From contig JAGQIK010000192.1 in assembly GCA_020431405.1 (NCBI GenBank), positions 1 to 64,000 of the forward strand: DNA of 64,000 nt, written 5' to 3'. How positions within the stretch are numbered: the stretch's first letter is position 1; each line of letters begins with the position of its first letter. A program made the translations under genes and the position numbers. This document shows positions 1 through 64,000 of this stretch, one piece after another. Under the pieces are notes generated by a model. It did not search any database, was not told the DNA's origin, and saw only the letters and a program-made list of their open reading frames with translations. This DNA is from Myxococcales bacterium (GTDB lineage: Bacteria > Myxococcota_A > Polyangia > GCA-2747355).

Positions 1-395
1 ACGAGCAGCGGCGCACAGAGCCGCTCGCCAAACGACGCGACGAACGCACGCGAGCGCGGCGTCTGTTCGCGCAGCAGGTAGACGCCCTCGAGCACCAGCG
101 TCAGCTCGGCGACGAGCTGTCCGATGAGCTCGTGACAGTCGTCGTCGTCGACGGCCGCGCGATGCGCGCGCGCGATCTCGGTGGTGAGCTCTCCGACGCG
201 ATCGAGGTTGCCCTGCTCGGCCGCGTCGGCGGCGCCGAAGATCTGATCGGTGGTGTCGCCCATCGCCGAGACCACCACCACCGGCGTCTCTTCGTAGCCC
301 GCGATGATCTCGGCGACGGCCTGCAGGCGCTCGCGCCCGCCGAGCGAGCTGCCGCCAAACTTGAGGATGATCGGATGTGGATCGCTATCGGACAT
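1..395 (-). CDS. Aspartate kinase, N-terminal part (cut by window edge)
   Basis: Translating the minus strand from the ATG at 395 gives an open frame to the window edge (about 131 residues). It begins with the aspartokinase signature ILKFGGSSL at residues 10-18, followed by VVVVSAMGDTTD near residues 36-47, the two hallmark nucleotide/substrate motifs of the amino-acid kinase fold in aspartokinases. The enzyme phosphorylates L-aspartate, the first step to lysine, threonine and methionine. The C-terminal ACT domains, or a fused homoserine dehydrogenase, would lie outside the window, so mono- or bifunctional status cannot be decided. It is divergent from the lipoprotein gene starting at 477, with an 81-bp intergenic region. 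Confidence 0.9.
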   Translation of the reverse strand, partial: MSDSDPHPIILKFGGSSLGGRERLQAVAEIIAGYEETPVVVVSAMGDTTDQIFGAADAAEQGNLDRVGELTTEIARAHRAAVDDDDCHELIGQLVAELTLVLEGVYLLREQTPRSRAFVASFGERLCAPLL

Positions 396-476
396 GGCGC
401 CGCTACGCTAGCGCAGCCATCGCCGAGCGTCGACACGACTGATGCTGCTACTATAGAGATTCTCCCTGGAGGCCCA

Positions 477-2132
477 ATGACCCGGACGCGATCTTGGCTT
501 ATCGCCGCGGCGGCCTTGTGCGCCGTGGCTTGCAGCGACAGCGGCGGCGGCTCGCCCGACGTGGGGCCCGGCAATGAAGCCGGCGCCGAGGCGGGAACGA
601 GCGACGGTCCGAGCACGCCGACGATCACCATCACGTCGGATGACGGCAAGGCAACGCTCGAGATCCCCGAGGGCGCGCTGCCGAGCGGCGTCGGCGCGGA
701 CAAGGTCAAGCTCACCGCGCTCGCGCAGAGCGACGTCTACGGCAGCGACATGAAGGGCTGGACCTGGCACTGGGGTTATCGCCTCGAGCCCGACGGCACC
801 ACGCTGTCGGCCAAGGCCAAGCTGACGGTTAACATCGCGCCCGACGCCGCGGGCACCGAGCTGGTGTTGCACCAGCGCACGGGCGAGGTCGAGACGCCGC
901 CGACGGACTACGTGCGCGACGATGCAACGGGCGATCTGAGCGGCTACGTGATCGAGCTTTCACACTTCAGCACGATGATCACGCTCACCGACCAGGGCGA
1001 CCCCGGCCTCGCGACGCGCGTGGTCGTGCCGGCACGCGATCACTTCGTCGGCGAGACGTTCCCGCTGGCGGTCGAGCTCTCGCCGCTGCTGATGGGCGAA
1101 AAGGAGATCCCTGCTTCGGCCGTTGCCCCCGACGAGGTTCCGGCCCGTCGCGTCACCTGGGACACCGCGGCCTGGTCCTACAAGCGCGGCTGGGACGCGA
1201 GCCGACCGCCGCTCACCCCAGCCTTTCAGGGCGGCTTTCTCGCCACCGAAGCGCAGGTCGGCCAGGGCGCCAGCGAGACCTCCACCGGCCAGTTCACCTG
1301 CGAGAGCGAAGGCGTCTACTCCGTTCTGTTTCGCGTCGACGCGGACCTGCCCGCCGAGATCACCTACGTGCGCCAGTCCAGTTCCCAGACCGCTCCAGCC
1401 ATGATCCGCCAGTTCGGCCGCGTGGAGAGAACGATGCTGACCGCAAGGTGCGTCAAGCCGATCGCCGACACCACGGGCGACTGCATCGACAGCAAGTCGT
1501 CGAACACTTGCAGCTACAAGAGCGACGCGGTGGACATCACCGGCTACGACAGCCGCAGCGAGACGATCACGCAGGACGAGGCCAAGGCGCTCTACGAGAA
1601 GGGCGGCGCCTACGAGTGCGGCAAGGACGACAGCGCCAAGGGCGGCGTCAAAGTCGTCTGCCCGACGGGCAGCGCGCCGATGCCCGCCGGCAAGGTCTAT
1701 AGCTACACGATGATCCTCAAGAGCCCCGTACCGCTCGCCGACGCCACCCACTCGTTGATCTACTCGCTGGTGGTGGATTCAGACGGCAACGTGGCCAACA
1801 ACTGGAAGACCCAGGGCGCCTTCGATTGGGACTACTTTCAGGGCGCCGATCGCTGGTTTCAGCTGATCTGGGACCACATCAAGAAGGTCTGGCTGCTGAC
1901 GGTGACGCAGGTCGACGCGCAGCAGCAGACCAGCCTCCTCACCTCGTCGACGGTGCGCGCGATCATCGCCAACAACGCCATCACGTTCAAGATCGCGGCC
2001 ATCGCGTTCATCGCGTCGGTGGTCAACTACCGCCTCACGGCGTTCGGCCACGACGGCAAGTTCAGCGAGACCGATCGCGGCGGCGACGTCAGCAACACCG
2101 ACCCCACCAAGCCGCTCGAGCCGACCAAGTAG
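477..2132 (+). CDS. Putative exported lipoprotein of unknown function
   Basis: 551 residues. The frame is open further upstream, but the ATG at 477 is chosen because it follows a good Shine-Dalgarno (CTGGAGG, 467-473 area) and immediately gives a lipoprotein signal: basic MTRTR, hydrophobic stretch and lipobox AVAC near residues 16-19. After a Gly/Ser/Asp-rich linker comes a segment (residues about 50-165) resembling ZU5-like modules of bacterial surface proteins ("DDGKATLEIPEGAL" followed by beta-rich sequence). That domain call is tentative. Several Cys residues in the 330-400 region could form disulphides. It converges with the lipoprotein at 2143-2700 with only 10 bp between stops. No enzymatic motif seen. 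Confidence 0.75.
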   Translation: MTRTRSWLIAAAALCAVACSDSGGGSPDVGPGNEAGAEAGTSDGPSTPTITITSDDGKATLEIPEGALPSGVGADKVKLTALAQSDVYGSDMKGWTWHWGYRLEPDGTTLSAKAKLTVNIAPDAAGTELVLHQRTGEVETPPTDYVRDDATGDLSGYVIELSHFSTMITLTDQGDPGLATRVVVPARDHFVGETFPLAVELSPLLMGEKEIPASAVAPDEVPARRVTWDTAAWSYKRGWDASRPPLTPAFQGGFLATEAQVGQGASETSTGQFTCESEGVYSVLFRVDADLPAEITYVRQSSSQTAPAMIRQFGRVERTMLTARCVKPIADTTGDCIDSKSSNTCSYKSDAVDITGYDSRSETITQDEAKALYEKGGAYECGKDDSAKGGVKVVCPTGSAPMPAGKVYSYTMILKSPVPLADATHSLIYSLVVDSDGNVANNWKTQGAFDWDYFQGADRWFQLIWDHIKKVWLLTVTQVDAQQQTSLLTSSTVRAIIANNAITFKIAAIAFIASVVNYRLTAFGHDGKFSETDRGGDVSNTDPTKPLEPTK

Positions 2133-2142
2133 GCGGGGGGGG

Positions 2143-2700
2143 CTACTCGAAGGCCTTGAGCGTCACGTCGTTGCCGGCGAAGGAGAACGTCACCTTGGAG
2201 TGGCTGCCGGTGGCGATGGTGACGTCCGTGTTCTCGGTGAGCCCCGTGACCTGATCGGCGCCGCCGCTGTCCTGCGTCACGGTGCCTTCGGAGGTGGTGT
2301 TGATGTTGACGGCCTTGGTGCCGCCCGACGCGTCTGTGAGCTCCTTGCCCGCCGTCACACCGTAGGTCGTACCGTCGAGCGAGAAGGTCAGATACGCCTC
2401 GCCGCCGAGACACGGCGACGCGCTGTTGCCCTGCACCGAGAAGTTGAAGCCGCCGCCGATGGCGAGGTTCATGCAGACGAACGCCGTCAGCACCGTGCCG
2501 CCGATGCCGCCCGACATCGTCGCAGTGGCCGGCAGTGTTAGGCCGCCGCCGCCGGTGTCGCCGCCGCCGCCAGTGTCTCCGCCCATGTCGACCTTGCCGC
2601 TATCGGGCTTGGTGCCGCTGTCGTCGCTGCAGGCGCTGGTGGCAAAGACCAGGGTCAGCGCCGCCAGCAGGGCGACGAAGGTCGTGCTCGCGCGTTTCAT
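2143..2700 (-). CDS. Small putative lipoprotein, unknown function
   Basis: 185 residues, ATG at 2700. The N-terminus is a clear lipoprotein signal: MKRAS, hydrophobic core, lipobox TSAC at about residues 21-24, then an Asp/Gly/Lys-rich linker with GGGDTGGGG. The mature part is Thr/Gly/Ser-rich and predicted all-beta, without catalytic motifs. The linker style matches other lipoproteins in this window (for example at 24902 and 57156). The start lies in a divergent intergenic region shared with the sugar-dehydrogenase gene at 2839. Function unknown. Confidence 0.75.
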   Translation of the reverse strand: MKRASTTFVALLAALTLVFATSACSDDSGTKPDSGKVDMGGDTGGGGDTGGGGLTLPATATMSGGIGGTVLTAFVCMNLAIGGGFNFSVQGNSASPCLGGEAYLTFSLDGTTYGVTAGKELTDASGGTKAVNINTTSEGTVTQDSGGADQVTGLTENTDVTIATGSHSKVTFSFAGNDVTLKAFE

Positions 2701-2838
2701 CGATATCCCCCTTAAGTGTGAGCACGTAGTCTACGGCCAGCGCAGGCGCGCGTCCAAATCGGTCTCGCCCCCGTCGCGCCGCTGGCGTGGCGTCGCGCGG
2801 CGTGGCGTGGGAACGCGACTCGCTGCTAGGATCGCGGT

Positions 2839-3806
2839 GTGACGACGCGCTATGCACTGATCGGCGCCGCGGGCTACGTCGCGCCGCGGCACATGCGCGC
2901 CATCGCCGAGACCGGCGGCGAGCTGGCCTGCGCGCTCGATCCATCCGACTCCGTTGGCGTCCTCGACGGCTACTTTCCGGCAGCGAAGTTCTTCATCGAG
3001 TTCGAGCGCTTCGATCGACACGTCTACAAGCTCAAGCGCCGCGGCGACGGATCGCGCATCGACTACGTCGCGATCTGCTCGCCCAACTATCTACACGACG
3101 CACACGTGCGCTTCGCGCTGCGCTCCGACGCGGACGCCATCTGCGAAAAGCCGCTGGTGCTCAACCCGTGGAACGTCGAGCCGCTGCGCGAGATCGAGCA
3201 CGAGACGGGTCGCCGCGTCTACGCCATCCTGCAGCTGAGGCTGCATCCGAGCATCGTGGCGCTGCGCCAGCGCGTGCTCGACGCGCCCGCCTCGCAGCGA
3301 TTCGACGTCGACCTGACCTACATCGCCGCGCGCGGAGCTTGGTATCAGACGTCGTGGAAGAGCGACCGCGCCAAGTCCGGCGGCGTGTCGAGCAACATCG
3401 GCGTGCACTTCTTCGACATGCTGTGCTGGATCTTCGGCGCGCCGCGCGACTGCATCGTGCACCACGAGGACACCTTCCGCGCCGCGGGCCGGCTCGTGCT
3501 CGAGCGCGCCGACGTACGCTGGCTGCTCTCCGTGGACGCCGCAGACCTGCCGCAACAGGCGCGCGCGCTCGGGCTTCGCACCTATCGCGCGCTGACGCTG
3601 GCGGGCGAGGCGGTCGATTTTTCGGGCGGCTTCGAAGACCTCCACACCGAGAGCTACCGCCGTATCCTCGCCGGCGACGGCTTTTCGCTTTCGGACACCG
3701 AGCCATCCATCGCGCTAGTCCATCGCATTCGCGAGGCGACGCCGGTCGGCCTGCGCGACGACGCGCATCCACTTCTGGCGCAGGCCCTGGCGACAGAGGC
3801 GCTCGC

Positions 3807-3810
<4 letters not shown>
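2839..3810 (+). CDS. WbpB-like Gfo/Idh/MocA sugar-nucleotide 3-dehydrogenase
   Basis: 323 residues, GTG start at 2839. The N-terminus is a Rossmann fold (ALIGAAGYVAPRHMRA) typical of Gfo/Idh/MocA oxidoreductases, with the family motif ICEKPLVLN near residues 112-120 (catalytic Lys of the EKP motif). Similarity in the N-terminal pattern and in the context points to WbpB/WlbA, which oxidises C3 of UDP-N-acetylglucosaminuronic acid. The stop overlaps the GTG of an acetyltransferase gene by 4 bp, and a DegT-type aminotransferase follows, which is exactly the WbpB-D-E set. The protein is cytoplasmic. The function is inferred from family and neighbourhood; the substrate has not been shown. Confidence 0.85.
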
Positions 3811-4382
<572 letters not shown>

Positions 4383-4408
4383 CGCCGTCTCGCAAGTATA
4401 CTCGGCGC

Positions 4409-5539
4409 GTGAGCGAGCGCCCCGTGCCCTTCATCGATCTCGCCGCGCAGACGGCGGCCTACCGCGACGAGCTCGATAGCGCCATCGCTCGCGTCATCGA
4501 CCACGGGCGCTTTATCCTCGGGCCCGAGGTCGCAGCGCTCGAGCAGCAGCTGGCGACGTACGCGGGCGCCGACCACTGCGTGAGCTGCGCGAGCGGCACC
4601 GACGCGCTGGTGCTCGCGTTGCGCGCGCTCGACATCGGCGTCGGGCACGAGGTGGTGGTGCCCGCGCTCTCGTTCGGCGCCAGCGCCGAGGCCGTCGCGC
4701 TCGTCGGTGCACGGCCCGTGTGCGCCGACGTCGCGCGCGCGTGCTTCACGCTCGACCCGGACCAGATCGAGCGCCGCCTCTCGCCGGGCACGCGCGCGAT
4801 CATGGCCGTAGGCCTGTTCGGTCAGCCGGCGCAGATGGACGCCCTCGCCGAGCTCGCCGCGCGCCACGACGTGGTGCTGATCGACGACGCGGCGCAGTCG
4901 TTCGGCGGCGCCATCGGCGCCCGTCGCGTCGGCACCCTCGCCACCGTGACCGCGACGAGCTTCTTTCCAGCCAAGCCGCTCGGTTGCTTCGGCGACGGCG
5001 GCGCGCTGTTCTGCCAAGACGAGGCGCTCGCCAAGCGCCTGCGGGTGCTGCGCGCGCACGGACAGCGCCCGGGCGAGCGCTACCAGCACGCCGAGCTCGG
5101 CACCAACAGCCGGCTGGACACGCTCCAGGCCGCGGTGCTTTCGGTGAAGCTCTCGCACTTCGATGACGAGCTCGCGCGCCGCGCACAAAACGCCGCGCGC
5201 TACGACGAGCTGCTCGACGGGGCGCCGCTGTCACCGCCGCGCCTGCGCGCCGGCGTGCGATCGAGCTTCGCGCAGTACACGGTGCGGCTCGAGCGCGATG
5301 ATCCGCGCTGGCGCGACGCTCTGCGCGCGCGCCTCGCTGCGCGCGGCATCCCGACCCAGGTCTACTACCCCGCGCCGCTTCATCACCAAGCGGCGTTCGC
5401 GGCCTTTCACGACGGCGCCGATCTTCCGGTTGCCGAGGCGCTCTGCCGCGATGTGCTGTCGCTGCCGTTTTGCGCGTTCATCGACGCCGACACGCAACGG
5501 CGGGTCTGCGAGGCGCTGCGCGAGGAGCTCGTGCGTTGA
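4409..5539 (+). CDS. WbpE-like DegT/DnrJ/EryC1 aminotransferase
   Basis: 376 residues, GTG start at 4409, 26 bp after the acetyltransferase stop. It opens with the family hallmark VPFIDLAAQ. The PLP-binding lysine lies in FFPAKPLGCFGDGGA (around residue 190), preceded by the DDAAQSFG motif that contacts the cofactor. It is therefore a PLP-dependent sugar aminotransferase. With the adjacent dehydrogenase and acetyltransferase it fits WbpE, which aminates UDP-3-keto-GlcNAcA with glutamate, the product going into O-antigen or another surface glycan. The UDP-GlcNAc 6-dehydrogenase (WbpA) and any 2-epimerase (WbpI) are not in this window. Confidence 0.88.
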   Translation: MSERPVPFIDLAAQTAAYRDELDSAIARVIDHGRFILGPEVAALEQQLATYAGADHCVSCASGTDALVLALRALDIGVGHEVVVPALSFGASAEAVALVGARPVCADVARACFTLDPDQIERRLSPGTRAIMAVGLFGQPAQMDALAELAARHDVVLIDDAAQSFGGAIGARRVGTLATVTATSFFPAKPLGCFGDGGALFCQDEALAKRLRVLRAHGQRPGERYQHAELGTNSRLDTLQAAVLSVKLSHFDDELARRAQNAARYDELLDGAPLSPPRLRAGVRSSFAQYTVRLERDDPRWRDALRARLAARGIPTQVYYPAPLHHQAAFAAFHDGADLPVAEALCRDVLSLPFCAFIDADTQRRVCEALREELVR

Positions 5540-6552
5540 GATCGCCGTCGCGCCCGTTGCTGCTGCTGCTGCTGTCGCTGCTGCTTTTGTGGTCGGTCGC
5601 GGGCTCGGCGCGCGCCGACAGCGCACCCGCCTCGCCGCCCGAAGTGGTGCTGATCCGAGCCGACGACCAGCGCGAGCATAACGATCGGCTCTTCAAGGCG
5701 CTCGCCGCGCAGCTTTCGGGTATGAAGGTGCAGCTGGTGGCCCACCGCGTCGTCAGCCTTCCGCCGCGCAGCGCGGCGCAGGTGGCGCTCGGGCGCGACG
5801 TCGCCGCCCAGCGCGGCGCCCTGGCGGTCTTTTGGGTCGATGCGTCGGTGCCGCAGTCGGACACGCTGCACCTTTTCATCGCCGGCAAGCGGCGTGATCG
5901 CGTGCTGATCCGCGCCGTGGACGCGCGCATCGAGGACCGCTACGAAGCGCTGGCGGTCATCGCGCGCACCGCCGTGCGCGCGCTGCTTTCGGGCGGCACC
6001 ATCGGCGTCGAGCTGCCGCCGAAGCCTTCGCGGCTCGCCGCGCGCCTGGGCTATCTGTTCGGCGTGGTCTCCGCCGGCGCCGTCCACCATGCCGTCTCGC
6101 TCGAGCTGGCCTTGCGCCTCGGACCGATCGAGCTCGGCGTCGGTGGCGCGGTCGCTTCCGACGTGAGCGCCACCGAGCAGCAGAACACCGTCGAGACGCG
6201 GGCCTACCCTGTGTGGCTGGCGCTTCGCTGGCCCATCGGGCTTTTGCGCGGGCGGCTGGTGCTCGCGCCCTCGGCGACGCTTGGCTTCGACATCAACGAC
6301 GTCAACGTGGCGCCGGCGCCGGGCTTCGCCGGCCGCTCGCAAGGCCTTCACCTCGGCGTCTATCTCGCGCCTTCGGTGACCGTCACCTGGCGCGTCACCG
6401 CTCGCGTCGGGATCTTCGCCGATCTCGCCGCGGCGCTCTACGTCCGGCGGCTGCGCTACGTGGTGGCCGACCCTGGCGGCCAACAGGTGGCCCTGGCGCC
6501 CTGGACGGCCCAGCCGCTAGCAAGAATTGGCCTAGTGATTTCAATATTTTGA
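5536..6552 (+). CDS. Exported beta-barrel-like protein, unknown function
   Basis: 338 residues from the TTG at 5536, which overlaps the upstream TGA (TTGA) and directly yields a signal peptide (RSPSRP, then a Leu-rich core with six consecutive Leu, cleavage near ARAD). A longer frame exists upstream but lies inside the aminotransferase. The N-terminal half (residues 30-165) is an alpha/beta segment without recognised motifs. From about residue 170 the sequence alternates hydrophobic and polar residues in short strands ending in an aromatic C-terminus (VISIF), typical of outer-membrane beta-barrels. Its coupling to the sugar genes may mean co-regulation only. Function unknown. Confidence 0.65.
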   Translation: MRSPSRPLLLLLLSLLLLWSVAGSARADSAPASPPEVVLIRADDQREHNDRLFKALAAQLSGMKVQLVAHRVVSLPPRSAAQVALGRDVAAQRGALAVFWVDASVPQSDTLHLFIAGKRRDRVLIRAVDARIEDRYEALAVIARTAVRALLSGGTIGVELPPKPSRLAARLGYLFGVVSAGAVHHAVSLELALRLGPIELGVGGAVASDVSATEQQNTVETRAYPVWLALRWPIGLLRGRLVLAPSATLGFDINDVNVAPAPGFAGRSQGLHLGVYLAPSVTVTWRVTARVGIFADLAAALYVRRLRYVVADPGGQQVALAPWTAQPLARIGLVISIF

Positions 6553-6600
6553 CCGCTGCGTGGTGAATTTTCCATCCATAAGACGTGCCCCGGCCCACCA

Positions 6601-7212
6601 ATGGACGTGATGGCGCAGCGGGATCGCCGCGACGAGGATGACGCACGCTCGGATCTCACTCTGGCGCGCGGAGCCGCGAGCGGTGATGCGCGATCACAGC
6701 GCGAGCTAATCACTCGGCTTCTACCGCGTGTGCGCCGCACGGTGGGGTGGATCGCCGGAGGAGATCGTGATGCTGATGACTTCATACAGCTCTCGTTGGT
6801 CGAGATCCTGCGTTCGGCAGGGAGCTTTCGTGGCGAGAGCAGCCTCGAGACGTGGGCTGATCGCATCAGCGTTCGCACCTCCCGCCACGCTATGCGCAAG
6901 CGGCGCGACCGATCGATGGTCGTCGTCGCCGAGCCGCGCGACGACGACCAGAGCGGCGACGACGATCCTGCTCGCCGACTGCTGCAGCGCGATGTCGCCC
7001 GTGCCCTCGCGCAAGTACCACTACAACGCCGCGTTCCCCTCGTGCTCAAGCTCGTCTATCAGTACAGCGTGGCCGAGATCGCCGAGATGACCGAGACGCG
7101 GGAGAATACGGTGCGCGACCGACTGCAGGTCGGCCGCCGCGAGCTGCGCAAAGCAGCGTTGCGCGATCCGGCGCTGCGCAGCTACGTCGCCAGCTGGGGA
7201 GTGGAGCGATGA
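6601..7212 (+). CDS. ECF-type RNA polymerase sigma factor
   Basis: 203 residues, ATG 6601 (an in-frame ATG at 6610 is an alternative). Region sigma2 is visible around residues 25-100 (DADDFIQLSLVEIL, SFRGESSLETW, then RTSRHAMRKRR), and region sigma4 at 135-185 (LVLKLVYQYSVAEIA, then ENTVRDRLQVGRRELR, the helix-turn-helix binding the -35 element). There is no sigma3, so it is an extracytoplasmic-function sigma factor. Its stop overlaps the start of a gene encoding a zinc-finger-like membrane protein (ATGA), the usual sigma/anti-sigma arrangement. Codons just upstream (6553-6600) are AT-richer than the surroundings and probably hold the promoter, perhaps auto-regulated. Confidence 0.92.
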   Translation: MDVMAQRDRRDEDDARSDLTLARGAASGDARSQRELITRLLPRVRRTVGWIAGGDRDADDFIQLSLVEILRSAGSFRGESSLETWADRISVRTSRHAMRKRRDRSMVVVAEPRDDDQSGDDDPARRLLQRDVARALAQVPLQRRVPLVLKLVYQYSVAEIAEMTETRENTVRDRLQVGRRELRKAALRDPALRSYVASWGVER

Positions 7213-8951
7213 GCGCTCGAGATTGTGACCGCACGCGCGAGCTGCTCGACGGCGTGCCGAGCACCTCGGAGCAGCAGTGGCTGCAAGCGCACGCGCGCCA
7301 GTGCGAGCACTGCCGTGCTGACGTGGCGTTGGCCGCGCTGCTCGCTGACGCGCCGGCGCCAGCCTTCACCGAGCACGACGAGCTCGCCGATCGGCGCCTG
7401 CTCGACGCGGTGCTCGACACCGCGCGGCAGCAACACGACGCCGCGCCGCTGCTGCAGACGCCGCGCTCGCCGCGTCGCGCCGCGCGTGTGGTGCTGTGGG
7501 CGATGTCGGCAGCCGCCGTGCTCGCCGTCGCCGCAGTGATGGTGACGTGGCTGGCACGTCGCCCAGCGCCTCAGCGCGCGCAGCTATACCTGGCGGCGGG
7601 CGACGTGCGCGCCGCGGATGGCACGCCAGCGCGCGTGGGCGATCGTCCCGCCGGCCGGCTGCGCGTCGGGCGCGGCCAAGCGGCGCTCGCCTTCGGTCCG
7701 GCAGTGCGTGTACAGGTGGCCTCCGACACGCAGCTCGAGCTGCCGGCCGCACCCTCGCGCGAGCTGTCGCTGCGGCTGCTGCAGGGCAAGATCGTCGCGT
7801 CGGTCAACCCGGCGCGCAAGGTCGCCTTCTCGGTGCAGACGGCGGCTGGACGTATCGAGGTCTCCGGCACGACCTTCTCGGTGCGCGCGCACGACGGCCA
7901 GGTCACCGTCTCGGTGGCAAGAGGCTCGGTGCGCGTGACGCCGTCTCGCGGCGACGTGACGACGGTGCAGCGCGGCCAGCAGCTCGTGCTCGGAGAAAAG
8001 ACGTCGCGCCCGCTGCTGACCGCGGCACGCGAGGCCATCGAGCGCGCCGGCAGCGCCATCGACGCGCTGGCGCCGGCTGGTTCGTCGGCGGCAGGGCTGT
8101 CCTCGGTGGCGCGGCTGTTCGTGCACAGCACGCCCTCGGGCGCGATGGTGCGGCTCGACGGTATCGAGCTCGGCCGCACGCCTGTCGCCGTGCACGCGCG
8201 TGCGGGCACGCGGCTGCTCGAGGTGCGCCTCGATGGACGGCAGCCGATCCGCGAGCACGTGGTGCTGCGCGCAGGCGCGCGCCTCGAGCGCGACTTCGAG
8301 CTCGCCGTGCCCAGCGCGTCGAGCGGCGCCGCTGCGCCGGCTGCGTCGTCAGTCGCGTCGGCGCAGCCACCACGGGCCAAGCACACGCGTATCGCGTCGC
8401 GCGTGCGCCGCGCGCGAGCCGCCCGCCGCGCCGCGCGTCGTGCGCGCGCACGCCACGCCAGCGCTCGCCGCGCGACGCACGAGCCATCGAACCCGTCGCG
8501 TGTGACGCCGTCGCAGTCGCCCGCGGCTTCGCCGTCGCAGTCGCCCGCGGCTACGCCGTCGCAGTCGCCCACGCCCACGGCGGCCGAGCTGCTCGGCCGC
8601 GCCCGTGCGCTGCGCACGGCGCGGCGCTTCGCCGACGCCGCCAAGGTCTACCGCACGCTGATCCGACGCTTCGCCAGCAGCAGGCAGGCCGCGTCTGCGC
8701 GCGTGTCTCTCGGCTACTTGCTGCTCGACCAGCTGCACCAGCCCAAGAAGGCGCTCGCCGCGTTTCACGCCTACGGGCGCCGCGGAGCCCTCGCTCAGGA
8801 GGCCGCCTACGGCGAGATCCTGGCCTTGCGCGCGCTCGGTCGCTCCAGCGCGCAGATCGCCGCCATGCGCGCCTTCGTCAAGCGTTTCCCCAAGGCGCTG
8901 CAGCGCAGGCGCATCGAGCGCGAGCTGCGAAAGCTCGACAAACGTCGCTAG
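7209..8951 (+). CDS. Membrane anti-sigma/FecR/PEGA/TPR protein
   Basis: 580 residues, ATG overlapping the sigma-factor stop. Domains in order: an N-terminal zinc-finger-like anti-sigma segment with HARQCEHC (around residues 28-35); one membrane helix (VLWAMSAAAVLAVAAVMV, about 97-118); a FecR-type beta domain (about 130-265, with GRIEVSGTTFSVRAHDG); a PEGA domain (about 300-360, STPSGAMVRLDGIELGRTP); an Arg/Ala-rich basic stretch; a Ser/Pro/Gln repeat linker; and a C-terminal TPR-like helical region. It probably holds the upstream sigma factor at the membrane and senses an envelope or periplasmic signal. Combining all these domains in one chain is uncommon but seen in myxobacterial-type genomes. 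Confidence 0.85.
   Translation: MSARDCDRTRELLDGVPSTSEQQWLQAHARQCEHCRADVALAALLADAPAPAFTEHDELADRRLLDAVLDTARQQHDAAPLLQTPRSPRRAARVVLWAMSAAAVLAVAAVMVTWLARRPAPQRAQLYLAAGDVRAADGTPARVGDRPAGRLRVGRGQAALAFGPAVRVQVASDTQLELPAAPSRELSLRLLQGKIVASVNPARKVAFSVQTAAGRIEVSGTTFSVRAHDGQVTVSVARGSVRVTPSRGDVTTVQRGQQLVLGEKTSRPLLTAAREAIERAGSAIDALAPAGSSAAGLSSVARLFVHSTPSGAMVRLDGIELGRTPVAVHARAGTRLLEVRLDGRQPIREHVVLRAGARLERDFELAVPSASSGAAAPAASSVASAQPPRAKHTRIASRVRRARAARRAARRARARHASARRATHEPSNPSRVTPSQSPAASPSQSPAATPSQSPTPTAAELLGRARALRTARRFADAAKVYRTLIRRFASSRQAASARVSLGYLLLDQLHQPKKALAAFHAYGRRGALAQEAAYGEILALRALGRSSAQIAAMRAFVKRFPKALQRRRIERELRKLDKRR
8506..8577 (+). repeat. Three 24-bp tandem repeats (Ser-Gln-Ser-Pro linker)
   Basis: Three consecutive 24-bp units (8506-8529, 8530-8553, 8554-8577), nearly identical except in the last bases, inside the anti-sigma/FecR gene. 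They encode PSQSPAA(S/T)-type octapeptides between the basic stretch and the TPR-like domain. In-frame unit length means expansions or contractions would change linker length only. Confidence 0.85.
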
Positions 8952-8969
8952 CCAAGGCCTGATCGTCGC

Positions 8970-10097
8970 GTGTCCCGACTCTCCTTCGCGCTGCTGCTCA
9001 CCGTGACGCTGCCGCTCGCGCCGCTGTGCACGGGCTGCACCGAAGAGGTGACCATCGCCGCGCCGCTCGACGCCGCCAGCGCTGATCTCGGCGATGGGGC
9101 GCGCCCCGACGGCGACGCGCGCGCGCGCGACGGCGACGGCGGCGCTGACGAGGACGGCGGCGAGGGTTCCCCCTGCCAAACGCACAGCCAGTGCGGCGAC
9201 GGGCTGTGCGCCAGCAACGGCCGCTGCGTAGAGGCTGACGACGTGGCGCACGTCTCGCCGTGCTCGGGCTCGGGTGACGGCTCGCGACAAAACCCGCACT
9301 GCTCGCCCTCCGAGGCAGAAGGCGGGCGGCGACCCTTCATGCTGCTCGCGCCCGGCACCTACGACCGCGTCGACATCGAACGCAGCGTACGCATCTACGG
9401 TTCGCCGGGCACGATCATCGAGCGCGGCTCGGTCTGCTCGGCGATCAAGGTCAAGGGCGCGCCCAACATCTCGGTGGAGATCGTCGGGCTCGAGGCGCGC
9501 GGGCAGGTGCTCGTCGAAGAGGGCTCGACTCTGACGCTGCGCCAGCTCGTCATCGGGCCATCACCTTGTGTTGGCGTGATGGCCAAGAAGAACGTCCACC
9601 TCGTGATCGATCGCTGCTTCGTCAGCTCGCACACCCTCGGCGGCGCCGAGCTCGAGGACGTCGCCGACTACGTCATCACCAACAGCTACTTCGTCAAGAG
9701 CGGCCACCAGGACATGCACGGCACGGTCTATCTGGAGGCGCTCGGCACGCCGGCCGTGTTCGCCAACAACACCGTCGCCGACAACGACGCCGGCGTGACC
9801 TGCAGCGGCGGCGGCGCGCTGCTGCTCAACACGATCGTGTGGGGCAACCAAGGTACGGCCGTGAGCAGCAACTGCACCGCATCGCACAGCGACATCGAGG
9901 GCGGCGTCGTCAGCGGCCCCTCCAACATCAGCGTCGATCCCGCCTTTGTCGGAAGCGGCACGCAGGCGGCGGCCTATCGGCTCGGCCCCGGCTCGCCTTG
10001 CATCGACGCCGGCGCACAGAGCGGCGACACACCGGCGTTGGATTATGATGGCGAGCAGCGCACGGCGCCCGACATCGGCGCCGACGAGCGCCTCTAG
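8970..10097 (+). CDS. Right-handed beta-helix lipoprotein
   Basis: 375 residues, GTG start at 8970, 18 bp after the anti-sigma gene. It has a lipoprotein signal with lipobox CTGC at about residues 15-18, followed by an Asp/Gly/Arg-rich linker and a small Cys-rich segment (CQTHSQCGDGLCASNGRC), a pattern common in secreted myxobacterial proteins. From about residue 115 the sequence has the repeating short-strand pattern of parallel beta-helix proteins (LLAPGTYDRVDIE, ITNSYFVKSG, FANNTVADNDAGV), ending with the common choice-of-anchor-like tail GSPCIDAGA. Likely surface-exposed; such folds often bind or cleave polysaccharides, but no catalytic residues can be assigned. Confidence 0.75.
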   Translation: MSRLSFALLLTVTLPLAPLCTGCTEEVTIAAPLDAASADLGDGARPDGDARARDGDGGADEDGGEGSPCQTHSQCGDGLCASNGRCVEADDVAHVSPCSGSGDGSRQNPHCSPSEAEGGRRPFMLLAPGTYDRVDIERSVRIYGSPGTIIERGSVCSAIKVKGAPNISVEIVGLEARGQVLVEEGSTLTLRQLVIGPSPCVGVMAKKNVHLVIDRCFVSSHTLGGAELEDVADYVITNSYFVKSGHQDMHGTVYLEALGTPAVFANNTVADNDAGVTCSGGGALLLNTIVWGNQGTAVSSNCTASHSDIEGGVVSGPSNISVDPAFVGSGTQAAAYRLGPGSPCIDAGAQSGDTPALDYDGEQRTAPDIGADERL

Positions 10098-10122
10098 ACA
10101 AGGAATCCGGAGAGTCACGCCA

Positions 10123-10500
10123 ATGGACCGGTCACGCGGCGCGCGCGCCGCAACGATGCTTTCCTGCGCGGCAGCCTTCGTCGCGCTCGCGGCGACCAGC
10201 TGCGGCGGCGAAGCCATCGATGTCGTCGATCCCGCCACCATCCCGCAGAATGTCACCTACACCGAGCACATCGCGCCGATGATGAGCTTCTACTGCGAGG
10301 CCTGCCACTCGCCCGACGCGCAAACCGGCGTCGTCGAAGGCAAGGACTACTCGACCTACGAGAAGACGCGGCGCAACTTCGACGACCTCGAAGAGAGCGT
10401 GTTCGAAAAGGGCGACATGCCGCCCGGTGCGGCGCGCCGCATTCCGCCGCGCGAGCAGGCGATCCTGCGCCGCTGGAAAGCGCTGGGCTTCCCGCAATGA
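10123..10500 (+). CDS. Mono-haem cytochrome c lipoprotein
   Basis: 125 residues, ATG 10123. The lipobox is AATSC with Cys27. A single c-type haem-binding motif CEACH lies at residues 58-62. A distal Met ligand could come from the GDMPPG segment around residue 101, as in many small cytochrome c domains with a GxMPP signature. The stop overlaps the start of the next gene by 4 bp (ATGA). Being lipid-anchored in the periplasm and next to a di-haem outer-membrane protein, a membrane cytochrome-like protein and a 35-haem cytochrome, it probably relays electrons between them. Substrate unknown. Confidence 0.82.
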   Translation: MDRSRGARAATMLSCAAAFVALAATSCGGEAIDVVDPATIPQNVTYTEHIAPMMSFYCEACHSPDAQTGVVEGKDYSTYEKTRRNFDDLEESVFEKGDMPPGAARRIPPREQAILRRWKALGFPQ

Positions 10501-11909
10501 GGCGCGCGCTGCTCTCGCTGACCGCGGCGCTCGTCGCTACTGGTGTGCTGGTCGCGGTCGTCGTGGCCACACAGCATCGCGCCGTGGCGCTACCGCTCTA
10601 CGGCGCGCGCTCCGGCCGCACCTGCGACAACTGCCACACCGATCCGACGCGCTGGAAGAACCCATCGCTGGCCTGGCGCAAGTGCAACCTCTCGTGCATG
10701 GGCTGCCACGTTAACCCGACAGGCGGCGGGCTGCGCACTGCGCCGGGGCGTTTCTACGCGCAGGCGACGCTGCCGATGCTCTTCGCCTCGCATCGCGGCT
10801 ACAAGGACTGGGACAAGCGCCATCTCATCGGCGCGTTTGCCAGCCTCGAAAAGAACCGCCACACGCGCATGCCGCCCTCGGGCTTCGGCTCGCCCATCGG
10901 CGGCTCGCCCACGATGGCCTTCGACCAGGGCCGCTACGGCGGGCTCAACGCCGATCCCTTCGTGCTGGTGGGGCTCGATTTCCGGCTCGCCTTCTGGAGC
11001 GCCGGCTTTCTGGTCTTCCCGATGCAGCTCGACACGCACCTCGCGCTGCACCCGGTGCGATACGTGACGGCCTTCGTCACCGCCGGCGTGCTGGCCAAAT
11101 CGAAGGGCTTCGCCTCGACCTTCGAGCGCCGCACGCCCTACTTCGTCAAAGACACCTTCGTGATGGTGCACCAGCTGCCCTACATGGCCTACGCGCGCGT
11201 GGGGCGCTTTTTGCCGCCCTTCGGCACCATGCTCGACGATCACACCTCGCCGATTCGCCGCGAGTTCGAGCTCGATCAGGGCATCTTGCAAAGCCGCGTC
11301 ACCGGCGTCGAGTTGGGCATCGCACCCAACTATCCGTACGCGCACGTCGCCGTCTTTCGTCCCGGACCGCGTGACCAATACGCCTTCGACGACCCCGATG
11401 GCGACGCCACGCCAGCCTTTCTCGGCCAGCCCGGCGTGGGCTTCGCCGCCAGCGCCGGCTGGCGCGACCTCGGCTGGCAGATCGGCGCCAGCGTGATGCT
11501 GCGTCGCCGCGAGCTCGAAGACGGTGGCGACACCAACTCGCTGAGCGTGCAGTGGGCCTTCAACCCGTGGTTCTTCTCCGACTCGGTGCCGCTGACGCTG
11601 ATGGGCGAGTTTGCGTTCGGCACGCGCCAGCGCCCGCTCAGCGGTCAGACCACGCGTCAGATCGCGTTCTACAGCGAGCTGTTCTACTCGCCGTTCAACG
11701 GCATCAACCTGAGGCTCAAGTACGACGCCTCCGACTACGACACCGAGATCAAGGACGATCACTACCACCGCCTCAGCCTTGGCCTCGATCTCTACGTGCT
11801 GCCCAAGATGTCGATCCATACTCAGCTGCGCATGCGTTTCTCCGGACAGTCGAGCGTCGAGCAGGGGCTCGCCACCGATGTGTTCTGGATGCTGCGTGCC
11901 TGGTACTAG
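10497..11909 (+). CDS. Di-haem outer-membrane protein (cytochrome-porin-like)
   Basis: 470 residues, ATG overlapping the upstream stop. An N-terminal hydrophobic signal (residues 5-25) is followed by two CxxCH motifs: CDNCH (43-47) and CMGCH (67-71). From about residue 110 the chain is rich in alternating strands with aromatic girdles (YGGLNADPFVLVGLDFRLAFW, shortened: GLDFRLAFW; MLRRRELEDG; FYSELFYSPFNGINLRLKY) and ends in WY, typical of an outer-membrane barrel. This suggests haems on the periplasmic side of, or inside, a barrel, analogous in idea to porin-cytochrome conduits. Family relationship to known conduits is not established. Confidence 0.72.
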   Translation: MRRALLSLTAALVATGVLVAVVVATQHRAVALPLYGARSGRTCDNCHTDPTRWKNPSLAWRKCNLSCMGCHVNPTGGGLRTAPGRFYAQATLPMLFASHRGYKDWDKRHLIGAFASLEKNRHTRMPPSGFGSPIGGSPTMAFDQGRYGGLNADPFVLVGLDFRLAFWSAGFLVFPMQLDTHLALHPVRYVTAFVTAGVLAKSKGFASTFERRTPYFVKDTFVMVHQLPYMAYARVGRFLPPFGTMLDDHTSPIRREFELDQGILQSRVTGVELGIAPNYPYAHVAVFRPGPRDQYAFDDPDGDATPAFLGQPGVGFAASAGWRDLGWQIGASVMLRRRELEDGGDTNSLSVQWAFNPWFFSDSVPLTLMGEFAFGTRQRPLSGQTTRQIAFYSELFYSPFNGINLRLKYDASDYDTEIKDDHYHRLSLGLDLYVLPKMSIHTQLRMRFSGQSSVEQGLATDVFWMLRAWY

Positions 11910-11911
11910 CG

Positions 11912-12781
11912 ATGGCCAAAGCTGAAGCCCGCATCTTCCCCGTCGTGATCGTGCTGCTCAGCGGCGCGACGCTGGTCGGCTGCGCCGCGATCTTCATCGC
12001 CGGCCGCGACTACTACTTCGCCTCGTCCGCTTCGCGTCTCGATCACCCGCAGCACGCGCTGTTTGCCGCCACCGGCACCATCGGCATCGGCTGCGGCATC
12101 GCCGCGACCGTGCTGTTTCTGTCGAACCTGTTTTATCTCGTGCGTAAGAAGGCACGCATCGAGCTGCTCGGCACGATGCGTCACTGGCTGCGCTGGCACG
12201 TCATCTCGGGCACGCTAGGCTGTCTGCTGGTCGCGCTGCACGCCGTCTTCGAGGCGCGCACCCTCGTCACGCAGGCCATCGTCTGGTCCCTGGTGGTGGT
12301 GATCGTCACCGGCGTGGTGGGACGGTACCTCGTGCGCTTTATCCCGCGCACGCGCGACGGCCAGCAACAGGTCGTCGCCGAGCTCGAAGACCAAGTGATG
12401 CACTTCATCGAGACCGTGCGGCCCGCCTGCAAGGACGACACGGAGGCGCTGGCAGTGCTCAACCGCATGGCCGACGCGCTCGACAGCAGCCAGGCGCTGC
12501 CGGGCTTGGGCGCCGCGATGAAACGCGCGCGCACGGCGCGCCGCGAGCTGCGCTATCTGGCGCGCACGGCGGGCGCCGAGGGCGCGCTGCCTTCCGGGGC
12601 CAACCTCGGCAAGCTGATGCGCGACGCTGGAAAGCTCTACCGGCAGCTGCTGCTCGCCCGCTTCGCCAGCAACCTGCTCGACAGCTGGCGGATCTTCCAC
12701 CGCGTCCTGGCGCTGCTCTTCATCGTCGCCCTGGGGCTGCACATCGGCGCGGCGCTGTATTACGGCTTTGTAAGCCTATGA
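11912..12781 (+). CDS. Polytopic membrane protein, cytochrome b-like
   Basis: 289 residues. ATG at 11912 is 2 bp after the preceding stop and fits a first membrane helix; the frame is open upstream only as a shadow. Four to five hydrophobic segments: residues 7-28, 47-72, 88-108, 116-135 and a C-terminal one at about 262-285. His residues sit within or near helices (HWLRWHVISGT, VALHAVF, IFHRVLALL, LGLHIGA), a spacing like haem b ligation in cytochrome b561/ferric-reductase-type proteins. A soluble helical loop lies at 135-255. Placed between cytochrome genes and a flavoprotein gene, a quinol or haem b role is likely but not proven. Confidence 0.65.
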   Translation: MAKAEARIFPVVIVLLSGATLVGCAAIFIAGRDYYFASSASRLDHPQHALFAATGTIGIGCGIAATVLFLSNLFYLVRKKARIELLGTMRHWLRWHVISGTLGCLLVALHAVFEARTLVTQAIVWSLVVVIVTGVVGRYLVRFIPRTRDGQQQVVAELEDQVMHFIETVRPACKDDTEALAVLNRMADALDSSQALPGLGAAMKRARTARRELRYLARTAGAEGALPSGANLGKLMRDAGKLYRQLLLARFASNLLDSWRIFHRVLALLFIVALGLHIGAALYYGFVSL

Positions 12782-12836
12782 TATTGCGCTAAAATAAAGT
12801 CCATCTGTTTTGGCCGCCCGATCCCACAGAACCGGT

Positions 12837-14837
12837 GTGAGACGCGCCCCCTTTGCCGCACAGCTGGTTTTTTCGCTGCTGATCCCCGCGGTAGCCGCGG
12901 CCGAGGCGCCACCGGTGGCCCTGTTGGTGCCGAGCGGCCCACTGTCGGCTGACGTGCTGGCGACCGTGGCAAGCCTTCGCGTGCCCACCGCCGTCGTGTC
13001 GCGCAGCTGCCTCAAGCGCCCGCGCTGCATCAAGAAGAAGGCCGTCGACAACGAGGTCGACGTGCTGGCAGTCATCGACGCGAAGTCCAAGAAGGGCGAG
13101 CGCGCCGCCGCCACGATCCAGGTCTACTCGGCGCGCACCGGCGAACCCACGCGAAGCGTTTCGCTGCGGCCGCGGGCGCAGCGCGCGTTGATGACGGCGC
13201 TGCTCGCACGCGTCGCCGAGCTCTTCAACCTGCAGCCCAAGAACGCGCCCACCGCGGGCAGCGCCGCGGGCAGCGGCAGCGCCGCCGCCGCGGCCGCCAG
13301 CGGTGGCAGCGGCAGCGGCAGCGGTAGCGCGAGCGGCGTCGCCGGCACGCAGAAAGCCGAGCCCGAGCCGGTCACCAAGATGCCGAGCCTGGTCGTGACG
13401 CTCGATGTCGACCTGCCGAGCAAGGCGCAAGCCGCGGCCAAGGGCAAAAAGGCTGTAGATGACGCCGAGGCCAAACGCGCCGCCTCCGTGCAGCGACTCG
13501 ACGGCCTGCAGAACCTGGTCTTCATGCTGATCGTCTTCGGCGTGCTGACCAGCGGCTTCTCGCTGAGCCTGCTTCACTCGCGTCGCCAGCGCCGCAAGGC
13601 GGAGGCGCTGATCAAAAAGACCAAAGAGGATGGCGCCGACCAGCCGCCGAGCCTGCACCCCATCATCGACCCGACCAAGTGCATTGGCTGCGGCAGCTGC
13701 GTGATGGCCTGTCCGGACCGCAAGGTGCTCAGCGTCTTCGACAACATGGCGCGCCTGGCCACGCCGGCCAACTGCGTCGGCATCGGCGAGTGCAAAGCGA
13801 TCTGCCCCGCCGACGCGATCACGCTCGTCTTCGGCACCAGCAAGCGCCCTGTCGACCTGCCGCGTCTCGACACGGGCAACCAGAGCACGGTGCCGGGCCT
13901 CTACATCGCCGGCGAGCTCGGCGGCATGGGCCTCATCGCCAACGCCTTCGCCCAGGCCATCGAGGTCATGGACGCGATCAAGACCGACCTCGACTCCTCT
14001 TCCGGCGTTCACGACCCCGACGCCGCCGACGTGCTGGTCGTCGGCGCCGGCCCGGCCGGTCTCGGCGCCTCGCTGCGCGCCAAGGAGCTCGGCCTGAGCT
14101 ACCGCTGCGTCGACCAGGCCGAGTGGGGCGGCGCCATCCGCGCCTACCCGCGCGGCAAGCTGGTCATGACGCGCCCGATCAAGGTGCCGCTCTACGGACC
14201 GGTCAAGATGCGCGAGACGTCGAAGGAAGCGCTGGTGGAGACCTTCACGCGAATCGTCGATCAGACGGGCGTGAAGATCGAGTCGGGCGTGCGCGTCGAG
14301 AAGATCGATCGCGGGCCCGCTGGCGTCTTCGTCGTTCGCACCAGCCGCGGCGCGATCAAGGCGCGTCGCGTGCTGCTCGCCATCGGTCGCCGCGGCACGC
14401 CGCGCAAGCTCGGTGTCGCCGGCGAGAACGACCAGCGCGTCGCCTACGTGATGACCGAGCCCGATCGCTGGGCCAACCAGCAGCTGGTGGTTGTCGGCGG
14501 CGGCGACGTGGCCTGCGAGACGGCGCTCGCGCTCGCCGAGCAGCCGGGAACCACCGTCTCGATGCTGTATCGCGGGTCCTCGCTGAGCCGTCCCAAGCCG
14601 GGCAACCGCGAGCGCATCGCCGAAGCCGTGCAGCAGGGCAAGCTCGAGCTGGTGCTCGGCGCCGATGTCAAGGCCGTCACGCCCAGCGGCATCCAGCTCG
14701 CGACGCCGCAGCGCGGTGCGTTCGAGATCCCGGCGGACAAGATCTTCGCCTGCCTCGGCGGCAACCCGCCGACCAAGTTCCTCTCGGCCATCGGCATCGA
14801 GGTCGTAACCTTCACCGGACAGCCCGCGGCCGCCTGA
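12837..14837 (+). CDS. Membrane-anchored ferredoxin / FAD-NAD(P) oxidoreductase fusion
   Basis: 666 residues; GTG 12837 chosen because it starts a signal-like hydrophobic stretch (a TTG at 12810 is the alternative). Order: export-type N-terminus; Ala/Gly/Ser-rich linker (about 140-170); a membrane helix near 225-245; a ferredoxin-like domain with CIGCGSCVMAC (Cys 282, 285, 288, 292) and a second CxGxGxCxxxCP set; then a thioredoxin-reductase-like two-nucleotide flavoprotein (FAD motif VVGAGPAGLGAS; NAD(P) motif VVVGGGDVACETAL; GTP.P-like LGGNPPTKFL end). It likely transfers electrons between NAD(P)H and Fe-S/haem partners encoded beside it. No redox CxxC of true thioredoxin reductases is seen. 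Confidence 0.85.
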   Translation: MRRAPFAAQLVFSLLIPAVAAAEAPPVALLVPSGPLSADVLATVASLRVPTAVVSRSCLKRPRCIKKKAVDNEVDVLAVIDAKSKKGERAAATIQVYSARTGEPTRSVSLRPRAQRALMTALLARVAELFNLQPKNAPTAGSAAGSGSAAAAAASGGSGSGSGSASGVAGTQKAEPEPVTKMPSLVVTLDVDLPSKAQAAAKGKKAVDDAEAKRAASVQRLDGLQNLVFMLIVFGVLTSGFSLSLLHSRRQRRKAEALIKKTKEDGADQPPSLHPIIDPTKCIGCGSCVMACPDRKVLSVFDNMARLATPANCVGIGECKAICPADAITLVFGTSKRPVDLPRLDTGNQSTVPGLYIAGELGGMGLIANAFAQAIEVMDAIKTDLDSSSGVHDPDAADVLVVGAGPAGLGASLRAKELGLSYRCVDQAEWGGAIRAYPRGKLVMTRPIKVPLYGPVKMRETSKEALVETFTRIVDQTGVKIESGVRVEKIDRGPAGVFVVRTSRGAIKARRVLLAIGRRGTPRKLGVAGENDQRVAYVMTEPDRWANQQLVVVGGGDVACETALALAEQPGTTVSMLYRGSSLSRPKPGNRERIAEAVQQGKLELVLGADVKAVTPSGIQLATPQRGAFEIPADKIFACLGGNPPTKFLSAIGIEVVTFTGQPAAA

Positions 14838-14849
14838 TCGGTCCTAACT

Positions 14850-16634
14850 GTGAGACGCCGCCTCGTCAGCGCGCTGGTGTTGATCCTCGCGGCTGTCGTG
14901 CTGCTCGGCGGGTTCGACGCCGAGGCGCGCCGTCGCCGTCGTCGCCGTCGCCGCCGGCATCAGCGCCGCACGCCCGTGACGGCCGCCAGCGCGTCGCACG
15001 GGCGCGGTCCGCGCGTGGTGCAGGTCACCGACAAGTCTGTCTTCATCTCGGCCGGTGCCCGTGATGGGCTCGCGGTCGACGATCGCGTCACCGTCAAGCT
15101 CGGCGAAGAGCGCGTCGAGCTGCGCGTGGCGTCGGTCGCGCCGAACAGCGCGCGACTCGACCGCGCCGAAGACAAGGTCGTCCCGCGCCTCAACAGCCGC
15201 GTCGAGCTGCCCGAGCAGGCGCGCGCGCGCGCCAGCAAGCGCGCCGGCGCCAGCGCGGCAGGGATGTCTTCCAAGCCGCGCACGCTGCCCGCGCCGGAGA
15301 GCGAGCGCGCCCTGGCGGCGTTGTGGCAGGGCGTCTCGCTCGAGCCGCGCCGTCGCTTGCTGCGCTTTGGCGGCACGCCGGCGGTTCGTCGCGCCGGCGA
15401 GTCGCGCGCGCGACGCATGCGCGGCACGCTGCGCATCGAGTACCTCGGCAACATCGACCTCTCCGGCACCAGCGACGGAGCGATCTCGAGCTTTCATCAA
15501 CTCGGGCTCTACTCCGATCTCGAGGTGCCCAAGGTCTTCGTCAACTGGCTCGACTACGCCCACCGCGTGCGCCTGCGTCTCAACTTCGCCAGCGATCTCG
15601 ATCAGCGTCGCTTTCAGGACAGCCGCCCCAACGTCTTGGTCTATCGCCTGCGGCTCGGCATCAACACGGCGCGCTTTCGCGCGCAGCTCGGCCGCGTGGC
15701 GTCGGCGCCGCTGGTCGGTGCCGCGCTGGTCGACGGCGGCAGCGCGCGCGTCCAGATCACGCGCGGGCTGAGCATTGGCGCCTACGGCGGCCTCTCGCCG
15801 CGCGCCGCCGACCTGCGCCCCAGCACGCGCTCGGCGCGCTTCGGCGGCTACGCGTCGCTACGACTTTCGCCGGGGCAAGGCCGCTACGCGCTGTCGGCCG
15901 ACGCCGGCTTCATCGGTACGACCTTCGGCGGCGACATCGATCGGCAGGCCATCAGCGCGCGCGCCAGCTTCGACTCGCGCGCGGTCTCGGTCTTCGGCAG
16001 CGCCGTCGTCGACCTGCTCGGCAGCGACCACGAAAGCGGCGTCTCGGGCCCGGTGCTGACCTGGGCCAGCGTGCACGCCGCCGTGCGGCCGACGCGCTCG
16101 CTGAGCATCGGCGCGCGGGTCGATCGCTATCGCTTCCCGCTCACGCGCGAGCTGATCGCCGACTTCGGGCGTGACTTCTCGGTGCAGGAGGCGGTGCTGT
16201 CCGGGCGCGCCAGTGTCGACCTCGACCTGACGCCGTCGATCCGCATCGGCGGCGGCGCCGGCTACCAGCGCCAATCCGTGGCGAGCAACACCGGCTGGGG
16301 CGACGCCTCGCTCGACATCCTCTCGCTGCTCGGTGACGCCGATCGTCTGCGGCTCTCGGCGCTGGCCAGCATCGGCAGCTCGCTGACGAGCTATGGCGGC
16401 CGCTTGAGCTACTCGGCGCCAGTCACCGACTGGCTCGATCTCGCCGCGGCCTACGGCGCATACGCCGACACCGATCCTGGCGCCGACGCGCTGACGCGCT
16501 TTCGCCAGAGCATCTCGGCGTCGGTCGACCTGCGCGTCGGTCGCCATATCAGCTCGGCGATCGACGCCACGGCGCTGCTAAGCCCCGACGAGCGCGTGAT
16601 GCTGATCTTTGCCAGCGTGGCTTATCATCTCTAG
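14850..16634 (+). CDS. Putative outer-membrane beta-barrel with basic N-terminus
   Basis: 594 residues, GTG 14850, 12 bp after the flavoprotein. The signal peptide (MRRRLVSALVLILAAVVLLGG) is shortened here: hydrophobic core residues 5-20. It is followed at once by ten consecutive Arg (residues about 27-36), which is unusual. Residues 50-115 form a small beta domain (VVQVTDKSVFISAGARDGL). From about residue 190 to the end the sequence is a barrel-like series of amphipathic strands (LRIEYLGNIDLSG, VRLRLNFASDLDQ, SIRIGGGAGYQRQ) ending SVAYHL. It sits between the flavoprotein and the 35-haem cytochrome, so it may be the porin partner of that cytochrome. Confidence 0.68.
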   Translation: MRRRLVSALVLILAAVVLLGGFDAEARRRRRRRRRRHQRRTPVTAASASHGRGPRVVQVTDKSVFISAGARDGLAVDDRVTVKLGEERVELRVASVAPNSARLDRAEDKVVPRLNSRVELPEQARARASKRAGASAAGMSSKPRTLPAPESERALAALWQGVSLEPRRRLLRFGGTPAVRRAGESRARRMRGTLRIEYLGNIDLSGTSDGAISSFHQLGLYSDLEVPKVFVNWLDYAHRVRLRLNFASDLDQRRFQDSRPNVLVYRLRLGINTARFRAQLGRVASAPLVGAALVDGGSARVQITRGLSIGAYGGLSPRAADLRPSTRSARFGGYASLRLSPGQGRYALSADAGFIGTTFGGDIDRQAISARASFDSRAVSVFGSAVVDLLGSDHESGVSGPVLTWASVHAAVRPTRSLSIGARVDRYRFPLTRELIADFGRDFSVQEAVLSGRASVDLDLTPSIRIGGGAGYQRQSVASNTGWGDASLDILSLLGDADRLRLSALASIGSSLTSYGGRLSYSAPVTDWLDLAAAYGAYADTDPGADALTRFRQSISASVDLRVGRHISSAIDATALLSPDERVMLIFASVAYHL

Positions 16635-16658
16635 ACGCTAACGACGCTGACCTGCTCC

Positions 16659-19652
16659 ATGCTCCGATCGCTCGCCACGCTCGCCGTGCTCGCCGCCGCC
16701 TGCTTCGTCCCGCGCGCGGCGTTGGCCCAGGTGTTTTCGCCGGGCAAGCTCTCGCGTGCGCACGCGGCATTCGAGTCGCGCTGTCCGAGCTGCCACGATC
16801 GCGCCAACAAGGCCAAAGTCAGCGCGTCGCTGTGCTACAGCTGCCATCAGCCGCTTCGCCGCCGCGTCTCGGCGCGCCGCGGCTATCACGGCCGCCGCAA
16901 CGTCGCCAAGTGCGCGTCGTGTCACCGCGAGCACCGCGGCCGTGGCTTCGCCTTGGTCAAGTGGCCGAGCGGCTCGGCGGCGCGCTTCAACCACGCACAG
17001 GCCGGCTACGCGCTGCGCGGCAAGCACGCGACGACGGCCTGTCGTAAGTGCCACAGCACGGCTCAACAGCGCGAGGCTGACGTGCGCAAGATGGGCGCTG
17101 CGCGGCGCAAGCGCACCTACTTCGGCCTCAAGCGCGGCTGCGTCAACTGCCACACCGACCACCACAACGGCGCGCTCGGCACGCGCTGTCAAACCTGCCA
17201 CGTGCAGACCAGCTTCAAGACCGTCTCGCGCTTTCCTGGCCACAACAAGACGCACTTCCCGCTGCGCGGAAAGCACGCCAAGATCGCCTGCAAGAGCTGC
17301 CACAAGAGCCCGTCGGGCCGCTGGCGCTTTCAAAACGTTCCCCACGCCACCTGCAACAGCTGCCACACCACCGCGCACCCCCAGACCATGGGCCAGAAGC
17401 GCGGCACCGTCGGCAGGCGCTGCAGCAGCTGTCACAAGGAGACGAGCTTTCGCGCGATCATCTACGCGCGCTCGACGCACTCCAAGAAGATGCCGCTCGT
17501 CGGCGGCCACCGCCGCGCGCGCTGCCGCGGCTGCCACGGCGCCAAAGCGCGCCGCGTCGTCAAGACCACCGTGTGCGCCAACTGCCACCGCGATCCGCAC
17601 AACCGGCGCTTCGGCTCGGTCTGCAACAAGTGCCACAACGTCTTCAGCTGGCGCGGCGGTGTCCGCGGCAAGGCGCGCAGGACGGTCAAGGCCAAGCTCA
17701 ACGACATTCAGAAGGCCGCGCTGCTCGGCATCACCAAGGCGCAGGTCGCCGCCATCGCCTTCCACACCAAGACGCGCTACCCACTTACCGGCCAGCACAT
17801 CGTCACCAAGTGCGAAAAGTGCCACAAGCGGCGCGGGCGGCGGCGCAAGAAGATCCGGCGCTTCTCGCGCTGCAGCCACTGCCACAAGGACGAACACCGC
17901 GGGCAGTTCCGGCGCCACGCCTCGCTGCGCAAGGCCAAGGCGACGCGCTGCGAGAGCTGCCACGACACGCGCGGCTTCGGGCTGACCAGCTTCACGGCCG
18001 AGCGCCACGAAAAGTCACGGCTCGCGCTGCGCGGCGCGCACGCCGCCGTGCCCTGCAACCGCTGCCACTCGACTCAGCGACCGCGCGTGCGCCGCTTCAC
18101 CTTCAGCCGCAAGCTCGATTGCAGCACCTGCCACAAGGACGTGCACAAGGGCCGCTATCGGCTCACCGCGCGCAGCGCGCGCCCGCTGGCCTGCACCACG
18201 TGTCACCAGGTCGACGGCTTCAAGCCGCCGCGCTTCGATCACGACAAGACCAAGTTCCCGCTGCTGGCCAAGCACAAGCGCACCGCCTGCGCATCGTGTC
18301 ACAAGCCGCGCGGCGCGCGCGGCATCGTCGCCTTCCGCGGCCTCTCGGCGCGCTGCGGCAGCTGTCACCGCAGCGCACACGCCGGCCAGTTCAGGCTGCG
18401 CGGCAGGGTGCGCGACTGCGGCGACTGCCACGAAAACGGCGGGCCGGTCTTCAAGATCGCCAAGTTTGATCACGCCAAGAAGACGCGCTACGTGCTCGAC
18501 GGGGCGCACGCCAAGACGCAGTGCAAGCAGTGTCACGAGCCGGTCAAGCTCGCCGACGCGCGGATGGTGGCGCGCTATCGACCGACGCTGATCTCGTGCA
18601 AGAGCTGCCACCAGTCGGGCCATCGCCACCTGGCCAAGCGCGTCAACAAGCGCCTCGCCGCCAACGTGCGCGGCGTGCTGCTCGCGGCGGCGCGCGGCAA
18701 GCTGCCCGGCGCGCCGCGCGGCATGGCCAAGTGCGAGCGCTGTCATGTCAGCGCCACCGCGTGGCGTGCGATCAAAGCGCCCAAGCGCTTCGACCACGCG
18801 CGCGTCGGGTGGGCGCTCGAGGGGCGCCACGCCCAGGCGCAGTGCAAGGACTGCCACCGCCCGGGCCGCAAGGCCTCGCGCGCCTGCGTGACGTGCCACA
18901 GCGATCGGCACGGCGGCAAGCTCGGCGATCGCTGCGCCGAGTGTCATCGTCCCAAGAGCTGGAAGCGCTCGACGATCCTGGCGCGGCACCGCCGCACGCG
19001 CCTGCCGCTGACGGGCTTTCACGCGCTCGCCGACTGCGCCTCGTGTCACCCGCGCTCGCGCGCGAGCAGCTACGTCGGCGCGCCCGCGGCCTGCTACGCC
19101 TGCCACGCCAGCGCCTACAACGATCCCAAGATCCATCCCGACCACAAGAAGGCCGGCTTCGACACGCGCTGCGAGCTGTGTCACCGCGCTACCGGCTGGT
19201 CGCCGGCGCGCTTCACCAGCACCACCACCGCGCTGACGGTGCACCGCAGCTTCGCGCTGACCGGCAAACATCGCGCGGCACGCTGCGTCAGCTGCCACGC
19301 GCGCGGCCGCCCGTCGAAGCGTTGCGAGAGCTGTCACGCCAAGGACGCCAAGCGCGCGCGCGTCAGCCACGCTGGCTGGGGCCAACGCGACTGCGGGCGC
19401 TGTCACAGCAACACGGCGTTTCGGCCGGCGCGGCTCGCGGCGCACCAGAAGCGCTTCCCGCTGACCGGCAAGCACCGCGGCCTCGCCTGCGGCGACTGCC
19501 ACCAAGGCCGCGGCGCCGCCGCGTTCAAGCGGCCGACGTGCGCCGGCAGCTGCCACAGCATGGCGACCACCGCGCAACGTCACCGCCGCGTCTCGAGCTA
19601 CCTCTGGTCGAGCAGCGCCTGCCTACGCTGTCACCCGCAGGGCCGCCGCTGA
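16659..19652 (+). CDS. Giant multihaem c-type cytochrome (35 CxxCH motifs)
   Basis: 997 residues, ATG 16659, with a Sec signal peptide (cleavage near ALAQ, residue 24). I count 35 CxxCH motifs distributed from residue 42 to the C-terminus, plus one CxxxCH variant (CAGSCH) near residue 963. Motifs recur within a loose module of the type F-x-H...(F/L)PL-x-G-(K/R)HA...C-x-x-CH, indicating internal duplication. Further isolated His residues could be distal ligands. The protein is very Arg/Lys-rich. It should be a periplasmic or exported electron conduit or store. The upstream barrel, di-haem protein and flavoprotein suggest a shared pathway, 24 bp from the barrel gene. Requires cytochrome c maturation genes, which are not in the window. 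Confidence 0.95.
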   Translation: MLRSLATLAVLAAACFVPRAALAQVFSPGKLSRAHAAFESRCPSCHDRANKAKVSASLCYSCHQPLRRRVSARRGYHGRRNVAKCASCHREHRGRGFALVKWPSGSAARFNHAQAGYALRGKHATTACRKCHSTAQQREADVRKMGAARRKRTYFGLKRGCVNCHTDHHNGALGTRCQTCHVQTSFKTVSRFPGHNKTHFPLRGKHAKIACKSCHKSPSGRWRFQNVPHATCNSCHTTAHPQTMGQKRGTVGRRCSSCHKETSFRAIIYARSTHSKKMPLVGGHRRARCRGCHGAKARRVVKTTVCANCHRDPHNRRFGSVCNKCHNVFSWRGGVRGKARRTVKAKLNDIQKAALLGITKAQVAAIAFHTKTRYPLTGQHIVTKCEKCHKRRGRRRKKIRRFSRCSHCHKDEHRGQFRRHASLRKAKATRCESCHDTRGFGLTSFTAERHEKSRLALRGAHAAVPCNRCHSTQRPRVRRFTFSRKLDCSTCHKDVHKGRYRLTARSARPLACTTCHQVDGFKPPRFDHDKTKFPLLAKHKRTACASCHKPRGARGIVAFRGLSARCGSCHRSAHAGQFRLRGRVRDCGDCHENGGPVFKIAKFDHAKKTRYVLDGAHAKTQCKQCHEPVKLADARMVARYRPTLISCKSCHQSGHRHLAKRVNKRLAANVRGVLLAAARGKLPGAPRGMAKCERCHVSATAWRAIKAPKRFDHARVGWALEGRHAQAQCKDCHRPGRKASRACVTCHSDRHGGKLGDRCAECHRPKSWKRSTILARHRRTRLPLTGFHALADCASCHPRSRASSYVGAPAACYACHASAYNDPKIHPDHKKAGFDTRCELCHRATGWSPARFTSTTTALTVHRSFALTGKHRAARCVSCHARGRPSKRCESCHAKDAKRARVSHAGWGQRDCGRCHSNTAFRPARLAAHQKRFPLTGKHRGLACGDCHQGRGAAAFKRPTCAGSCHSMATTAQRHRRVSSYLWSSSACLRCHPQGRR

Positions 19653-19835
19653 GCTTGCTTCGCGGCCGGCGAGCGCCTGCATTCTCGGGCGGCAAGCCAA
19701 CTGGCCACACGGGCTGCTCGTGGCCTCGGCGGACCCCAGCAAGGCCTCGGCGAGCCAATACACCAAGTATTATTGGTGAGTTAGGTGCCGCGCGCGGGCG
19801 GCTGCGCTGGCACCTTCATTGCAGCCCAGGGGTTC

Positions 19836-22800
19836 GTGAGATTTCACGGCCTCGTCGCGTTCGCGCTGCTGCTGCTGCTGCTGCTGCCCTCGGGCAGCCG
19901 GCTGGCGAGCGCCCGGCAGCCATCGGCGCTGGTAGGACGACGACTCGCCGCGGCCAAGCGCGACTTTCGCCGCGTCGTCAGCGGCAAGCTCGACCTCGGC
20001 GCCTGGAAGAAGCGCCACGGTGTGAGCAACGGCGTGATGACGCGGCTTCGGCGAGCGCACCCCGACGACTTCCCGCATCTCGACCGCGCCCGCACCTTCT
20101 CGAAGGCCGAGCTCGATCGCATGCAGGTCGACTGGACGCGCGCGCGCGAGGGCGCGATCACGCTCACCCGCTTCAAGGCGATCTACGGGCTGGGCAACGA
20201 GACCTACAAGCGGCTGATGGCGCAGCACGGCGACCGCTTCGAGCCCTTCGAGCTCAAGCTCGGCGGAAGCCGGCTCGCGACCAAGCGCAGGGCCAAGAAG
20301 AACGACCCCGCCCGCATCGAAAAACTCGCCAAAGCCTGGGCCGACGAGGTGCTCGGCGGAAAGCTCACCGTCCGCGCCTTCTACGCCAAGCACGGCACGA
20401 GCAAGCGGGAGATCACGCGGCTGCGCAAGCAGCCCGAGCACAAAGATCGTTTCCCTAGCGCCACGGCGCTGCACGCGTCGCTTTCCAAGCAGAGCCTCAG
20501 CGCGACGCAGATCAAGCGGCTCAGCGATGTCTGGAAGCAGGGCGTCTTTTCTGGTGACAAGACCATCGCGCAGTTTCGCCGCGAGCACGGTCTGACGCAG
20601 CGCGTGTACCGCGAGCTGCGCGCCGACAAGAAGGCCTTCCCCGATCCTATCAAGACGCCCAACCGGGTCGGCGCCCCGCGGCGCACGTTCGATATCGCCG
20701 AGCTCGACGTGATGACCGCCGACTGGAAGCGGGTCGCCTCGCGCCACCTTTCGCGCAGCGCATTCATGCGCAAGCACCGCATCGACGCCAAGCAGCTCAA
20801 GCGGCTGCGCACCGCCCACCCCGAGCGCTTCTTCTATCTCGGCGCCAGCACGCGCACCAAGCGCTTCGCGGACGCCAAGCTCGAGGCGATGAAGGCCGAC
20901 TGGCTGACCGTGATCGCAGGGCGCATGCGCGAGGCAGACTTTCGGCAGCGCCACGGCTTGTCGACCACGCTGTTTCGGCGCTTTCGCGAAGACAAGCGCA
21001 ACCGCGATGACTTCCCCAAGCTCAAGGGCAGCGGCAGCCGCAGCGTGGTCGTAGCCGACGCGGCCGTCATCGACGACTGGGCGCGCGTGCGCGATGGGAA
21101 GCTGGCGGCGAGCGCCTTTCGCCGCCGTCACCCCGACGTCAAGGCCGTCGAGCTGCTCGCGCTGCAGCGACGCGCGCTGCGCGAACGCAAGTCAACGCTC
21201 GCCGAGCAGCTCGGCTTCAACGACCCGCCGCAGATCGTCGCCGAGGCCAAGCCGAAGGCGAAGGCCAAGCCCAAGCGCGAGCCCAAGCCGCGCGAGGCGA
21301 GCCGCTACGCCCGCAGCGACCTCTACGCGGCCTCGACGCTCGACGCGGCCAAGGTCTTCTTCGGCGAGCACCATCGCGGCGAGAAGAGCTACAAGCAGCT
21401 GCAAGGCGCGCTCGAGAAGCTCGGCATCAGCACGAGTGGTCCGGGCATCGCCTACCTGCGAAAGCTCGATCCGATCGCTTTCGCCCCCAAGCGCGAGTTC
21501 ATCGATCGCAACCACGACGCGATCATCAAAGACCTGATCCGCATCGCCAAGGCGCACCAGCACGTGATCCGCAAATGGTCCGACTTCGAAGAGGTCGTCG
21601 CCAAGGACGCGGTGTTTGTCGCGCGCTACGGCGACCTCGAGGTCGGGCTGATGAGCAAGACCGTGCGCCGCGATCGCGACGGCAATAGACAGCTGCACGA
21701 CCTGATGGCGTCCTTCACCCAGGTGGGCAGCGGGCGAGGCCCCGCGCGCGGCAGCAAGCGGGGCGCGGCTCGCGAAAAGCAGGTCGGCTCATCGCGTTCA
21801 GCGTCGTGGCCACGCCGCGACAGCGCGCGCACGCTCGCTCGCGCGCTGCGCGGGCTCAAGCCGACGCCCGCAAATCTGGCCAAGGTCGTCGTCAAGCTGA
21901 AGGCCAGCGGGGACCCCAACTTCCGTACGCGTCGCCAGTGGATGCTGCTGCGCGCCGAGTACGACGGCGTGCTGCCCGAGCTGGCCAAGTGGAACTTCGA
22001 TCGGCACCGCCCGTACTCGCTGCGCTACGTCGCACGCTGGGCCGTCGCCGCTCACGAGGCCGGTCCTGGCGCCGACTACGACGCCATCGTCAAGATCTTC
22101 AAACGCAGCGCAGAGTACAAGGCGGACGGCCGGCTGCCACCCAAGGCGACCGGCACGGTGATCATGGCCAAGAGCTACCCCGAGCTCGTCAGCTCGTGGT
22201 CGGTGCGCCGAACGATCCAGCGCACGCGGCTGGTCCTCGAGCTTTTGCGCACGGCGCCCGCGGGCACGACGCTCTACGCGCTGCGCGACAAGCTCGCCGC
22301 TGTCGGGTTCAAGAGCTACAACCAGGCGCACCTCGCGCTGACGCGGTTGACGCGCGCCAAGGTCAAGGCGATGGGTCTTCGCGGCGAGCTCTACGCCACG
22401 CTGCGGGCCAACGGCTTCAAGGGGCTCGGGCAGCGCGCAAACCCGCGCTTCGATCCCAACGCGGAGCCGGGGCGCGTCGACATCCAGCTGGCGCGCGAGA
22501 TCCTCGCCGTGCCGACCATGCCGCCGCTGCTGCAGCACGCCGTCAAGCGGCTCGATGGCGACCGCCCGTTCACGTCGCACAACGTGATGTTCGTCTACCA
22601 CCGCTACAGCGACATCGTCTCGCTGGTCGACGCGATGGCGGCGGCGGGGATGAGCCGCAAGGATGCGACCTTTGTCTCGACGCCTTATCCGTTCAAGGAT
22701 TCGATCAGCTACATCTACCGCAAGCGCGGCCTGACCGTGCTCGAGCCGAAGCTGAGCCAGCAGAGCTACGCGCGCACGGTCGAGCAGGGCATTCGCAAGA

Positions 22801-23750
22801 TGCTCGCCAAGCACGCCGAAGAGGAAAGGAAGTGGGGCAAGGGCAAACCGATCCTGATCCTCGACGACGGCGGCATGGCCGCGACGATTATCGGCGAGAA
22901 GTTCAAGGAGCACATCGGCAAGTTCCGCATCGTCGAGGTCACCGCCGACGGACACCGACAGGCGCGGGCCTTCGAGAAGAAGCACGGGCGGCTGGCGTTT
23001 CCGTACTTCTCCATCGCCTACATGCGCTTCAAGCGACGTGTGACGTCGAGCTTCTACGGCAACCGCGTCGTCGACCGGATGCTGAATCTGGTCCCGCAGA
23101 CGCGCGAGCCGCTGAAGAACAAGCGCGCGACGGTGCTCGGCGCCGGTCCAATGGGGTTGTTCGCGGGGCTGCGGCTCGCCGCGAAGGGACACGAGGTGAC
23201 CTTCGTCGACCCGGACAAGCGCGCGCAGACGCTGATCCGTCGACTGGCGCGCAAGCGTCCCGATCTCGGGCTCAAGATCGACACGCTCGAGCGCGCGCTG
23301 CCCGGCCGCGCGATCATCCTCGGCATGAGCGGCTACCCCGTGCTCGAAGCGCGGCACCTCGCGCTCATCGACGACGGCGCCTTCGTCGCTCAAGGCTCGT
23401 CCAAGCGCAAAGAGTTCCATATGGCCGCCATCGAAAAGGCGGCCACGAGCAAGAAGCTGATGCGGCGCACCGACGGGCTGGCGCAGAAGTCGTACACGTA
23501 CGCCTTCGGGCGCGGCGCACGCGCCAAGCGCATCCACTTCCTCGGCGACGGCTGGACGCTCAACCACGACGGATCGCTGCACGGCACGCCGATGAAGGAC
23601 GTGCAGCTCGAGCTGGCGATCCTCTTCGAGAGCGCCGTGCAGGCCGCCAGAACGCCGCTCGGTCAGACCGGCATCTTCCGCACCGTCGACAAGACGACGC
23701 AGAAAGAATACGTCGAGCTCTGGCAGCGACTGGTTGGTCGCAAACGCTAG
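19836..23750 (+). CDS. Secreted protein: seven helical repeats plus SAH-hydrolase-like NAD domain
   Basis: 1304 residues from the GTG at 19836, which follows an AGGGG and gives a signal peptide (Leu-rich core residues 8-17); a GTG at 19785 is the alternative. Residues about 30-450 contain seven modules of roughly 60 residues sharing W/D...F..(K/R)HG(L/V/T)......L(R)...(FP), helix-turn-helix-like in pattern. Residues 470-900 are mostly helical and unassigned. From about 900 to the end it resembles the adenosylhomocysteinase core: a substrate-like Rossmann part (ILILDDGGMAATI near 1003), FYGNRVVDRMLN, the NAD-binding VLGAGPMGLFAGL near 1098, and FVAQGSS. The catalytic role is unproven. This fusion is not one I recognise. 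Confidence 0.8.
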   Translation: MRFHGLVAFALLLLLLLPSGSRLASARQPSALVGRRLAAAKRDFRRVVSGKLDLGAWKKRHGVSNGVMTRLRRAHPDDFPHLDRARTFSKAELDRMQVDWTRAREGAITLTRFKAIYGLGNETYKRLMAQHGDRFEPFELKLGGSRLATKRRAKKNDPARIEKLAKAWADEVLGGKLTVRAFYAKHGTSKREITRLRKQPEHKDRFPSATALHASLSKQSLSATQIKRLSDVWKQGVFSGDKTIAQFRREHGLTQRVYRELRADKKAFPDPIKTPNRVGAPRRTFDIAELDVMTADWKRVASRHLSRSAFMRKHRIDAKQLKRLRTAHPERFFYLGASTRTKRFADAKLEAMKADWLTVIAGRMREADFRQRHGLSTTLFRRFREDKRNRDDFPKLKGSGSRSVVVADAAVIDDWARVRDGKLAASAFRRRHPDVKAVELLALQRRALRERKSTLAEQLGFNDPPQIVAEAKPKAKAKPKREPKPREASRYARSDLYAASTLDAAKVFFGEHHRGEKSYKQLQGALEKLGISTSGPGIAYLRKLDPIAFAPKREFIDRNHDAIIKDLIRIAKAHQHVIRKWSDFEEVVAKDAVFVARYGDLEVGLMSKTVRRDRDGNRQLHDLMASFTQVGSGRGPARGSKRGAAREKQVGSSRSASWPRRDSARTLARALRGLKPTPANLAKVVVKLKASGDPNFRTRRQWMLLRAEYDGVLPELAKWNFDRHRPYSLRYVARWAVAAHEAGPGADYDAIVKIFKRSAEYKADGRLPPKATGTVIMAKSYPELVSSWSVRRTIQRTRLVLELLRTAPAGTTLYALRDKLAAVGFKSYNQAHLALTRLTRAKVKAMGLRGELYATLRANGFKGLGQRANPRFDPNAEPGRVDIQLAREILAVPTMPPLLQHAVKRLDGDRPFTSHNVMFVYHRYSDIVSLVDAMAAAGMSRKDATFVSTPYPFKDSISYIYRKRGLTVLEPKLSQQSYARTVEQGIRKMLAKHAEEERKWGKGKPILILDDGGMAATIIGEKFKEHIGKFRIVEVTADGHRQARAFEKKHGRLAFPYFSIAYMRFKRRVTSSFYGNRVVDRMLNLVPQTREPLKNKRATVLGAGPMGLFAGLRLAAKGHEVTFVDPDKRAQTLIRRLARKRPDLGLKIDTLERALPGRAIILGMSGYPVLEARHLALIDDGAFVAQGSSKRKEFHMAAIEKAATSKKLMRRTDGLAQKSYTYAFGRGARAKRIHFLGDGWTLNHDGSLHGTPMKDVQLELAILFESAVQAARTPLGQTGIFRTVDKTTQKEYVELWQRLVGRKR

Positions 23751-23770
23751 GCGCCGTAGGCTCGTCGCAT

Positions 23771-24822
23771 ATGGCTGATCGGCTCGCGCAGCGCTGGTGT
23801 GCGGTCGTCACACTGACCCTCGCAGCCATCGGCAGCAGCCCAGCCCGCGCTGACGAGCCGCCACCGGGTCCGCTGACGGCGAGCAGCCCACCGTTCGCCA
23901 TCGACATCTACCAAGGGCCGGTGCTCGGCGGCACGCGCATCATCGGGCTCGGCGGCGCATATGGCGGCGTCGCCGAAGGCGCCATCGGCATCGGATACAC
24001 CCCGGCCGCCGTCGCCAACCGCGCGCGACACAGCAAGTCGAAGCTCGACGGCGACCTCGGCTTCGACTTCCTCACGCCAGGCATCTTTCAGGGCGACAGC
24101 TTCGACTTCAACAACACCGGCCGCGGCAGCGGTGACTTCTCGTTCGCCGTCGTCGTCGCGCTGATGCTGCAGTACGGCCGCTTCGGCGTGGGCTACCACC
24201 TGCGCGGCCAAGGCCTCGCGCTCGCCGCGAGCGAGCTGAAGGTGCGCCTCTGGATCCATCAGCTCAGCGCGGGCTGGGCATTTCTCGAGCACCAACTGCT
24301 CGTCGGGATCGGTGTGCGCATGGGCAGCCTGACCATCGCGCGAAGCATCGTGCCGCTAGCCGACGACATCTCCGTGCTGCGCGCCTTCTCCGGCGAGGTT
24401 GGCTTGCTGGTGCGGCCAAACGGCTTTCCCTGGGAGCTGCGCTTTGCCGCCGCCATTCGTTTCGGCCACGACGCCTTGGCGCGAGCGCCACGCTATCTGT
24501 CGGCGTCGAAAGGCCAAGGGGTCGGGCCGACGTCCGCACCGACATCGCGCCCGACACCCCGTCCGCGCGTGTGGGGTGGACGCTACCTGATGGTCTCCGC
24601 CGAGGCCGTCTTCATCGGCGCCGTGCCCTACGCGCTGAGCGCCGACGGCTTCGCTGCGCAGCTCGAAGAGAAGTCAGGCGTCAAACCGACGCTCTCGCTG
24701 CGCCTCGGTGCCGAAGCCGAGGTCTGGCCGCGCCGCGTGCGGCTGCGCTGCAGGTTGGCGTGGCCGTCGACTTCGCCGAGCGCTACTCGAATCTCGCCAC
24801 GTCCGTCGGACTGTGGCATTGA
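23771..24822 (+). pseudogene. Outer-membrane protein gene with a frameshift near 24748
   Basis: ATG 23771, 20 bp after the previous gene. A signal peptide (cleavage near ARAD, about residue 29) precedes a barrel-like protein (GGTRIIGLGGAYGGVAEGA, FGVGYHLRGQGLAL) resembling FadL/PorV-type or general outer-membrane proteins. At about 24748 the frame that carries the barrel turns Arg/Pro/Ser-rich and runs on into the following lipoprotein gene, whereas the -1 shifted frame reads LQVGVAVDFAERYSNLATS and stops at 24820-24822 with a normal barrel-like ending. One base therefore appears missing in the run CGGCTGCGCTGCAG. Either an inactivating mutation or a sequence error. Confidence 0.7.
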
Positions 24823-24901
24823 AGCTCCGACCTATTGTTGTTCCGCTCTGTGCCGCGTACTAACAGTCGGCGCGCTTCAGCGCCGAAGGAGATCCCGACT
24901 C

Positions 24902-25480
24902 ATGATGTCAGCGAAAGCCGTAACGTGCGCTTGTGTCGTCGCCTTCGCTCTGGTCGTCTCGGCGTGCAGCGACAAGCTGCCGCCTGTTGACGCGAGCACC
25001 GGCAGTGACAGCACCAGCAGTGACACCACGACCGCCAAGGAAGGCGGTGGCGCGGATACGCAGATCGACATCGCCACACAGGTGCAGAACCTGCTCGACC
25101 AGCTGGGCGCGCTCGCTGCCCTGGCGGGCGCACAGGGGCTCGCCGACCAGCTCTGCTCGCTGATCGACAACAACCCCAACTACACCTCCAACACGATCTT
25201 CTCGACGGTCGGCAAGAAGCCGTTCGCCGAGGCGATTCGCGCCGCGTACAACAAGAGCTCGTTCTTGAGGGATTTCGTCAAGGCATCGGGCTACTGGGCA
25301 GCAGCCAGCGAGACGGTCGACCCCGACACGGTGATCACGCAGACGGGCAACAGCTGCGAGACCAACGTCGGCTTCATCAACGCGGTCTGCTTTGCCAGCG
25401 GCGTTCAATACACGGCCAACGGCAGCTACAAGGCCTCGGAAGCCCCCAACTCGGGCGGCTGCAGCGAGGCGAGGAAGTAG
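24902..25480 (+). CDS. Small putative lipoprotein, unknown function
   Basis: 192 residues; ATG 24902 (or the adjacent ATG 24905) preceded by AAGGAG at 24886-24891. The lipoprotein signal ends in lipobox VSAC at about residues 19-22, followed by a Ser/Thr/Asp/Gly linker. The mature domain has a helical start (QVQNLLDQLGALAALAG) and four Cys (QLCS, NSCETN, NAVCF, GGCSE) likely forming two disulphides. No known family recognised. It reads in the same frame as the damaged upstream gene, so a naive ORF call fuses the two; its own ribosome-binding site and signal peptide show it is separate. Confidence 0.78.
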   Translation: MMSAKAVTCACVVAFALVVSACSDKLPPVDASTGSDSTSSDTTTAKEGGGADTQIDIATQVQNLLDQLGALAALAGAQGLADQLCSLIDNNPNYTSNTIFSTVGKKPFAEAIRAAYNKSSFLRDFVKASGYWAAASETVDPDTVITQTGNSCETNVGFINAVCFASGVQYTANGSYKASEAPNSGGCSEARK

Positions 25481-25494
25481 CACCCTCCGAAACG

Positions 25495-25518
25495 AGCTCG
25501 GAACGGGCGTTCCGAGCT
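25495..25518 (+). terminator. Terminator-like hairpin after the 24902 lipoprotein
   Basis: A perfect 10-bp stem (25495-25504 with 25509-25518) and 4-base loop begins 15 bp after the lipoprotein stop and is followed by TCAATT. A second stem (about 25532-25539 with 25543-25550) follows. The T tract is poor, so termination efficiency is uncertain. Confidence 0.55.
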
Positions 25519-25678
25519 TCAATTGTCCGCCGCCGGAAGGACGCTTCCGGCCCGGCGTGCGGCGATGGGCAAGCGCTCGCGATCACGCGGCGCTGCGCGG
25601 TGGCACGAACTCTGCTCCACGAACGCGTGTGCGAGCAGCAGAAGCGTATGCCAACCCCATCACAACGGAGGTAGACCT

Positions 25679-26089
25679 ATGCCGGAAACACCGACGAGCA
25701 ACTGTGGCAGCTGCGGCGCACAGCTGCCCCAGCACATGCTGTTGATGTCCGCCGATGGTCCGATCTGCGCTACGTGTCACGCGTCGAGCGCCGATCGCGC
25801 CAGCAAGAGCGTGCTCGGTGACCTCGCCGGTATTCTCGCGGTCGCTGCCGTCGCCGCGCTGATCCCTTTCTTCGTGCACGTGCGCAGCGTGGTCACCGTC
25901 AACGGCGCGATCACCGCCTACCGTGATTGGGTCGCGATCCTCTGTGGCGCCGCCGCCGCCGCCATCGCGGCCTACGGATTCTTCAAGGCGCTCAAAGGCA
26001 GTGGCGGCGCCGCGCTGCTCGCTCCGCTGGCCCTCTTCGGGCTCGGCGCATTCCAGCTGGTCCGCGGTTTTGGTCTGCTCGCCGGCTAG
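25679..26089 (+). CDS. Small membrane protein with N-terminal zinc ribbon
   Basis: 136 residues; ATG 25679 preceded by a strong GGAGG (25667-25671), chosen over upstream in-frame starts. The N-terminus has two CxxC pairs (CGSC at residues 9-12 and CATC at about 30-33, followed by His), a treble-clef/zinc-ribbon layout. The CATCH string also matches a haem c motif, but with no signal peptide the zinc reading is preferred. Three hydrophobic segments follow (about residues 47-66, 80-100, 108-130). Followed 18 bp later by another small membrane-protein gene. Function unknown. Confidence 0.7.
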   Translation: MPETPTSNCGSCGAQLPQHMLLMSADGPICATCHASSADRASKSVLGDLAGILAVAAVAALIPFFVHVRSVVTVNGAITAYRDWVAILCGAAAAAIAAYGFFKALKGSGGAALLAPLALFGLGAFQLVRGFGLLAG

Positions 26090-26107
26090 CCGAGAAGGGG
26101 TGCACAC

Positions 26108-26335
26108 GTGAAGGACCAACCATCTGCAAACGATGTTCGGGCGGCCAACGCGCGCGACGCCAAGATGATGAAGACGCTGCTGTCGCTGGGAGCGTTGTGC
26201 TTGCTCTTCGGCGGCGTCGTCTTCTTCGTACCGGCGCTCGGCGCAATCCCCGGATGGGTGCCGCTTTGCGCGGGTGTCGTGCTCGTCTTGGCCGGAGAGC
26301 AGTTTCGCGCGCGGATCAAGAAGCGCCAGCGCTAG
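26108..26335 (+). CDS. Small two-helix membrane protein, unknown
   Basis: 75 residues, GTG 26108, in an apparent two-gene unit with the zinc-ribbon membrane protein (18-bp gap). Two hydrophobic helices (about residues 22-42 and 46-64) are followed by a basic tail (FRARIKKRQR), giving positive-inside topology with both ends cytoplasmic. Its stop codon lies in a GCGCTAGCGC palindrome that also supplies the stop of the convergent gene at 26332. Confidence 0.6.
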   Translation: MKDQPSANDVRAANARDAKMMKTLLSLGALCLLFGGVVFFVPALGAIPGWVPLCAGVVLVLAGEQFRARIKKRQR

Positions 26336-27369
26336 CGCGCGGACGCCGCGCAGATCAGCGGGCCGCGCCACGCGCGCGCCACGGGACGCGGCCCCGAGCG
26401 ACTGGCGACCGCCTCGCCGTGCCGATACTCGGCGTACCACAGGGTCGGGCCCCCTTCGTCCGACTCCTTGTAGTGCACCCAGTGCCCGTGGCGCTTCCCG
26501 TCGACATATTGGCCGGCTACGTGGGCCTTGCCTCGCGCGTCCCACTCGCGGTAGGGGCCGTGAGGTCGATCGTGGCGGTAGCAGGTCTCGTGCGTTGGCG
26601 TCTTGCTGCGCCCCCAGCTGGTCCACAGGCCCTCTCGGCGACCATCGACGTAGCGCCCGCTGATGACGGTCTCGCTGGTCGCGTCGATAACCCACGCGCC
26701 GTGGCGGCGGCCGTGTCGGTAGGTGCCGGCCATGCGCCCACGCGGCGGCGAGCTAAGCGGCTCGCACGAAAGGCCCTCCTTTTGGCCGCGCACGTATCGC
26801 GCGATGGAAAAGGAGTGACGGTCACGACCGACCGACAGACCATGGAGTCGGCCCGCCTGCAGCGAGAACAGCCCGTGCAGCGATCCATCGGGGTGATAGC
26901 TCACCCAGCGCCCATCCTGCACGTTGTGCCGATACGAGCCGATCTGAATCGGCCGTCCATCCATGTGCCAGGCGGCATATTGTCCGTGCGGAAGTCCTGC
27001 AGCGTCGCGACAGCGCGCCTCCATGCTCGACCCAGTGCCGAAGGGGACGGAGTCGAACCGCTTCGGTCCGTCGAGAACGGAGCCGCGCGGGCAGACGATC
27101 TTCCAGTGGCCTAGGAAGCGATCTCTCGCCCGCGGCACGGGTTGTTTCCACAGCGCCTGAGCCAGCCGCACGCGACACTGCCGAAACAGCGCCGCCAATC
27201 GAGCCCGCCCGTGCACCACCGAGACCGCACCAGGCTCGGCACGCGCAGCGGGTCTCACCGCCGCCCGCCGCCCAGTTCGAGGACAGCCGGCGACGAGGCT
27301 CAACAAGCCCGCGACCACCGCGCCGCGACAGCCAACGCGCAAGCGTGATTCGCACAAGTCTCTCAACAC
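26332..27369 (-). CDS. MORN-repeat (YwqK-like) lipoprotein
   Basis: About 345 residues from a GTG at 27369; in-frame TTG codons at 27357 and 27342 are alternatives, and the true start is uncertain because the first codons lie in a duplicated tRNA-3'-end-like sequence. The N-terminus carries a lipoprotein signal (AVVAGLLSLVAGC). Residues 100-330 contain repeated G-x-(W/Y)-x-x-(Y/W)-x-x-(D/N)G-type units (for example HGQYAAWHMDGRP, DGRWVSYHPDGSLHG, HGHWVHYKESDEGG), the MORN-like pattern of YwqK-family proteins. Such modules mediate protein or envelope interactions; here likely anchored in the outer membrane. It ends convergently with the small membrane gene. Confidence 0.75.
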   Translation of the reverse strand: MLRDLCESRLRVGCRGAVVAGLLSLVAGCPRTGRRAAVRPAARAEPGAVSVVHGRARLAALFRQCRVRLAQALWKQPVPRARDRFLGHWKIVCPRGSVLDGPKRFDSVPFGTGSSMEARCRDAAGLPHGQYAAWHMDGRPIQIGSYRHNVQDGRWVSYHPDGSLHGLFSLQAGRLHGLSVGRDRHSFSIARYVRGQKEGLSCEPLSSPPRGRMAGTYRHGRRHGAWVIDATSETVISGRYVDGRREGLWTSWGRSKTPTHETCYRHDRPHGPYREWDARGKAHVAGQYVDGKRHGHWVHYKESDEGGPTLWYAEYRHGEAVASRSGPRPVARAWRGPLICAASAR

Positions 27370-27473
27370 GAAACGCTGCCCGCGCTCTTTCGGGATGAGA
27401 GGATTTAGGCCTGACGTGCAAGCCGGCGCGAAGGCGCCGGCGCAGCACGGCTCGCACAAATCCTCCCACCCCG

Positions 27474-27498
27474 AAACGCCGCCCTGCGGGCGGCTTTT
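27474..27498 (-). terminator. Displaced tRNA-Pro terminator (bidirectional hairpin)
   Basis: Stem GCCGCCC (27478-27484), loop TGC, stem GGGCGGC (27488-27494), T-run on each strand (TTTT at 27495-27498 on plus, GTTT on minus). On the minus strand it directly follows the copied tRNA 3' end at 27498-27517, so before island insertion it would have terminated tRNA-Pro, now 27.5 kb away. Confidence 0.7.
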
Positions 27499-27517
27499 CG
27501 GGGTGAGAGGATTTGAA
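27498..27517. repeat. attL: left 20-bp att core repeat
   Basis: Identical to 55045-55064 over 20 bp (TCGGGGTGAGAGGATTTGAA); sequences diverge right after it (GCTACC here, CCTCCG at the tRNA). It reproduces the acceptor-stem and T-arm 3' part of tRNA-Pro on the minus strand. Confidence 0.88.
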
Positions 27518-27640
27518 GCTACCACCCCGCGAACAATAACAGGTCGTTAGCAAGACCAATCGTTGGCTGATGGCGAAGCGCTGCCGATTTCGTTCGCGTT
27601 TTCGGACAACGATTCAAACGAGGATGCAGAGGGCGGCACG

Positions 27641-28771
27641 ATGCGGCTTCTTCAAGCCGCCTCCCCATCGGGTCTGATCATCGGGGCGGGCATCGACGAC
27701 ATCGGCGTCGCAGCTCACGGTCAGCTCGGCCCCGACCTCTCCGTGGTGACGAAAGAGCTGCTACGGCTCCCCGTCGCCAGACGTGCACGCGACATCGACG
27801 CTGATGATGGTGCGCCTTGGGACTTCGGCCACGAGCCGGGTGCTCTCGGACCTGCTCTTCGATGCGAGATCGCTCGTCGGCCCGTGCGGCTGCTTCGGCA
27901 CCCGACCGAGCGCTGGACGCGTTGCTGGTCGATTCGCGGCGAGGAGGATGGTCGCGATGTTCAGCTCGCAATCTTGCGTGTCGCCGGTGTCGAGCGTCGC
28001 TGGCAGATGTCTCTGCGGACGAAGCGCGTGTCGGCCCGCTACGGCTCGATGGGCGCGTTGCGGGAGTTCCTCATCGACCGAGTCTTCACGCCCAGAGGGG
28101 CGCTCAGGTTGACGCTGATCGAGCCCCACGTCGACGTAGCCCGGCCTGTGCAACTTGTCGCACCGACTTTTCGTGGCCATGGCGGGTGTGCAGCCGTTCG
28201 TTGGAACCGCGCCCGTGATGTGTGTGCGCAGGTTGGAGCGAAGCGCGTCTACCCGCGGCGCGTAGAAGACGTGCCTGATCACCCCGAGCTTCGAGCCTTC
28301 TATCGCCAACCGACCGGCTTGTGGATCGGCCGAGTGCACGGCGAGCGCTATCTGCGCCTGTACGACGTCCTCGAAGCGCGTCCGGCACTCGAAGCGCTAG
28401 ATCTCGCCGAGCGGCTCTTCCCGCGCGGTTTGTACGCTGCAACGCGGATCGAAGCCGGCCTTCGCCGGAGACGACTGGCCGAAGCCCTGGGAGCAACGAA
28501 AAACGCCGAATGGCCAGACCTCGCTCGGCTACCTAACGCTGACGTGTTCGGCGCATTCCAACAGCAGAAGTTCATCGATCGCGGCCCGCGAAACCGCACC
28601 ACAGTGCAGCGCCTACGACGTCGAGCAGAGACGGCGGGCATCCACATCGCCCTGCGCGAGTTTCGACGCAAGAACGGCCGGAGCTATCCATCGGCCGGAC
28701 TCGCCGCCGCGGACGAGACCTTGGATCTGCGAGCTGCACTCCAACCTGCGCTTTTGGAATTTGGGCAGTAG
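27641..28771 (+). CDS. Possible replication-initiator-like protein (Rep_trans type), tentative
   Basis: 376 residues from ATG 27641, preceded by AGAGGG at 27628; a TTG at 27563 is the alternative. The first island gene from the left end. The part GLWIGRVHGERYLRLYD (about residues 227-243) followed by ATRIEAGLRR resembles the G-x-R...RYxRxYDK...RxE pattern of plasmid/phage rolling-circle replication initiators (Rep_trans/gene II-X type). However, the expected Lys after YD and a clear catalytic Tyr motif are not evident, and the N-terminal 200 residues match nothing I know. If correct it would let the excised island replicate. Low-to-moderate confidence in function; coding nature more secure. 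Confidence 0.5.
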   Translation: MRLLQAASPSGLIIGAGIDDIGVAAHGQLGPDLSVVTKELLRLPVARRARDIDADDGAPWDFGHEPGALGPALRCEIARRPVRLLRHPTERWTRCWSIRGEEDGRDVQLAILRVAGVERRWQMSLRTKRVSARYGSMGALREFLIDRVFTPRGALRLTLIEPHVDVARPVQLVAPTFRGHGGCAAVRWNRARDVCAQVGAKRVYPRRVEDVPDHPELRAFYRQPTGLWIGRVHGERYLRLYDVLEARPALEALDLAERLFPRGLYAATRIEAGLRRRRLAEALGATKNAEWPDLARLPNADVFGAFQQQKFIDRGPRNRTTVQRLRRRAETAGIHIALREFRRKNGRSYPSAGLAAADETLDLRAALQPALLEFGQ

Positions 28772-29052
28772 GCATCTGGCTTGGAAGCATAGCGCCCCAA
28801 GTCAGACACGATCGTGGCTCAACCCACCGAACTCGAACGCGTTTCGCGCGGATACCAGGACCCGAGCTGGAACGGTCTTGGAAGTGACCTGGAGCGGCTT
28901 GGAATCCAAGCCCGCCGCACGCTCCGAGATCCACTGACGCGGAAAAATCGACCGTCGCTCTGCGACTCCAAGCGCTGAATCTAAACTCAGCTTGGAACGC
29001 CGATACTCGCGAGGCCAGATCGTCTGGACCTGTCAGCGACGCGTTTCCGGAG

Positions 29053-29526
29053 GTGAACGATGGCGCGCCCAGTAACCATCAGGAGCTTGTGCGTGCCTGG
29101 CTGAAGGAGTGCAACCACTGCGACTTCGTCACGTACAGTCAGCGGCATCCGAAGGGGCGCGTCACCCTACGTCGTCGAGCCCCTTGGCAAGCACGCGGAT
29201 CAGTCGTGAGCGCGAACCCCAAGCTGACGATCGAAATCATCGCCAACCACGACTACACGGCGAAGATTCGCCAGCTGCAGAAGAAGGCGTCCGAGACAAC
29301 ACGCTCTAACGGCAACGCGCCTTTCGGCTGCTGCAGATCTTGGCGCATCTGGTGCCGGACGACGCGGCTTGAGGTCCGGCGTGTCGGAATCCGACAAGCG
29401 GGGGGAGTTACGCCCAAGCGTCACTACACGCCGTCGAGCAGATCGGACAGCGAGACCCCGTACGCCTGGGCGAGTCGAGCCAAGGTGCTCAGCTTGGGGT
29501 CGAGCACGCCGCGCTCGATTTTCTGA
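29053..29526 (+). CDS. Doubtful small hypothetical ORF
   Basis: GTG 29053 with CCGGAGG just upstream; 157 codons. The first 85 or so residues look protein-like (HQELVRAWLKECNHC, PKLTIEIIANHDYTAKI) and may be a real small protein, but the tail is Arg/Ser/Trp-rich and overlaps the antisense XRE gene by about 100 bp. It may therefore be a frameshifted or truncated remnant. The 281 bp upstream (28772-29052) hold no recognisable gene. Confidence 0.25.
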   Translation: MNDGAPSNHQELVRAWLKECNHCDFVTYSQRHPKGRVTLRRRAPWQARGSVVSANPKLTIEIIANHDYTAKIRQLQKKASETTRSNGNAPFGCCRSWRIWCRTTRLEVRRVGIRQAGGVTPKRHYTPSSRSDSETPYAWASRAKVLSLGSSTPRSIF

Positions 29527-29651
29527 AGATGGGACAGCGAGAATTCGTGGTGGCGCACCACGTCGAGTTGCGACATCTCAGCTTGCTGGCGAACTTCGCG
29601 ACAACGTTGTCCAAGGCGGAGCTGAAGCTCCTCATCGCGGTAGCTGGCCAA
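29424..29651 (-). CDS. XRE-family helix-turn-helix regulator
   Basis: 75 residues, ATG 29651, consisting of just one HTH_3 domain: LGQRCREVRQQAEMSQLDV, LSHLQKIERGVLDPKLSTL and LARLAQAYGVSLSDLL, with the conserved recognition-helix pattern (SLSHLQKIERG). Single-domain Cro/C1-type proteins commonly control mobile-element genes or restriction/toxin modules. It is divergent from the lipoprotein gene at 29745; the 93-bp space between them likely holds its operator. Target not visible. Confidence 0.88.
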   Translation of the reverse strand: MASYRDEELQLRLGQRCREVRQQAEMSQLDVVRHHEFSLSHLQKIERGVLDPKLSTLARLAQAYGVSLSDLLDGV

Positions 29652-29744
29652 AGCAGGACGACACTAGCCAGCCACGTCAGCGCGTAATACGTCACCCTTG
29701 ACGTAGGGCGCCCCATCGAAAACCCTCTGGTCAAGGAGGCGTGG

Positions 29745-31169
29745 ATGGGGTTCTGCACTCTCGCGAGACGTGCTGATGTGCTGGTGGGCGCCGTAGCGGC
29801 GTTGATGGCCGCTTCGTCTGGCTGCACGCGCGACTACTACATCGCGCGAGCAAATCAGCGAGCAGCACGACGGTGCCAGCAGGCTCTAGGGTCGCGCGCG
29901 TGCGCTGCTCAGCGGGCGTGTGGTGCCCTTCGTCGGTTCCCCTATCGTTATCGGCGGTGCGTTCGTGAGCGTCTTGGAGCGGCGCCTGACCGCGCCCAAG
30001 CTCGCGCTGCACCCGTCGGCGGTACCCTACGGCCTCGCGCCGAGCTGCGCGATGGAGCGCTCGAAATTCGGGTGTGCGAGGACGACCCGTGCCCGCGTGG
30101 TGCCGACAAGCTGGTCGTTCTTCTCGTCGGACGTGAGAGGCTCAAGGTAGGGCGAACCAACGCCAGCGGCCACCTGACCGTGCAGCTCGATCAGCTCCTG
30201 CCCAAGAGAATTCTCGCGCGTGCCCAGCCTCGTCCGACGATGAGCGTCCACGTTGCCGGGCTGCAGAAAGGCATCTCAGTCGACCTCGGGCGGTATCTAC
30301 GGGAGCGGAAGGAACGACTCGCGCGGGCTGCCGACGCCAAGGCCAAGGCCGCGCGTGATGCGGCTGACAAGACAGCGAAGGCCAAAGAGCGCGCCGCGAA
30401 GGAAGCGGCGCTGCTCGCCGCGAGAGTCAAGCAGTGGCGCTCTCTGGGAGCGCGACTGACCAAGAAGCGGCGCACGATCTACGCGCGCGACAACGCATCG
30501 CTCTGCTCGACTCCAGCTAAGCCATGCCGCGACGAGCAGGTTCTCAGACTCGGCGACAAGTACACCATGCTGGCCAAAGCACGCGGCTACGTCGGCGTGA
30601 CCAACGGCCCTCTAACGCCGCCGATTGGGCTCGACGCCGTCGACGGCTGGATCAAGCGATCGAACGTGATGACGGAGAAACAGTGGGACAAGGCGCTAGC
30701 CAAACAGCGGCGGAAACAGCGCCGCGCTGAACGGCAAAAGCGGCGTGCGGAACAAGCCCGAGCGCGAAAACAGGCGGCACTCGCCCGCCGCCTCGGTTCT
30801 GCGTCCGCGGTTGCTCTTCTCAAGGCCGGCTTCTCTGGCGGTCGCGCCGTTGCCGTGGCGCGATCGTTGTCGCGCTACGCCAAGTACGTGTCGAGGCGTG
30901 GTGTGCACAACCCCTTCTCGGCCGCAATGATACGAGCCGCGGGGTGGGACCGATCCGCTGGCGCGGAGTCGTATGCTCGCGCGACGAACCGACTCGCGGG
31001 AGGAATGAAACCCGACATCCTCCGGGGCTTCCTCCGGTGGGTCACGTCCGGAGGAAGCCTCGCTCGTCAAACTCGGATCCTCCTAGTCCGTCGTGCGTTG
31101 GCCGCGTGTTGGACGCGCGTGTCACCGGCTGAGGCGGCGAAGCTCATAGCTGCCTTTCACTCGCCCTAG
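29745..31169 (+). CDS. Island-encoded lipoprotein with coiled-coil segments, unknown
   Basis: 474 residues, GTG or ATG start region at 29745 (ATG). An N-terminal hydrophobic stretch ends in SSGC (about residue 27), a plausible lipobox, so likely outer- or inner-membrane anchored. Two strongly charged Ala/Lys/Arg heptad-rich stretches (about residues 185-225 and 315-345) look like coiled coils. Between them a compact part has CSTPAKPCRDEQ. The first 60 residues hold several Cys. It is divergent from the XRE gene. I recognise no family. Confidence 0.6.
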   Translation: MGFCTLARRADVLVGAVAALMAASSGCTRDYYIARANQRAARRCQQALGSRACAAQRACGALRRFPYRYRRCVRERLGAAPDRAQARAAPVGGTLRPRAELRDGALEIRVCEDDPCPRGADKLVVLLVGRERLKVGRTNASGHLTVQLDQLLPKRILARAQPRPTMSVHVAGLQKGISVDLGRYLRERKERLARAADAKAKAARDAADKTAKAKERAAKEAALLAARVKQWRSLGARLTKKRRTIYARDNASLCSTPAKPCRDEQVLRLGDKYTMLAKARGYVGVTNGPLTPPIGLDAVDGWIKRSNVMTEKQWDKALAKQRRKQRRAERQKRRAEQARARKQAALARRLGSASAVALLKAGFSGGRAVAVARSLSRYAKYVSRRGVHNPFSAAMIRAAGWDRSAGAESYARATNRLAGGMKPDILRGFLRWVTSGGSLARQTRILLVRRALAACWTRVSPAEAAKLIAAFHSP

Positions 31170-31409
31170 CGGCCCGCATGCGTTCCCGATAAGCACAAGA
31201 CCGACTGGCGGCCATTGAAGGACTCGGCCTGTCGTGCGCGTCTTCGGCGCCGCGTAGGTGTCCAACACGCCTGGTTGCCAAGACGGCAAACCACGATAGG
31301 AGAATCCGGCCGTCGGCAGCCAACCGGCAGCTGCCGCTCTGCCTCGCCACGGGTGTAATGCTATTGGACGCGTCAGCGAGATTGAAGGTACAGAACACAG
31401 AGGTGCCCG

Positions 31410-32030
31410 ATGAGCGAAGCCAAGGTATGGGATCGGCTGGCCAAGAGCTACGATAGGAGCGTCCGACTCTTCGACCGCAGCTATCCGCGTGTCCGCGAGC
31501 TGCTCCATGCTGACCTGGCTGATCGCGAGCAGGTCCTCGAAGTAGCTGCGGGTACTGGCCAGTTCACCTTCGACCTCGCCGAGACGGTGGGGAACCTGAA
31601 GGCCACCGATGTCTCGCCAAGGATGGTGCAGCGCCTCGCGGGTAAGGTCGCCGAACGCGGCAGCGGCAACGTCGAGACAGAGGTAATGAGCGCCTACCGG
31701 CTCGACGTCGAGGACGGCTCGCTCGACGCCATCTTCAGTGCCAACGCGCTGCACGTCATGCAAACACCCGAGCGTGCGTTGCGCGAGTTCCACCGCGCGC
31801 TGCGACCCAGTGGACGCCTCGTCATTCCGACGTTCTTGCACGCGGCCAACTGGCGGGCTCGGCTGCTGTCGTGGCTTCTCGGCGTCGTCAGCCCGTTCGT
31901 CGCCCATACCAAGTTCACAGCCACCTCGCTCAAGCAAATGGTCGCCGACGCAGGCTTCGCCGTTCGCGAGCCGATCGTGCTGCCAGGGAAGTTTCCGCTT
32001 GCCTACCTCGTGGCCGACCGTGTGGCGTGA
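31410..32030 (+). CDS. Class I SAM-dependent methyltransferase
   Basis: 206 residues, ATG 31410 with GAGGT upstream. Motif I VLEVAAGTGQFT (residues about 42-53) binds SAM; ATDVSPRMV follows as the acidic-loop strand (Asp contacting ribose), and LDAIFSANALHVM and LRPSGRLVIPTFL are motifs of the Methyltransf_11/UbiE-like fold. The C-terminal third (WRARLLSWLLGVVSPF) is hydrophobic, as in lipid or quinone methyltransferases, so a phospholipid substrate is plausible. It precedes the metal-efflux genes, separated by 94 bp, and has no obvious functional tie to them. Confidence 0.85.
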   Translation: MSEAKVWDRLAKSYDRSVRLFDRSYPRVRELLHADLADREQVLEVAAGTGQFTFDLAETVGNLKATDVSPRMVQRLAGKVAERGSGNVETEVMSAYRLDVEDGSLDAIFSANALHVMQTPERALREFHRALRPSGRLVIPTFLHAANWRARLLSWLLGVVSPFVAHTKFTATSLKQMVADAGFAVREPIVLPGKFPLAYLVADRVA

Positions 32031-32089
32031 TGGCTAGGCTGTCTGCATTGCTCTACGCGCTGCGAGTTCAGGCGTGGCGGGGGCGTTGG

Positions 32090-32118
32090 TTGCCGACTCT
32101 GGGAGCGCTTGGTACTCT
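32090..32118 (+). promoter_or_regulatory. Candidate sigma-70 promoter for the metal-efflux operon
   Basis: TTGCCG (32090-32095) and TACTCT (32113-32118) separated by exactly 17 bp, placing the transcription start close to the GTG at 32125, so the first gene could be leaderless. No known metalloregulator box is obvious in the spacer. Based on pattern only. Confidence 0.35.
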
Positions 32119-32124
32119 GATCAA

Positions 32125-32460
32125 GTGCGCCGGAAGCTCTTAACTCGTGTTGTCGCCGTCTTACTCGTCTGGCAGCTGATGCCCGGCATCGCCGAGATCG
32201 TGGAAAACGCGGTCCACCTGGCGAGAGAGGGCCACCTCGCACATGCACCCGAAGACGCAGAGCACCGATCGAGCGACGCCGAGCACGACTGCTCGGGTCC
32301 CTACCACTTCTGCGTCTGCCACGTCTCCACGCCCTTCGTGGTGGCGCACGTTGCCAGTGCGATGACGCCGCCCGCGCCGAGCGTGTGGGCGCCAGCCACC
32401 GTCGTGGGCGCGGTGCATCCCGGCTACGCCTCGAACATCTTCCGTCCCCCCATCGCGTAG
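32125..32460 (+). CDS. Small exported His/Cys-rich protein, CzcI-like
   Basis: 111 residues from GTG 32125 (frame also open from 32074). A signal-like N-terminus (RRKLLTRVVAVLLVWQLMP) precedes a short mature domain rich in His, Asp and Cys (HLAREGHLAHAPEDAEH, HDCSGPYHFCVCHV), suggesting periplasmic metal binding. Proteins of this size and make-up often head CzcCBA-type operons (CzcI). The czcC-like gene starts 113 bp downstream. Family assignment is from composition and position, not a diagnostic motif. Confidence 0.6.
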   Translation: MRRKLLTRVVAVLLVWQLMPGIAEIVENAVHLAREGHLAHAPEDAEHRSSDAEHDCSGPYHFCVCHVSTPFVVAHVASAMTPPAPSVWAPATVVGAVHPGYASNIFRPPIA

Positions 32461-32573
32461 CTCGCCCGACATCGTAGCTGGTTGCCCTGCCGTGTGCTGA
32501 CCGCACGTGCACGTGCGCGTCTGCGCGTGCGTCGGGCGACCGAGACGCGAACCGAAAACCGGCGAGCACTACC

Positions 32574-33953
32574 ATGACCGATGGCCCAGGCCGGCGCGCT
32601 CGCGCGCTATGGCCCGTGCTGGTCGTGATGGGAGGCTGCGCGAGCACGCGCACGACCGCCGCCTCCACATCACCGAGCAGCCTACAACACCGATTTCCGG
32701 CGCGCGCTGCATCTGGGCGCGCGACCCTACCTGACCCAGCGCGCGTCAGGCGGGTGACGCTGGCGCAGCTGCTTGCCTACGGCGACGTTCACGCCCCCGC
32801 CGTGCGCGTCGCCCAAACGCGGGTGGCGCTCGGTGACGCGGAAGTGCGGGCCGCGTCGCCGCTGCTGCCCGCCGACCCGCAGCTGACGCTCAAGCTCGGA
32901 CCCCGGCTGACGGCGAGCGGCAGCGCCATCGACGCGCAGGTGATCTTGCTTCAGCGCCTCCAGATCGCAGGCGAGCGCGGCCTGCGTATCGACGCAGCCA
33001 AGCGGACCCGGCGGCGCTTACGGGCTGGCCTGTCGCAGGTGCGCTGGACGGTCCACCAGCAGCTCCACGCCGGCTATCGTCGGGCGCAGGTTGCCCGCGG
33101 GAGGCTGCAAGCCGCGAAGCGGTTGCTGGCGTTTACCGAGCGGCTGCTGCACATCAGCCGTAGGCGCGAACAGGCGGGCGCTATCTCCGGGCTCCAGGTG
33201 CAGGTCGTCCGCGGTGACCTCGCCCAGGCGCAGCAGGCCAAGATCGCCGCGGACAACGCCTATCTCGCAGCCCGACTGCGGCTCGCCCAGCTCTCGGGCT
33301 GGCCTGTCCGCCATCTACTGGAACCGGACGGACGGGTCGCGGCCCCAACCGCTGCCGTGCCTAGCGCGCGTTCGCTGCTTCACAAGGCCATGCGCAGTCA
33401 CCCTGCACTGCGTCTGACCCATGCGAGCATCGTCGAGTCCGAGGCTCGATTGCGACTGGCCAAGCGCGAGGTCGCTCCCAAGCCGGCCCTGGGCGTGCAG
33501 CTCAACCGCGAGGGCCAGGCGGCTGCGCGAGCGAGCCACATCGTGATGGGTGTGCTGAGCCTGCCGATCCCGATGTGGCAGCGCAACCAAGGTGCCGTAG
33601 CGCGCGCCCGCGCGCGCGTGGCTGTGGCGCGCGCCGAGCACCGCGCCTTGCGCCGACAGCTTCACGCCAGGATCGCCCGCGCCGTTGCCGCCGTGCGCGC
33701 CGGTGCCAAGCGCATCCGCATCTATGGCACGAAGGTGCTGCCGACGTTCGGGACGAGCCTACGGATGCTCCAGCGCGCGTTCGAGGCGGGGAAGATCGAC
33801 GTGCTTCAGGTGATGGTGGCGCGCGGGCGCTTTCTCGAAATCCAGCGTCAGGCCCTCAACGCTTACGACGACTACTACCGCGCGGTGGCCACCCTCGAAG
33901 CGGTCGTCGGCAGCGACGACTGGACGCACGCCGGCCCGAGAGGTGCGAGATGA
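32574..33953 (+). CDS. CzcC/CusC-type outer-membrane efflux channel (TolC family)
   Basis: 459 residues, ATG 32574. Lipoprotein-like start with MGGC lipobox near residue 22. The rest follows the TolC/OEP pattern: two long helical halves, each with Ala/Arg/Gln-rich heptads (RAQVARGRLQAAKRLLAF; ARAEHRALRRQLHARIA) and short barrel strands (LTLKLGPRL, PALGVQLNRE). Trimeric outer-membrane exit duct for an RND pump. Its stop overlaps the start of the adaptor gene (ATGA), and an RND pump gene follows, forming a complete CBA tripartite system. Confidence 0.88.
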   Translation: MTDGPGRRARALWPVLVVMGGCASTRTTAASTSPSSLQHRFPARAASGRATLPDPARVRRVTLAQLLAYGDVHAPAVRVAQTRVALGDAEVRAASPLLPADPQLTLKLGPRLTASGSAIDAQVILLQRLQIAGERGLRIDAAKRTRRRLRAGLSQVRWTVHQQLHAGYRRAQVARGRLQAAKRLLAFTERLLHISRRREQAGAISGLQVQVVRGDLAQAQQAKIAADNAYLAARLRLAQLSGWPVRHLLEPDGRVAAPTAAVPSARSLLHKAMRSHPALRLTHASIVESEARLRLAKREVAPKPALGVQLNREGQAAARASHIVMGVLSLPIPMWQRNQGAVARARARVAVARAEHRALRRQLHARIARAVAAVRAGAKRIRIYGTKVLPTFGTSLRMLQRAFEAGKIDVLQVMVARGRFLEIQRQALNAYDDYYRAVATLEAVVGSDDWTHAGPRGAR

Positions 33954-35173
33954 GCCGAACGCGGAGGCCCTCCCTGATGCTCGTCGTGACCCTCTGTCTC
34001 GTCGCGAGCTGCTCGAAGAAAGACCCAACCGGCAAGCACGCCCAGGACAAGGGCGCCGCTGAGAGTCGAGGCGCCCACAAACCTGACGACGATCTGGTTG
34101 ACCTGAGCCCACAAGCCCTGACACAGGCGAAGATACGCACTGCAACGGTGACGCGACGCGCGCTGTCAGGCGTCATCCAGACCACCGGCGAGGTGGCTTT
34201 CGACCAGGACCGCGTGGCGCACGTCAGCCCGCGCGTGCCCGGCCGGGTTTTTCGCGTGCGCGCCAAGCTCGGCGACCACATAAAGACCGGCCAGACCTTG
34301 GCGATCCTCGACTCGATCGAGCTGGGCCGGGCAAAGGCAGACTACCTGCGAGCACGGGCTCAGCTTCAGCTCGCACGGCAGAACCTCAAGCGCGAGGAGC
34401 AGCTTCTCAAAGAGAAGATAACGTCGGGGCGCGACGTGATCACGACCCGCGCAGCCCACCAGAAGGCCCTCGCCGACTACCGCGCGGCACGCCAGCGCCT
34501 GCGACTGCTGGGCCTCTATTCGCGCCAGATCGATCGGATGCGCTACGACCGCACCCGATCAGCGCTGCTGTCGGTGCGGTCGGCCATCGCCGGGCGGGTC
34601 ATCAAAAAGCACATCACGCTCGGCGAGCTGGTCACGCCCAAGAGCAACCTGTTTACCGTCGCCGACCTCTCTCGCGTCTGGATCTGGATCGATGTCTACG
34701 AACGCGACCTCGCCTCGGTCCACGTCAACGATGGTGTGGAGGTCCGCGTCAAAACGTACCCCAAGCGGGTCTTCTCGGGACACGTCAGCTACATCGCAGA
34801 CCAGATCGACCGCCACACACGAGCGGTGCGCGCCAGGGTCGATGTGAAAAACGGCGATGGTGCGCTCAAGCCGGGCATGTTTGCCAAGGTGCGCCTGATC
34901 GACCCGCACGGCGCAGGTGGCCACGGCAAACGGCGTCAGGTTCTGGCTGTTCCGGCGGCAGCCGTTCAGCGAGCTGGCAAAGGCAGAGTCGTTTTCGTCG
35001 AGGTCGCCAAGGGCCGCTATCGGCGCACGCGCGTGGTCGTGGGCATCGAGGCCGATGGGTTCGTCGAGATCCGCTCGGGCCTCAAGCGCGGACAGCGCGT
35101 GGTGACGAAGGGCGCCTTCATCCTCAAGTCCGAGGCATCGAAGCGATCGATGGGTCAAGGGCACGGTCATTGA
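33950..35173 (+). CDS. CzcB/CusB-type periplasmic adaptor (membrane fusion protein)
   Basis: 407 residues; ATG 33950 overlaps the channel gene's stop, and a signal with lipobox VASC (about residue 21) follows at once, so the longer upstream frame is ignored. Barrel-sandwich/lipoyl halves are visible (VSPRVPGRVFRVRAKLGDHI and IAGRVIKKHITLGELV), with an intervening alpha-hairpin (YLRARAQLQLARQNLKREEQ) and a beta-barrel domain (VWIWIDVYERDLASV). A His/Gly-rich tail (GQGHGH) may bind metal. It links the RND pump to the outer channel in the periplasm. Confidence 0.9.
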   Translation: MSRTRRPSLMLVVTLCLVASCSKKDPTGKHAQDKGAAESRGAHKPDDDLVDLSPQALTQAKIRTATVTRRALSGVIQTTGEVAFDQDRVAHVSPRVPGRVFRVRAKLGDHIKTGQTLAILDSIELGRAKADYLRARAQLQLARQNLKREEQLLKEKITSGRDVITTRAAHQKALADYRAARQRLRLLGLYSRQIDRMRYDRTRSALLSVRSAIAGRVIKKHITLGELVTPKSNLFTVADLSRVWIWIDVYERDLASVHVNDGVEVRVKTYPKRVFSGHVSYIADQIDRHTRAVRARVDVKNGDGALKPGMFAKVRLIDPHGAGGHGKRRQVLAVPAAAVQRAGKGRVVFVEVAKGRYRRTRVVVGIEADGFVEIRSGLKRGQRVVTKGAFILKSEASKRSMGQGHGH

Positions 35174-35186
35174 TGGAGTGGCGCAA

Positions 35187-38100
35187 ATGATCAAACGCAT
35201 CATCGACGCCTCGCTCGACAACCGCCTGTTGGTGATCATCGGCTGGCTGCTCGTCGTCGCTGTCGGCGTTCTCTCCCTTCGAGAGCTGCCCATCGACGCA
35301 GTGCCGGACGTGACCAACGTCCAGGTGCAGGTGTTGACCAACAGCTCTGGGCTCGCCCCCGAGGAGGTCGAGCGCTTCATCACGTTTCCCGTCGAGACGG
35401 CGATGAGCGGCGTGCCCAAGGTCTCCGAGATCCGCTCTGTGTCCAAGTTCGGCTTGTCGGTGGTCACCATCGTCTTTGACGAGGGCACCGACATCTACTG
35501 GGCCAGACAGCTCGTCGGCGCGAGGCTCGCCGCAGCGCGCGAGCAGATCCCCAAAGGCTACGGCGAGCCGCACATGGGACCGATCTCGACCGGCCTCGGC
35601 GAAATCTACCAGTTCGAGGTCAAGGGCGAGCCGATGTGCAAGCCTGGCGAGCCCGACACCGAGCGCTGCTACACACCGATGGAGCTGCGCACGATCCTCG
35701 ACTGGAACATCAACACCAAGCTGCGCTCGGTGCGCGGCATCGTCGAGGTCAACTCCTTCGGCGGCAAGCTCAAGACCTACCAGGTGACGCTCGACCCGGA
35801 TCGCCTCTCGGCGTATCGCCTCTCGGTGGGCGAGGTGGTGAAGGCGCTTCGTCGCAACAACAAGAACGTGGGCGGCGGCTACATCGCGCACAAGGGCGAG
35901 CAGTACCTGGTGCGCGGGGAGGGTCTGGTGCAGACGCTCGCCGACATCGGAAACGTCGTGCTGGCCCACGATGCCCGCGGCACGCCGGTCTACGTCAAGA
36001 GCGTGGGCAAGGTCGAGCTCGCGCCGATGATTCGCCAAGGCGCCGTGACGCGCGACGGCCGCGGCGAGGCGGTCGTCGGCGTCGTGATGATGCTGATGGG
36101 GGCCAACTCTCGCGTCGTCGTCCGCGAGGTGAAGAAGAAAATCGCCCAGATCAAAACAACGCTGCCGCGCGGCGTCACCATCGACACGTTCTACGACCGC
36201 ACCGAGCTGGTTCAGCGCACCATCCGCACCGTCGCCAAGAACCTCATCGAGGGCGGCGTGCTCGTCGTCCTCGTGCTGCTGTTGTTATTGGGCAACGTGC
36301 GCGCCGGCCTCGTCGTGGCCACAGCGATCCCGCTGTCGATGCTCGTTGCGCTGTCGGCGATGCGCTGGGCGGGGCTATCGGGCAACCTGATGAGCCTCGG
36401 GGCCATCGACTTTGGCCTGATTGTCGATGGCTCGGTGGTGATGATCGAAAACATCGTGCGCGTGATGCACGAGCGTCGTCACGAAACCGCGGTCACGAGC
36501 GCCGAGAAGGTGCGCGACGCGGCCCAGCAGGTCGCCCGCCCGGTCGTGTTTGCCGTGGGCATCATCATGATCGTCTACCTGCCGATCCTGGCGCTGCGCG
36601 GCGTCGAGGGGAAGATGTTCGTGCCGATGGCGCTGACGGTGGTTTTCGCGCTTGGAGGCTCGCTTCTGTGTGCGCTGACCTTGATGCCCGTGCTGGCCAG
36701 CCTGCTGCTGAAGAAGGCGTCAGAAAAGGAGCCGTTGCTCTATCGCCTGGCCAAGCGCGCATACGCGGCCGTCCTGCCCGGTGCGGTGCGCAGGCGCAAG
36801 ACGACGGTCTTCGTCGCGGTGGGCGTCTTTGCTGCCAGTCTTGGCCTGGCGCCGTTTCTCGGTGCCGAGTTCATGCCACGGCTCGACGAGGGAGCTATCG
36901 CCCTTCAGGTCTGGCGCGTGCCGAGCATCTCGCTTCAGCAGTCAAACACCATCAGCACCGCCGTCGAGCGGGTGATCAAGAGGAAGTTCCCCGAGGTCAA
37001 GACGATCGTCTCGCGCACGGGTCGCGCCGAGATCGCCACTGACCCGATGGGCGTCGAGATCAGCGACACCTACCTGATCCTCAACGACCGCACGACGTGG
37101 CGCTATCCAACGCGGCAGGCGCTGCTCGCCGCGATCGACCGGGCACTCACAGAGGGCGTGCCCGGCGCCATCTTCAGCTACTCGCAGCCCATCGAGCTTC
37201 GCGTGCAGGAGCTGATTTCGGGCGTGCGCTCCGACGTAGCGGTCCACATCTACGGTGATGACCTCAAGCTGCTCAAACAGAAGGCCGACGAGGTGGTGCG
37301 CGTGCTCAAGCGCATCCAGGGCGCCGCCGATGTCAAGGCCGAGCAGACGCAGGGACTGCCCATGCTGCGCGTGCGTGTCGACCGGAAGGCGATCGCCCGC
37401 TACGGCATCAACGCCGAGGACGTGCTCGCCGTCGTGGCTGCGGTGGGGGGTACGTCGGCGGGGACCGTCATCGAGGGGCAGAAGCGCTTTTCGCTCCAGG
37501 TGCGCTTCTCGGCGGACGTGCGCCGTGACCTCAAGCAGATCGGCAGCCTTCGCGTACGAGCCCCAGCGCTTGCTGGAGGCGCGCGGCGTCTTATCCCCCT
37601 GTCGCAGCTCTGCCGCATCTCCGTCGAGGACGGCCCGGCTCAGATCAGCCGCGACAAGATCAGCCGACGCATCAACGTCGAGGCCAACGTCCGCGGGCGC
37701 GACCTCGCATCGTTTGTCGCCGCGGCCCGCGCAGCCGTCGACCGCCAGGTCAAGCTGCCCGCCGGCTGGACCATCGAGTGGGGCGGCCAGTTCGAGAACC
37801 TCCAGGCCGCGACGGCGCGACTGACGATCTTGGTGCCGCTGGCGCTGCTCTTGATCTTCGTGCTGCTCTACAGCACGTTCAGCTCGGGCAGGCTGGCGCT
37901 GCTGATCTTCCTCAACGTGCCGATGGCTGTGACTGGCGGCATCGTCGCCCTCGCCATCCGCGGCTATCCATTTTCGATCTCGGCGGGCATCGGCTTCATC
38001 GCGCTGTTTGGCGTCGCCGTCCTCAACGGCGTGGTGCTCGTTTCCACGATCGTGGAGCGCCGCCGAGCCGGGGTGGCACTGGCGGAAACGGCTATCCAGG

Positions 38101-38345
38101 CTGCGAAGACCCGCCTGCGACCCGTGCTGATGACGGCCTTGGTCGCTTCGCTGGGCTTCGTGCCGATGGCGCTGGCCACGAGCGCTGGCGCCGAGGTCCA
38201 GCGGCCGCTCGCTACCGTGGTGATCGGCGGACTCATCACCTCCACACTGCTCACGCTGCTTGTGCTGCCAACGATCTATCGTTGGTTCTCCGGCACGTCG
38301 GCAACGAAAGCAGCCCCCGATAGCCATGAGGTCGGACATGAGTAG
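35187..38345 (+). CDS. CzcA-type heavy-metal RND efflux pump
   Basis: 1052 residues; ATG 35187 is 8 bp after GGAG and preferred over GTG 35178. Twelve membrane helices with two large periplasmic loops. TM4 carries DFGLIVDGSVVMIEN: Asp408, Asp414 and Glu421 have the same spacing as the proton/substrate residues of CzcA (HME1 type, Co/Zn/Cd) and differ from the CusA (Cu/Ag) pattern. It pumps metal from periplasm or cytoplasm through the CBA complex using the proton gradient. The stop overlaps the following P-type ATPase start by 8 bp, so the two exporters are co-expressed. Confidence 0.92.
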   Translation: MIKRIIDASLDNRLLVIIGWLLVVAVGVLSLRELPIDAVPDVTNVQVQVLTNSSGLAPEEVERFITFPVETAMSGVPKVSEIRSVSKFGLSVVTIVFDEGTDIYWARQLVGARLAAAREQIPKGYGEPHMGPISTGLGEIYQFEVKGEPMCKPGEPDTERCYTPMELRTILDWNINTKLRSVRGIVEVNSFGGKLKTYQVTLDPDRLSAYRLSVGEVVKALRRNNKNVGGGYIAHKGEQYLVRGEGLVQTLADIGNVVLAHDARGTPVYVKSVGKVELAPMIRQGAVTRDGRGEAVVGVVMMLMGANSRVVVREVKKKIAQIKTTLPRGVTIDTFYDRTELVQRTIRTVAKNLIEGGVLVVLVLLLLLGNVRAGLVVATAIPLSMLVALSAMRWAGLSGNLMSLGAIDFGLIVDGSVVMIENIVRVMHERRHETAVTSAEKVRDAAQQVARPVVFAVGIIMIVYLPILALRGVEGKMFVPMALTVVFALGGSLLCALTLMPVLASLLLKKASEKEPLLYRLAKRAYAAVLPGAVRRRKTTVFVAVGVFAASLGLAPFLGAEFMPRLDEGAIALQVWRVPSISLQQSNTISTAVERVIKRKFPEVKTIVSRTGRAEIATDPMGVEISDTYLILNDRTTWRYPTRQALLAAIDRALTEGVPGAIFSYSQPIELRVQELISGVRSDVAVHIYGDDLKLLKQKADEVVRVLKRIQGAADVKAEQTQGLPMLRVRVDRKAIARYGINAEDVLAVVAAVGGTSAGTVIEGQKRFSLQVRFSADVRRDLKQIGSLRVRAPALAGGARRLIPLSQLCRISVEDGPAQISRDKISRRINVEANVRGRDLASFVAAARAAVDRQVKLPAGWTIEWGGQFENLQAATARLTILVPLALLLIFVLLYSTFSSGRLALLIFLNVPMAVTGGIVALAIRGYPFSISAGIGFIALFGVAVLNGVVLVSTIVERRRAGVALAETAIQAAKTRLRPVLMTALVASLGFVPMALATSAGAEVQRPLATVVIGGLITSTLLTLLVLPTIYRWFSGTSATKAAPDSHEVGHE

Positions 38346-40602
38346 CGAACGCACAACCGTCGCCGTCTTCCGCATCCGAGGAATGGATTGCGCCGAGGAG
38401 GTGGCGACGCTCAAGGCCGAGATCGGCCCACTCGTGGGCGGCGAGCAGTACCTGTCGTTTGACATCGTCAACGGCAAGATGCGCGTCGACGCCACGCAGG
38501 CGAGCGTCGAGGCTATCGAGCAGGCCGTTGCCGCGACGGGCATGAGCGCGAGCCCGTGGACCGACGACGCAGCGAGCGACGAGCAGAGCTGGTGGCAGCG
38601 CCGCGGCCGAGCCGTGATGTGCCTCGCGAGCGCCGTTCTGCTCGTCGCCGCGGTGCTCACCCACGCGCTGGCTGCCGGGGGCCTGCTTGCGGCCATCGCT
38701 CGAAAGGTCCTACGTCCCCCGCTGTGGAGCATGGCTTGCTACCTCGGCGCGATCGTCGCGGGCGCGTGGTTTGTCGCCCCCAAAGCGTGGTTCGCCGTGC
38801 GACGGTTGCGGCCCGACATGAACCTGCTGATGGCTATCGCCGTCGCGGGTGCGATCGCCATAGGCGAGTGGTTCGAGGGCGGCGCCGTCAGCTTCCTGTT
38901 CGCGGTCGCACTGCTGCTCGAATCGTGGAGCGTGGGCCGAGCGCGCCGCGCCATCAAGGCGCTCGTCGGCCTCTCACCCCAGGTGGCGCGAGTGCGCACC
39001 GACGAGGGGACGGTCGAGATGCCCGTGGACGACGTGGCGGTTGGAAGCCTCGTCGTCGTTCCACCGGGCGAGCGCATCCCGCTCGACGGCGTGGTGAAAA
39101 GCGGCAGCAGCGCTGTCGATCAAGCTCCGATCACCGGAGAGTCCATCCCCGTCACCAAGCAGGTTGGTGACGAAGTGTTCGCGGGTACCGTCAACGGCGC
39201 GGGAGCCCTGGAGCTGCGCTCGACGCGACCAGCCAGCGATTCGCAGGTCGCCCGCATTATCAAGCTCGTCGAGGAAGCGCAGACGCGGCGCGCGCCTAGC
39301 GAGCAGTGGGTCGAGCGGTTTGCTCGCTACTACACGCCCGTGATGCTCGCGCTCGGGGTGCTCATCGCGGTTGTCCCGCCTCTGATCGAGGGCGGCCGAT
39401 GGGCGACATGGCTATACCAGGCGCTTGTCGTGCTCGTCATCGCTTGCCCATGCGCTCTGGTGATCTCCACGCCCGTCTCTATTGTGGCGGGCCTGACGAC
39501 GGCTGCGCGGCACGGCGTGTTGATCAAAGGCGGCGTGCACCTCGAAGCCCCGGCTCGGTTTCAGGCCGTTGCCCTGGACAAGACCGGCACGCTCACCCAC
39601 GGCACGCCGGCGGTGCAGTCGGTCGTTCCGCTCGACGACCACACCGATGACGAGCTGCTCGCGATCGCCGCGGCCCTCGAAGCGAACAGTACCCACCCAC
39701 TCGCACGAGCAATCAGCGCTCACGCCAGAGAGGCGGCCGTCGAAGTCCCCGCCGCAACGGACTTTCAAATGCTGCCAGGCAAGGGTGCCACAGCGGCGAT
39801 CGGAGATACGCGCTATTGGATCGGAAGCCACCGTCTGATGGAAGAGCGCGGCATCGAGACGCCCGAGGCGCACGAAACTGCGCGGCGCATGGAGGATGCG
39901 GCACACTCGGTGGTCGCGATCGGTAACGATCGGCACGTCTGTGGGCTGATCAGCGTATCCGACACGATCCGCGAGGAAAGCGCATCCGCCATCGCTGCGA
40001 TGAAGACGCTTGGTGTGCGCAGGGTCGTGATGCTCACGGGCGATAACATCGAGACAGCTGAGGCCGTTGGCGCGACGACGGGCGTCGATGAAGTGCGGGC
40101 CGAGCTGCTACCGGAGGACAAGGTGTCAGCCGTCACCGAGCTAGCGCGCGAGCACCAGCACGTCGCGATGGTCGGCGATGGCGTCAACGACGCGCCCGCG
40201 CTGGCCGCGGCGAGCACCGGCATCGCGATGGGCAGCGTCGGCACCGCTGCCGCCGTGGAGACGGCAGACATCGCGCTCATGTCGGACGAGATCGAGCGCC
40301 TACCCTGGCTCATCGTGCACTCGCGCCGTACGCTGTCGGTCGTCAAGCAGAACATCGTTTTCGCGCTTGGCCTGAAGCTCGCCTTCATCGTGCTAGCGAC
40401 GCTTGGCATGGCCACCCTCTGGATGGCGATCGCGGCGGACATGGGAGCGTCGCTGCTGGTGATCCTCAACGGACTAAGGCTGCTGGAGCCAGGCGCACCG
40501 CCTGACAAGAATGGCGTGTGTTTGCACTCTCCCCCGACAGCTTCGCGGGCCTCGGTCGGCGCAAAGAACCACGTCTGCGATGGTCGATGCGACGGGAGGT
40601 GA
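38338..40602 (+). CDS. P1B-2-type Zn/Cd/Pb-exporting ATPase (ZntA/CadA-like)
   Basis: 754 residues, ATG 38338, overlapping the czcA-like stop. An N-terminal HMA domain has GMDCAEE (Cys18); then eight membrane helices, the TGES actuator motif near residue 265, CPC (Cys370-Pro-Cys372) in the metal-binding helix, phosphorylated Asp414 in DKTGTLTHG, STHPLA (the HP motif) and VGDGVNDAPAL. In the last helices a Lys (LGLKLAF) and an Asp (AADMGASLLV) match P1B-2 enzymes that transport Zn, Cd and Pb. It moves metal from cytoplasm to periplasm for the CBA pump. The tail has extra Cys/His (CLHS, HVCDGRC). Confidence 0.93.
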   Translation: MSSERTTVAVFRIRGMDCAEEVATLKAEIGPLVGGEQYLSFDIVNGKMRVDATQASVEAIEQAVAATGMSASPWTDDAASDEQSWWQRRGRAVMCLASAVLLVAAVLTHALAAGGLLAAIARKVLRPPLWSMACYLGAIVAGAWFVAPKAWFAVRRLRPDMNLLMAIAVAGAIAIGEWFEGGAVSFLFAVALLLESWSVGRARRAIKALVGLSPQVARVRTDEGTVEMPVDDVAVGSLVVVPPGERIPLDGVVKSGSSAVDQAPITGESIPVTKQVGDEVFAGTVNGAGALELRSTRPASDSQVARIIKLVEEAQTRRAPSEQWVERFARYYTPVMLALGVLIAVVPPLIEGGRWATWLYQALVVLVIACPCALVISTPVSIVAGLTTAARHGVLIKGGVHLEAPARFQAVALDKTGTLTHGTPAVQSVVPLDDHTDDELLAIAAALEANSTHPLARAISAHAREAAVEVPAATDFQMLPGKGATAAIGDTRYWIGSHRLMEERGIETPEAHETARRMEDAAHSVVAIGNDRHVCGLISVSDTIREESASAIAAMKTLGVRRVVMLTGDNIETAEAVGATTGVDEVRAELLPEDKVSAVTELAREHQHVAMVGDGVNDAPALAAASTGIAMGSVGTAAAVETADIALMSDEIERLPWLIVHSRRTLSVVKQNIVFALGLKLAFIVLATLGMATLWMAIAADMGASLLVILNGLRLLEPGAPPDKNGVCLHSPPTASRASVGAKNHVCDGRCDGR

Positions 40603-40748
40603 TGCGACGTGTCGCGATGAGAATCGTGCTGGTAACGCAGCTGCGCCAGCGTGCGCATGCAGCGCAGCTGTACGCGCTCCAAGTTGAACGGCAGATCGCC
40701 GAGCTGCGTCTGGCGCTGGCTGCCGCGTCCGGGCAGGTGCTTGTGTGA
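40602..40748 (+). CDS. Small protein downstream of the ATPase
   Basis: 48 residues from ATG 40602 (overlapping the ATPase stop by one base) after GGGAGGTG. It is an amphipathic, Arg/Leu/Ala-rich, probably helical peptide (QLYALQVERQIAELRLAL), overlapping the next gene by 4 bp. A small coupling peptide or partner; coding status rests on its ribosome-binding site and tight overlaps. Confidence 0.45.
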   Translation: MRRVAMRIVLVTQLRQRAHAAQLYALQVERQIAELRLALAAASGQVLV

Positions 40749-41176
40749 GCTGGCCGTGGAATGTGATCGTGGCTGTGGCCTGCGCTGTGATCGGCGTATG
40801 GGGCGCGCTCGTCGTCCTGCTGCTGGTCGTGCGACCCCGCCATGCGAACGTGATCGAGCTGGTACGGCTACTTCCCGATACGCTGCGCTTGATTGGCCGC
40901 CTTGCCCGAGACCGGAGCGTTCCGCGAGGCGTGCGCGCGAGGTTGTGGCTACTTGTCGCCTACCTCGCGATGCCGTTTGACCTCGTGCCCGACTTCATTC
41001 CCATCATCGGCCACGTTGACGATGCGATCATCGCCTGCATCGTCCTGCGCGCTGTCTTGAGGCGCGCTGGCCTTCCGACTGTCCGCGAGCACTGGCCGGG
41101 AAGCGACCAAGGGCTGGAGGCGCTCTGTCGCGCGGTGGGGTTTGACGGGACGAAGGGCACGATCGACAAGCCATAG
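40745..41176 (+). CDS. DUF1232 (YkvA-like) membrane protein
   Basis: 143 residues, GTG 40745 overlapping the upstream small gene. One N-terminal hydrophobic helix (residues 6-28), then the DUF1232 signature YLAMPFDLVPDFIPIIGHVDD (given in part: DLVPDFIPIIGHVDD, about residues 78-92). The family is widespread, of unknown biochemical role, and often sits beside transporter and stress genes. Last gene of the plus-strand metal operon; the next genes run on the opposite strand. Confidence 0.85.
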   Translation: MSWPWNVIVAVACAVIGVWGALVVLLLVVRPRHANVIELVRLLPDTLRLIGRLARDRSVPRGVRARLWLLVAYLAMPFDLVPDFIPIIGHVDDAIIACIVLRAVLRRAGLPTVREHWPGSDQGLEALCRAVGFDGTKGTIDKP

Positions 41177-41248
41177 ACATCAGCAGTCACGCAATCCAAG
41201 CCGAGAATGACGACGCTCCGGCCGCTCAGATGCGCCGCCTATTCGCCG

Positions 41249-42286
41249 CTAGTGCGAATGCGCGGGCGCAAATAGGTCGAGCAGGTAGGTCACGCCCAAC
41301 AGGCCGAGCACGGGCGCGTTGAGCTGGCCGCCGAACACGTAGCGGTAGTAGGGGACCTTCACCAGTAGGCTCAGCTGCCAGCTCGACGACGGCGTGAAGA
41401 ACACCCCCGCGGTAGCCATCAGATCGATGCGACCGCTGTTTTCCGCCCGCTCGCCTTCCCACTTGGCCGGCGTCTCGACGAAGACCTCGGGTGAGAGCAG
41501 AAAGCCCCAGCGTCGCAGGCCGAAGCTGCTGAGCACGCCGATCGCGCCGGCGACGCGGGTGCTCGCACGGTAGCCCTTGCTGTTGTCGTACAGCGATGGC
41601 TGTGCCACCGCCCAGGCGGCCAACGACAAGCGGCGGAAAGCGTACGAGGCTTGGAAACCGACGTAGGGGATGACCGTCCCCGTGCCGAAGAAGATGTGCT
41701 GATGCGCTCGACCCTGACGGCCCAGCTCGAACGGGTTGTGCTCGGTGTTTCCGGTCGGGATCGACAGACCGCCTTGCAGCGCGAGCGCCCATCCACTGCC
41801 GCGCGTGCGGCGCAGCAAGGCGAAGCGCGCGCCGAGTTGGATGTCGCCGATGCCGACCAGCGTTTCGTCGCGATGGTGGATGCTGGAAAAGGCCGAGAGG
41901 TTGTTTCCGGCAGCGTCTTTGAAGGCAGCCCGCGCGATGTTCATGCGCACGGGCAGCGCGAACTCAACGCCGACCCGATTGGTGATGCCGTAGAGCGCCG
42001 TCACAGTCCAATCCATCATCGCGAAGTCGAGCACATGGCGTCGCGCCTGGTCGTCGTCGGGGATGCCGGGCTCGAACTGATCGTGATCGACATCATGCTC
42101 TGCATGAAGAAACGTCCCCGTCCAGTTCAGGCCGAGCACGAGCCGTCCTTTGCTGAGCCAGGTCTTGTAGGCTGTCGCACCTCCACCCGGGAGGTTGGGA
42201 TTGCTTCAGCCGCTTCACGCCCCGCCGAGCGACGATGCGGGCCAAGATGTGGCGATCGCGGCCACAGATAGGAGCAGCCACCTCAT
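41249..42286 (-). pseudogene. Outer-membrane (MetA-like) protein gene with two in-frame TGA codons
   Basis: The ATG at 42286 overlaps the stop of the upstream gene (ATGA) and follows GGGAGG; it starts a good signal peptide (MRWLLLSVAAIATSW). In the same frame TGA occurs at codon 24 (42215-42217) and codon 27 (42206-42208). After these the frame stays open for about 318 codons and reads as a barrel protein (NPNLPGGGATAYKT, LVLGLNWTGTF, ending in LDLFAPAHSH) resembling the phenol MetA-pathway/transporter outer-membrane family. A GTG at 42139 could restart translation but without a signal peptide. Either an inactivated gene or sequence errors. His-rich ends fit a metal context. Confidence 0.65.
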
Positions 42287-42960
42287 TGGCGCCTCCCTTC
42301 GGCGATGGCCTTGCGGAGCGCATCGAGCTTGAGGCCAGCGATGGTGGCTACGCGCGTTCCGCGCCGACCGTAGACGATCACGTACGGCAGCTTCGGCACG
42401 TCCTTGAGGTAGTGCTTGGTCACGGGCGTGTCCCAATCGACCATGTTGATCTTGCGCAGCGCGAGGTCTTGGTGGTGTGTGAGCAGCCGTGCCATCTCGC
42501 GGTCCACCTTTCGACACGGCCCGCACCACTTGGCGTAGAAGTCGAAGACGGTGACCTTGCCCGCGGCGAGGTGCTTTTCGAGCTGGACGTCCTCGCCGCG
42601 GTGCGAGATCCACTTCACGTCCAGCTTCGGGTCAAACCGCGTGTCCTTTTCGTAGCGGCCTTTGCCGCGACCGACGACGACGCGGAAGCCGGTTTGCTGC
42701 GCGGCGGCCACCAGCTTGTCGCGTTGCACCTCTTTCGGGTCGTACTGGACGGTGACCTCGACCGCCTTCTTGTCGAAACTGACGCTGCTTACGCCCGCTT
42801 GTTTTCGGATCACCGTGGCCACGCGGTCGCCGCAGCTTTGGCAGTTGATGTCTTGAAGCGATAGGACCAGGGTCTTGCCGCCGCTCGCTTCGAGTGGCGT
42901 GGCGCAGGCGATGGCCGTTGCGGCCATCGACGCCACCACGAGCGCTTGAACTCTTCGCAT
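42283..42960 (-). CDS. Exported HMA-thioredoxin fusion protein
   Basis: 225 residues; ATG 42960 preceded by GGAAGAG. A signal peptide, possibly lipidated at Cys19 (AIAC). Residues 30-97 are a heavy-metal-associated (MerP/Atx1-like) domain with the metal-binding pair in INCQSCGDR (Cys40, Cys43). Residues 115-225 are a thioredoxin fold with the active site WCGPC (145-149) and the cis-Pro loop VPKLPYVIVY. Likely a periplasmic metal-binding thiol oxidoreductase or metallochaperone that reduces its metal site. In a minus-strand cluster with a Cys-rich protein and the outer-membrane gene, beside the efflux operon. Confidence 0.85.
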   Translation of the reverse strand: MRRVQALVVASMAATAIACATPLEASGGKTLVLSLQDINCQSCGDRVATVIRKQAGVSSVSFDKKAVEVTVQYDPKEVQRDKLVAAAQQTGFRVVVGRGKGRYEKDTRFDPKLDVKWISHRGEDVQLEKHLAAGKVTVFDFYAKWCGPCRKVDREMARLLTHHQDLALRKINMVDWDTPVTKHYLKDVPKLPYVIVYGRRGTRVATIAGLKLDALRKAIAEGRRQ

Positions 42961-43086
42961 GATGATCTCTTCCGTCCGGCAGGCGCCCGCCTGCCGATGG
43001 TGCTGTTCTCCACCAACGCCACGCGGACGCACGAGGCGGCGCCACGCGCGGCTGAACTCACATCGGTTGTCGAGTGCGAGCTGGGC

Positions 43087-43491
43087 TCAGATCAGAAGAG
43101 ATCGATGCAGGACAAAGATGGGTGGTCCGACCGCGCGCGGTCCTTCGACCCAGCCGGGCTCTCCGAGGCGTTCGGGTGGCGGGATGAGCGCGTGCCCCGC
43201 GACCACGGCGACCACCGCCGCGACGGCGCGGTATTCCACCTCGCCGAGACGAGCGGGGGGCTGTCCACTGGAGCTCTTGAGGTCACAGCACCGCTGCGAC
43301 CGAACAGCAACCTGGCCTTGGGAGGCGCAGCACTCGTCCCGCTCCTGGCGGGTGCGCCGCTGTTTTTCGCCACAGCACGGCGTGTTCATCACGCGACCGC
43401 TGAGGCGGCAGACGTAGCTCCAAGCACCGACCAGAGGCAGCGAGCCCAGCGTGGCGATGGCGCACGTGAGAGCTATGGCGCGAGACGGCAT
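43087..43491 (-). CDS. Exported Cys-rich small protein, unknown
   Basis: 134 residues from ATG 43491; the longer upstream frame lacks a signal. N-terminal hydrophobic signal (IALTCAIATLGSLPLVGAW), then a Cys-dense stretch (VMNTPCCGEK, ECCASQGQ, RCCDLKS) and a second hydrophobic stretch (AVAAVVAVVAGHAL) near residue 95. Paired Cys suggest metal binding or disulphides in the envelope. Heads the three-gene minus-strand cluster (126 bp before the HMA-thioredoxin gene). No family recognised. Confidence 0.6.
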   Translation of the reverse strand: MPSRAIALTCAIATLGSLPLVGAWSYVCRLSGRVMNTPCCGEKQRRTRQERDECCASQGQVAVRSQRCCDLKSSSGQPPARLGEVEYRAVAAVVAVVAGHALIPPPERLGEPGWVEGPRAVGPPIFVLHRSLLI

Positions 43492-43668
43492 CAGCGCACC
43501 AATATCACATCGCCGTGCTCGTCGCACATCCGGCGAGCAAGCTGCTGCGCATTTGCCCGCGGATTTCGTCCCGCTGTCGTCGGGCATTTCGTCGTCTCGG
43601 CGCGTTCCGATTGCCATAGTTTCCGGACCGCACGGGCGGTCGATCATCGCGCTGCTGATTTCGCAGAC

Positions 43669-44286
43669 CTACGTTCGAGTGGCAGCGGGGTTTGTGGACC
43701 GGCGCGCGGCGGCGAGCTGTCGCTGCAGCGTCGTCTTCGGGATCTCAAGCTCGTCGGCGATCTCGGCGAAGCTCTTGCCGGCCGCGCGCATCGCTTCGAC
43801 GCGGTCGATCGGAACGACGTGCTTCTTCGGTGCGCCCCAGCGCTTGCCCTTCGCGCGTACTCGGCGGATGCCGGCCTTCACGCGCGCGCGCTTCTCCTCC
43901 AACTCGGCTTCGGCAAGCGCGGCGAGAAGCGCCGCGACGCCGCGACCCACAACCGTTCCGGTGTCGACGGACTGCTGCAACGCGACGAGCCGCACGCCCA
44001 GCTCCGTCAGCTCATGCATCGCCAACACCGAGTTGACCATCGAGCGACCGAAGCGCGAGATTGACCAACACACGACGACGTCGAAGCGCGCGCGTCGCGC
44101 GTCGGCCATGAGGCTGTCGAGCGCCGGCCGGCAAGCCTTGGCACCCGACTCGCCTTGGTCGACGTACCTTCCAGCGATCGTCCAGCCGCGCGCTTCGATG
44201 TAGCGCTCCAGCTCGGGGAGCTGGTTCTCGGCGTGCTGTTGATCGGTCGAGCAGCGCGCGTACAGCGCAGCGAGTGTCTTCGCCAT
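43669..44286 (-). CDS. Serine recombinase (resolvase/invertase family)
   Basis: 205 residues; ATG 44286 with AAGGAG upstream. The catalytic domain begins ALYARCSTDQQ with the nucleophilic Ser14, followed by VDQGESGAK, SRFGRSMVNSV (the conserved SRxxRS-type motif) and LEEKRARVKAGI. A C-terminal HTH (KSFAEIADELEIPKTTLQRQL) binds the recombination site. Small resolvases of this type act in transposons, plasmids or islands. It lies between the metal module and the defence operon, so it may mark a junction where one module was acquired separately. No matching inverted repeats were found nearby by eye. Confidence 0.92.
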   Translation of the reverse strand: MAKTLAALYARCSTDQQHAENQLPELERYIEARGWTIAGRYVDQGESGAKACRPALDSLMADARRARFDVVVCWSISRFGRSMVNSVLAMHELTELGVRLVALQQSVDTGTVVGRGVAALLAALAEAELEEKRARVKAGIRRVRAKGKRWGAPKKHVVPIDRVEAMRAAGKSFAEIADELEIPKTTLQRQLAAARRSTNPAATRT

Positions 44287-44594
44287 GCGGAACTCCTTGC
44301 GGCTGACGCCGTACGAGCATGGTGACGGCGTGACGTGGGACTTCAAGCGGCTTCAGGTGCGGCGGCGTCTCGCCGCAGAGTCGTTGTCGTTTACGTTGTC
44401 CCGGCGACCGCCTAAACTCGCAAATCTGGTTGGACTCGCGAGTGGATGGTGGCGACTCTGTCTTCAAGCTTTGCTCTTCTGTCTCTACGAGATTGGCTTC
44501 ATGTCGAGCTGGCTTCGCTGGAGTTGGCGATCAGCTACGCGACACGAAGTAGTGTGGTTGGAGCTGGCCGAACGGCGGTGCAGCGAGTGCCGGA
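44287..44594. other. Intergenic region ahead of the candidate defence operon
   Basis: 308 bp between the divergent serine recombinase and the CHAT gene. It should hold both promoters. An AT-richer part lies around 44385-44480. A frame open through it (44285-44689) runs antisense-divergent into the CHAT gene and has no family resemblance, so it is not annotated. No clear operator seen. Confidence 0.4.
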
Positions 44595-46481
44595 ATGACG
44601 TCGATCGGACACAGCTTTCACGCGTGGCTTGCCATCGCCGAGCCACGGCGACGCATCGTCATGCTCGGCCGCTTGCTTCGGCTCCTTGAGGTCAACGCCG
44701 ACAGCGAACGGGTCATCCGAGAGTGTGAGAGCGAAGCCGATGTGGCCCTTGCTCAGTTGCGCCAGGACGACGTCGATATACGAGGTAGAGCGGCTGCCTT
44801 GTGGCGCATCCATGCCGACGAAGTGCGAGAGCGGCTACACGACGTGCAAGACGAATCGCTGCACGCCTATTGGCCGATGAACAGCTACGAGGACGCGCTC
44901 AGCTGCGACGGCGACACCCTTAGCTTTCCGACGTCGATGCCACGAGGGGAGCCGTCGGACCGCACCAAGAAGCTCGTGATGGCGCTCGTTCACTGGGCGG
45001 CCTGGGCAACCCAAATCGCTGACGAGGACGACTCCACCGACGCAATACGCACGCTCTGGGGAAAAGCCGAGCGCCTGAAGGACGCGCGCAAGGCTTGGGA
45101 GCGGCGGTTCGAGATCATGCGCCAGTCGCTTCCTGGAAACGCCTACCGCCGACTTTGCGCGGTTGCCGACGATCTCGCGCCGTCCCCGCCCGCTGAGGGT
45201 GCCGGTCTAGCCGATTGGGCAGACTTCATCAACAACTGCGAGTATGCGGATGCCGTGTGGAGCGATGATGCAGTCGATCTGGACAGCTCAGAGCTGCTGG
45301 ATCTTCACAAGGCGATCGAAGCCGACGCACGGCTCCTCTTCGACGAGGTGCAGCGGCGCGCCGCCGAGATGGAGACTGACGTGAGACCTGTGAAAGTGCT
45401 GGTGCTGGCAGCCGACCCGACCGATGAGTCGAAGCTGCGCCTCGGGGAAGAAGTGCGAGCGATTGCCGAAAAGGTGCGGGCCGCGGACCGGCGTGACGAC
45501 GTCGAGATTGTGCAGCACTGGGCGGTGAGACCGGACGACCTGCTGCAGTCGCTGAACCAGCACAAACCCGACATCGTCCACTTCTGCGGTCACGGAAGCG
45601 CGGACGCGATCTCGGTGGTCGGTGCTGACGGCAACCCCAAAGAGGTGCCCAACGCAGCCTTGGTTGCCTTGTTCAAGACGTTGAAGGACAACATCCGTGT
45701 TGTTGTGTTGAACTCGTGCTTCAGTCGCACGCAAGCCGAGGCGATCACGGAGGTCATTGACTTCGCGGTGGGCATGTCACGGGCGGTACGCGACGACGCA
45801 GCAGTTGTCTTTGCGGCGTCCTTCTATCGCGCGGTAGCCTTTGGTCGGTCGGTTGAAGAAGCCTTCGACCAAGGCAAAGTCGCACTGCTTGTCGAGGGAA
45901 TTCCCGAAGACGACGTGCCTGTGCTGATTGCGCGAGCAGGCGCCGATGCCGCGACGACACGGTTGGTATCGGGAGACGATGCCCAACCGACGCAAGATGG
46001 GCCGATGGTGACTCGCTCCCTTGAGGGGACGCTCTACCAACAAGTCAGAGAGCACTACGCCAGCCAGGGCCGGCAGGTTTGTTGGCCTCACCTCAGCGAC
46101 CGAGACGAGAAGATCGCGCAGGGCTACGAGGTCGCATTCCATCCAACCACGGGGCGAGAGATCCGCGGAGGTAGCGATCACCGCGGCCGACAAGAGCACC
46201 TGCTGATGGTCCGGCCAGTGTCGAGGAGCCGCGTCGAACTCGAAGGACTATCTCAATCGGATCAACGCGTCGTGGTCGGCGACCGCATCGAATGGAATGG
46301 GAACTCAGCGACGGTTGACCTGCGACTCGTAGCCGAGCAGCTCGGTTGGCCTGTCGAGACTGTGAGGTCGGCTATCCAAGGGCTCGCGGCCGACCAAACG
46401 ATCGTCGTGCAGGAGTTGGGCGCTCGCTTCGCCAAGATCGCGAAGCCCAGCATCCGCACCATACCCATCTATCGAGGGTGA
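44595..46481 (+). CDS. CHAT-domain (caspase-like) protein, first gene of defence-like operon
   Basis: 628 residues, ATG 44595 (alternative ATG 44661). Residues 1-270 are helical with no known domain. Residues about 275-470 match the CHAT protease pattern: VKVLVLAADPTDESKLRLGEE, shortened VKVLVLAADP; IVHFCGHGS with catalytic His333; and VVVLNSCFSR with catalytic Cys375, followed by VGMSRAVRDD and FYRAVAFGRSVEEAF. The C-terminal 120 residues look like a winged-helix module (VAEQLGWPVETVRSAIQGL). CHAT enzymes act as regulated proteases in bacterial conflict systems. Next gene follows after 21 bp. Its substrate may be encoded in the operon or elsewhere. Confidence 0.82.
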   Translation: MTSIGHSFHAWLAIAEPRRRIVMLGRLLRLLEVNADSERVIRECESEADVALAQLRQDDVDIRGRAAALWRIHADEVRERLHDVQDESLHAYWPMNSYEDALSCDGDTLSFPTSMPRGEPSDRTKKLVMALVHWAAWATQIADEDDSTDAIRTLWGKAERLKDARKAWERRFEIMRQSLPGNAYRRLCAVADDLAPSPPAEGAGLADWADFINNCEYADAVWSDDAVDLDSSELLDLHKAIEADARLLFDEVQRRAAEMETDVRPVKVLVLAADPTDESKLRLGEEVRAIAEKVRAADRRDDVEIVQHWAVRPDDLLQSLNQHKPDIVHFCGHGSADAISVVGADGNPKEVPNAALVALFKTLKDNIRVVVLNSCFSRTQAEAITEVIDFAVGMSRAVRDDAAVVFAASFYRAVAFGRSVEEAFDQGKVALLVEGIPEDDVPVLIARAGADAATTRLVSGDDAQPTQDGPMVTRSLEGTLYQQVREHYASQGRQVCWPHLSDRDEKIAQGYEVAFHPTTGREIRGGSDHRGRQEHLLMVRPVSRSRVELEGLSQSDQRVVVGDRIEWNGNSATVDLRLVAEQLGWPVETVRSAIQGLAADQTIVVQELGARFAKIAKPSIRTIPIYRG

Positions 46482-46502
46482 GGCCTCCTCCTAGCCAACA
46501 GC

Positions 46503-47363
46503 ATGACTCCCTTCTTGCACATCTCGCAGGTAATCGACGCGCATTTTCCCGGCCTGCTTGGTGGGGCTCCTGCTGCCACCGCCAACGAGAGCGATTTCGG
46601 TGGCGACTCACTCGGACTCGCGGCGCTTTCGGCCTCTCCAAGCGCTGGTCACGTCACGCTGCTAGGGTCGACCGAGACGGAGAAGGCAGCAGTCCTCGCC
46701 GATCAGCTTTCGCGTGACCGGGCGCTTCACTGTGGCCAGCCGGCTCTGGTATTCGTGGATCGGGACGATGTCGACTGGCTCGTCGCCGAGCACCTCGCCG
46801 CCCTATCACGTGTCCAGTTCGCGCGAATCCGCCGGAGCGTTCGCGACGCGGAAGAGCGTTCGAGAGTGGCGCAAGCGGGTCGAGTGCTGGCAAGCACGCC
46901 CATCTGGTTTGCGTCCCCTCCGCGCGAGATCGAGGATCTTGTCGAGTTCGTGCGGTTCTTCCGTATGGAGCGACAGGCCGCGGGTGACGAAGCGGTGCCG
47001 ACCGTTCGCCTCGACCGCGTTCACGAGTTCCGTGTGTCAACCGCTAGGCAGACGATCGAGGAGAACACCGGCGCTGTTGTTCGCGAGTTGAAGGCCGGCG
47101 CGAGGAGGGTTGGAGTTGCGATCTTGGCCGTTGCGGTGATCAGACATCCAGGCGAAGAGACGCGAGGCGACCTGAGCGTGAGCGACATGAAAGGGTCGGG
47201 GGAGCTGGAGGCCGCGTCCGATGCGGTGTTTCTACTCAATCTGCAGCCCGCCGACCACGACACGAGGGACGTCGTTCTTGACCTAGCGAAGAACAAGCAC
47301 GGCCCTCAGACGCACCTCGATTTGTCGCTGACGTACAGGCTGCGACGATTCGACCGGCGCTAG
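46503..47363 (+). CDS. DnaB-helicase-like RecA-fold protein with degenerate Walker A
   Basis: 286 residues, ATG 46503. The second half reproduces the replicative helicase C-terminal order: RQTIEENTGAVVRELKAGAR, VAILAVAVIRHPG, GDLSVSDMKGSGELEAASD (compare the DnaB RP-LSDLRESG-IEQDAD signature) and VVLDLAKNKHGPQTHLDL (compare IIxKNRxGPxG). But the P-loop position reads GSTETEKA, lacking the Gly-Lys-Ser/Thr core, so ATP hydrolysis is doubtful. No N-terminal DnaB domain is present. It could mimic or bind DnaB or phage helicases. Second gene of the operon, 21 bp after CHAT and 19 bp before the next. Confidence 0.72.
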   Translation: MTPFLHISQVIDAHFPGLLGGAPAATANESDFGGDSLGLAALSASPSAGHVTLLGSTETEKAAVLADQLSRDRALHCGQPALVFVDRDDVDWLVAEHLAALSRVQFARIRRSVRDAEERSRVAQAGRVLASTPIWFASPPREIEDLVEFVRFFRMERQAAGDEAVPTVRLDRVHEFRVSTARQTIEENTGAVVRELKAGARRVGVAILAVAVIRHPGEETRGDLSVSDMKGSGELEAASDAVFLLNLQPADHDTRDVVLDLAKNKHGPQTHLDLSLTYRLRRFDRR

Positions 47364-47382
47364 CTCAAGAAGGGGACGATCG

Positions 47383-48042
47383 GTGGCGACGATCAGACAG
47401 AGAGAGCAGGCGCTGTTTCGGCGGTGGAAGAAGAGGCGACCAGACTGTGTCGGCGATGGAGTGGTTGATGAAGGCGTCTACCTCGCCGCGCGCCCAAGGC
47501 TGCTTTTCGTGCTCAAAGAGGTCAACAGCCCAGGCAACAGCGATTGGGACCTTCGCGACTTCTTGGCCAAGGGCGGTAGGTCGCAAACCTGGAACAACGT
47601 CACGCGATGGGTCGAAGGTCTTCGCCGCTTGGATTCCGACATTCCCTGGTCCGAGCTTGCGTCGATCTCGGATGAACGGCGCAAGCAAGCGCTTGACACG
47701 ATCGCGGCGGTGAACCTCAAGAAGGACCCAGGCGGAAGCACGACGAAGGCGAAGGAGCTGATCTCAGCGGTAGCCCAAGATCGCGACCTGCTTTGCGAGC
47801 AGATACGGTTGTACGATGCAGACATCATCATCGCCTGCGGATCGCTCGTCGCGGGTCAGCTCGTATCGGTTCTGGATCTTCCAGCGAGCTGGCCTTCGAC
47901 GCGACGGGGCATTCAGCACTGCGAAGACGAAAGCGGCGCGATCGTGTTCGCGTACTCGCACCCCGAGGCACGCGTGCACAACTCGCTGCTGCACTACGGC
48001 CTTGTCGATGCCGTTCGTGAGGTGTGGGCTAGACGCGGCTGA
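47383..48042 (+). CDS. Uracil-DNA-glycosylase-fold-like protein
   Basis: 219 residues, GTG 47383. RLLFVLKEVNSPG (residues 39-51) followed by DLRDFLAKGG and TWNNVTRWVEGL resembles the N-terminal strand and loop of UDG-superfamily proteins. CEQIRLYDADIIIACGSLVA (about 137-156) resembles their second conserved segment (L..LPxxIVxLGxxA), and FAYSHPEARVHN the His-Pro motif before the C-terminal helix. Catalytic Asp/Asn residues cannot be assigned surely. If a glycosylase, it could attack modified phage DNA; it may instead be a nucleic-acid sensor. Third gene of the operon, 17 bp before the STAND gene. Confidence 0.55.
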   Translation: MATIRQREQALFRRWKKRRPDCVGDGVVDEGVYLAARPRLLFVLKEVNSPGNSDWDLRDFLAKGGRSQTWNNVTRWVEGLRRLDSDIPWSELASISDERRKQALDTIAAVNLKKDPGGSTTKAKELISAVAQDRDLLCEQIRLYDADIIIACGSLVAGQLVSVLDLPASWPSTRRGIQHCEDESGAIVFAYSHPEARVHNSLLHYGLVDAVREVWARRG

Positions 48043-48059
48043 TGGACTGATCGGCGACG

Positions 48060-50318
48060 ATGGGCGGACAGGAATCATCGCGTGGGTATTTGCTGCAGAC
48101 GCTCGCGTGTCTGTTGGAGGCCGTGCGCACACCCGACTGGGACGAGGTGACGATCGAGCCCGATGTCCCCGGCGAGAAGGTGGACATTCTCTGGCGAGCC
48201 CAGGGCCGTCAACGTGCCGTGCAAGTCAAAAGCTCTCAGAACCAGATCTCCCTCGCGCAAGCGAAACAGTGGGCTACGGCGCTTCGTCACTCCTACCAGG
48301 CAGACGCGTACGAGCTGCAGCTGTTCGGGCCGACGGCTGGCTCGGTAGTAGATCTCGACGAGCACAAGCACGACGGCGTCGTCGTGCGCCCGCCACAGCC
48401 GCTCGATGTTCAGGGCGCGAAAGAGAAGGCTGCACATCGCCTTCACGCGTACCTCAACGAGGCGTTCCTTCCGCCCGTGTCCCCGCGGGCGAAGCTGCTT
48501 GATCTCCTCGTCGACGGTCTCGTCAGCAGGCTATTGGATGCGGCTACAGCTGGCCGTTCGATTCCGCGTCGTGCCTTCAACGAGCTGCTGAACGACTGGA
48601 TCAGCGAGACGCGTGAGTCTGAGGGTTTCGTTGGTGCCAGCCAGCAACACGAGGCCGCGCTGCTGCTCGGGCACGTCTCTCGCGCCGACCTCGCGCGCCG
48701 TCTCCGCGTGGCTTCGGCACCGCTGCGCGATTGGCCTGCAACGCTCGGCGATGATGTTTGGCTAGAGCGGGAGGAATTGGATCGGATTCGCGCCAAGATC
48801 TCCGAGTCATCGTCGTCGGTGACGTTGGTTGTCGGCGGCCCCGGCTCAGGAAAGTCGGCGCTGCTGTCTCGTCTGCTGAGCGAAATGACGGACGTGATGC
48901 CAGCTCTCGGTATCAAGGCCGACATTCTGGGCATCGACGTAACGACTGCCGAGGCTCTAACGAAAGTCTTGAAGTTGCCGTCGTCGATTCCGACCTGTCT
49001 TCAAGCGGCGAAGAACGAGAATGGGGCTCTACTCGTCCTCGACCAACTGGACGTCCTGGCCGAAATCCAGTGCCTCACGACCGATCGCCTGTCGGTCCTT
49101 CTTGACTTGGTTGAGAGGGCCGCTGAGATCGATGGCGTACACGTAGTCGCCTCTTGCCGCACCTTCGAGCGCCAGCACGATCACCGGCTTCGGGGCATTG
49201 ACGCGACGGTATTGGAGCTTGATCCGATCAGCTGGGAGTTGATTCAACCCATCGTAGCGGAGGCTGGCTACTCGCCCGATCAGTTCGCGCCGGGGCTACA
49301 ACAAGCGCTCCGGCAGCCGTTCATGCTGAAGGCGTTCTTGGACATGGGAGTGTCTTCCGAGCAGGCGTCATCGGTCGCTTCTGCCCACGGGATGCTCGAC
49401 AGCTTCTACCTGGACAAGCTCCCAGAGGGCGAGGAATCGGCGAGGTTTCTCGAAAGACTCGCCACAGAGATCGCCAACCGCGAGAGCATGTGGCTTCCGA
49501 CATCGCGTTACGTCGGCGAGCGGCTACTCATCGATCAGCTGGTTGAGGCGGGCGTCCTTCACCGGCGGCCCGATGGACGGCAGTTCGGCTTCCGACATCA
49601 GCTCTGGTACGAACATGCACGTGCTCGCGCCTTCGTCGCGAACGATGGCGGGCTCGCCGACTTCGTTCTCAGGCGTCAAAGCACGCTGTCGGTGCGTTCG
49701 GTCCTGCTCAGCAGCTTGCAGTACCTACGCGATCTCGATGAAGAGGCCTACGTGCGGGAATGCAACGGCCTCCTTGGAAGCACTGCTCGCCCGCACATTC
49801 GCGGTCTCGTGGTCGACTTCGTAGGCCAAGTCGAGACACCTATGGACGCCGAGGTCGGTTGGATCGCGCGCGAATTGCGCGACCGAGAGCGAAGAACGCG
49901 CGCGCTGGCATCGATAGCCGGTCGCCCATCGTGGCTCGCCATCCTCCAAGCGGATGTATTGCCGGCTTTGGTGCGCGAACAACCTCCGGTGCCCAATCTT
50001 GCGAGGGTGCTTCGTGAGGCGGGAGCGTTTGCTCCCCATGCAGTCTGTACGCTCTTGGAACCCTGGCTGGCGGACAACTCACTCGCTGGCATGTGTGCAT
50101 GGGTTCTGATGGGTGTCTCCGATTGGGACGATCGGGCGCTGGCCATCGCAAGACGACTCGTCACGGTTGACAACGTCGACAGGCACGTCGTGCGACAGCT
50201 CGTGTCGGCTGTTTCGGCGCAGCACCCGGAGGCAGCGCCGCAGCTGGTCCGCGACTATCTAGCACCGAAGGTCGCAGCGGCTATCAGCGCCGCGAGGGCA
50301 GATGATGATGAACACTAA
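48060..50318 (+). CDS. Nuclease-STAND NTPase (Cap4-like nuclease + NACHT/STAND), Avs-like
   Basis: 752 residues, ATG 48060. The N-terminus (1-110) looks like a PD-(D/E)xK nuclease of the Cap4/DUF4297 kind: Glu20, KVDILW with Asp42 and VQVKSS with Gln55-x-Lys57 (QxK variant). Residues 250-400 are a STAND-type P-loop NTPase: VVGGPGSGKS (Lys265), Walker B ALLVLDQLD (Asp328), VVASCRTFE. A winged-helix part (FGFRHQLWYEHARARAF) and helical repeats follow. Antiviral STAND (Avs) proteins combine an effector nuclease with NTPase and sensor repeats. This one has a shorter sensor region than usual; the next gene overlaps by 17 bp and may supply the rest. Confidence 0.82.
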   Translation: MGGQESSRGYLLQTLACLLEAVRTPDWDEVTIEPDVPGEKVDILWRAQGRQRAVQVKSSQNQISLAQAKQWATALRHSYQADAYELQLFGPTAGSVVDLDEHKHDGVVVRPPQPLDVQGAKEKAAHRLHAYLNEAFLPPVSPRAKLLDLLVDGLVSRLLDAATAGRSIPRRAFNELLNDWISETRESEGFVGASQQHEAALLLGHVSRADLARRLRVASAPLRDWPATLGDDVWLEREELDRIRAKISESSSSVTLVVGGPGSGKSALLSRLLSEMTDVMPALGIKADILGIDVTTAEALTKVLKLPSSIPTCLQAAKNENGALLVLDQLDVLAEIQCLTTDRLSVLLDLVERAAEIDGVHVVASCRTFERQHDHRLRGIDATVLELDPISWELIQPIVAEAGYSPDQFAPGLQQALRQPFMLKAFLDMGVSSEQASSVASAHGMLDSFYLDKLPEGEESARFLERLATEIANRESMWLPTSRYVGERLLIDQLVEAGVLHRRPDGRQFGFRHQLWYEHARARAFVANDGGLADFVLRRQSTLSVRSVLLSSLQYLRDLDEEAYVRECNGLLGSTARPHIRGLVVDFVGQVETPMDAEVGWIARELRDRERRTRALASIAGRPSWLAILQADVLPALVREQPPVPNLARVLREAGAFAPHAVCTLLEPWLADNSLAGMCAWVLMGVSDWDDRALAIARRLVTVDNVDRHVVRQLVSAVSAQHPEAAPQLVRDYLAPKVAAAISAARADDDEH

Positions 50319-52617
50319 GCCGCTTAGAGAGTTCCTTCGCGGCCCTGGGCGTTGGTACGACCTTCCCGAAATCGCGAAAGCTGCGCCGGTCGCCTTTGTC
50401 GAGGCGATGCTCGATCAGCTCGTATCGCTGGCGAGCCCGTTCGCCTCGACGTACAGCACCCGAGATCGCAAGTACCGCGCGTGTTTCGAGCTGGATCAGG
50501 AACTGGATGACGAGAACGCACTCGGGTCGGACTTCGTCGTTGCGTTCGTACGAGCGTTCGATCAGCTGGCGACAGCGCATCACGAACACTTCAAGGAGGC
50601 ACTCGGTCGGTATCTCGACGTAGACCTGATGCTGTTGCACCGAATTTTCGCGCGCTGTCTCACGGCGAACATCGCGAACTACGCAGCTGATGCCGTTCGG
50701 TACGTTCTGGGAGACGAACGACGGCTCGCTCTTGGCTATCACGGTGATCAAGAGGACTCGATCGTTCTGATCTCGGCACTGGCAGAACATCTAGACGCCG
50801 AGACGCATCGGCAACTCGAAGACTACATCACGGGCTGGAGGGGCTCGTGGTCGCCACCAGCGGACGCCGAGCCACGTACGCGACTGAGGGCTGCGCGCGC
50901 AGGTCGTTTGGAGCGCCTTCGTTTGCTGATGAGCTGCAACCAGGAGCTTCTTAGCGACGCTGGGCGTCGCGAAGTTTGCTCTGGTCAAAGGGCGTTCGCA
51001 GAACACGATCTAAGCGCTGACCGCTGGTCGCCAGAGATGCGCGAGATCAAGTCGTCCATGACGACGCAGCAGATGTTGAACGCGGACACGGATCACATCC
51101 TTCGACTGTTCGACCGCTTGCGCGGTCGCATCGTCGCGCGTCCAGCACCATGGCACGCCGACGGAATGCTCGAACACGCCGCGCGACAGTTGCAGGAGGT
51201 CGCGAAGGCCGATGCAGCGAAGGGTCTACGCGTGTTGTGGGGTCTGTCGCAGGAGGACCTGGAGATTGCAGCCGGCGGCATCTTAGAGGGCCTCGCCGAG
51301 GGGCAACTACCTCCCGACCAAATCGTAGGCATCGTCAGGGAGCTTGAGCAACGAGGGCTTCGTTCGCGCGAGTACCGCCATGGCGTAGCGCGCACCGTGG
51401 AGGTTTCTGCGATCTCCTCAGAGCAGCGTGACGAGATGGTCGGGTTGATCAGCGGCTGGCTTGAACCCGCGGCTTCGGAGGGTGATGGGAGAGTTTGGGG
51501 AATGCGCCCAGAGGGAGAGGCAGAGCCAGACAACGTGCAGTCGGTGCTCTGGCAGTCGGTCTCCTTCGCGCGACCGGGGGGGAACTACCCCCTCTTGCAC
51601 TCGATCACTTCGATGCTGTTGAACGTTGAGCCCGTGAGCAAGGGCAGATGGGTCGACCTTCTAGCGACACATCTTGCGCGAGACGAGGACCCGCAAGTCT
51701 GGAGCGTGCTGCTTTGGGACAACATTGGAAACCTGATCGACGCAGGAGCAGATCGCGCGAGTGCGTTTCTGCGCGATCTCTTTCAGCGTCACCCTGGCGT
51801 GCCGAATACGACTCAGACGCTGGTTCTTGCGGGTCGCGTGCAGCGTCACCTGGATCGCGCGCTTACCCAGTGGTGGCTTGAGACGCTGATGGCGTCGAAT
51901 GAGCCGCAGGTCGCGCAGGCTGCGGGTGAGATTCTCGTCGTTCGGCATGCCTCTCTGTCGGATGCCGAGTGGACTACAGCGCAGATCGAGTCGGTTCTTG
52001 GAACCGAACCCAAGGACGACGTTGAGCGGCACGTGAAGCTGGGTGTCGCCCTCGGGCTCGGGGAGATGTGGGGATACGATTCCAATCGCGCGCAGGCCAC
52101 TGACATGCTGTTGCGCCTCATTCCAAGCGCGGGTCCGCTTGCGCAGGCCGGCGTTCTGCGTGCCTTCGCTCGCTCGGGGCCGCTCAGTCTGGACGACTAC
52201 GTCCGTCGCCTGATCGACGCCGTGATCGCGCAGCCGGGGATGCTGGCGAATAGCAACAGCAGCTTCCTCATCGAGCTGCTTCTGGAGTACGCGCGTCTGG
52301 AGCCAGAGCGGCTTTATCGAGCGTGTGCGGCTCTCTTGGACGTCGTTGGAGGTGCGGTGGGCGACATTCGCTCTGCGCACAGCTTTGCTGCCAGCTACAT
52401 AGTCGACGCGGCAGCAGCACTACACCAGATCGATGAGGAGAATCGCGCCCGCGCCGTTGACCTGATCGAGCGAATGACAGCGCTCGGTGTCGAGGAGGCG
52501 TCGGACTTCCTTCGGTCGTTCGACGGAACACGCGACGCCAAGCCGCGAAGTCCAACGCCGAGGCGTCGTCGGCGGCGGCGCCATCGACGCCCGCGCGCGG
52601 TGCGGCGTTCACGATGA
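50302..52617 (+). CDS. Large helical-repeat protein, putative sensor partner
   Basis: 771 residues; start within the ATGATGATG at 50302-50310, overlapping the STAND gene end by 17 bp, so strongly coupled. All-helical, with repeated short amphipathic helices of HEAT/TPR-like spacing (LLHRIFARCLTANIANY, VLWGLSQEDLEIAAGGI, SFLIELLLEYARLEPE), no enzymatic motif, and an Arg-rich C-terminal tail (about residues 750-771). The helical character and tight coupling suggest it extends or regulates the STAND protein as a separate sensor chain. Function not known from any family I recognise. Overlaps the next gene by 4 bp. Confidence 0.7.
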   Translation: MMMNTKPLREFLRGPGRWYDLPEIAKAAPVAFVEAMLDQLVSLASPFASTYSTRDRKYRACFELDQELDDENALGSDFVVAFVRAFDQLATAHHEHFKEALGRYLDVDLMLLHRIFARCLTANIANYAADAVRYVLGDERRLALGYHGDQEDSIVLISALAEHLDAETHRQLEDYITGWRGSWSPPADAEPRTRLRAARAGRLERLRLLMSCNQELLSDAGRREVCSGQRAFAEHDLSADRWSPEMREIKSSMTTQQMLNADTDHILRLFDRLRGRIVARPAPWHADGMLEHAARQLQEVAKADAAKGLRVLWGLSQEDLEIAAGGILEGLAEGQLPPDQIVGIVRELEQRGLRSREYRHGVARTVEVSAISSEQRDEMVGLISGWLEPAASEGDGRVWGMRPEGEAEPDNVQSVLWQSVSFARPGGNYPLLHSITSMLLNVEPVSKGRWVDLLATHLARDEDPQVWSVLLWDNIGNLIDAGADRASAFLRDLFQRHPGVPNTTQTLVLAGRVQRHLDRALTQWWLETLMASNEPQVAQAAGEILVVRHASLSDAEWTTAQIESVLGTEPKDDVERHVKLGVALGLGEMWGYDSNRAQATDMLLRLIPSAGPLAQAGVLRAFARSGPLSLDDYVRRLIDAVIAQPGMLANSNSSFLIELLLEYARLEPERLYRACAALLDVVGGAVGDIRSAHSFAASYIVDAAAALHQIDEENRARAVDLIERMTALGVEEASDFLRSFDGTRDAKPRSPTPRRRRRRRHRRPRAVRRSR

Positions 52618-53402
52618 GCAAGTCGGCAAGCACCCACGAACGGGTAGTTGCAGTGGTGGGAGAGATCGACGGTCTGCTCGACGAGATCCGCGGGCGAGCC
52701 CACTGGGTGATGCACGTCAGCCGGTTGCAACAAGAGCTTGATGAAGTGGGCACGCTCCAACGGGCCATGGCACAGGAAGCGGACTTGTCCGACGAGATGG
52801 CGTTGGACGGGAGCGAGCTTGTTGGAGTGCCGCTCGACGCGACGTGCGGCCTCCTGCAGGGAGTGGTCGAGCTACTTTCGCGCGCGACCGACGAGTTGAA
52901 TCAGATGTGCGGCAAGCATCAGGCGACGGCCAAGCAAATGGCAACGGTGTTGCTCACGCGACGGCTGCAGCGCTTGTACCGAGTGATCCACGATCGAGCA
53001 GAGGGCGTGTCGCCCGCAGACTTCGAGCGAAGCGCTTCGGACGGCGAGACCCAGGCTGAGCTATCGCGCTGGCGTGTGCAGCTGCTTTCGGATGGAGAGG
53101 GTAGACTGCGGCCGGCATTCCGAGCGGCCTTCGACGTCGATGATGATGATGAAGAGGACGCCAAGCAGATTCTGGCGAGAGTCGAACGCCTCGTCGACGA
53201 GGCCCTGGCGCCGCAAACCGCCAAGCTGATGGCGAAGGGCGCAGCGCCGAAGCGCGGGAAAGGGCCTCGGGATGGCGGGCCGCTTGGGCTGGCCTGTTGG
53301 GTGGTCGGGCCGTGGGTCGGCCTGAGCGAGACCTACGTTCGTCGACTCTGCCAGCAACTGCAGCCGCCCAAGCACGCCCGCGGAGCAGCAGATCCCCGTT
53401 GA
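52614..53402 (+). CDS. Small helical protein, last gene of the defence-like operon
   Basis: 262 residues, ATG 52614 overlapping the previous stop (ATGA). Predicted helical throughout, with an acidic run (DVDDDDEED, about residues 174-182) and a Gly/Lys-rich linker before a C-terminal segment (WVGLSETYVRRLCQQL) that resembles a short helix-turn-helix. No domain recognised. Its place at the end of the six-gene unit suggests an accessory or regulatory role. A hairpin follows 10 bp after the stop. Confidence 0.6.
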   Translation: MSKSASTHERVVAVVGEIDGLLDEIRGRAHWVMHVSRLQQELDEVGTLQRAMAQEADLSDEMALDGSELVGVPLDATCGLLQGVVELLSRATDELNQMCGKHQATAKQMATVLLTRRLQRLYRVIHDRAEGVSPADFERSASDGETQAELSRWRVQLLSDGEGRLRPAFRAAFDVDDDDEEDAKQILARVERLVDEALAPQTAKLMAKGAAPKRGKGPRDGGPLGLACWVVGPWVGLSETYVRRLCQQLQPPKHARGAADPR

Positions 53403-53412
53403 TTTCGCCGTT

Positions 53413-53442
53413 GTGACCTTGGAACGGCGTTCAGAAGGTCAC
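53413..53442 (+). terminator. Hairpin after the defence-like operon
   Basis: An 8-bp outer stem (53413-53420 with 53435-53442) encloses a second 4-bp stem (GAAC/GTTC). It lies 10 bp after the last operon stop. There is no T tract, so it may be a Rho-assisted end, an RNA-stabilising hairpin or an operator for the HTH gene at 53500. Confidence 0.5.
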
Positions 53443-53499
53443 GAGCTTGCTTACTCCGACGCATTGATCCTGCGCAATCGATAGGCCATTCCTTCGAGT

Positions 53500-53733
53500 G
53501 TGTTCGATGCGACGACCCTCAAGGCGATTCTGGTGATGAACGGCAAGTCCATTGCCGACTTCGCGGCGATGGCCGGCATCAGTGCCAACACCCTGCGGTT
53601 GGTGCTGCGCGGCTACGCGGCCTCGGGAGCGACGCGACGGAAGCTGATGGTCGCCTATGAGTCGCTGCAACTGCACGGGCTCGACGCGCTGAGCCCGGCT
53701 GCCCACGAGTCCATGCAGCCCGACACGGGTTGA
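53500..53733 (+). CDS. Small XRE-like helix-turn-helix protein
   Basis: 77 residues, GTG 53500. It has a HTH_3-type core: LVMNGKSIADFAAMAGISAN and TLRLVLRGYAASGATRRKL, with the recognition helix starting at SANTLRLVL. It lies between the defence operon and the integrase gene. It could regulate integration/excision or the operon. It is too short for a typical excisionase winged helix, so a repressor role is more likely. Confidence 0.7.
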   Translation: MFDATTLKAILVMNGKSIADFAAMAGISANTLRLVLRGYAASGATRRKLMVAYESLQLHGLDALSPAAHESMQPDTG

Positions 53734-53826
53734 GCACCGTCACGGTTCCCGACCAAGTCCACCAGGAAACGCGCCTGAGCGCTTCAGCGCTGCTGGAGAC
53801 GTGCGCAAGTTCGTCAGGAGCGATCG

Positions 53827-54105
53827 ATGACCGATGAGGCAGCACAGCGGCTCAGTGCCGCACTGGAGAGGCTGAGCACGGTCGCCGAGAAGCTCCATGC
53901 TACCTTGGCCGCCGGTAGCGCTTCGCCGAGGCCATGGAGTGATCAATGCCAAGGCGAAAGCTCGGACCTCGCGTCGTCGGGGTCTACCCAAGGGGCAGAC
54001 GATGGCGAGTCGTCTTTGTTTCGGAAGATGGACAGAGAGAGGAGGAGACGTTCGAGGATGAGGGCCGAGCGCACCGGCGCGCGGCGTGGCTCGAAGAGCA
54101 CCTGA
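53827..54105 (+). CDS. Doubtful short ORF overlapping the integrase start
   Basis: 92 codons, ATG 53827. The first 40 residues form a plausible amphipathic helix (LSAALERLSTVAEKLHATLAAG, shortened RLSAALERLSTVAEKLH), which could be a recombination accessory peptide. The rest overlaps the integrase gene in another frame for 160 bp and becomes Arg/Ser-rich. Kept only because the N-terminal part precedes the integrase ATG and nothing else fills that space. Confidence 0.25.
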   Translation: MTDEAAQRLSAALERLSTVAEKLHATLAAGSASPRPWSDQCQGESSDLASSGSTQGADDGESSLFRKMDRERRRRSRMRAERTGARRGSKST

Positions 54106-54968
54106 GGGTGCCGCTGGAACTCGAAGAGGCCATCGAGCGCTATAAGCAGGAACTGACAAGTCGGGGAAACCGTAGCCACTCGATCGACAAGACGATCTCT
54201 CGGCTCGGTTACCTGCTCGGTGAATGCCCGCTGGAACAACTCGACCTGCAGGAGATGTACGACCGGCGGAGGGAGGTTGTCGCGGCCGACTCGCATCGTC
54301 GCGAGTTGTCCGAGGCGAAGAGCTTTCTCCGGTGGTGCGTCAGCAAAGGCTGGCTTCCAAAGGCAGCCCTTGCCGAGATCAACAAGGTCAAGCCCAAGGG
54401 CAAGAAGAGGGCCGGCCCGGCAAGCAAACCCCAGCTGCGAATTGACGAGGCGCGCCTGTGGATGGACGAAGCGCTGAGGCTTGCGCGAGCGGGGAACGAG
54501 GGCGGCCTCGGACCATTGCTCACCCTGCTTCTGGCGCTGCGCAAAGGCGAGGTGCAAGGTCTTCGGCGCCGAGATGTCGACGACAACGGACGGCTGCTCT
54601 GGGTCGATGGCACCAAGTCGGAAAACGCGAGGCGCACGATCGAGGTGCCCGACGTGTTGAGACCTCTGCTTTGCGAGCAAGCCGAACGCGTCGAAGGACC
54701 GTCGCTGTGGATACACACGGGCACGAACTGGATCTACAACTGGACCCGTCGTATCTGCGAGCGAGCTGGCGTTCCATCTGTGTGCCCGCAATCGATGAGG
54801 GGCCTGCAGTCAAGCCTCGCGCGTGGCGCCGGCGTCACGGGGCACGCTGTGGCAGCGCAGCTCGGTCATGGGTCGGTCGAGATGCATGAGCAGGCGTATG
54901 CCGACCCGGCTGCTGTGGAGGCGGGGCAACGTCAGGTCGCGCTCAAGGTGCTGCAGGGCGGCAAGTAG
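53946..54968 (+). CDS. Tyrosine recombinase (island integrase)
   Basis: 340 residues, ATG 53946. The N-terminal part has an Arm-binding-like beta segment (VGVYPRGRRWRVVFVSEDG); the core-binding helical domain is about 55-140. The catalytic domain holds Arg in LLALRKGEVQGL, Lys in DGTKSENARR, QSMRG in place of the usual HxLR box (first His replaced by Gln), LGHGSVEMH and the nucleophile Tyr in HEQAYADP. Its gene points at tRNA-Pro and ends 77 bp before the att copy in that tRNA, so it is the enzyme expected to recombine the 20-bp repeats. Confidence 0.93.
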   Translation: MPRRKLGPRVVGVYPRGRRWRVVFVSEDGQREEETFEDEGRAHRRAAWLEEHLRVPLELEEAIERYKQELTSRGNRSHSIDKTISRLGYLLGECPLEQLDLQEMYDRRREVVAADSHRRELSEAKSFLRWCVSKGWLPKAALAEINKVKPKGKKRAGPASKPQLRIDEARLWMDEALRLARAGNEGGLGPLLTLLLALRKGEVQGLRRRDVDDNGRLLWVDGTKSENARRTIEVPDVLRPLLCEQAERVEGPSLWIHTGTNWIYNWTRRICERAGVPSVCPQSMRGLQSSLARGAGVTGHAVAAQLGHGSVEMHEQAYADPAAVEAGQRQVALKVLQGGK

Positions 54969-55044
54969 CCAACGTTTCGTTGGCGAATCGTTGGCGAGCA
55001 GCTGGTTGGCTCGCCGAAGATGTGGAAAAGACAGGCTGTAGGGA

Positions 55045-55064
55045 TCGGGGTGAGAGGATTTGAA
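55045..55064. repeat. attR: right 20-bp att core repeat in tRNA-Pro
   Basis: Identical to 27498-27517. It covers the discriminator base, the 3' acceptor strand and part of the T-stem of tRNA-Pro on the minus strand, so integration leaves the tRNA gene intact. Confidence 0.88.
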
Positions 55065-55118
55065 CCTCCGGCATCCTGCTCCCAAAGCAGGCGCGCTACC
55101 AGGCTGCGCTACACCCCG
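55045..55118 (-). tRNA. tRNA-Pro (UGG)
   Basis: On the minus strand CGGGGTG pairs with CACCCCG to form the acceptor stem. The anticodon arm is CTGC-TTTGGGA-GCAG, giving anticodon TGG. The T-arm contains GGTTCAAATCC. It is 74 nt including the discriminator A; CCA is not encoded. Target of the adjacent island integrase. Confidence 0.95.
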
Positions 55119-55207
55119 AAACGGCGCCGATTATGACACCCTCGTCGCCTGGGGCAAGGGCGTCGCTTCTCTGGACTCGCCCGAGCGCGGCTGAGACACT
55201 GCGCATC

Positions 55208-56077
55208 GTGACTCGACGCTTGCTCATCGTCGCGGTGGTCAGCTTAAGCTGGCTGCTGGCCGCGGCGCCTGTCGAGGCGCGACCCTACCGCTTGCTCGTC
55301 GCGCGCTCGCCGGCGTCCACGGGCGCGGGAAATCTCGAGATCGGCGCGCGCTATCAGGGGCTCTATCTCGGCAACGGGCGCGACGCCACGGCGGGGCTCG
55401 CCGCCATCGATCCGGGCAATCTGCACCAGATCAGCGCCTCGGTGCGCTGGGGCATCATCTCGCAGCTCGAGCTCGGCTTCGAGCTGTCGGGGGTCATCTT
55501 TCACAACCCAGCCAGCGGCGAGACCGAGGGCGCCTTCGGCGACATCATCGCCACGCTGCAGGGGCGGATCCTGTCGCTCAAGCGCCACCGGCTCGGCCTC
55601 TTCGTCGGCTTCGCCTTCCCCACCGGGCCCTCCGATGTCGACGCGCTGCCGCCCTTCTGGGCCGACGGCACCTTCGACGTCACGGCGCTGCTGCTCTACG
55701 AGCTCGCCCCCACGCGCCGATTTCGGCTCGTGCTCAACGCCGGCTACAACCACAACGGCAAGCGCGACCGCGGCGACACGCTGCCCAGCTTCGATGTGCC
55801 CGACGCCTTCATCTGGGACATCGGCGCGGCGGTTCACTTCGGCCGTCGCGTGCTGGCTTTCGCCGAGCTGAGCGGGCGGCACTACTTTCGCGCCGACGTG
55901 ACGCCGGTCTGGGTCGACAACGCCCACATCGTCGAGCTGCGGCCCAGCCTACGCGTCGAGACCATCCCCCGGCTGGTGCTCGAGGTCGGCTTCGGCATCG
56001 CGCTGACCCCCGCGGCACACGATATGTACATCCTGCGCGCCCTCGTCGGCATGACCTACGAGTTTTCGATCTACTGA
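55208..56077 (+). CDS. Outer-membrane beta-barrel protein, unknown function
   Basis: 289 residues from GTG 55208 (an upstream GTG would lengthen it but lacks a signal). Signal peptide with cleavage near VEARP. The mature chain is a regular series of barrel strands (LEIGARYQGLYLGNG, QISASVRWGIISQLELGF, LVLEVGFGIALTP) ending in YEFSIY with an aromatic C-terminus. General porin-like or MetA-type family. First backbone protein gene after the island on this side. Confidence 0.75.
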   Translation: MTRRLLIVAVVSLSWLLAAAPVEARPYRLLVARSPASTGAGNLEIGARYQGLYLGNGRDATAGLAAIDPGNLHQISASVRWGIISQLELGFELSGVIFHNPASGETEGAFGDIIATLQGRILSLKRHRLGLFVGFAFPTGPSDVDALPPFWADGTFDVTALLLYELAPTRRFRLVLNAGYNHNGKRDRGDTLPSFDVPDAFIWDIGAAVHFGRRVLAFAELSGRHYFRADVTPVWVDNAHIVELRPSLRVETIPRLVLEVGFGIALTPAAHDMYILRALVGMTYEFSIY

Positions 56078-56179
56078 CGCGGGCTTGACGGCGCCGACGC
56101 CGGCGCTAAGACGGCTTGAACGGCGAAAATGAACGTGCTAGATAGCGGCCGCGGTTTGCCGTTAGGCAGAACACGACAT

Positions 56180-56253
56180 GCGCCTGTAGCTCAGCCGGAT
56201 AGAGCATCGGCCTTCTAAGCCGGCGGTCGCAGGTTCGAGTCCTGCCAGGCGTG
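56180..56253 (+). tRNA. tRNA-Arg (UCU)
   Basis: Acceptor GCGCCTG pairs with CAGGCGT (one G-U pair), D-arm TAGCTCAGCCGGATAGAGCA with typical GG, anticodon loop CTTCTAA giving TCT, T-arm GGTTCGAGTCC. 74 nt, no encoded CCA. Confidence 0.94.
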
Positions 56254-56274
56254 TCGCTCGGGAGAGACAGATAC

Positions 56275-56347
56275 GGTGGGTGTAGCTCAGTGGTAGAGCA
56301 TCGGATTGTGGTTCCGAGGGCCGTGGGTTCAACCCCCATCACCCACC
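56275..56347 (+). tRNA. tRNA-His (GUG)
   Basis: Acceptor GTGGGTG pairs with CACCCAC; the extra G at position -1 (56275) faces C73, diagnostic of tRNA-His. The anticodon loop TTGTGGT gives GTG, and the T-arm is GGTTCAACCC. It lies 21 bp after tRNA-Arg, so both are probably co-transcribed. Confidence 0.95.
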
Positions 56348-56392
56348 CTCACTTTCGCCGCTAGCTGCGAAGCTGCGTTATCATTGGCCTCG

Positions 56393-57148
56393 GTGGCCGG
56401 ACGCACCTTCGACATCGAAGACCTCTCGCAAGTCATTCACCTGCGCTCGCTCGAGCCGCAGCGTGAAGACTCCCAGGAGGTCGACCCCGACGACCTGTCG
56501 CTGCCGCTGGTCCTCGATGATCTGCAGGATCCGGCCGAGTCCGATCCCACCATCGAGGTCGTCGACTCGCTCACGCGCCAGCGGCGCAAGGTCTACCGCG
56601 CCGACGAAGGGCGCTTCTTGCGCTACCGCGTGGGTGTGCTCGGCATCGGTTCGGCCGTCGAGAGCGTGCACGACGCGCTGCGCGAGCGCCTCTCGGCCGT
56701 CAGCGACCTGCTCGTCGAGCGCGTCAACCTGTGGGCCAAGTACGAGGTCGGCCTCTTTGGCGGCCAGCCGCGCCGCAAGTCGGTGACCAAAGCCGACGCC
56801 GAGTTTCTCGCCGATCGCCTCGCCGCCTTTCGCCCCAACTACCTGGTGCTGGTCAACGCCGGCCACGTGCGCAATCACTTCGCCGACAAGTCGCCCCAGC
56901 AGCTCGCCGTGCTCACGCGCCACATCAACCTCGGCGCGCTCGCCGGCCAGCGGCCCTACACACTGATCCTGGTGGTCGACCGCCGCATCCCCGACGACGC
57001 CTTCGCCGTCTACTGGCGCACCTGCCAGATGATGAACACCTTCCCGGCCGCGATGCAGTTCACGCCGTCGGAGGTCGATCAGCTCGTCGAGTATGCGCGC
57101 CTCGAGGTCGAGCGCTACACTAGCAACCATCTCGTCATCCAAACCTAG
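56393..57148 (+). CDS. Conserved-looking cytoplasmic protein, unknown function
   Basis: 251 residues; GTG 56393 (a TTG at 56384 is possible), 45 bp after tRNA-His. No signal or membrane helix. N-terminal acidic segment (EVDPDDLSLPLVLDDLQD), then an alpha/beta region with LRYRVGVLGIGSAV, YLVLVNAGHVRNHF and PYTLILVVDRRIPDDAF, reminiscent of a small Rossmann-like or P-loop-lacking fold. Low-complexity signs absent; codon use fits the backbone. Adjacent to a lipoprotein gene (7-bp gap). No family assigned. Confidence 0.65.
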   Translation: MAGRTFDIEDLSQVIHLRSLEPQREDSQEVDPDDLSLPLVLDDLQDPAESDPTIEVVDSLTRQRRKVYRADEGRFLRYRVGVLGIGSAVESVHDALRERLSAVSDLLVERVNLWAKYEVGLFGGQPRRKSVTKADAEFLADRLAAFRPNYLVLVNAGHVRNHFADKSPQQLAVLTRHINLGALAGQRPYTLILVVDRRIPDDAFAVYWRTCQMMNTFPAAMQFTPSEVDQLVEYARLEVERYTSNHLVIQT

Positions 57149-57155
57149 GCCCAAG

Positions 57156-58322
57156 ATGATCAACCGCGTCGCGCCGCTGGTGTGCCTCGCGCTGCTGTGC
57201 GGGGCCACTGCCTGCAGCGGAGACGCGGTGACGCAGATCGTCGTGTCGGTAGGCACCGACATGATCATCCCCGACGAGCTCGACGTGCTGCAGTTTCAGG
57301 CCGGCTACGACCAGGTCAACGACGCCGTCGAGATCGAGTGGGAGCTCGACCGAAACAAGGTCGGCTACATCGAGCTCCCCGCCACCATCGGCCTGCTGCC
57401 CGGCCCCAAGAACGGCAAGCGGCCGGTGCTGCTCACCGCGCGCGCGGTGCGCGAGCAGAATCAGGTCGTCGTGCGCCAGGCGCGTCTGCCGTTTGCCGAA
57501 GGGCGCATCTTGCTGCTCAAGCTCAACCTGCTGCGCCGCTGCATCGGCGTGACGTGCAGCGAGGACGAGTCGTGCGGCGAGCTCGGCTGCGAGAAGATCG
57601 ACAAGAACCCCGACCTGCTGCCCAGCTACAGCGCCGACGCCGCCTTCGCCGGCGTCGCTGACCAGGGCGGCGATCGGCGCGACGTGCCCATCGATCGCCG
57701 CGACGCTGGCCCCGACAGCGATGCCAAGCGTGACTTCCCCGTCGAGCAGCTCGACGGCGGAGACGGTCCGCGCGCGGACGCGGGCGACGGCCCGCCGGCA
57801 GACACCACCCGCGACGGCCCGCCAGCAGACACCACCCGCGACGGCCTGCCCGCGGACACCACCCGCGATGGCCCCGCGCCCGATACCACCCGCGACGGTC
57901 CGCCGTCGCAAGACATCATGTTCGACGCGGCCGACGCCTCCGTCGACACGACGATCGACACGGGCATGCCCGACTTCGGCGACTCGAGCGTCGACAGCAC
58001 CATCGACACGGGCATGCCCGACTTCGGCGATTCCAGCGTCGACTTCACGATCGACACGGGCATGCCCGACTTCGGCGACTCCAGCGTCGACTTCAGTATC
58101 GACACGGGCATGCCTGACATCGGCGACTTCAGCGTCGACATCACCCTCGACGGCCTCTTCGCGCTCGACGGTCCCAGCATTGGCGATGGCGGCGTGATGA
58201 GCGCGCCGCCGCGGCGCGGGCGCGACAACCGCATCGCCAACATCATGCTCGACGGCCCGCGCCGCGCGCTGATCGAGCGCATCGCCCCGTGGCGCGCGCT
58301 GCCGCAGTCCCGCGCGCGCTAG
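57156..58322 (+). CDS. Repeat-rich putative lipoprotein
   Basis: 388 residues, ATG 57156. Lipoprotein signal with lipobox ATAC (about residue 20). Residues 25-150 form a beta-rich domain with Cys (RRCIGVTCSEDESCGELGCE). Then comes a long linker: four DGPPADTTR nonapeptides and four 16-residue units of the type TIDTGMPDFGDSSVD(S/F). The C-terminus is basic (APWRALPQSRAR). The acidic repeats resemble a surface stalk or calcium-binding-like spacer. No enzymatic motif. Confidence 0.75.
   Translation: MINRVAPLVCLALLCGATACSGDAVTQIVVSVGTDMIIPDELDVLQFQAGYDQVNDAVEIEWELDRNKVGYIELPATIGLLPGPKNGKRPVLLTARAVREQNQVVVRQARLPFAEGRILLLKLNLLRRCIGVTCSEDESCGELGCEKIDKNPDLLPSYSADAAFAGVADQGGDRRDVPIDRRDAGPDSDAKRDFPVEQLDGGDGPRADAGDGPPADTTRDGPPADTTRDGLPADTTRDGPAPDTTRDGPPSQDIMFDAADASVDTTIDTGMPDFGDSSVDSTIDTGMPDFGDSSVDFTIDTGMPDFGDSSVDFSIDTGMPDIGDFSVDITLDGLFALDGPSIGDGGVMSAPPRRGRDNRIANIMLDGPRRALIERIAPWRALPQSRAR
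57786..57893 (+). repeat. Four 27-bp tandem repeats (DGPPADTTR)
   Basis: Four in-frame 27-bp units with a few substitutions, encoding DG(P/L)(P/A)(A/P)DTTR, within the lipoprotein gene at 57156. Confidence 0.85.
57951..58142 (+). repeat. Four 48-bp tandem repeats (16-residue acidic unit)
   Basis: Four 48-bp units encoding (T/S)IDTGMPD(F/I)GD(S/F)SVDx. Copies 1-3 are nearly identical and copy 4 is diverged, inside the lipoprotein gene at 57156. Confidence 0.85.
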
Positions 58323-58334
58323 TGCGCTAGTGCG

Positions 58335-60131
58335 CTAGCGGCGTCCGCGCAGCGGCTCGGGCCACAGCTGCCAGCGGTCGCGCTTGGCGTCGCGTCCGCG
58401 CGTGCGCAGCGCTACGCCGTCGCCCACGCGATAGCTCGGCGCGTCGCCGTTGTCAGCGCCCTCGGGCACCAGCTGAAGCCCGCGCGCCACGTAGCGCCGT
58501 CCGGTCATCGCCTCGATGTCGCGCGTGTAGATCTTGAGCTCGATGGCGAAGTCGTCGAGCTCGACATAGAGGCGCGAGCCGCGCACGCCCATCACCGTCG
58601 CTGGCCTGGCCGCGCGCCCCGCGAAGGGCCGCGCCAGGTCGTCGCCGAGGAACTGGTCGATGGCGAGCCGATGGGCCGCCTTGCTGATCGCGCGCTGGCG
58701 CTTCTTGGCCGCGTTGGCCACCTCGATGGCGCGATCGCGCAGCTCGGCGTCGAGCGTCTCGGCGCCCGGTCGCGCGTAGCCGAGCTGCTCGAGCGCCTCC
58801 TTGTGCGTGATGATGCCGACCACCTCGCGCATGGGTGACGAGAAGCGCGCGTAGGCTTCGACGCCCAGCGCGTGGTGCGGCCCTGGCGCGCGCTCGAAGC
58901 GCGAAGCCTGGTTGACGTAGCGCAGCTGCTGCTCGATGGCGCGGCGCACGCGTAGCTGTCGCTCGCCGTCGGCGGGAAGCCGCGCCAGGTAGCGTGCCGC
59001 CGACTCGCGCTCGACGTGCCAGCACCACGTCTCGCGCGCGAGCCCTTGGGCCTCGACGATCGCGTCGACGGTCTCGCGCAGCCGCTCCACGCGCTCGCGC
59101 GGCGGCGGCCGATGCACGCGAAAGATCGGCTGCGTGGCGGCCACCGCGTCGTCGGCGGCGTCGGCGCCGCCGAGCAGAAGGCGCGCGCCTTGCGTGTTGC
59201 ACAAGAGCGAGATCTGCTCGTTGTAGCGCTCGGTGTCGTTGCGCCGCCGCATGCGTGCCCGAAAGCGCGTGCCGCGCCGGTCGGTGAGCGTGACGTCGAG
59301 CTCGCGCCGCTCGTAGACCACCACGTCGCGCTCCTCGGCGCGTTCGATGCGTTTTTCGCCAACCTCGCGCAAGAGCTCGAGGCTCGCGCTGAACGGCCGC
59401 GCGAACAGCGGGCTCTCGCTCGGACGGTCGTAATAGGCCTGCACGCCAGCGTAGGTCAGCTTGCCTCGGCTGCGGATGCGCGCGCGCTCGACCTCGACGC
59501 GCTGGCAGCGCGCATCGTCGTCGAGGTGCATGCAGAAGACCAGCGCGCGCCGCGTGACCTCGGGGTTGAGCGAGACCAGATCCTCGGAGAGCCTGCGCGG
59601 CAGCATCGGCACGGAGAAGCCGGGCAGGTAGTAGCTCGTGCCGCGCGACAGCGAATCGTCGAGCAGCGCGCTGCCCGGGCGCACGTAGTAGCTCGCATCG
59701 GCCAGCGCGTAGCGCACCTGGTAGCCTTCGCCGCCGCGCCCGCGCGCGATGTGGATCGCCTGGTCGAGGTCGCGCGAGCTGTCGTTGTCGATGGTGACGT
59801 AGGGCAGGGCAGTCTGGTCGACCGTGCCCTCGGTGAGCCGCGGGTTGGACGCGATCGCCGCCACCTCGCGCTGCACCGCGCGCGGATAGGCCACGTCGAT
59901 GTCGTGGTCCGCGACGATCTCGTAGAGCGCCGCGCGCGCCGAGTTGGGCTCCGCCAAGCGCTCGATGACGTGCCCACGCGCGTCGATCATCACGATCGTG
60001 CCCTCGCTGAGCCCCTGGGCGCCGGCGCGCACGCGGCGCGGCTCGCCGGCCCCGCGCAGCGGCTGGGCATGCGACTCGCCGCGTGCCCGCACGAGGCGCG
60101 CGACGGTCGGAGCAGGCTCGTCGGTGCTCAT
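58335..60131 (-). CDS. RNase II/R-family 3'-5' exoribonuclease
   Basis: 598 residues; ATG 60131. The RNB catalytic domain is recognised by TIDNDSSRDLDQAI (the Asp cluster binding Mg2+, about residues 110-123), YALADASYYVRPGS, GTSYYLPGFSVPMLPRRLSE (shortened YYLPGFSVPMLP), and ARFSSPMREVVGIITHKE near residue 438, the conserved Ser-Pro-x-Arg region. A C-terminal S1-like strand set (VMGVRGSRLYVELDDFAI) follows. The N-terminal cold-shock domains of full RNase R are largely missing, and the length is nearer RNase II. Processively degrades RNA in the cytoplasm. Confidence 0.88.
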   Translation of the reverse strand: MSTDEPAPTVARLVRARGESHAQPLRGAGEPRRVRAGAQGLSEGTIVMIDARGHVIERLAEPNSARAALYEIVADHDIDVAYPRAVQREVAAIASNPRLTEGTVDQTALPYVTIDNDSSRDLDQAIHIARGRGGEGYQVRYALADASYYVRPGSALLDDSLSRGTSYYLPGFSVPMLPRRLSEDLVSLNPEVTRRALVFCMHLDDDARCQRVEVERARIRSRGKLTYAGVQAYYDRPSESPLFARPFSASLELLREVGEKRIERAEERDVVVYERRELDVTLTDRRGTRFRARMRRRNDTERYNEQISLLCNTQGARLLLGGADAADDAVAATQPIFRVHRPPPRERVERLRETVDAIVEAQGLARETWCWHVERESAARYLARLPADGERQLRVRRAIEQQLRYVNQASRFERAPGPHHALGVEAYARFSSPMREVVGIITHKEALEQLGYARPGAETLDAELRDRAIEVANAAKKRQRAISKAAHRLAIDQFLGDDLARPFAGRAARPATVMGVRGSRLYVELDDFAIELKIYTRDIEAMTGRRYVARGLQLVPEGADNGDAPSYRVGDGVALRTRGRDAKRDRWQLWPEPLRGRR

Positions 60132-60253
60132 CGGTCTCAACTATAGCGCCTTGCCGCTCGCTGGCGCTGTCTCTCGCCCTTCGGGCTCGCGACTGCGCGA
60201 CCCGAAAGCGCAGTTGCCGCCCCGCCCCGCCTCCTTCATCCTCGCAGCTGCGG

Positions 60254-61447
60254 ATGCGCTTTCTCGTCTTCATCGCCATTGCGCTCTCGGTTCTCGGCGG
60301 CATGCACTACTACGTGTGGCTACGCCTGGTGCGTGACACCGGCTTGCCGCGCGGCATGCGTCTGGCGCTCACGGTGCTGCTGCTGCTGCTGCTTGTCAGC
60401 ATTCCCGTGGTGCTCTTCGTGCGCCGCCAGGTCGACGTCGCCACTAGCCAGACGATGCTGGTGCCCTTTCGCTTTTGGCTCGGCTTCATCGTCGTCTGCT
60501 TCGTCTTCGTGCTCGGCGCCGACATCGCGCGCTGGATCGTGATCTTGGTCGGCAAGCTCAGCAGCAGCGGCAGCGGCGGCGCCGAGCAGGCCGCCGATCC
60601 GGCGCGGCGCGTGTTCCTGTCACGTATCTTCGCCGGTGCCGCCGCCGGCGGCGCGCTCGTCTCCGGGGTGCTCTCGGTGCGCGGGGCGATGAGCAACGTG
60701 CGCATCAAGCGCCTCGAGGTCACGCTCGCGCGTCTGCCGGCGGCCCTCGACGGGCTGCGCATCGCGCAGCTCTCGGATCTGCATATCGGCCCCACGCTGG
60801 GGCGCGACTGGCTGAGCGGCATCGTCGAGCGCACCAACGCGCTGTCGGCCGACCTGATCTGCATCACCGGCGATCTCGTCGACGGGTCGGTGAGCAAGCT
60901 CGAAAAAGACGTCGAGCCGCTCGGCAAGCTCAGCGCCAAGCAGGGCGTCTACTTCGTCACGGGCAATCACGAGTACTACTCGGGCGCCGAGTCGTGGTGC
61001 CGTCACGTCACGAGCCTCGGCATCAAGGTGCTGCGCAACGAACGCGTCGAGATTCGGCGCGGCGACGCGGCGCTCGACCTCGCCGGCATCGACGACCGCA
61101 GCGCCTTCGGCGCCGGCCACGGACCCGACATCGATCGCGCCTGCGCCGGACGCGACGCCTCGCGCGAGCTCGTGCTGCTGGCGCACCAGCCGCGCCAGAT
61201 CGAAGACGCCGTGCGCCACGGCGTCGGGCTGCAGCTGTCCGGCCACACCCATGGCGGCCAGATCTGGCCCTGGCACTACGCGGTCTATCTGCAGCAGCCC
61301 TACCTCAAGGGCCTGCACGCGCGCGGCGAGACGCAGATCTACATCAGCGAGGGCACCGGCTTCTGGGGCCCGCCGCTGCGCTTTGGCTCCACCGCCGAGA
61401 TCACCGAGATCACGCTGCGCGCGCCGAGCGCCAAGAAGACGGGCTAG
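60254..61447 (+). CDS. Membrane-bound metallophosphoesterase (YkuE-like)
   Basis: 397 residues, ATG 60254. Membrane helices at about 3-20, 35-57, 70-95 and a TAT-like Arg-Arg-x-Phe-Leu segment (RRVFLSRIFAGAAAGGAL) near residue 118. The calcineurin-like phosphoesterase domain occupies 150-390 with all metal motifs: QLSDLHIGP (DxH), ITGDLVDG (GDxxD), TGNHEYY (GNHE), LLAHQP and LSGHTHGGQ (GHxH). The family is thought to act on phosphoesters at the membrane surface, for example lipid pyrophosphates. Convergent with the dockerin-like lipoprotein gene (10 bp between). Confidence 0.92.
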   Translation: MRFLVFIAIALSVLGGMHYYVWLRLVRDTGLPRGMRLALTVLLLLLLVSIPVVLFVRRQVDVATSQTMLVPFRFWLGFIVVCFVFVLGADIARWIVILVGKLSSSGSGGAEQAADPARRVFLSRIFAGAAAGGALVSGVLSVRGAMSNVRIKRLEVTLARLPAALDGLRIAQLSDLHIGPTLGRDWLSGIVERTNALSADLICITGDLVDGSVSKLEKDVEPLGKLSAKQGVYFVTGNHEYYSGAESWCRHVTSLGIKVLRNERVEIRRGDAALDLAGIDDRSAFGAGHGPDIDRACAGRDASRELVLLAHQPRQIEDAVRHGVGLQLSGHTHGGQIWPWHYAVYLQQPYLKGLHARGETQIYISEGTGFWGPPLRFGSTAEITEITLRAPSAKKTG

Positions 61448-61457
61448 CGCACGAGCC

Positions 61458-62342
61458 CTACTGGCGGCAGCAGACGGCGGCGTCGAGCAGCTGCCCCGCC
61501 GGCCGCGTGGCCCAGAAGGCGATGTCGAGCCCCTTGCCCACGGTGCCGCAGGTCGGCGCCGCCGCCACGCCGAGGTTGACCTGCATCGATGTCACCACCG
61601 TGGCGTCGCAGCGGGTGCCGACCACGGCGGCGGGCGCCTGATTGACGAACACGCACGTGCCGCATGGCGTATCGCTCGGCGCCGAGACGAGCAGCTTGGC
61701 GTCGCGCACGCACGACGCGAGCCACGCGCCGCCCCCCGCCGGTCGGTTGGCGCCGCCGCCCGCCAGAAACTGCGTGGCGGTGCACAGCGACCAGCCGGCG
61801 GCAGGGTTGCAGAGGTTCGCGTTGGCCTCGCACTGCGTGCGCTGCTCTTGCGGCAGTCGGCAGAGCACCATCTTGCCAGAGTAGATCGTCTCGATGGTGA
61901 AGTTGCCGCCGCAGGGCGAACCGAGACAGGCGTGCAGGCGGCGCTGCACCTCGGCAACGTCGATGAGGGTGACCTTGCCGTCGAAGTTGACGTCGGCCAT
62001 CAGGCAGCTTCCGCTCGGTGTGTCGGAGAGGCAGTTGCGCGCGAAGGCGAGGTCGTTGAAGTCCGCCACGTTGTCGCCGTCGATGTCACCGGTGCCGCAG
62101 TCGATGTTGACGTCTGGCACCGGCTGCGTGGCGTCGAGGCCGGGCGGCGGCGGCGGCGGCGCGCTGTCGTCGTCAGGCGGACGTACATCGCCGACAAGCG
62201 GTGGCTCGTCGTGGGCGTCGCGCGGCGCCGGCAGGTCCACCTCGGCCGCGTCGCCGCCGCGAAAGCTCGCGATGCTTTGGCAGCCGCCGGCGGCACCGAG
62301 CGCGACGCAGAGGATCAGGATCGGGCAGGTCGAGCGCAGCAC
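61458..62342 (-). CDS. Lipoprotein with dockerin-like repeats
   Basis: 294 residues, GTG 62342. Lipobox AGGC near residue 21, then an Asp/Pro-rich linker with seven consecutive Pro. Residues about 85-145 contain two dockerin-type calcium loops: GDIDGDNVADFNDLAFA and ADVNFDGKVTLIDVAEVQ, the classical paired DxNxDGxVxxxD pattern. The C-terminal half has many Cys (CRLP, CEANANLCNP, CGTCVF, CCRQ) suggesting disulphides. May bind a cohesin-like or polysaccharide partner at the cell surface, but no cohesin is visible here. Confidence 0.75.
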   Translation of the reverse strand: MLRSTCPILILCVALGAAGGCQSIASFRGGDAAEVDLPAPRDAHDEPPLVGDVRPPDDDSAPPPPPPGLDATQPVPDVNIDCGTGDIDGDNVADFNDLAFARNCLSDTPSGSCLMADVNFDGKVTLIDVAEVQRRLHACLGSPCGGNFTIETIYSGKMVLCRLPQEQRTQCEANANLCNPAAGWSLCTATQFLAGGGANRPAGGGAWLASCVRDAKLLVSAPSDTPCGTCVFVNQAPAAVVGTRCDATVVTSMQVNLGVAAAPTCGTVGKGLDIAFWATRPAGQLLDAAVCCRQ

Positions 62343-62349
62343 CCGAGGA

Positions 62350-64000
<1,651 letters not shown>

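What the first reader, a model, noticed from the sequence alone, without database searches (positions are those of the whole stretch)
16659..19652. A 35-haem, extremely basic c-type cytochrome
Thirty-five CxxCH motifs in one 997-residue chain is far above common cytochromes, and the Arg/Lys richness is unusual for an electron conduit. The repeated module with PL-x-G-(K/R)H before each CxxCH suggests growth by duplication. It could form a nanowire-like filament or a large periplasmic electron store.
Basis: partly seen in the sequence, partly recalled or inferred. Interest (0 to 1): 0.78.

Follow-up and report, generated by a model that had tools for sequence, protein, structure and literature searches.

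The report
Fused 36-haem trans-envelope electron wire
This gene makes one long protein built from twelve three-haem units, apparently two electron-carrying proteins that other bacteria keep separate joined into one, and it sits with the membrane parts needed to wire the inside of the cell to the outside.

Summary
In detail: one intact 997-aa secreted ORF with 35 CxxCH. It is one haem site short, because CAGSCH at residue 961 aligns with a CxxCH in a relative, giving 36 = 12 three-haem modules. The protein is the most basic of its family (+169 net), but the family is basic, so charge is no argument against an electron conduit. A 49%-identical relative in the same order keeps the same 35+1 sites, which excludes a frameshift.

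The N-terminal 23 haems are homologous to the periplasmic cytochrome of the hypothetical iron-oxidiser complex PCC3. The C-terminal 13 are homologous to a second cytochrome encoded by a separate, signal-peptide-bearing gene in Bacteroidota, Calditrichota and some relatives. In the split loci tabulated, the first protein has 3n-1 haems and all ten homologous second proteins 3n+1, as if one triplet were shared across the junction. The fusion lies inside that triplet.

The locus adds a PCC3-type inner-membrane protein, a membrane-anchored Fe-S/FAD/NAD(P) reductase, a predicted 22-strand barrel and a dihaem-barrel protein. Best reading: a single-chain, PCC3-like trans-envelope electron conduit. 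Filament formation is not supported; electron storage as a side role is possible. Direction and substrate are unknown.

The parts
16659..19652 (+). 36-haem c-type cytochrome (35 CxxCH + 1 CX3CH), 997 aa, secreted
   Evidence: relative L103 49% identical with the same 35+1 motifs
16659..16730 (+). Sec-type signal peptide (MLRSLATLAVLAAACFVPRAALAQ)
   Evidence: sequence; family members begin the mature chain at the same place (..AQ-xSPGxL)
16731..18626 (+). N-terminal part, residues 25-656, 23 haems: homologous to the PCC3-type periplasmic cytochrome
   Evidence: aligns end to end with separate 20-23-haem proteins of L009, L010, L023, L130, L131
18612..18731 (+). linker, residues 652-691, between haems 23 and 24: fusion junction
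   Evidence: in split relatives the first protein ends and the second begins here
18732..19649 (+). C-terminal part, residues 692-997, 13 haems: homologous to a second, separately secreted cytochrome of split loci
   Evidence: best non-fused matches are L059, L022, L010, L133 and L009 second-gene products, nearly end to end
19539..19556 (+). CX3CH haem site (CAGSCH, residues 961-966), the 36th site
14850..16634 (+). outer-membrane beta-barrel (594 aa), predicted 22 strands (191-593) with a small N-terminal beta domain; candidate sheath for the cytochrome
   Evidence: AlphaFold2 mean pLDDT 73, pTM 0.61; 39% relative directly beside the cytochrome in G003; matches only generic large barrels in the PDB
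12810..14837 (+). secreted N-terminal domain, one TM helix, then 4Fe-4S ferredoxin domain and FAD/NAD(P) pyridine-nucleotide reductase domain
   Evidence: Pfam Fer4, Pyr_redox_2/3; relative present in 49 of 64 related loci with at least 5 kb upstream; no full-length second copy in the genome
11912..12781 (+). inner-membrane protein (289 aa, about 5 TM), di-haem-b type: two WX3HX13H motifs (residues 92 and 259)
   Evidence: motifs as published for PCC3/PCC4 inner-membrane proteins; only copy in the genome
10497..11909 (+). outer-membrane beta-barrel-like protein with N-terminal di-haem domain (CDNCH, CMGCH), 470 aa
   Evidence: five paralogues in the same genome, 57-64%

Best explanation
The protein is the electron wire of a PCC3-like trans-envelope conduit, made as one chain by fusion of a periplasmic cytochrome (23 haems) with a second, more outward cytochrome (13 haems). 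Shown here: the fusion, the three-haem module plan, and linkage to an inner-membrane di-haem-b candidate, a membrane-anchored Fe-S/FAD/NAD(P) reductase and a large barrel. Inferred: electrons pass between cytoplasmic reductant (NAD(P)H or an Fe-S carrier, via the reductase) or quinol, the two b haems of the inner-membrane protein, then along the N-terminal haem array across the periplasm, and through the C-terminal haems in or at the barrel to the surface, perhaps via the dihaem-barrel protein. Direction and substrate are unknown; outward flow is slightly favoured because the inner-membrane part resembles NOX/ferric-reductase topology and sits with a cytoplasmic NAD(P)/FAD/Fe-S enzyme.
For: N-part homologous to Gallionellaceae, Leptothrix and Sphaerotilus PCC3 periplasmic cytochromes (papers PMC5566968, PMC10734462). 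Inner-membrane protein carries both WX3HX13H motifs described for PCC3/PCC4 inner-membrane proteins. The cassette cytochrome + inner-membrane protein + reductase + barrel recurs in G003, G064, G097, G142 and G131. Split versus fused: first protein = window 17-656, second = window about 670-997, second gene with its own signal peptide and often overlapping the first by the 4 bases ATGA. Haem phase: first proteins 3n-1, all ten homologous second proteins 3n+1 (10, 10, 13, 13, 16, 19, 22, 34, 40, 61), while in loci with 3n first proteins the second is random (18/16/17). Profile match to the dodecahaem nanowire GSU1996 (3ov0) over about three of its four triheme domains. 43 non-motif His for 36 haems allows bis-His ligation throughout.
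Against: No structure: the AlphaFold2 model of the cytochrome is unusable (pLDDT 43). The C-terminal part is as basic as the N-terminal part here (K+R 20%), unlike extracellular cytochromes of relatives (mostly under 10%), so it may be periplasmic. The barrel is not detectably homologous to PCC3 porins of Proteobacteria. No PCC3 has been tested biochemically in the papers read, and in S. lithotrophicus both PCC3 clusters were lower on Fe(II) (PMC8788666). The C-part resembles the second-gene proteins only modestly more than it resembles other repeats (about 149-183 versus about 146 bits), although the end-to-end register and C-terminus agree.
Confidence: 0.68

Rival explanations
1. Wholly periplasmic electron capacitor: a long triheme-repeat cytochrome, like Geobacter GSU1996/GSU2210, that stores electrons; the barrel genes serve something else.
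For: Three-haem module plan and sequence match to GSU1996; both halves strongly basic as in periplasmic members; no extracellular multihaem gene beside it in the window.
Against: Conserved neighbourhood with inner-membrane protein and barrel in several genomes; GSU1996-type proteins are not defined by a porin cassette. Storage does not explain the complementary 3n-1 / 3n+1 split.
Confidence: 0.17
2. Filament-forming nanowire cytochrome (OmcS/OmcE/OmcZ type) that polymerises outside the cell.
For: Very low residues per haem (27) and repeats; weak local profile match to OmcS.
Against: Homologues are of the PCC3/GSU1996 type; the OmcS match is E 0.0066 over a short stretch; gene context is a membrane conduit.
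Confidence: 0.05
3. Two periplasmic cytochromes fused, handing electrons to the dihaem-barrel protein, which alone crosses the outer membrane (Cyc2-like exit).
For: The dihaem-barrel gene ends 2 bases before the inner-membrane gene starts; the C-part keeps high K+R.
Against: Close relatives of the dihaem-barrel protein are found in only two genomes of the class sample and its paralogues sit in other contexts, while the 594-aa barrel is the conserved neighbour of the cytochrome.
Confidence: 0.1

Closest known systems
PCC3, putative porin-cytochrome complex 3 of iron oxidisers (He et al. 2017, PMC5566968; Hoover et al. 2023, PMC10734462)
   Same: Homologous periplasmic cytochrome with a multiple-of-three haem number; inner-membrane protein with both WX3HX13H motifs; outer-membrane barrel; low residues per haem.
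   Different: The 36-haem chain unites the periplasmic and a second cytochrome; no separate extracellular cytochrome; barrel not recognisably homologous; different gene order; extra dihaem-barrel protein. A Fe-S/FAD/NAD(P) reductase lies beside most of these loci, yet 'FAD' and '4Fe-4S' do not occur in the 2017 main text.
GSU1996 dodecahaem nanowire cytochrome (PDB 3OV0)
   Same: Poly-triheme, c7-type modules in one chain; profile match over about three domains.
   Different: 12 versus 36 haems; GSU1996 is described as a periplasmic capacitor (PMC10138318); ligation (one His-Met haem per domain there) not testable here.
MtrCAB / MtoAB
   Same: Idea of a cytochrome wire insulated in a barrel, with periplasmic and outer parts.
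   Different: Decahaem subunits, separate chains; the DmsE decahaem model matches only at 63 bits against a cut-off of 192.

Membership tests
PCC3 | periplasmic multihaem cytochrome with a large haem number, homologous to known members | tested here: met
   N-part aligns with Gallionellaceae and Leptothrix members
PCC3 | inner-membrane protein of about 300 aa, 5 TM, two WX3HX13H motifs and SGXXG | tested here: met
   289 aa, motifs at 92 and 259; TGVVG in place of SGXXG; TM count judged by eye
PCC3 | adjacent outer-membrane beta-barrel porin | tested here: met
   594-aa barrel, 22 strands predicted
PCC3 | porin homologous to PCC3 porins (up to 42 strands) | tested here: inconclusive
   tblastn finds only L103 and, weakly, L059 among the loci searched
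PCC3 | separate extracellular multihaem cytochrome | tested here: not met
   the only ORFs with two or more CxxCH in the window are the 36-haem and dihaem ones; its counterpart appears fused
GSU1996-type triheme-repeat nanowires | chain of three-haem modules | tested here: met
   12 modules; profile match to 3ov0
GSU1996-type triheme-repeat nanowires | one His-Met haem per domain, linear haem packing in the crystal | not testable with these tools
   no usable structure
MtrA/DmsE decahaem family | score above the TIGR03508 cut-off | tested here: not met
   63.1 versus 192.2 bits
OmcS-type filament cytochromes | full-length homology to OmcS | tested here: not met
   only a short match at E 0.0066
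OmcS-type filament cytochromes | polymerisation into filaments | not testable with these tools
   needs microscopy

The most novel reading that the evidence does not exclude
A single covalent chain carries electrons from the inner membrane, across the periplasm and through the outer-membrane barrel, and the split systems of other phyla are its two-piece form, in which the two cytochromes dock end to end by completing one three-haem module between them.
Probability: 0.35. Interest if true: 0.75.

Novelty: new variant of a known kind. Interest (0 to 1): 0.55.

Why it matters
PCC3 is a proposed but untested electron-transfer complex. The fused relatives give a natural version in which the path of the electron is fixed by one chain. 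The complementary haem phase (3n-1 plus 3n+1) predicts exactly where the periplasmic and outer cytochromes of the split systems meet. Both can be tested on fragments. The locus also extends the system well beyond iron oxidisers (24 of 85 genera sampled in this class hold a match to the cytochrome) and points to a cytoplasmic NAD(P)/FAD/Fe-S enzyme as a neglected component.

Tried and rejected
AlphaFold2 of the cytochrome on a 12-row alignment: pLDDT 43, pTM 0.21, not used. A 23-row alignment including the separate second cytochromes was mis-registered by the repeats (they slid into the N-terminal half), so pairwise and per-half comparisons were used instead. HMMs built for the first and second cytochromes do not separate the halves cleanly because all modules are paralogous. 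Foldseek of the barrel gives only generic large barrels (PapC/FimD ushers, AlgE, porins), none convincing. Single versus repeated origin of the fusion: tree unresolved, 1-3 changes. A frameshift or assembly artefact was rejected.

Full report
What is there. The ORF 16659-19652 (+) is intact: 997 aa, ATG start, signal peptide, 35 CxxCH, coding codon-position GC. Shuffled versions give at most 4 motifs. Counting CX3CH adds CAGSCH at residue 961. The relatives have CTGACH (L103), CLNGACH (L124) and, most tellingly, a normal CTMCH in L125, which has 36 CxxCH. The site is therefore very probably a haem site and the number is 36. There are 43 His outside the motifs, enough for a second axial ligand on each haem.

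Module plan. The chain divides into twelve units of three haems. In most units the first haem follows a stretch with H...(F/Y)xLxGxH, and the third often follows an H-x-G-like stretch. Across 73 complete periplasmic-type relatives, 63 have a haem number divisible by three (18 to 36, and 39 in L012 counting CX4CH sites) and the other 10 are all one short of a multiple (relatedness makes a p-value unsafe). Outer cytochromes of the same loci show no such rule as a set (28/26/20).

Family. The cytochrome's relatives lie in Gallionella, Sideroxydans, Leptothrix, Sphaerotilus, Thiobacillus, Nitrospira, Bacteroidota, Calditrichota, Desulfuromonadales and Myxococcota, and in 38 of 144 genomes of the window's own class. 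Those of iron oxidisers correspond to the periplasmic cytochrome of PCC3, a porin-cytochrome complex proposed from genomes by He et al. 2017 (PMC5566968) and extended by Hoover et al. 2023 (periplasmic subunit 21, 24 or 27 haems; PMC10734462). The papers read report no biochemical test of PCC3; in Sideroxydans lithotrophicus both clusters were lower on Fe(II) (PMC8788666). The host is probably a member of Myxococcota (tree; genome 11.2 Mb), but this was not established.

Fusion. In Bacteroidota, Calditrichota, a Myxococcales MAG and several relatives from the same class, two genes cover the one window gene. The first product (20-23 haems) matches window residues 17-656; the second (10-16 haems in the shorter ones) has its own signal peptide and matches about 670-997, or 688-900 in the shortest. 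The two genes often overlap by ATGA (L013, L059, L130, L133), an arrangement from which fusion is easy. The window, G003, G064, G097 and G142 have the fused form; the Desulfuromonadales locus L012 looks fused too. Whether fusion happened once is unresolved. In the loci tabulated with a 3n-1 first protein, every second cytochrome that matches the window's C-part has 3n+1 haems (10, 10, 13, 13, 16, 19, 22, 34, 40, 61), although their sizes differ sixfold; the one other cytochrome counted there, an 8-haem protein in L132, departs. Where the first protein is 3n, the partner's phase is random (18/16/17). The simplest reading is that one triplet is shared between the two proteins, two haems at the end of the first and one at the start of the second. 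The window's fusion linker (residues 652-691) lies exactly there, between haems 23 and 24. This is an inference from counts; related loci are not independent.

Neighbours. Upstream on the same strand lie a dihaem-barrel protein (10497-11909), the inner-membrane protein (11912-12781) with both WX3HX13H motifs, a secreted/TM/4Fe-4S/FAD-NAD(P) reductase (12810-14837) and a 594-aa barrel (14850-16634), modelled as 22 strands plus a small N-terminal domain at pLDDT 73. The inner-membrane protein occurs once in the genome, and the reductase has only partial, distant relatives elsewhere in it. The inner-membrane gene is within 2 kb upstream of the cytochrome in 51 of 64 related loci with at least 5 kb of upstream sequence, and a reductase relative is present in 49 of them. 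The main text of He et al. contains neither 'FAD' nor '4Fe-4S', so this partner seems to have gone unremarked there. The barrel is the conserved neighbour in fused relatives but is not recognisably related to PCC3 porins by tblastn.

Charge. Net +169 (17.4 per 100 aa) is the family's extreme (median 4.5). The family's periplasmic members have a median net charge of +29, falling to about -20 when two propionates per haem are counted, so basic residues partly offset haem propionates. The window protein remains at about +97 after that correction. Its excess is unexplained, although the G003 relative (+86) is also high.

Mechanism. Shown: homology, fusion, module plan, conserved cassette. Inferred: electrons pass between the cytoplasm or quinone pool and the exterior through reductase and b haems, then the 23-haem part across the periplasm, then the 13-haem part in or at the barrel. 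If haems are packed as in GSU1996 (12 haems in a linear array with 3-5 A gaps, PMC10138318), 23 haems would be long enough for much of the periplasm. Direction, substrate and the place of the dihaem-barrel protein are open. The cytochrome model was unusable.

Classification. It is not filed as a strict PCC3: the separate extracellular cytochrome is absent and the barrel's kinship is unproven. It works most likely as a PCC3-like conduit and is a new variant of that kind.

Noticed in passing
L017:11699-23678: A Gammaproteobacterial PCC3-like locus holds an open frame of about 3,976 aa with 131 CxxCH, still open at the end of the fetched stretch: more haem motifs than the 85 reported as the largest by He et al. 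2017. Other giants: L054 92, L060 81 (open), L052 76.
   Followed up: no
window 10497-11909; G000 C461, C109, C623, C15, C299: The dihaem-barrel protein has five paralogues (57-64% identity) in the same genome, two of them beside decahaem ORFs, and a close relative in only one other genome (G003) of 144 sampled.
   Followed up: partly
L104:7106-11047 and L105:6024-8324 (own genome C1, C125): Further large multihaem ORFs in the same genome: 1314-aa frame with 51 CxxCH and 767-aa frame with 27 CxxCH, made of related repeats.
   Followed up: no
L147:6008-15498; L148:4688-8730 (own genome C233, C383): Two more clusters of multihaem cytochrome ORFs, suggesting a strongly electroactive organism.
   Followed up: no
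C-terminal haem site 35 in L103, L124, L013 and window: The second-last haem site varies as CxxCH, CX3CH and CX4CH between relatives, a natural series for testing haem attachment.
   Followed up: partly
12810-14837: The ferredoxin part has a complete first Cys motif (CIGCGSCVMACP) but the second reads CVGIGECKAICP, lacking one of the usual cysteines.
   Followed up: no
19785-23750: 1321-aa ORF with a basic repeat-rich N-terminal region and a C-terminal adenosylhomocysteinase/NAD-binding-like region; function unclear.
   Followed up: no
44595-52617: Neighbouring ORFs with CHAT (628 aa) and NACHT/AAA-like (752 aa) domains and an unmatched 771-aa ORF.
   Followed up: no
32574-38345: Outer-membrane efflux protein and AcrB-type RND transporter genes.
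   Followed up: no
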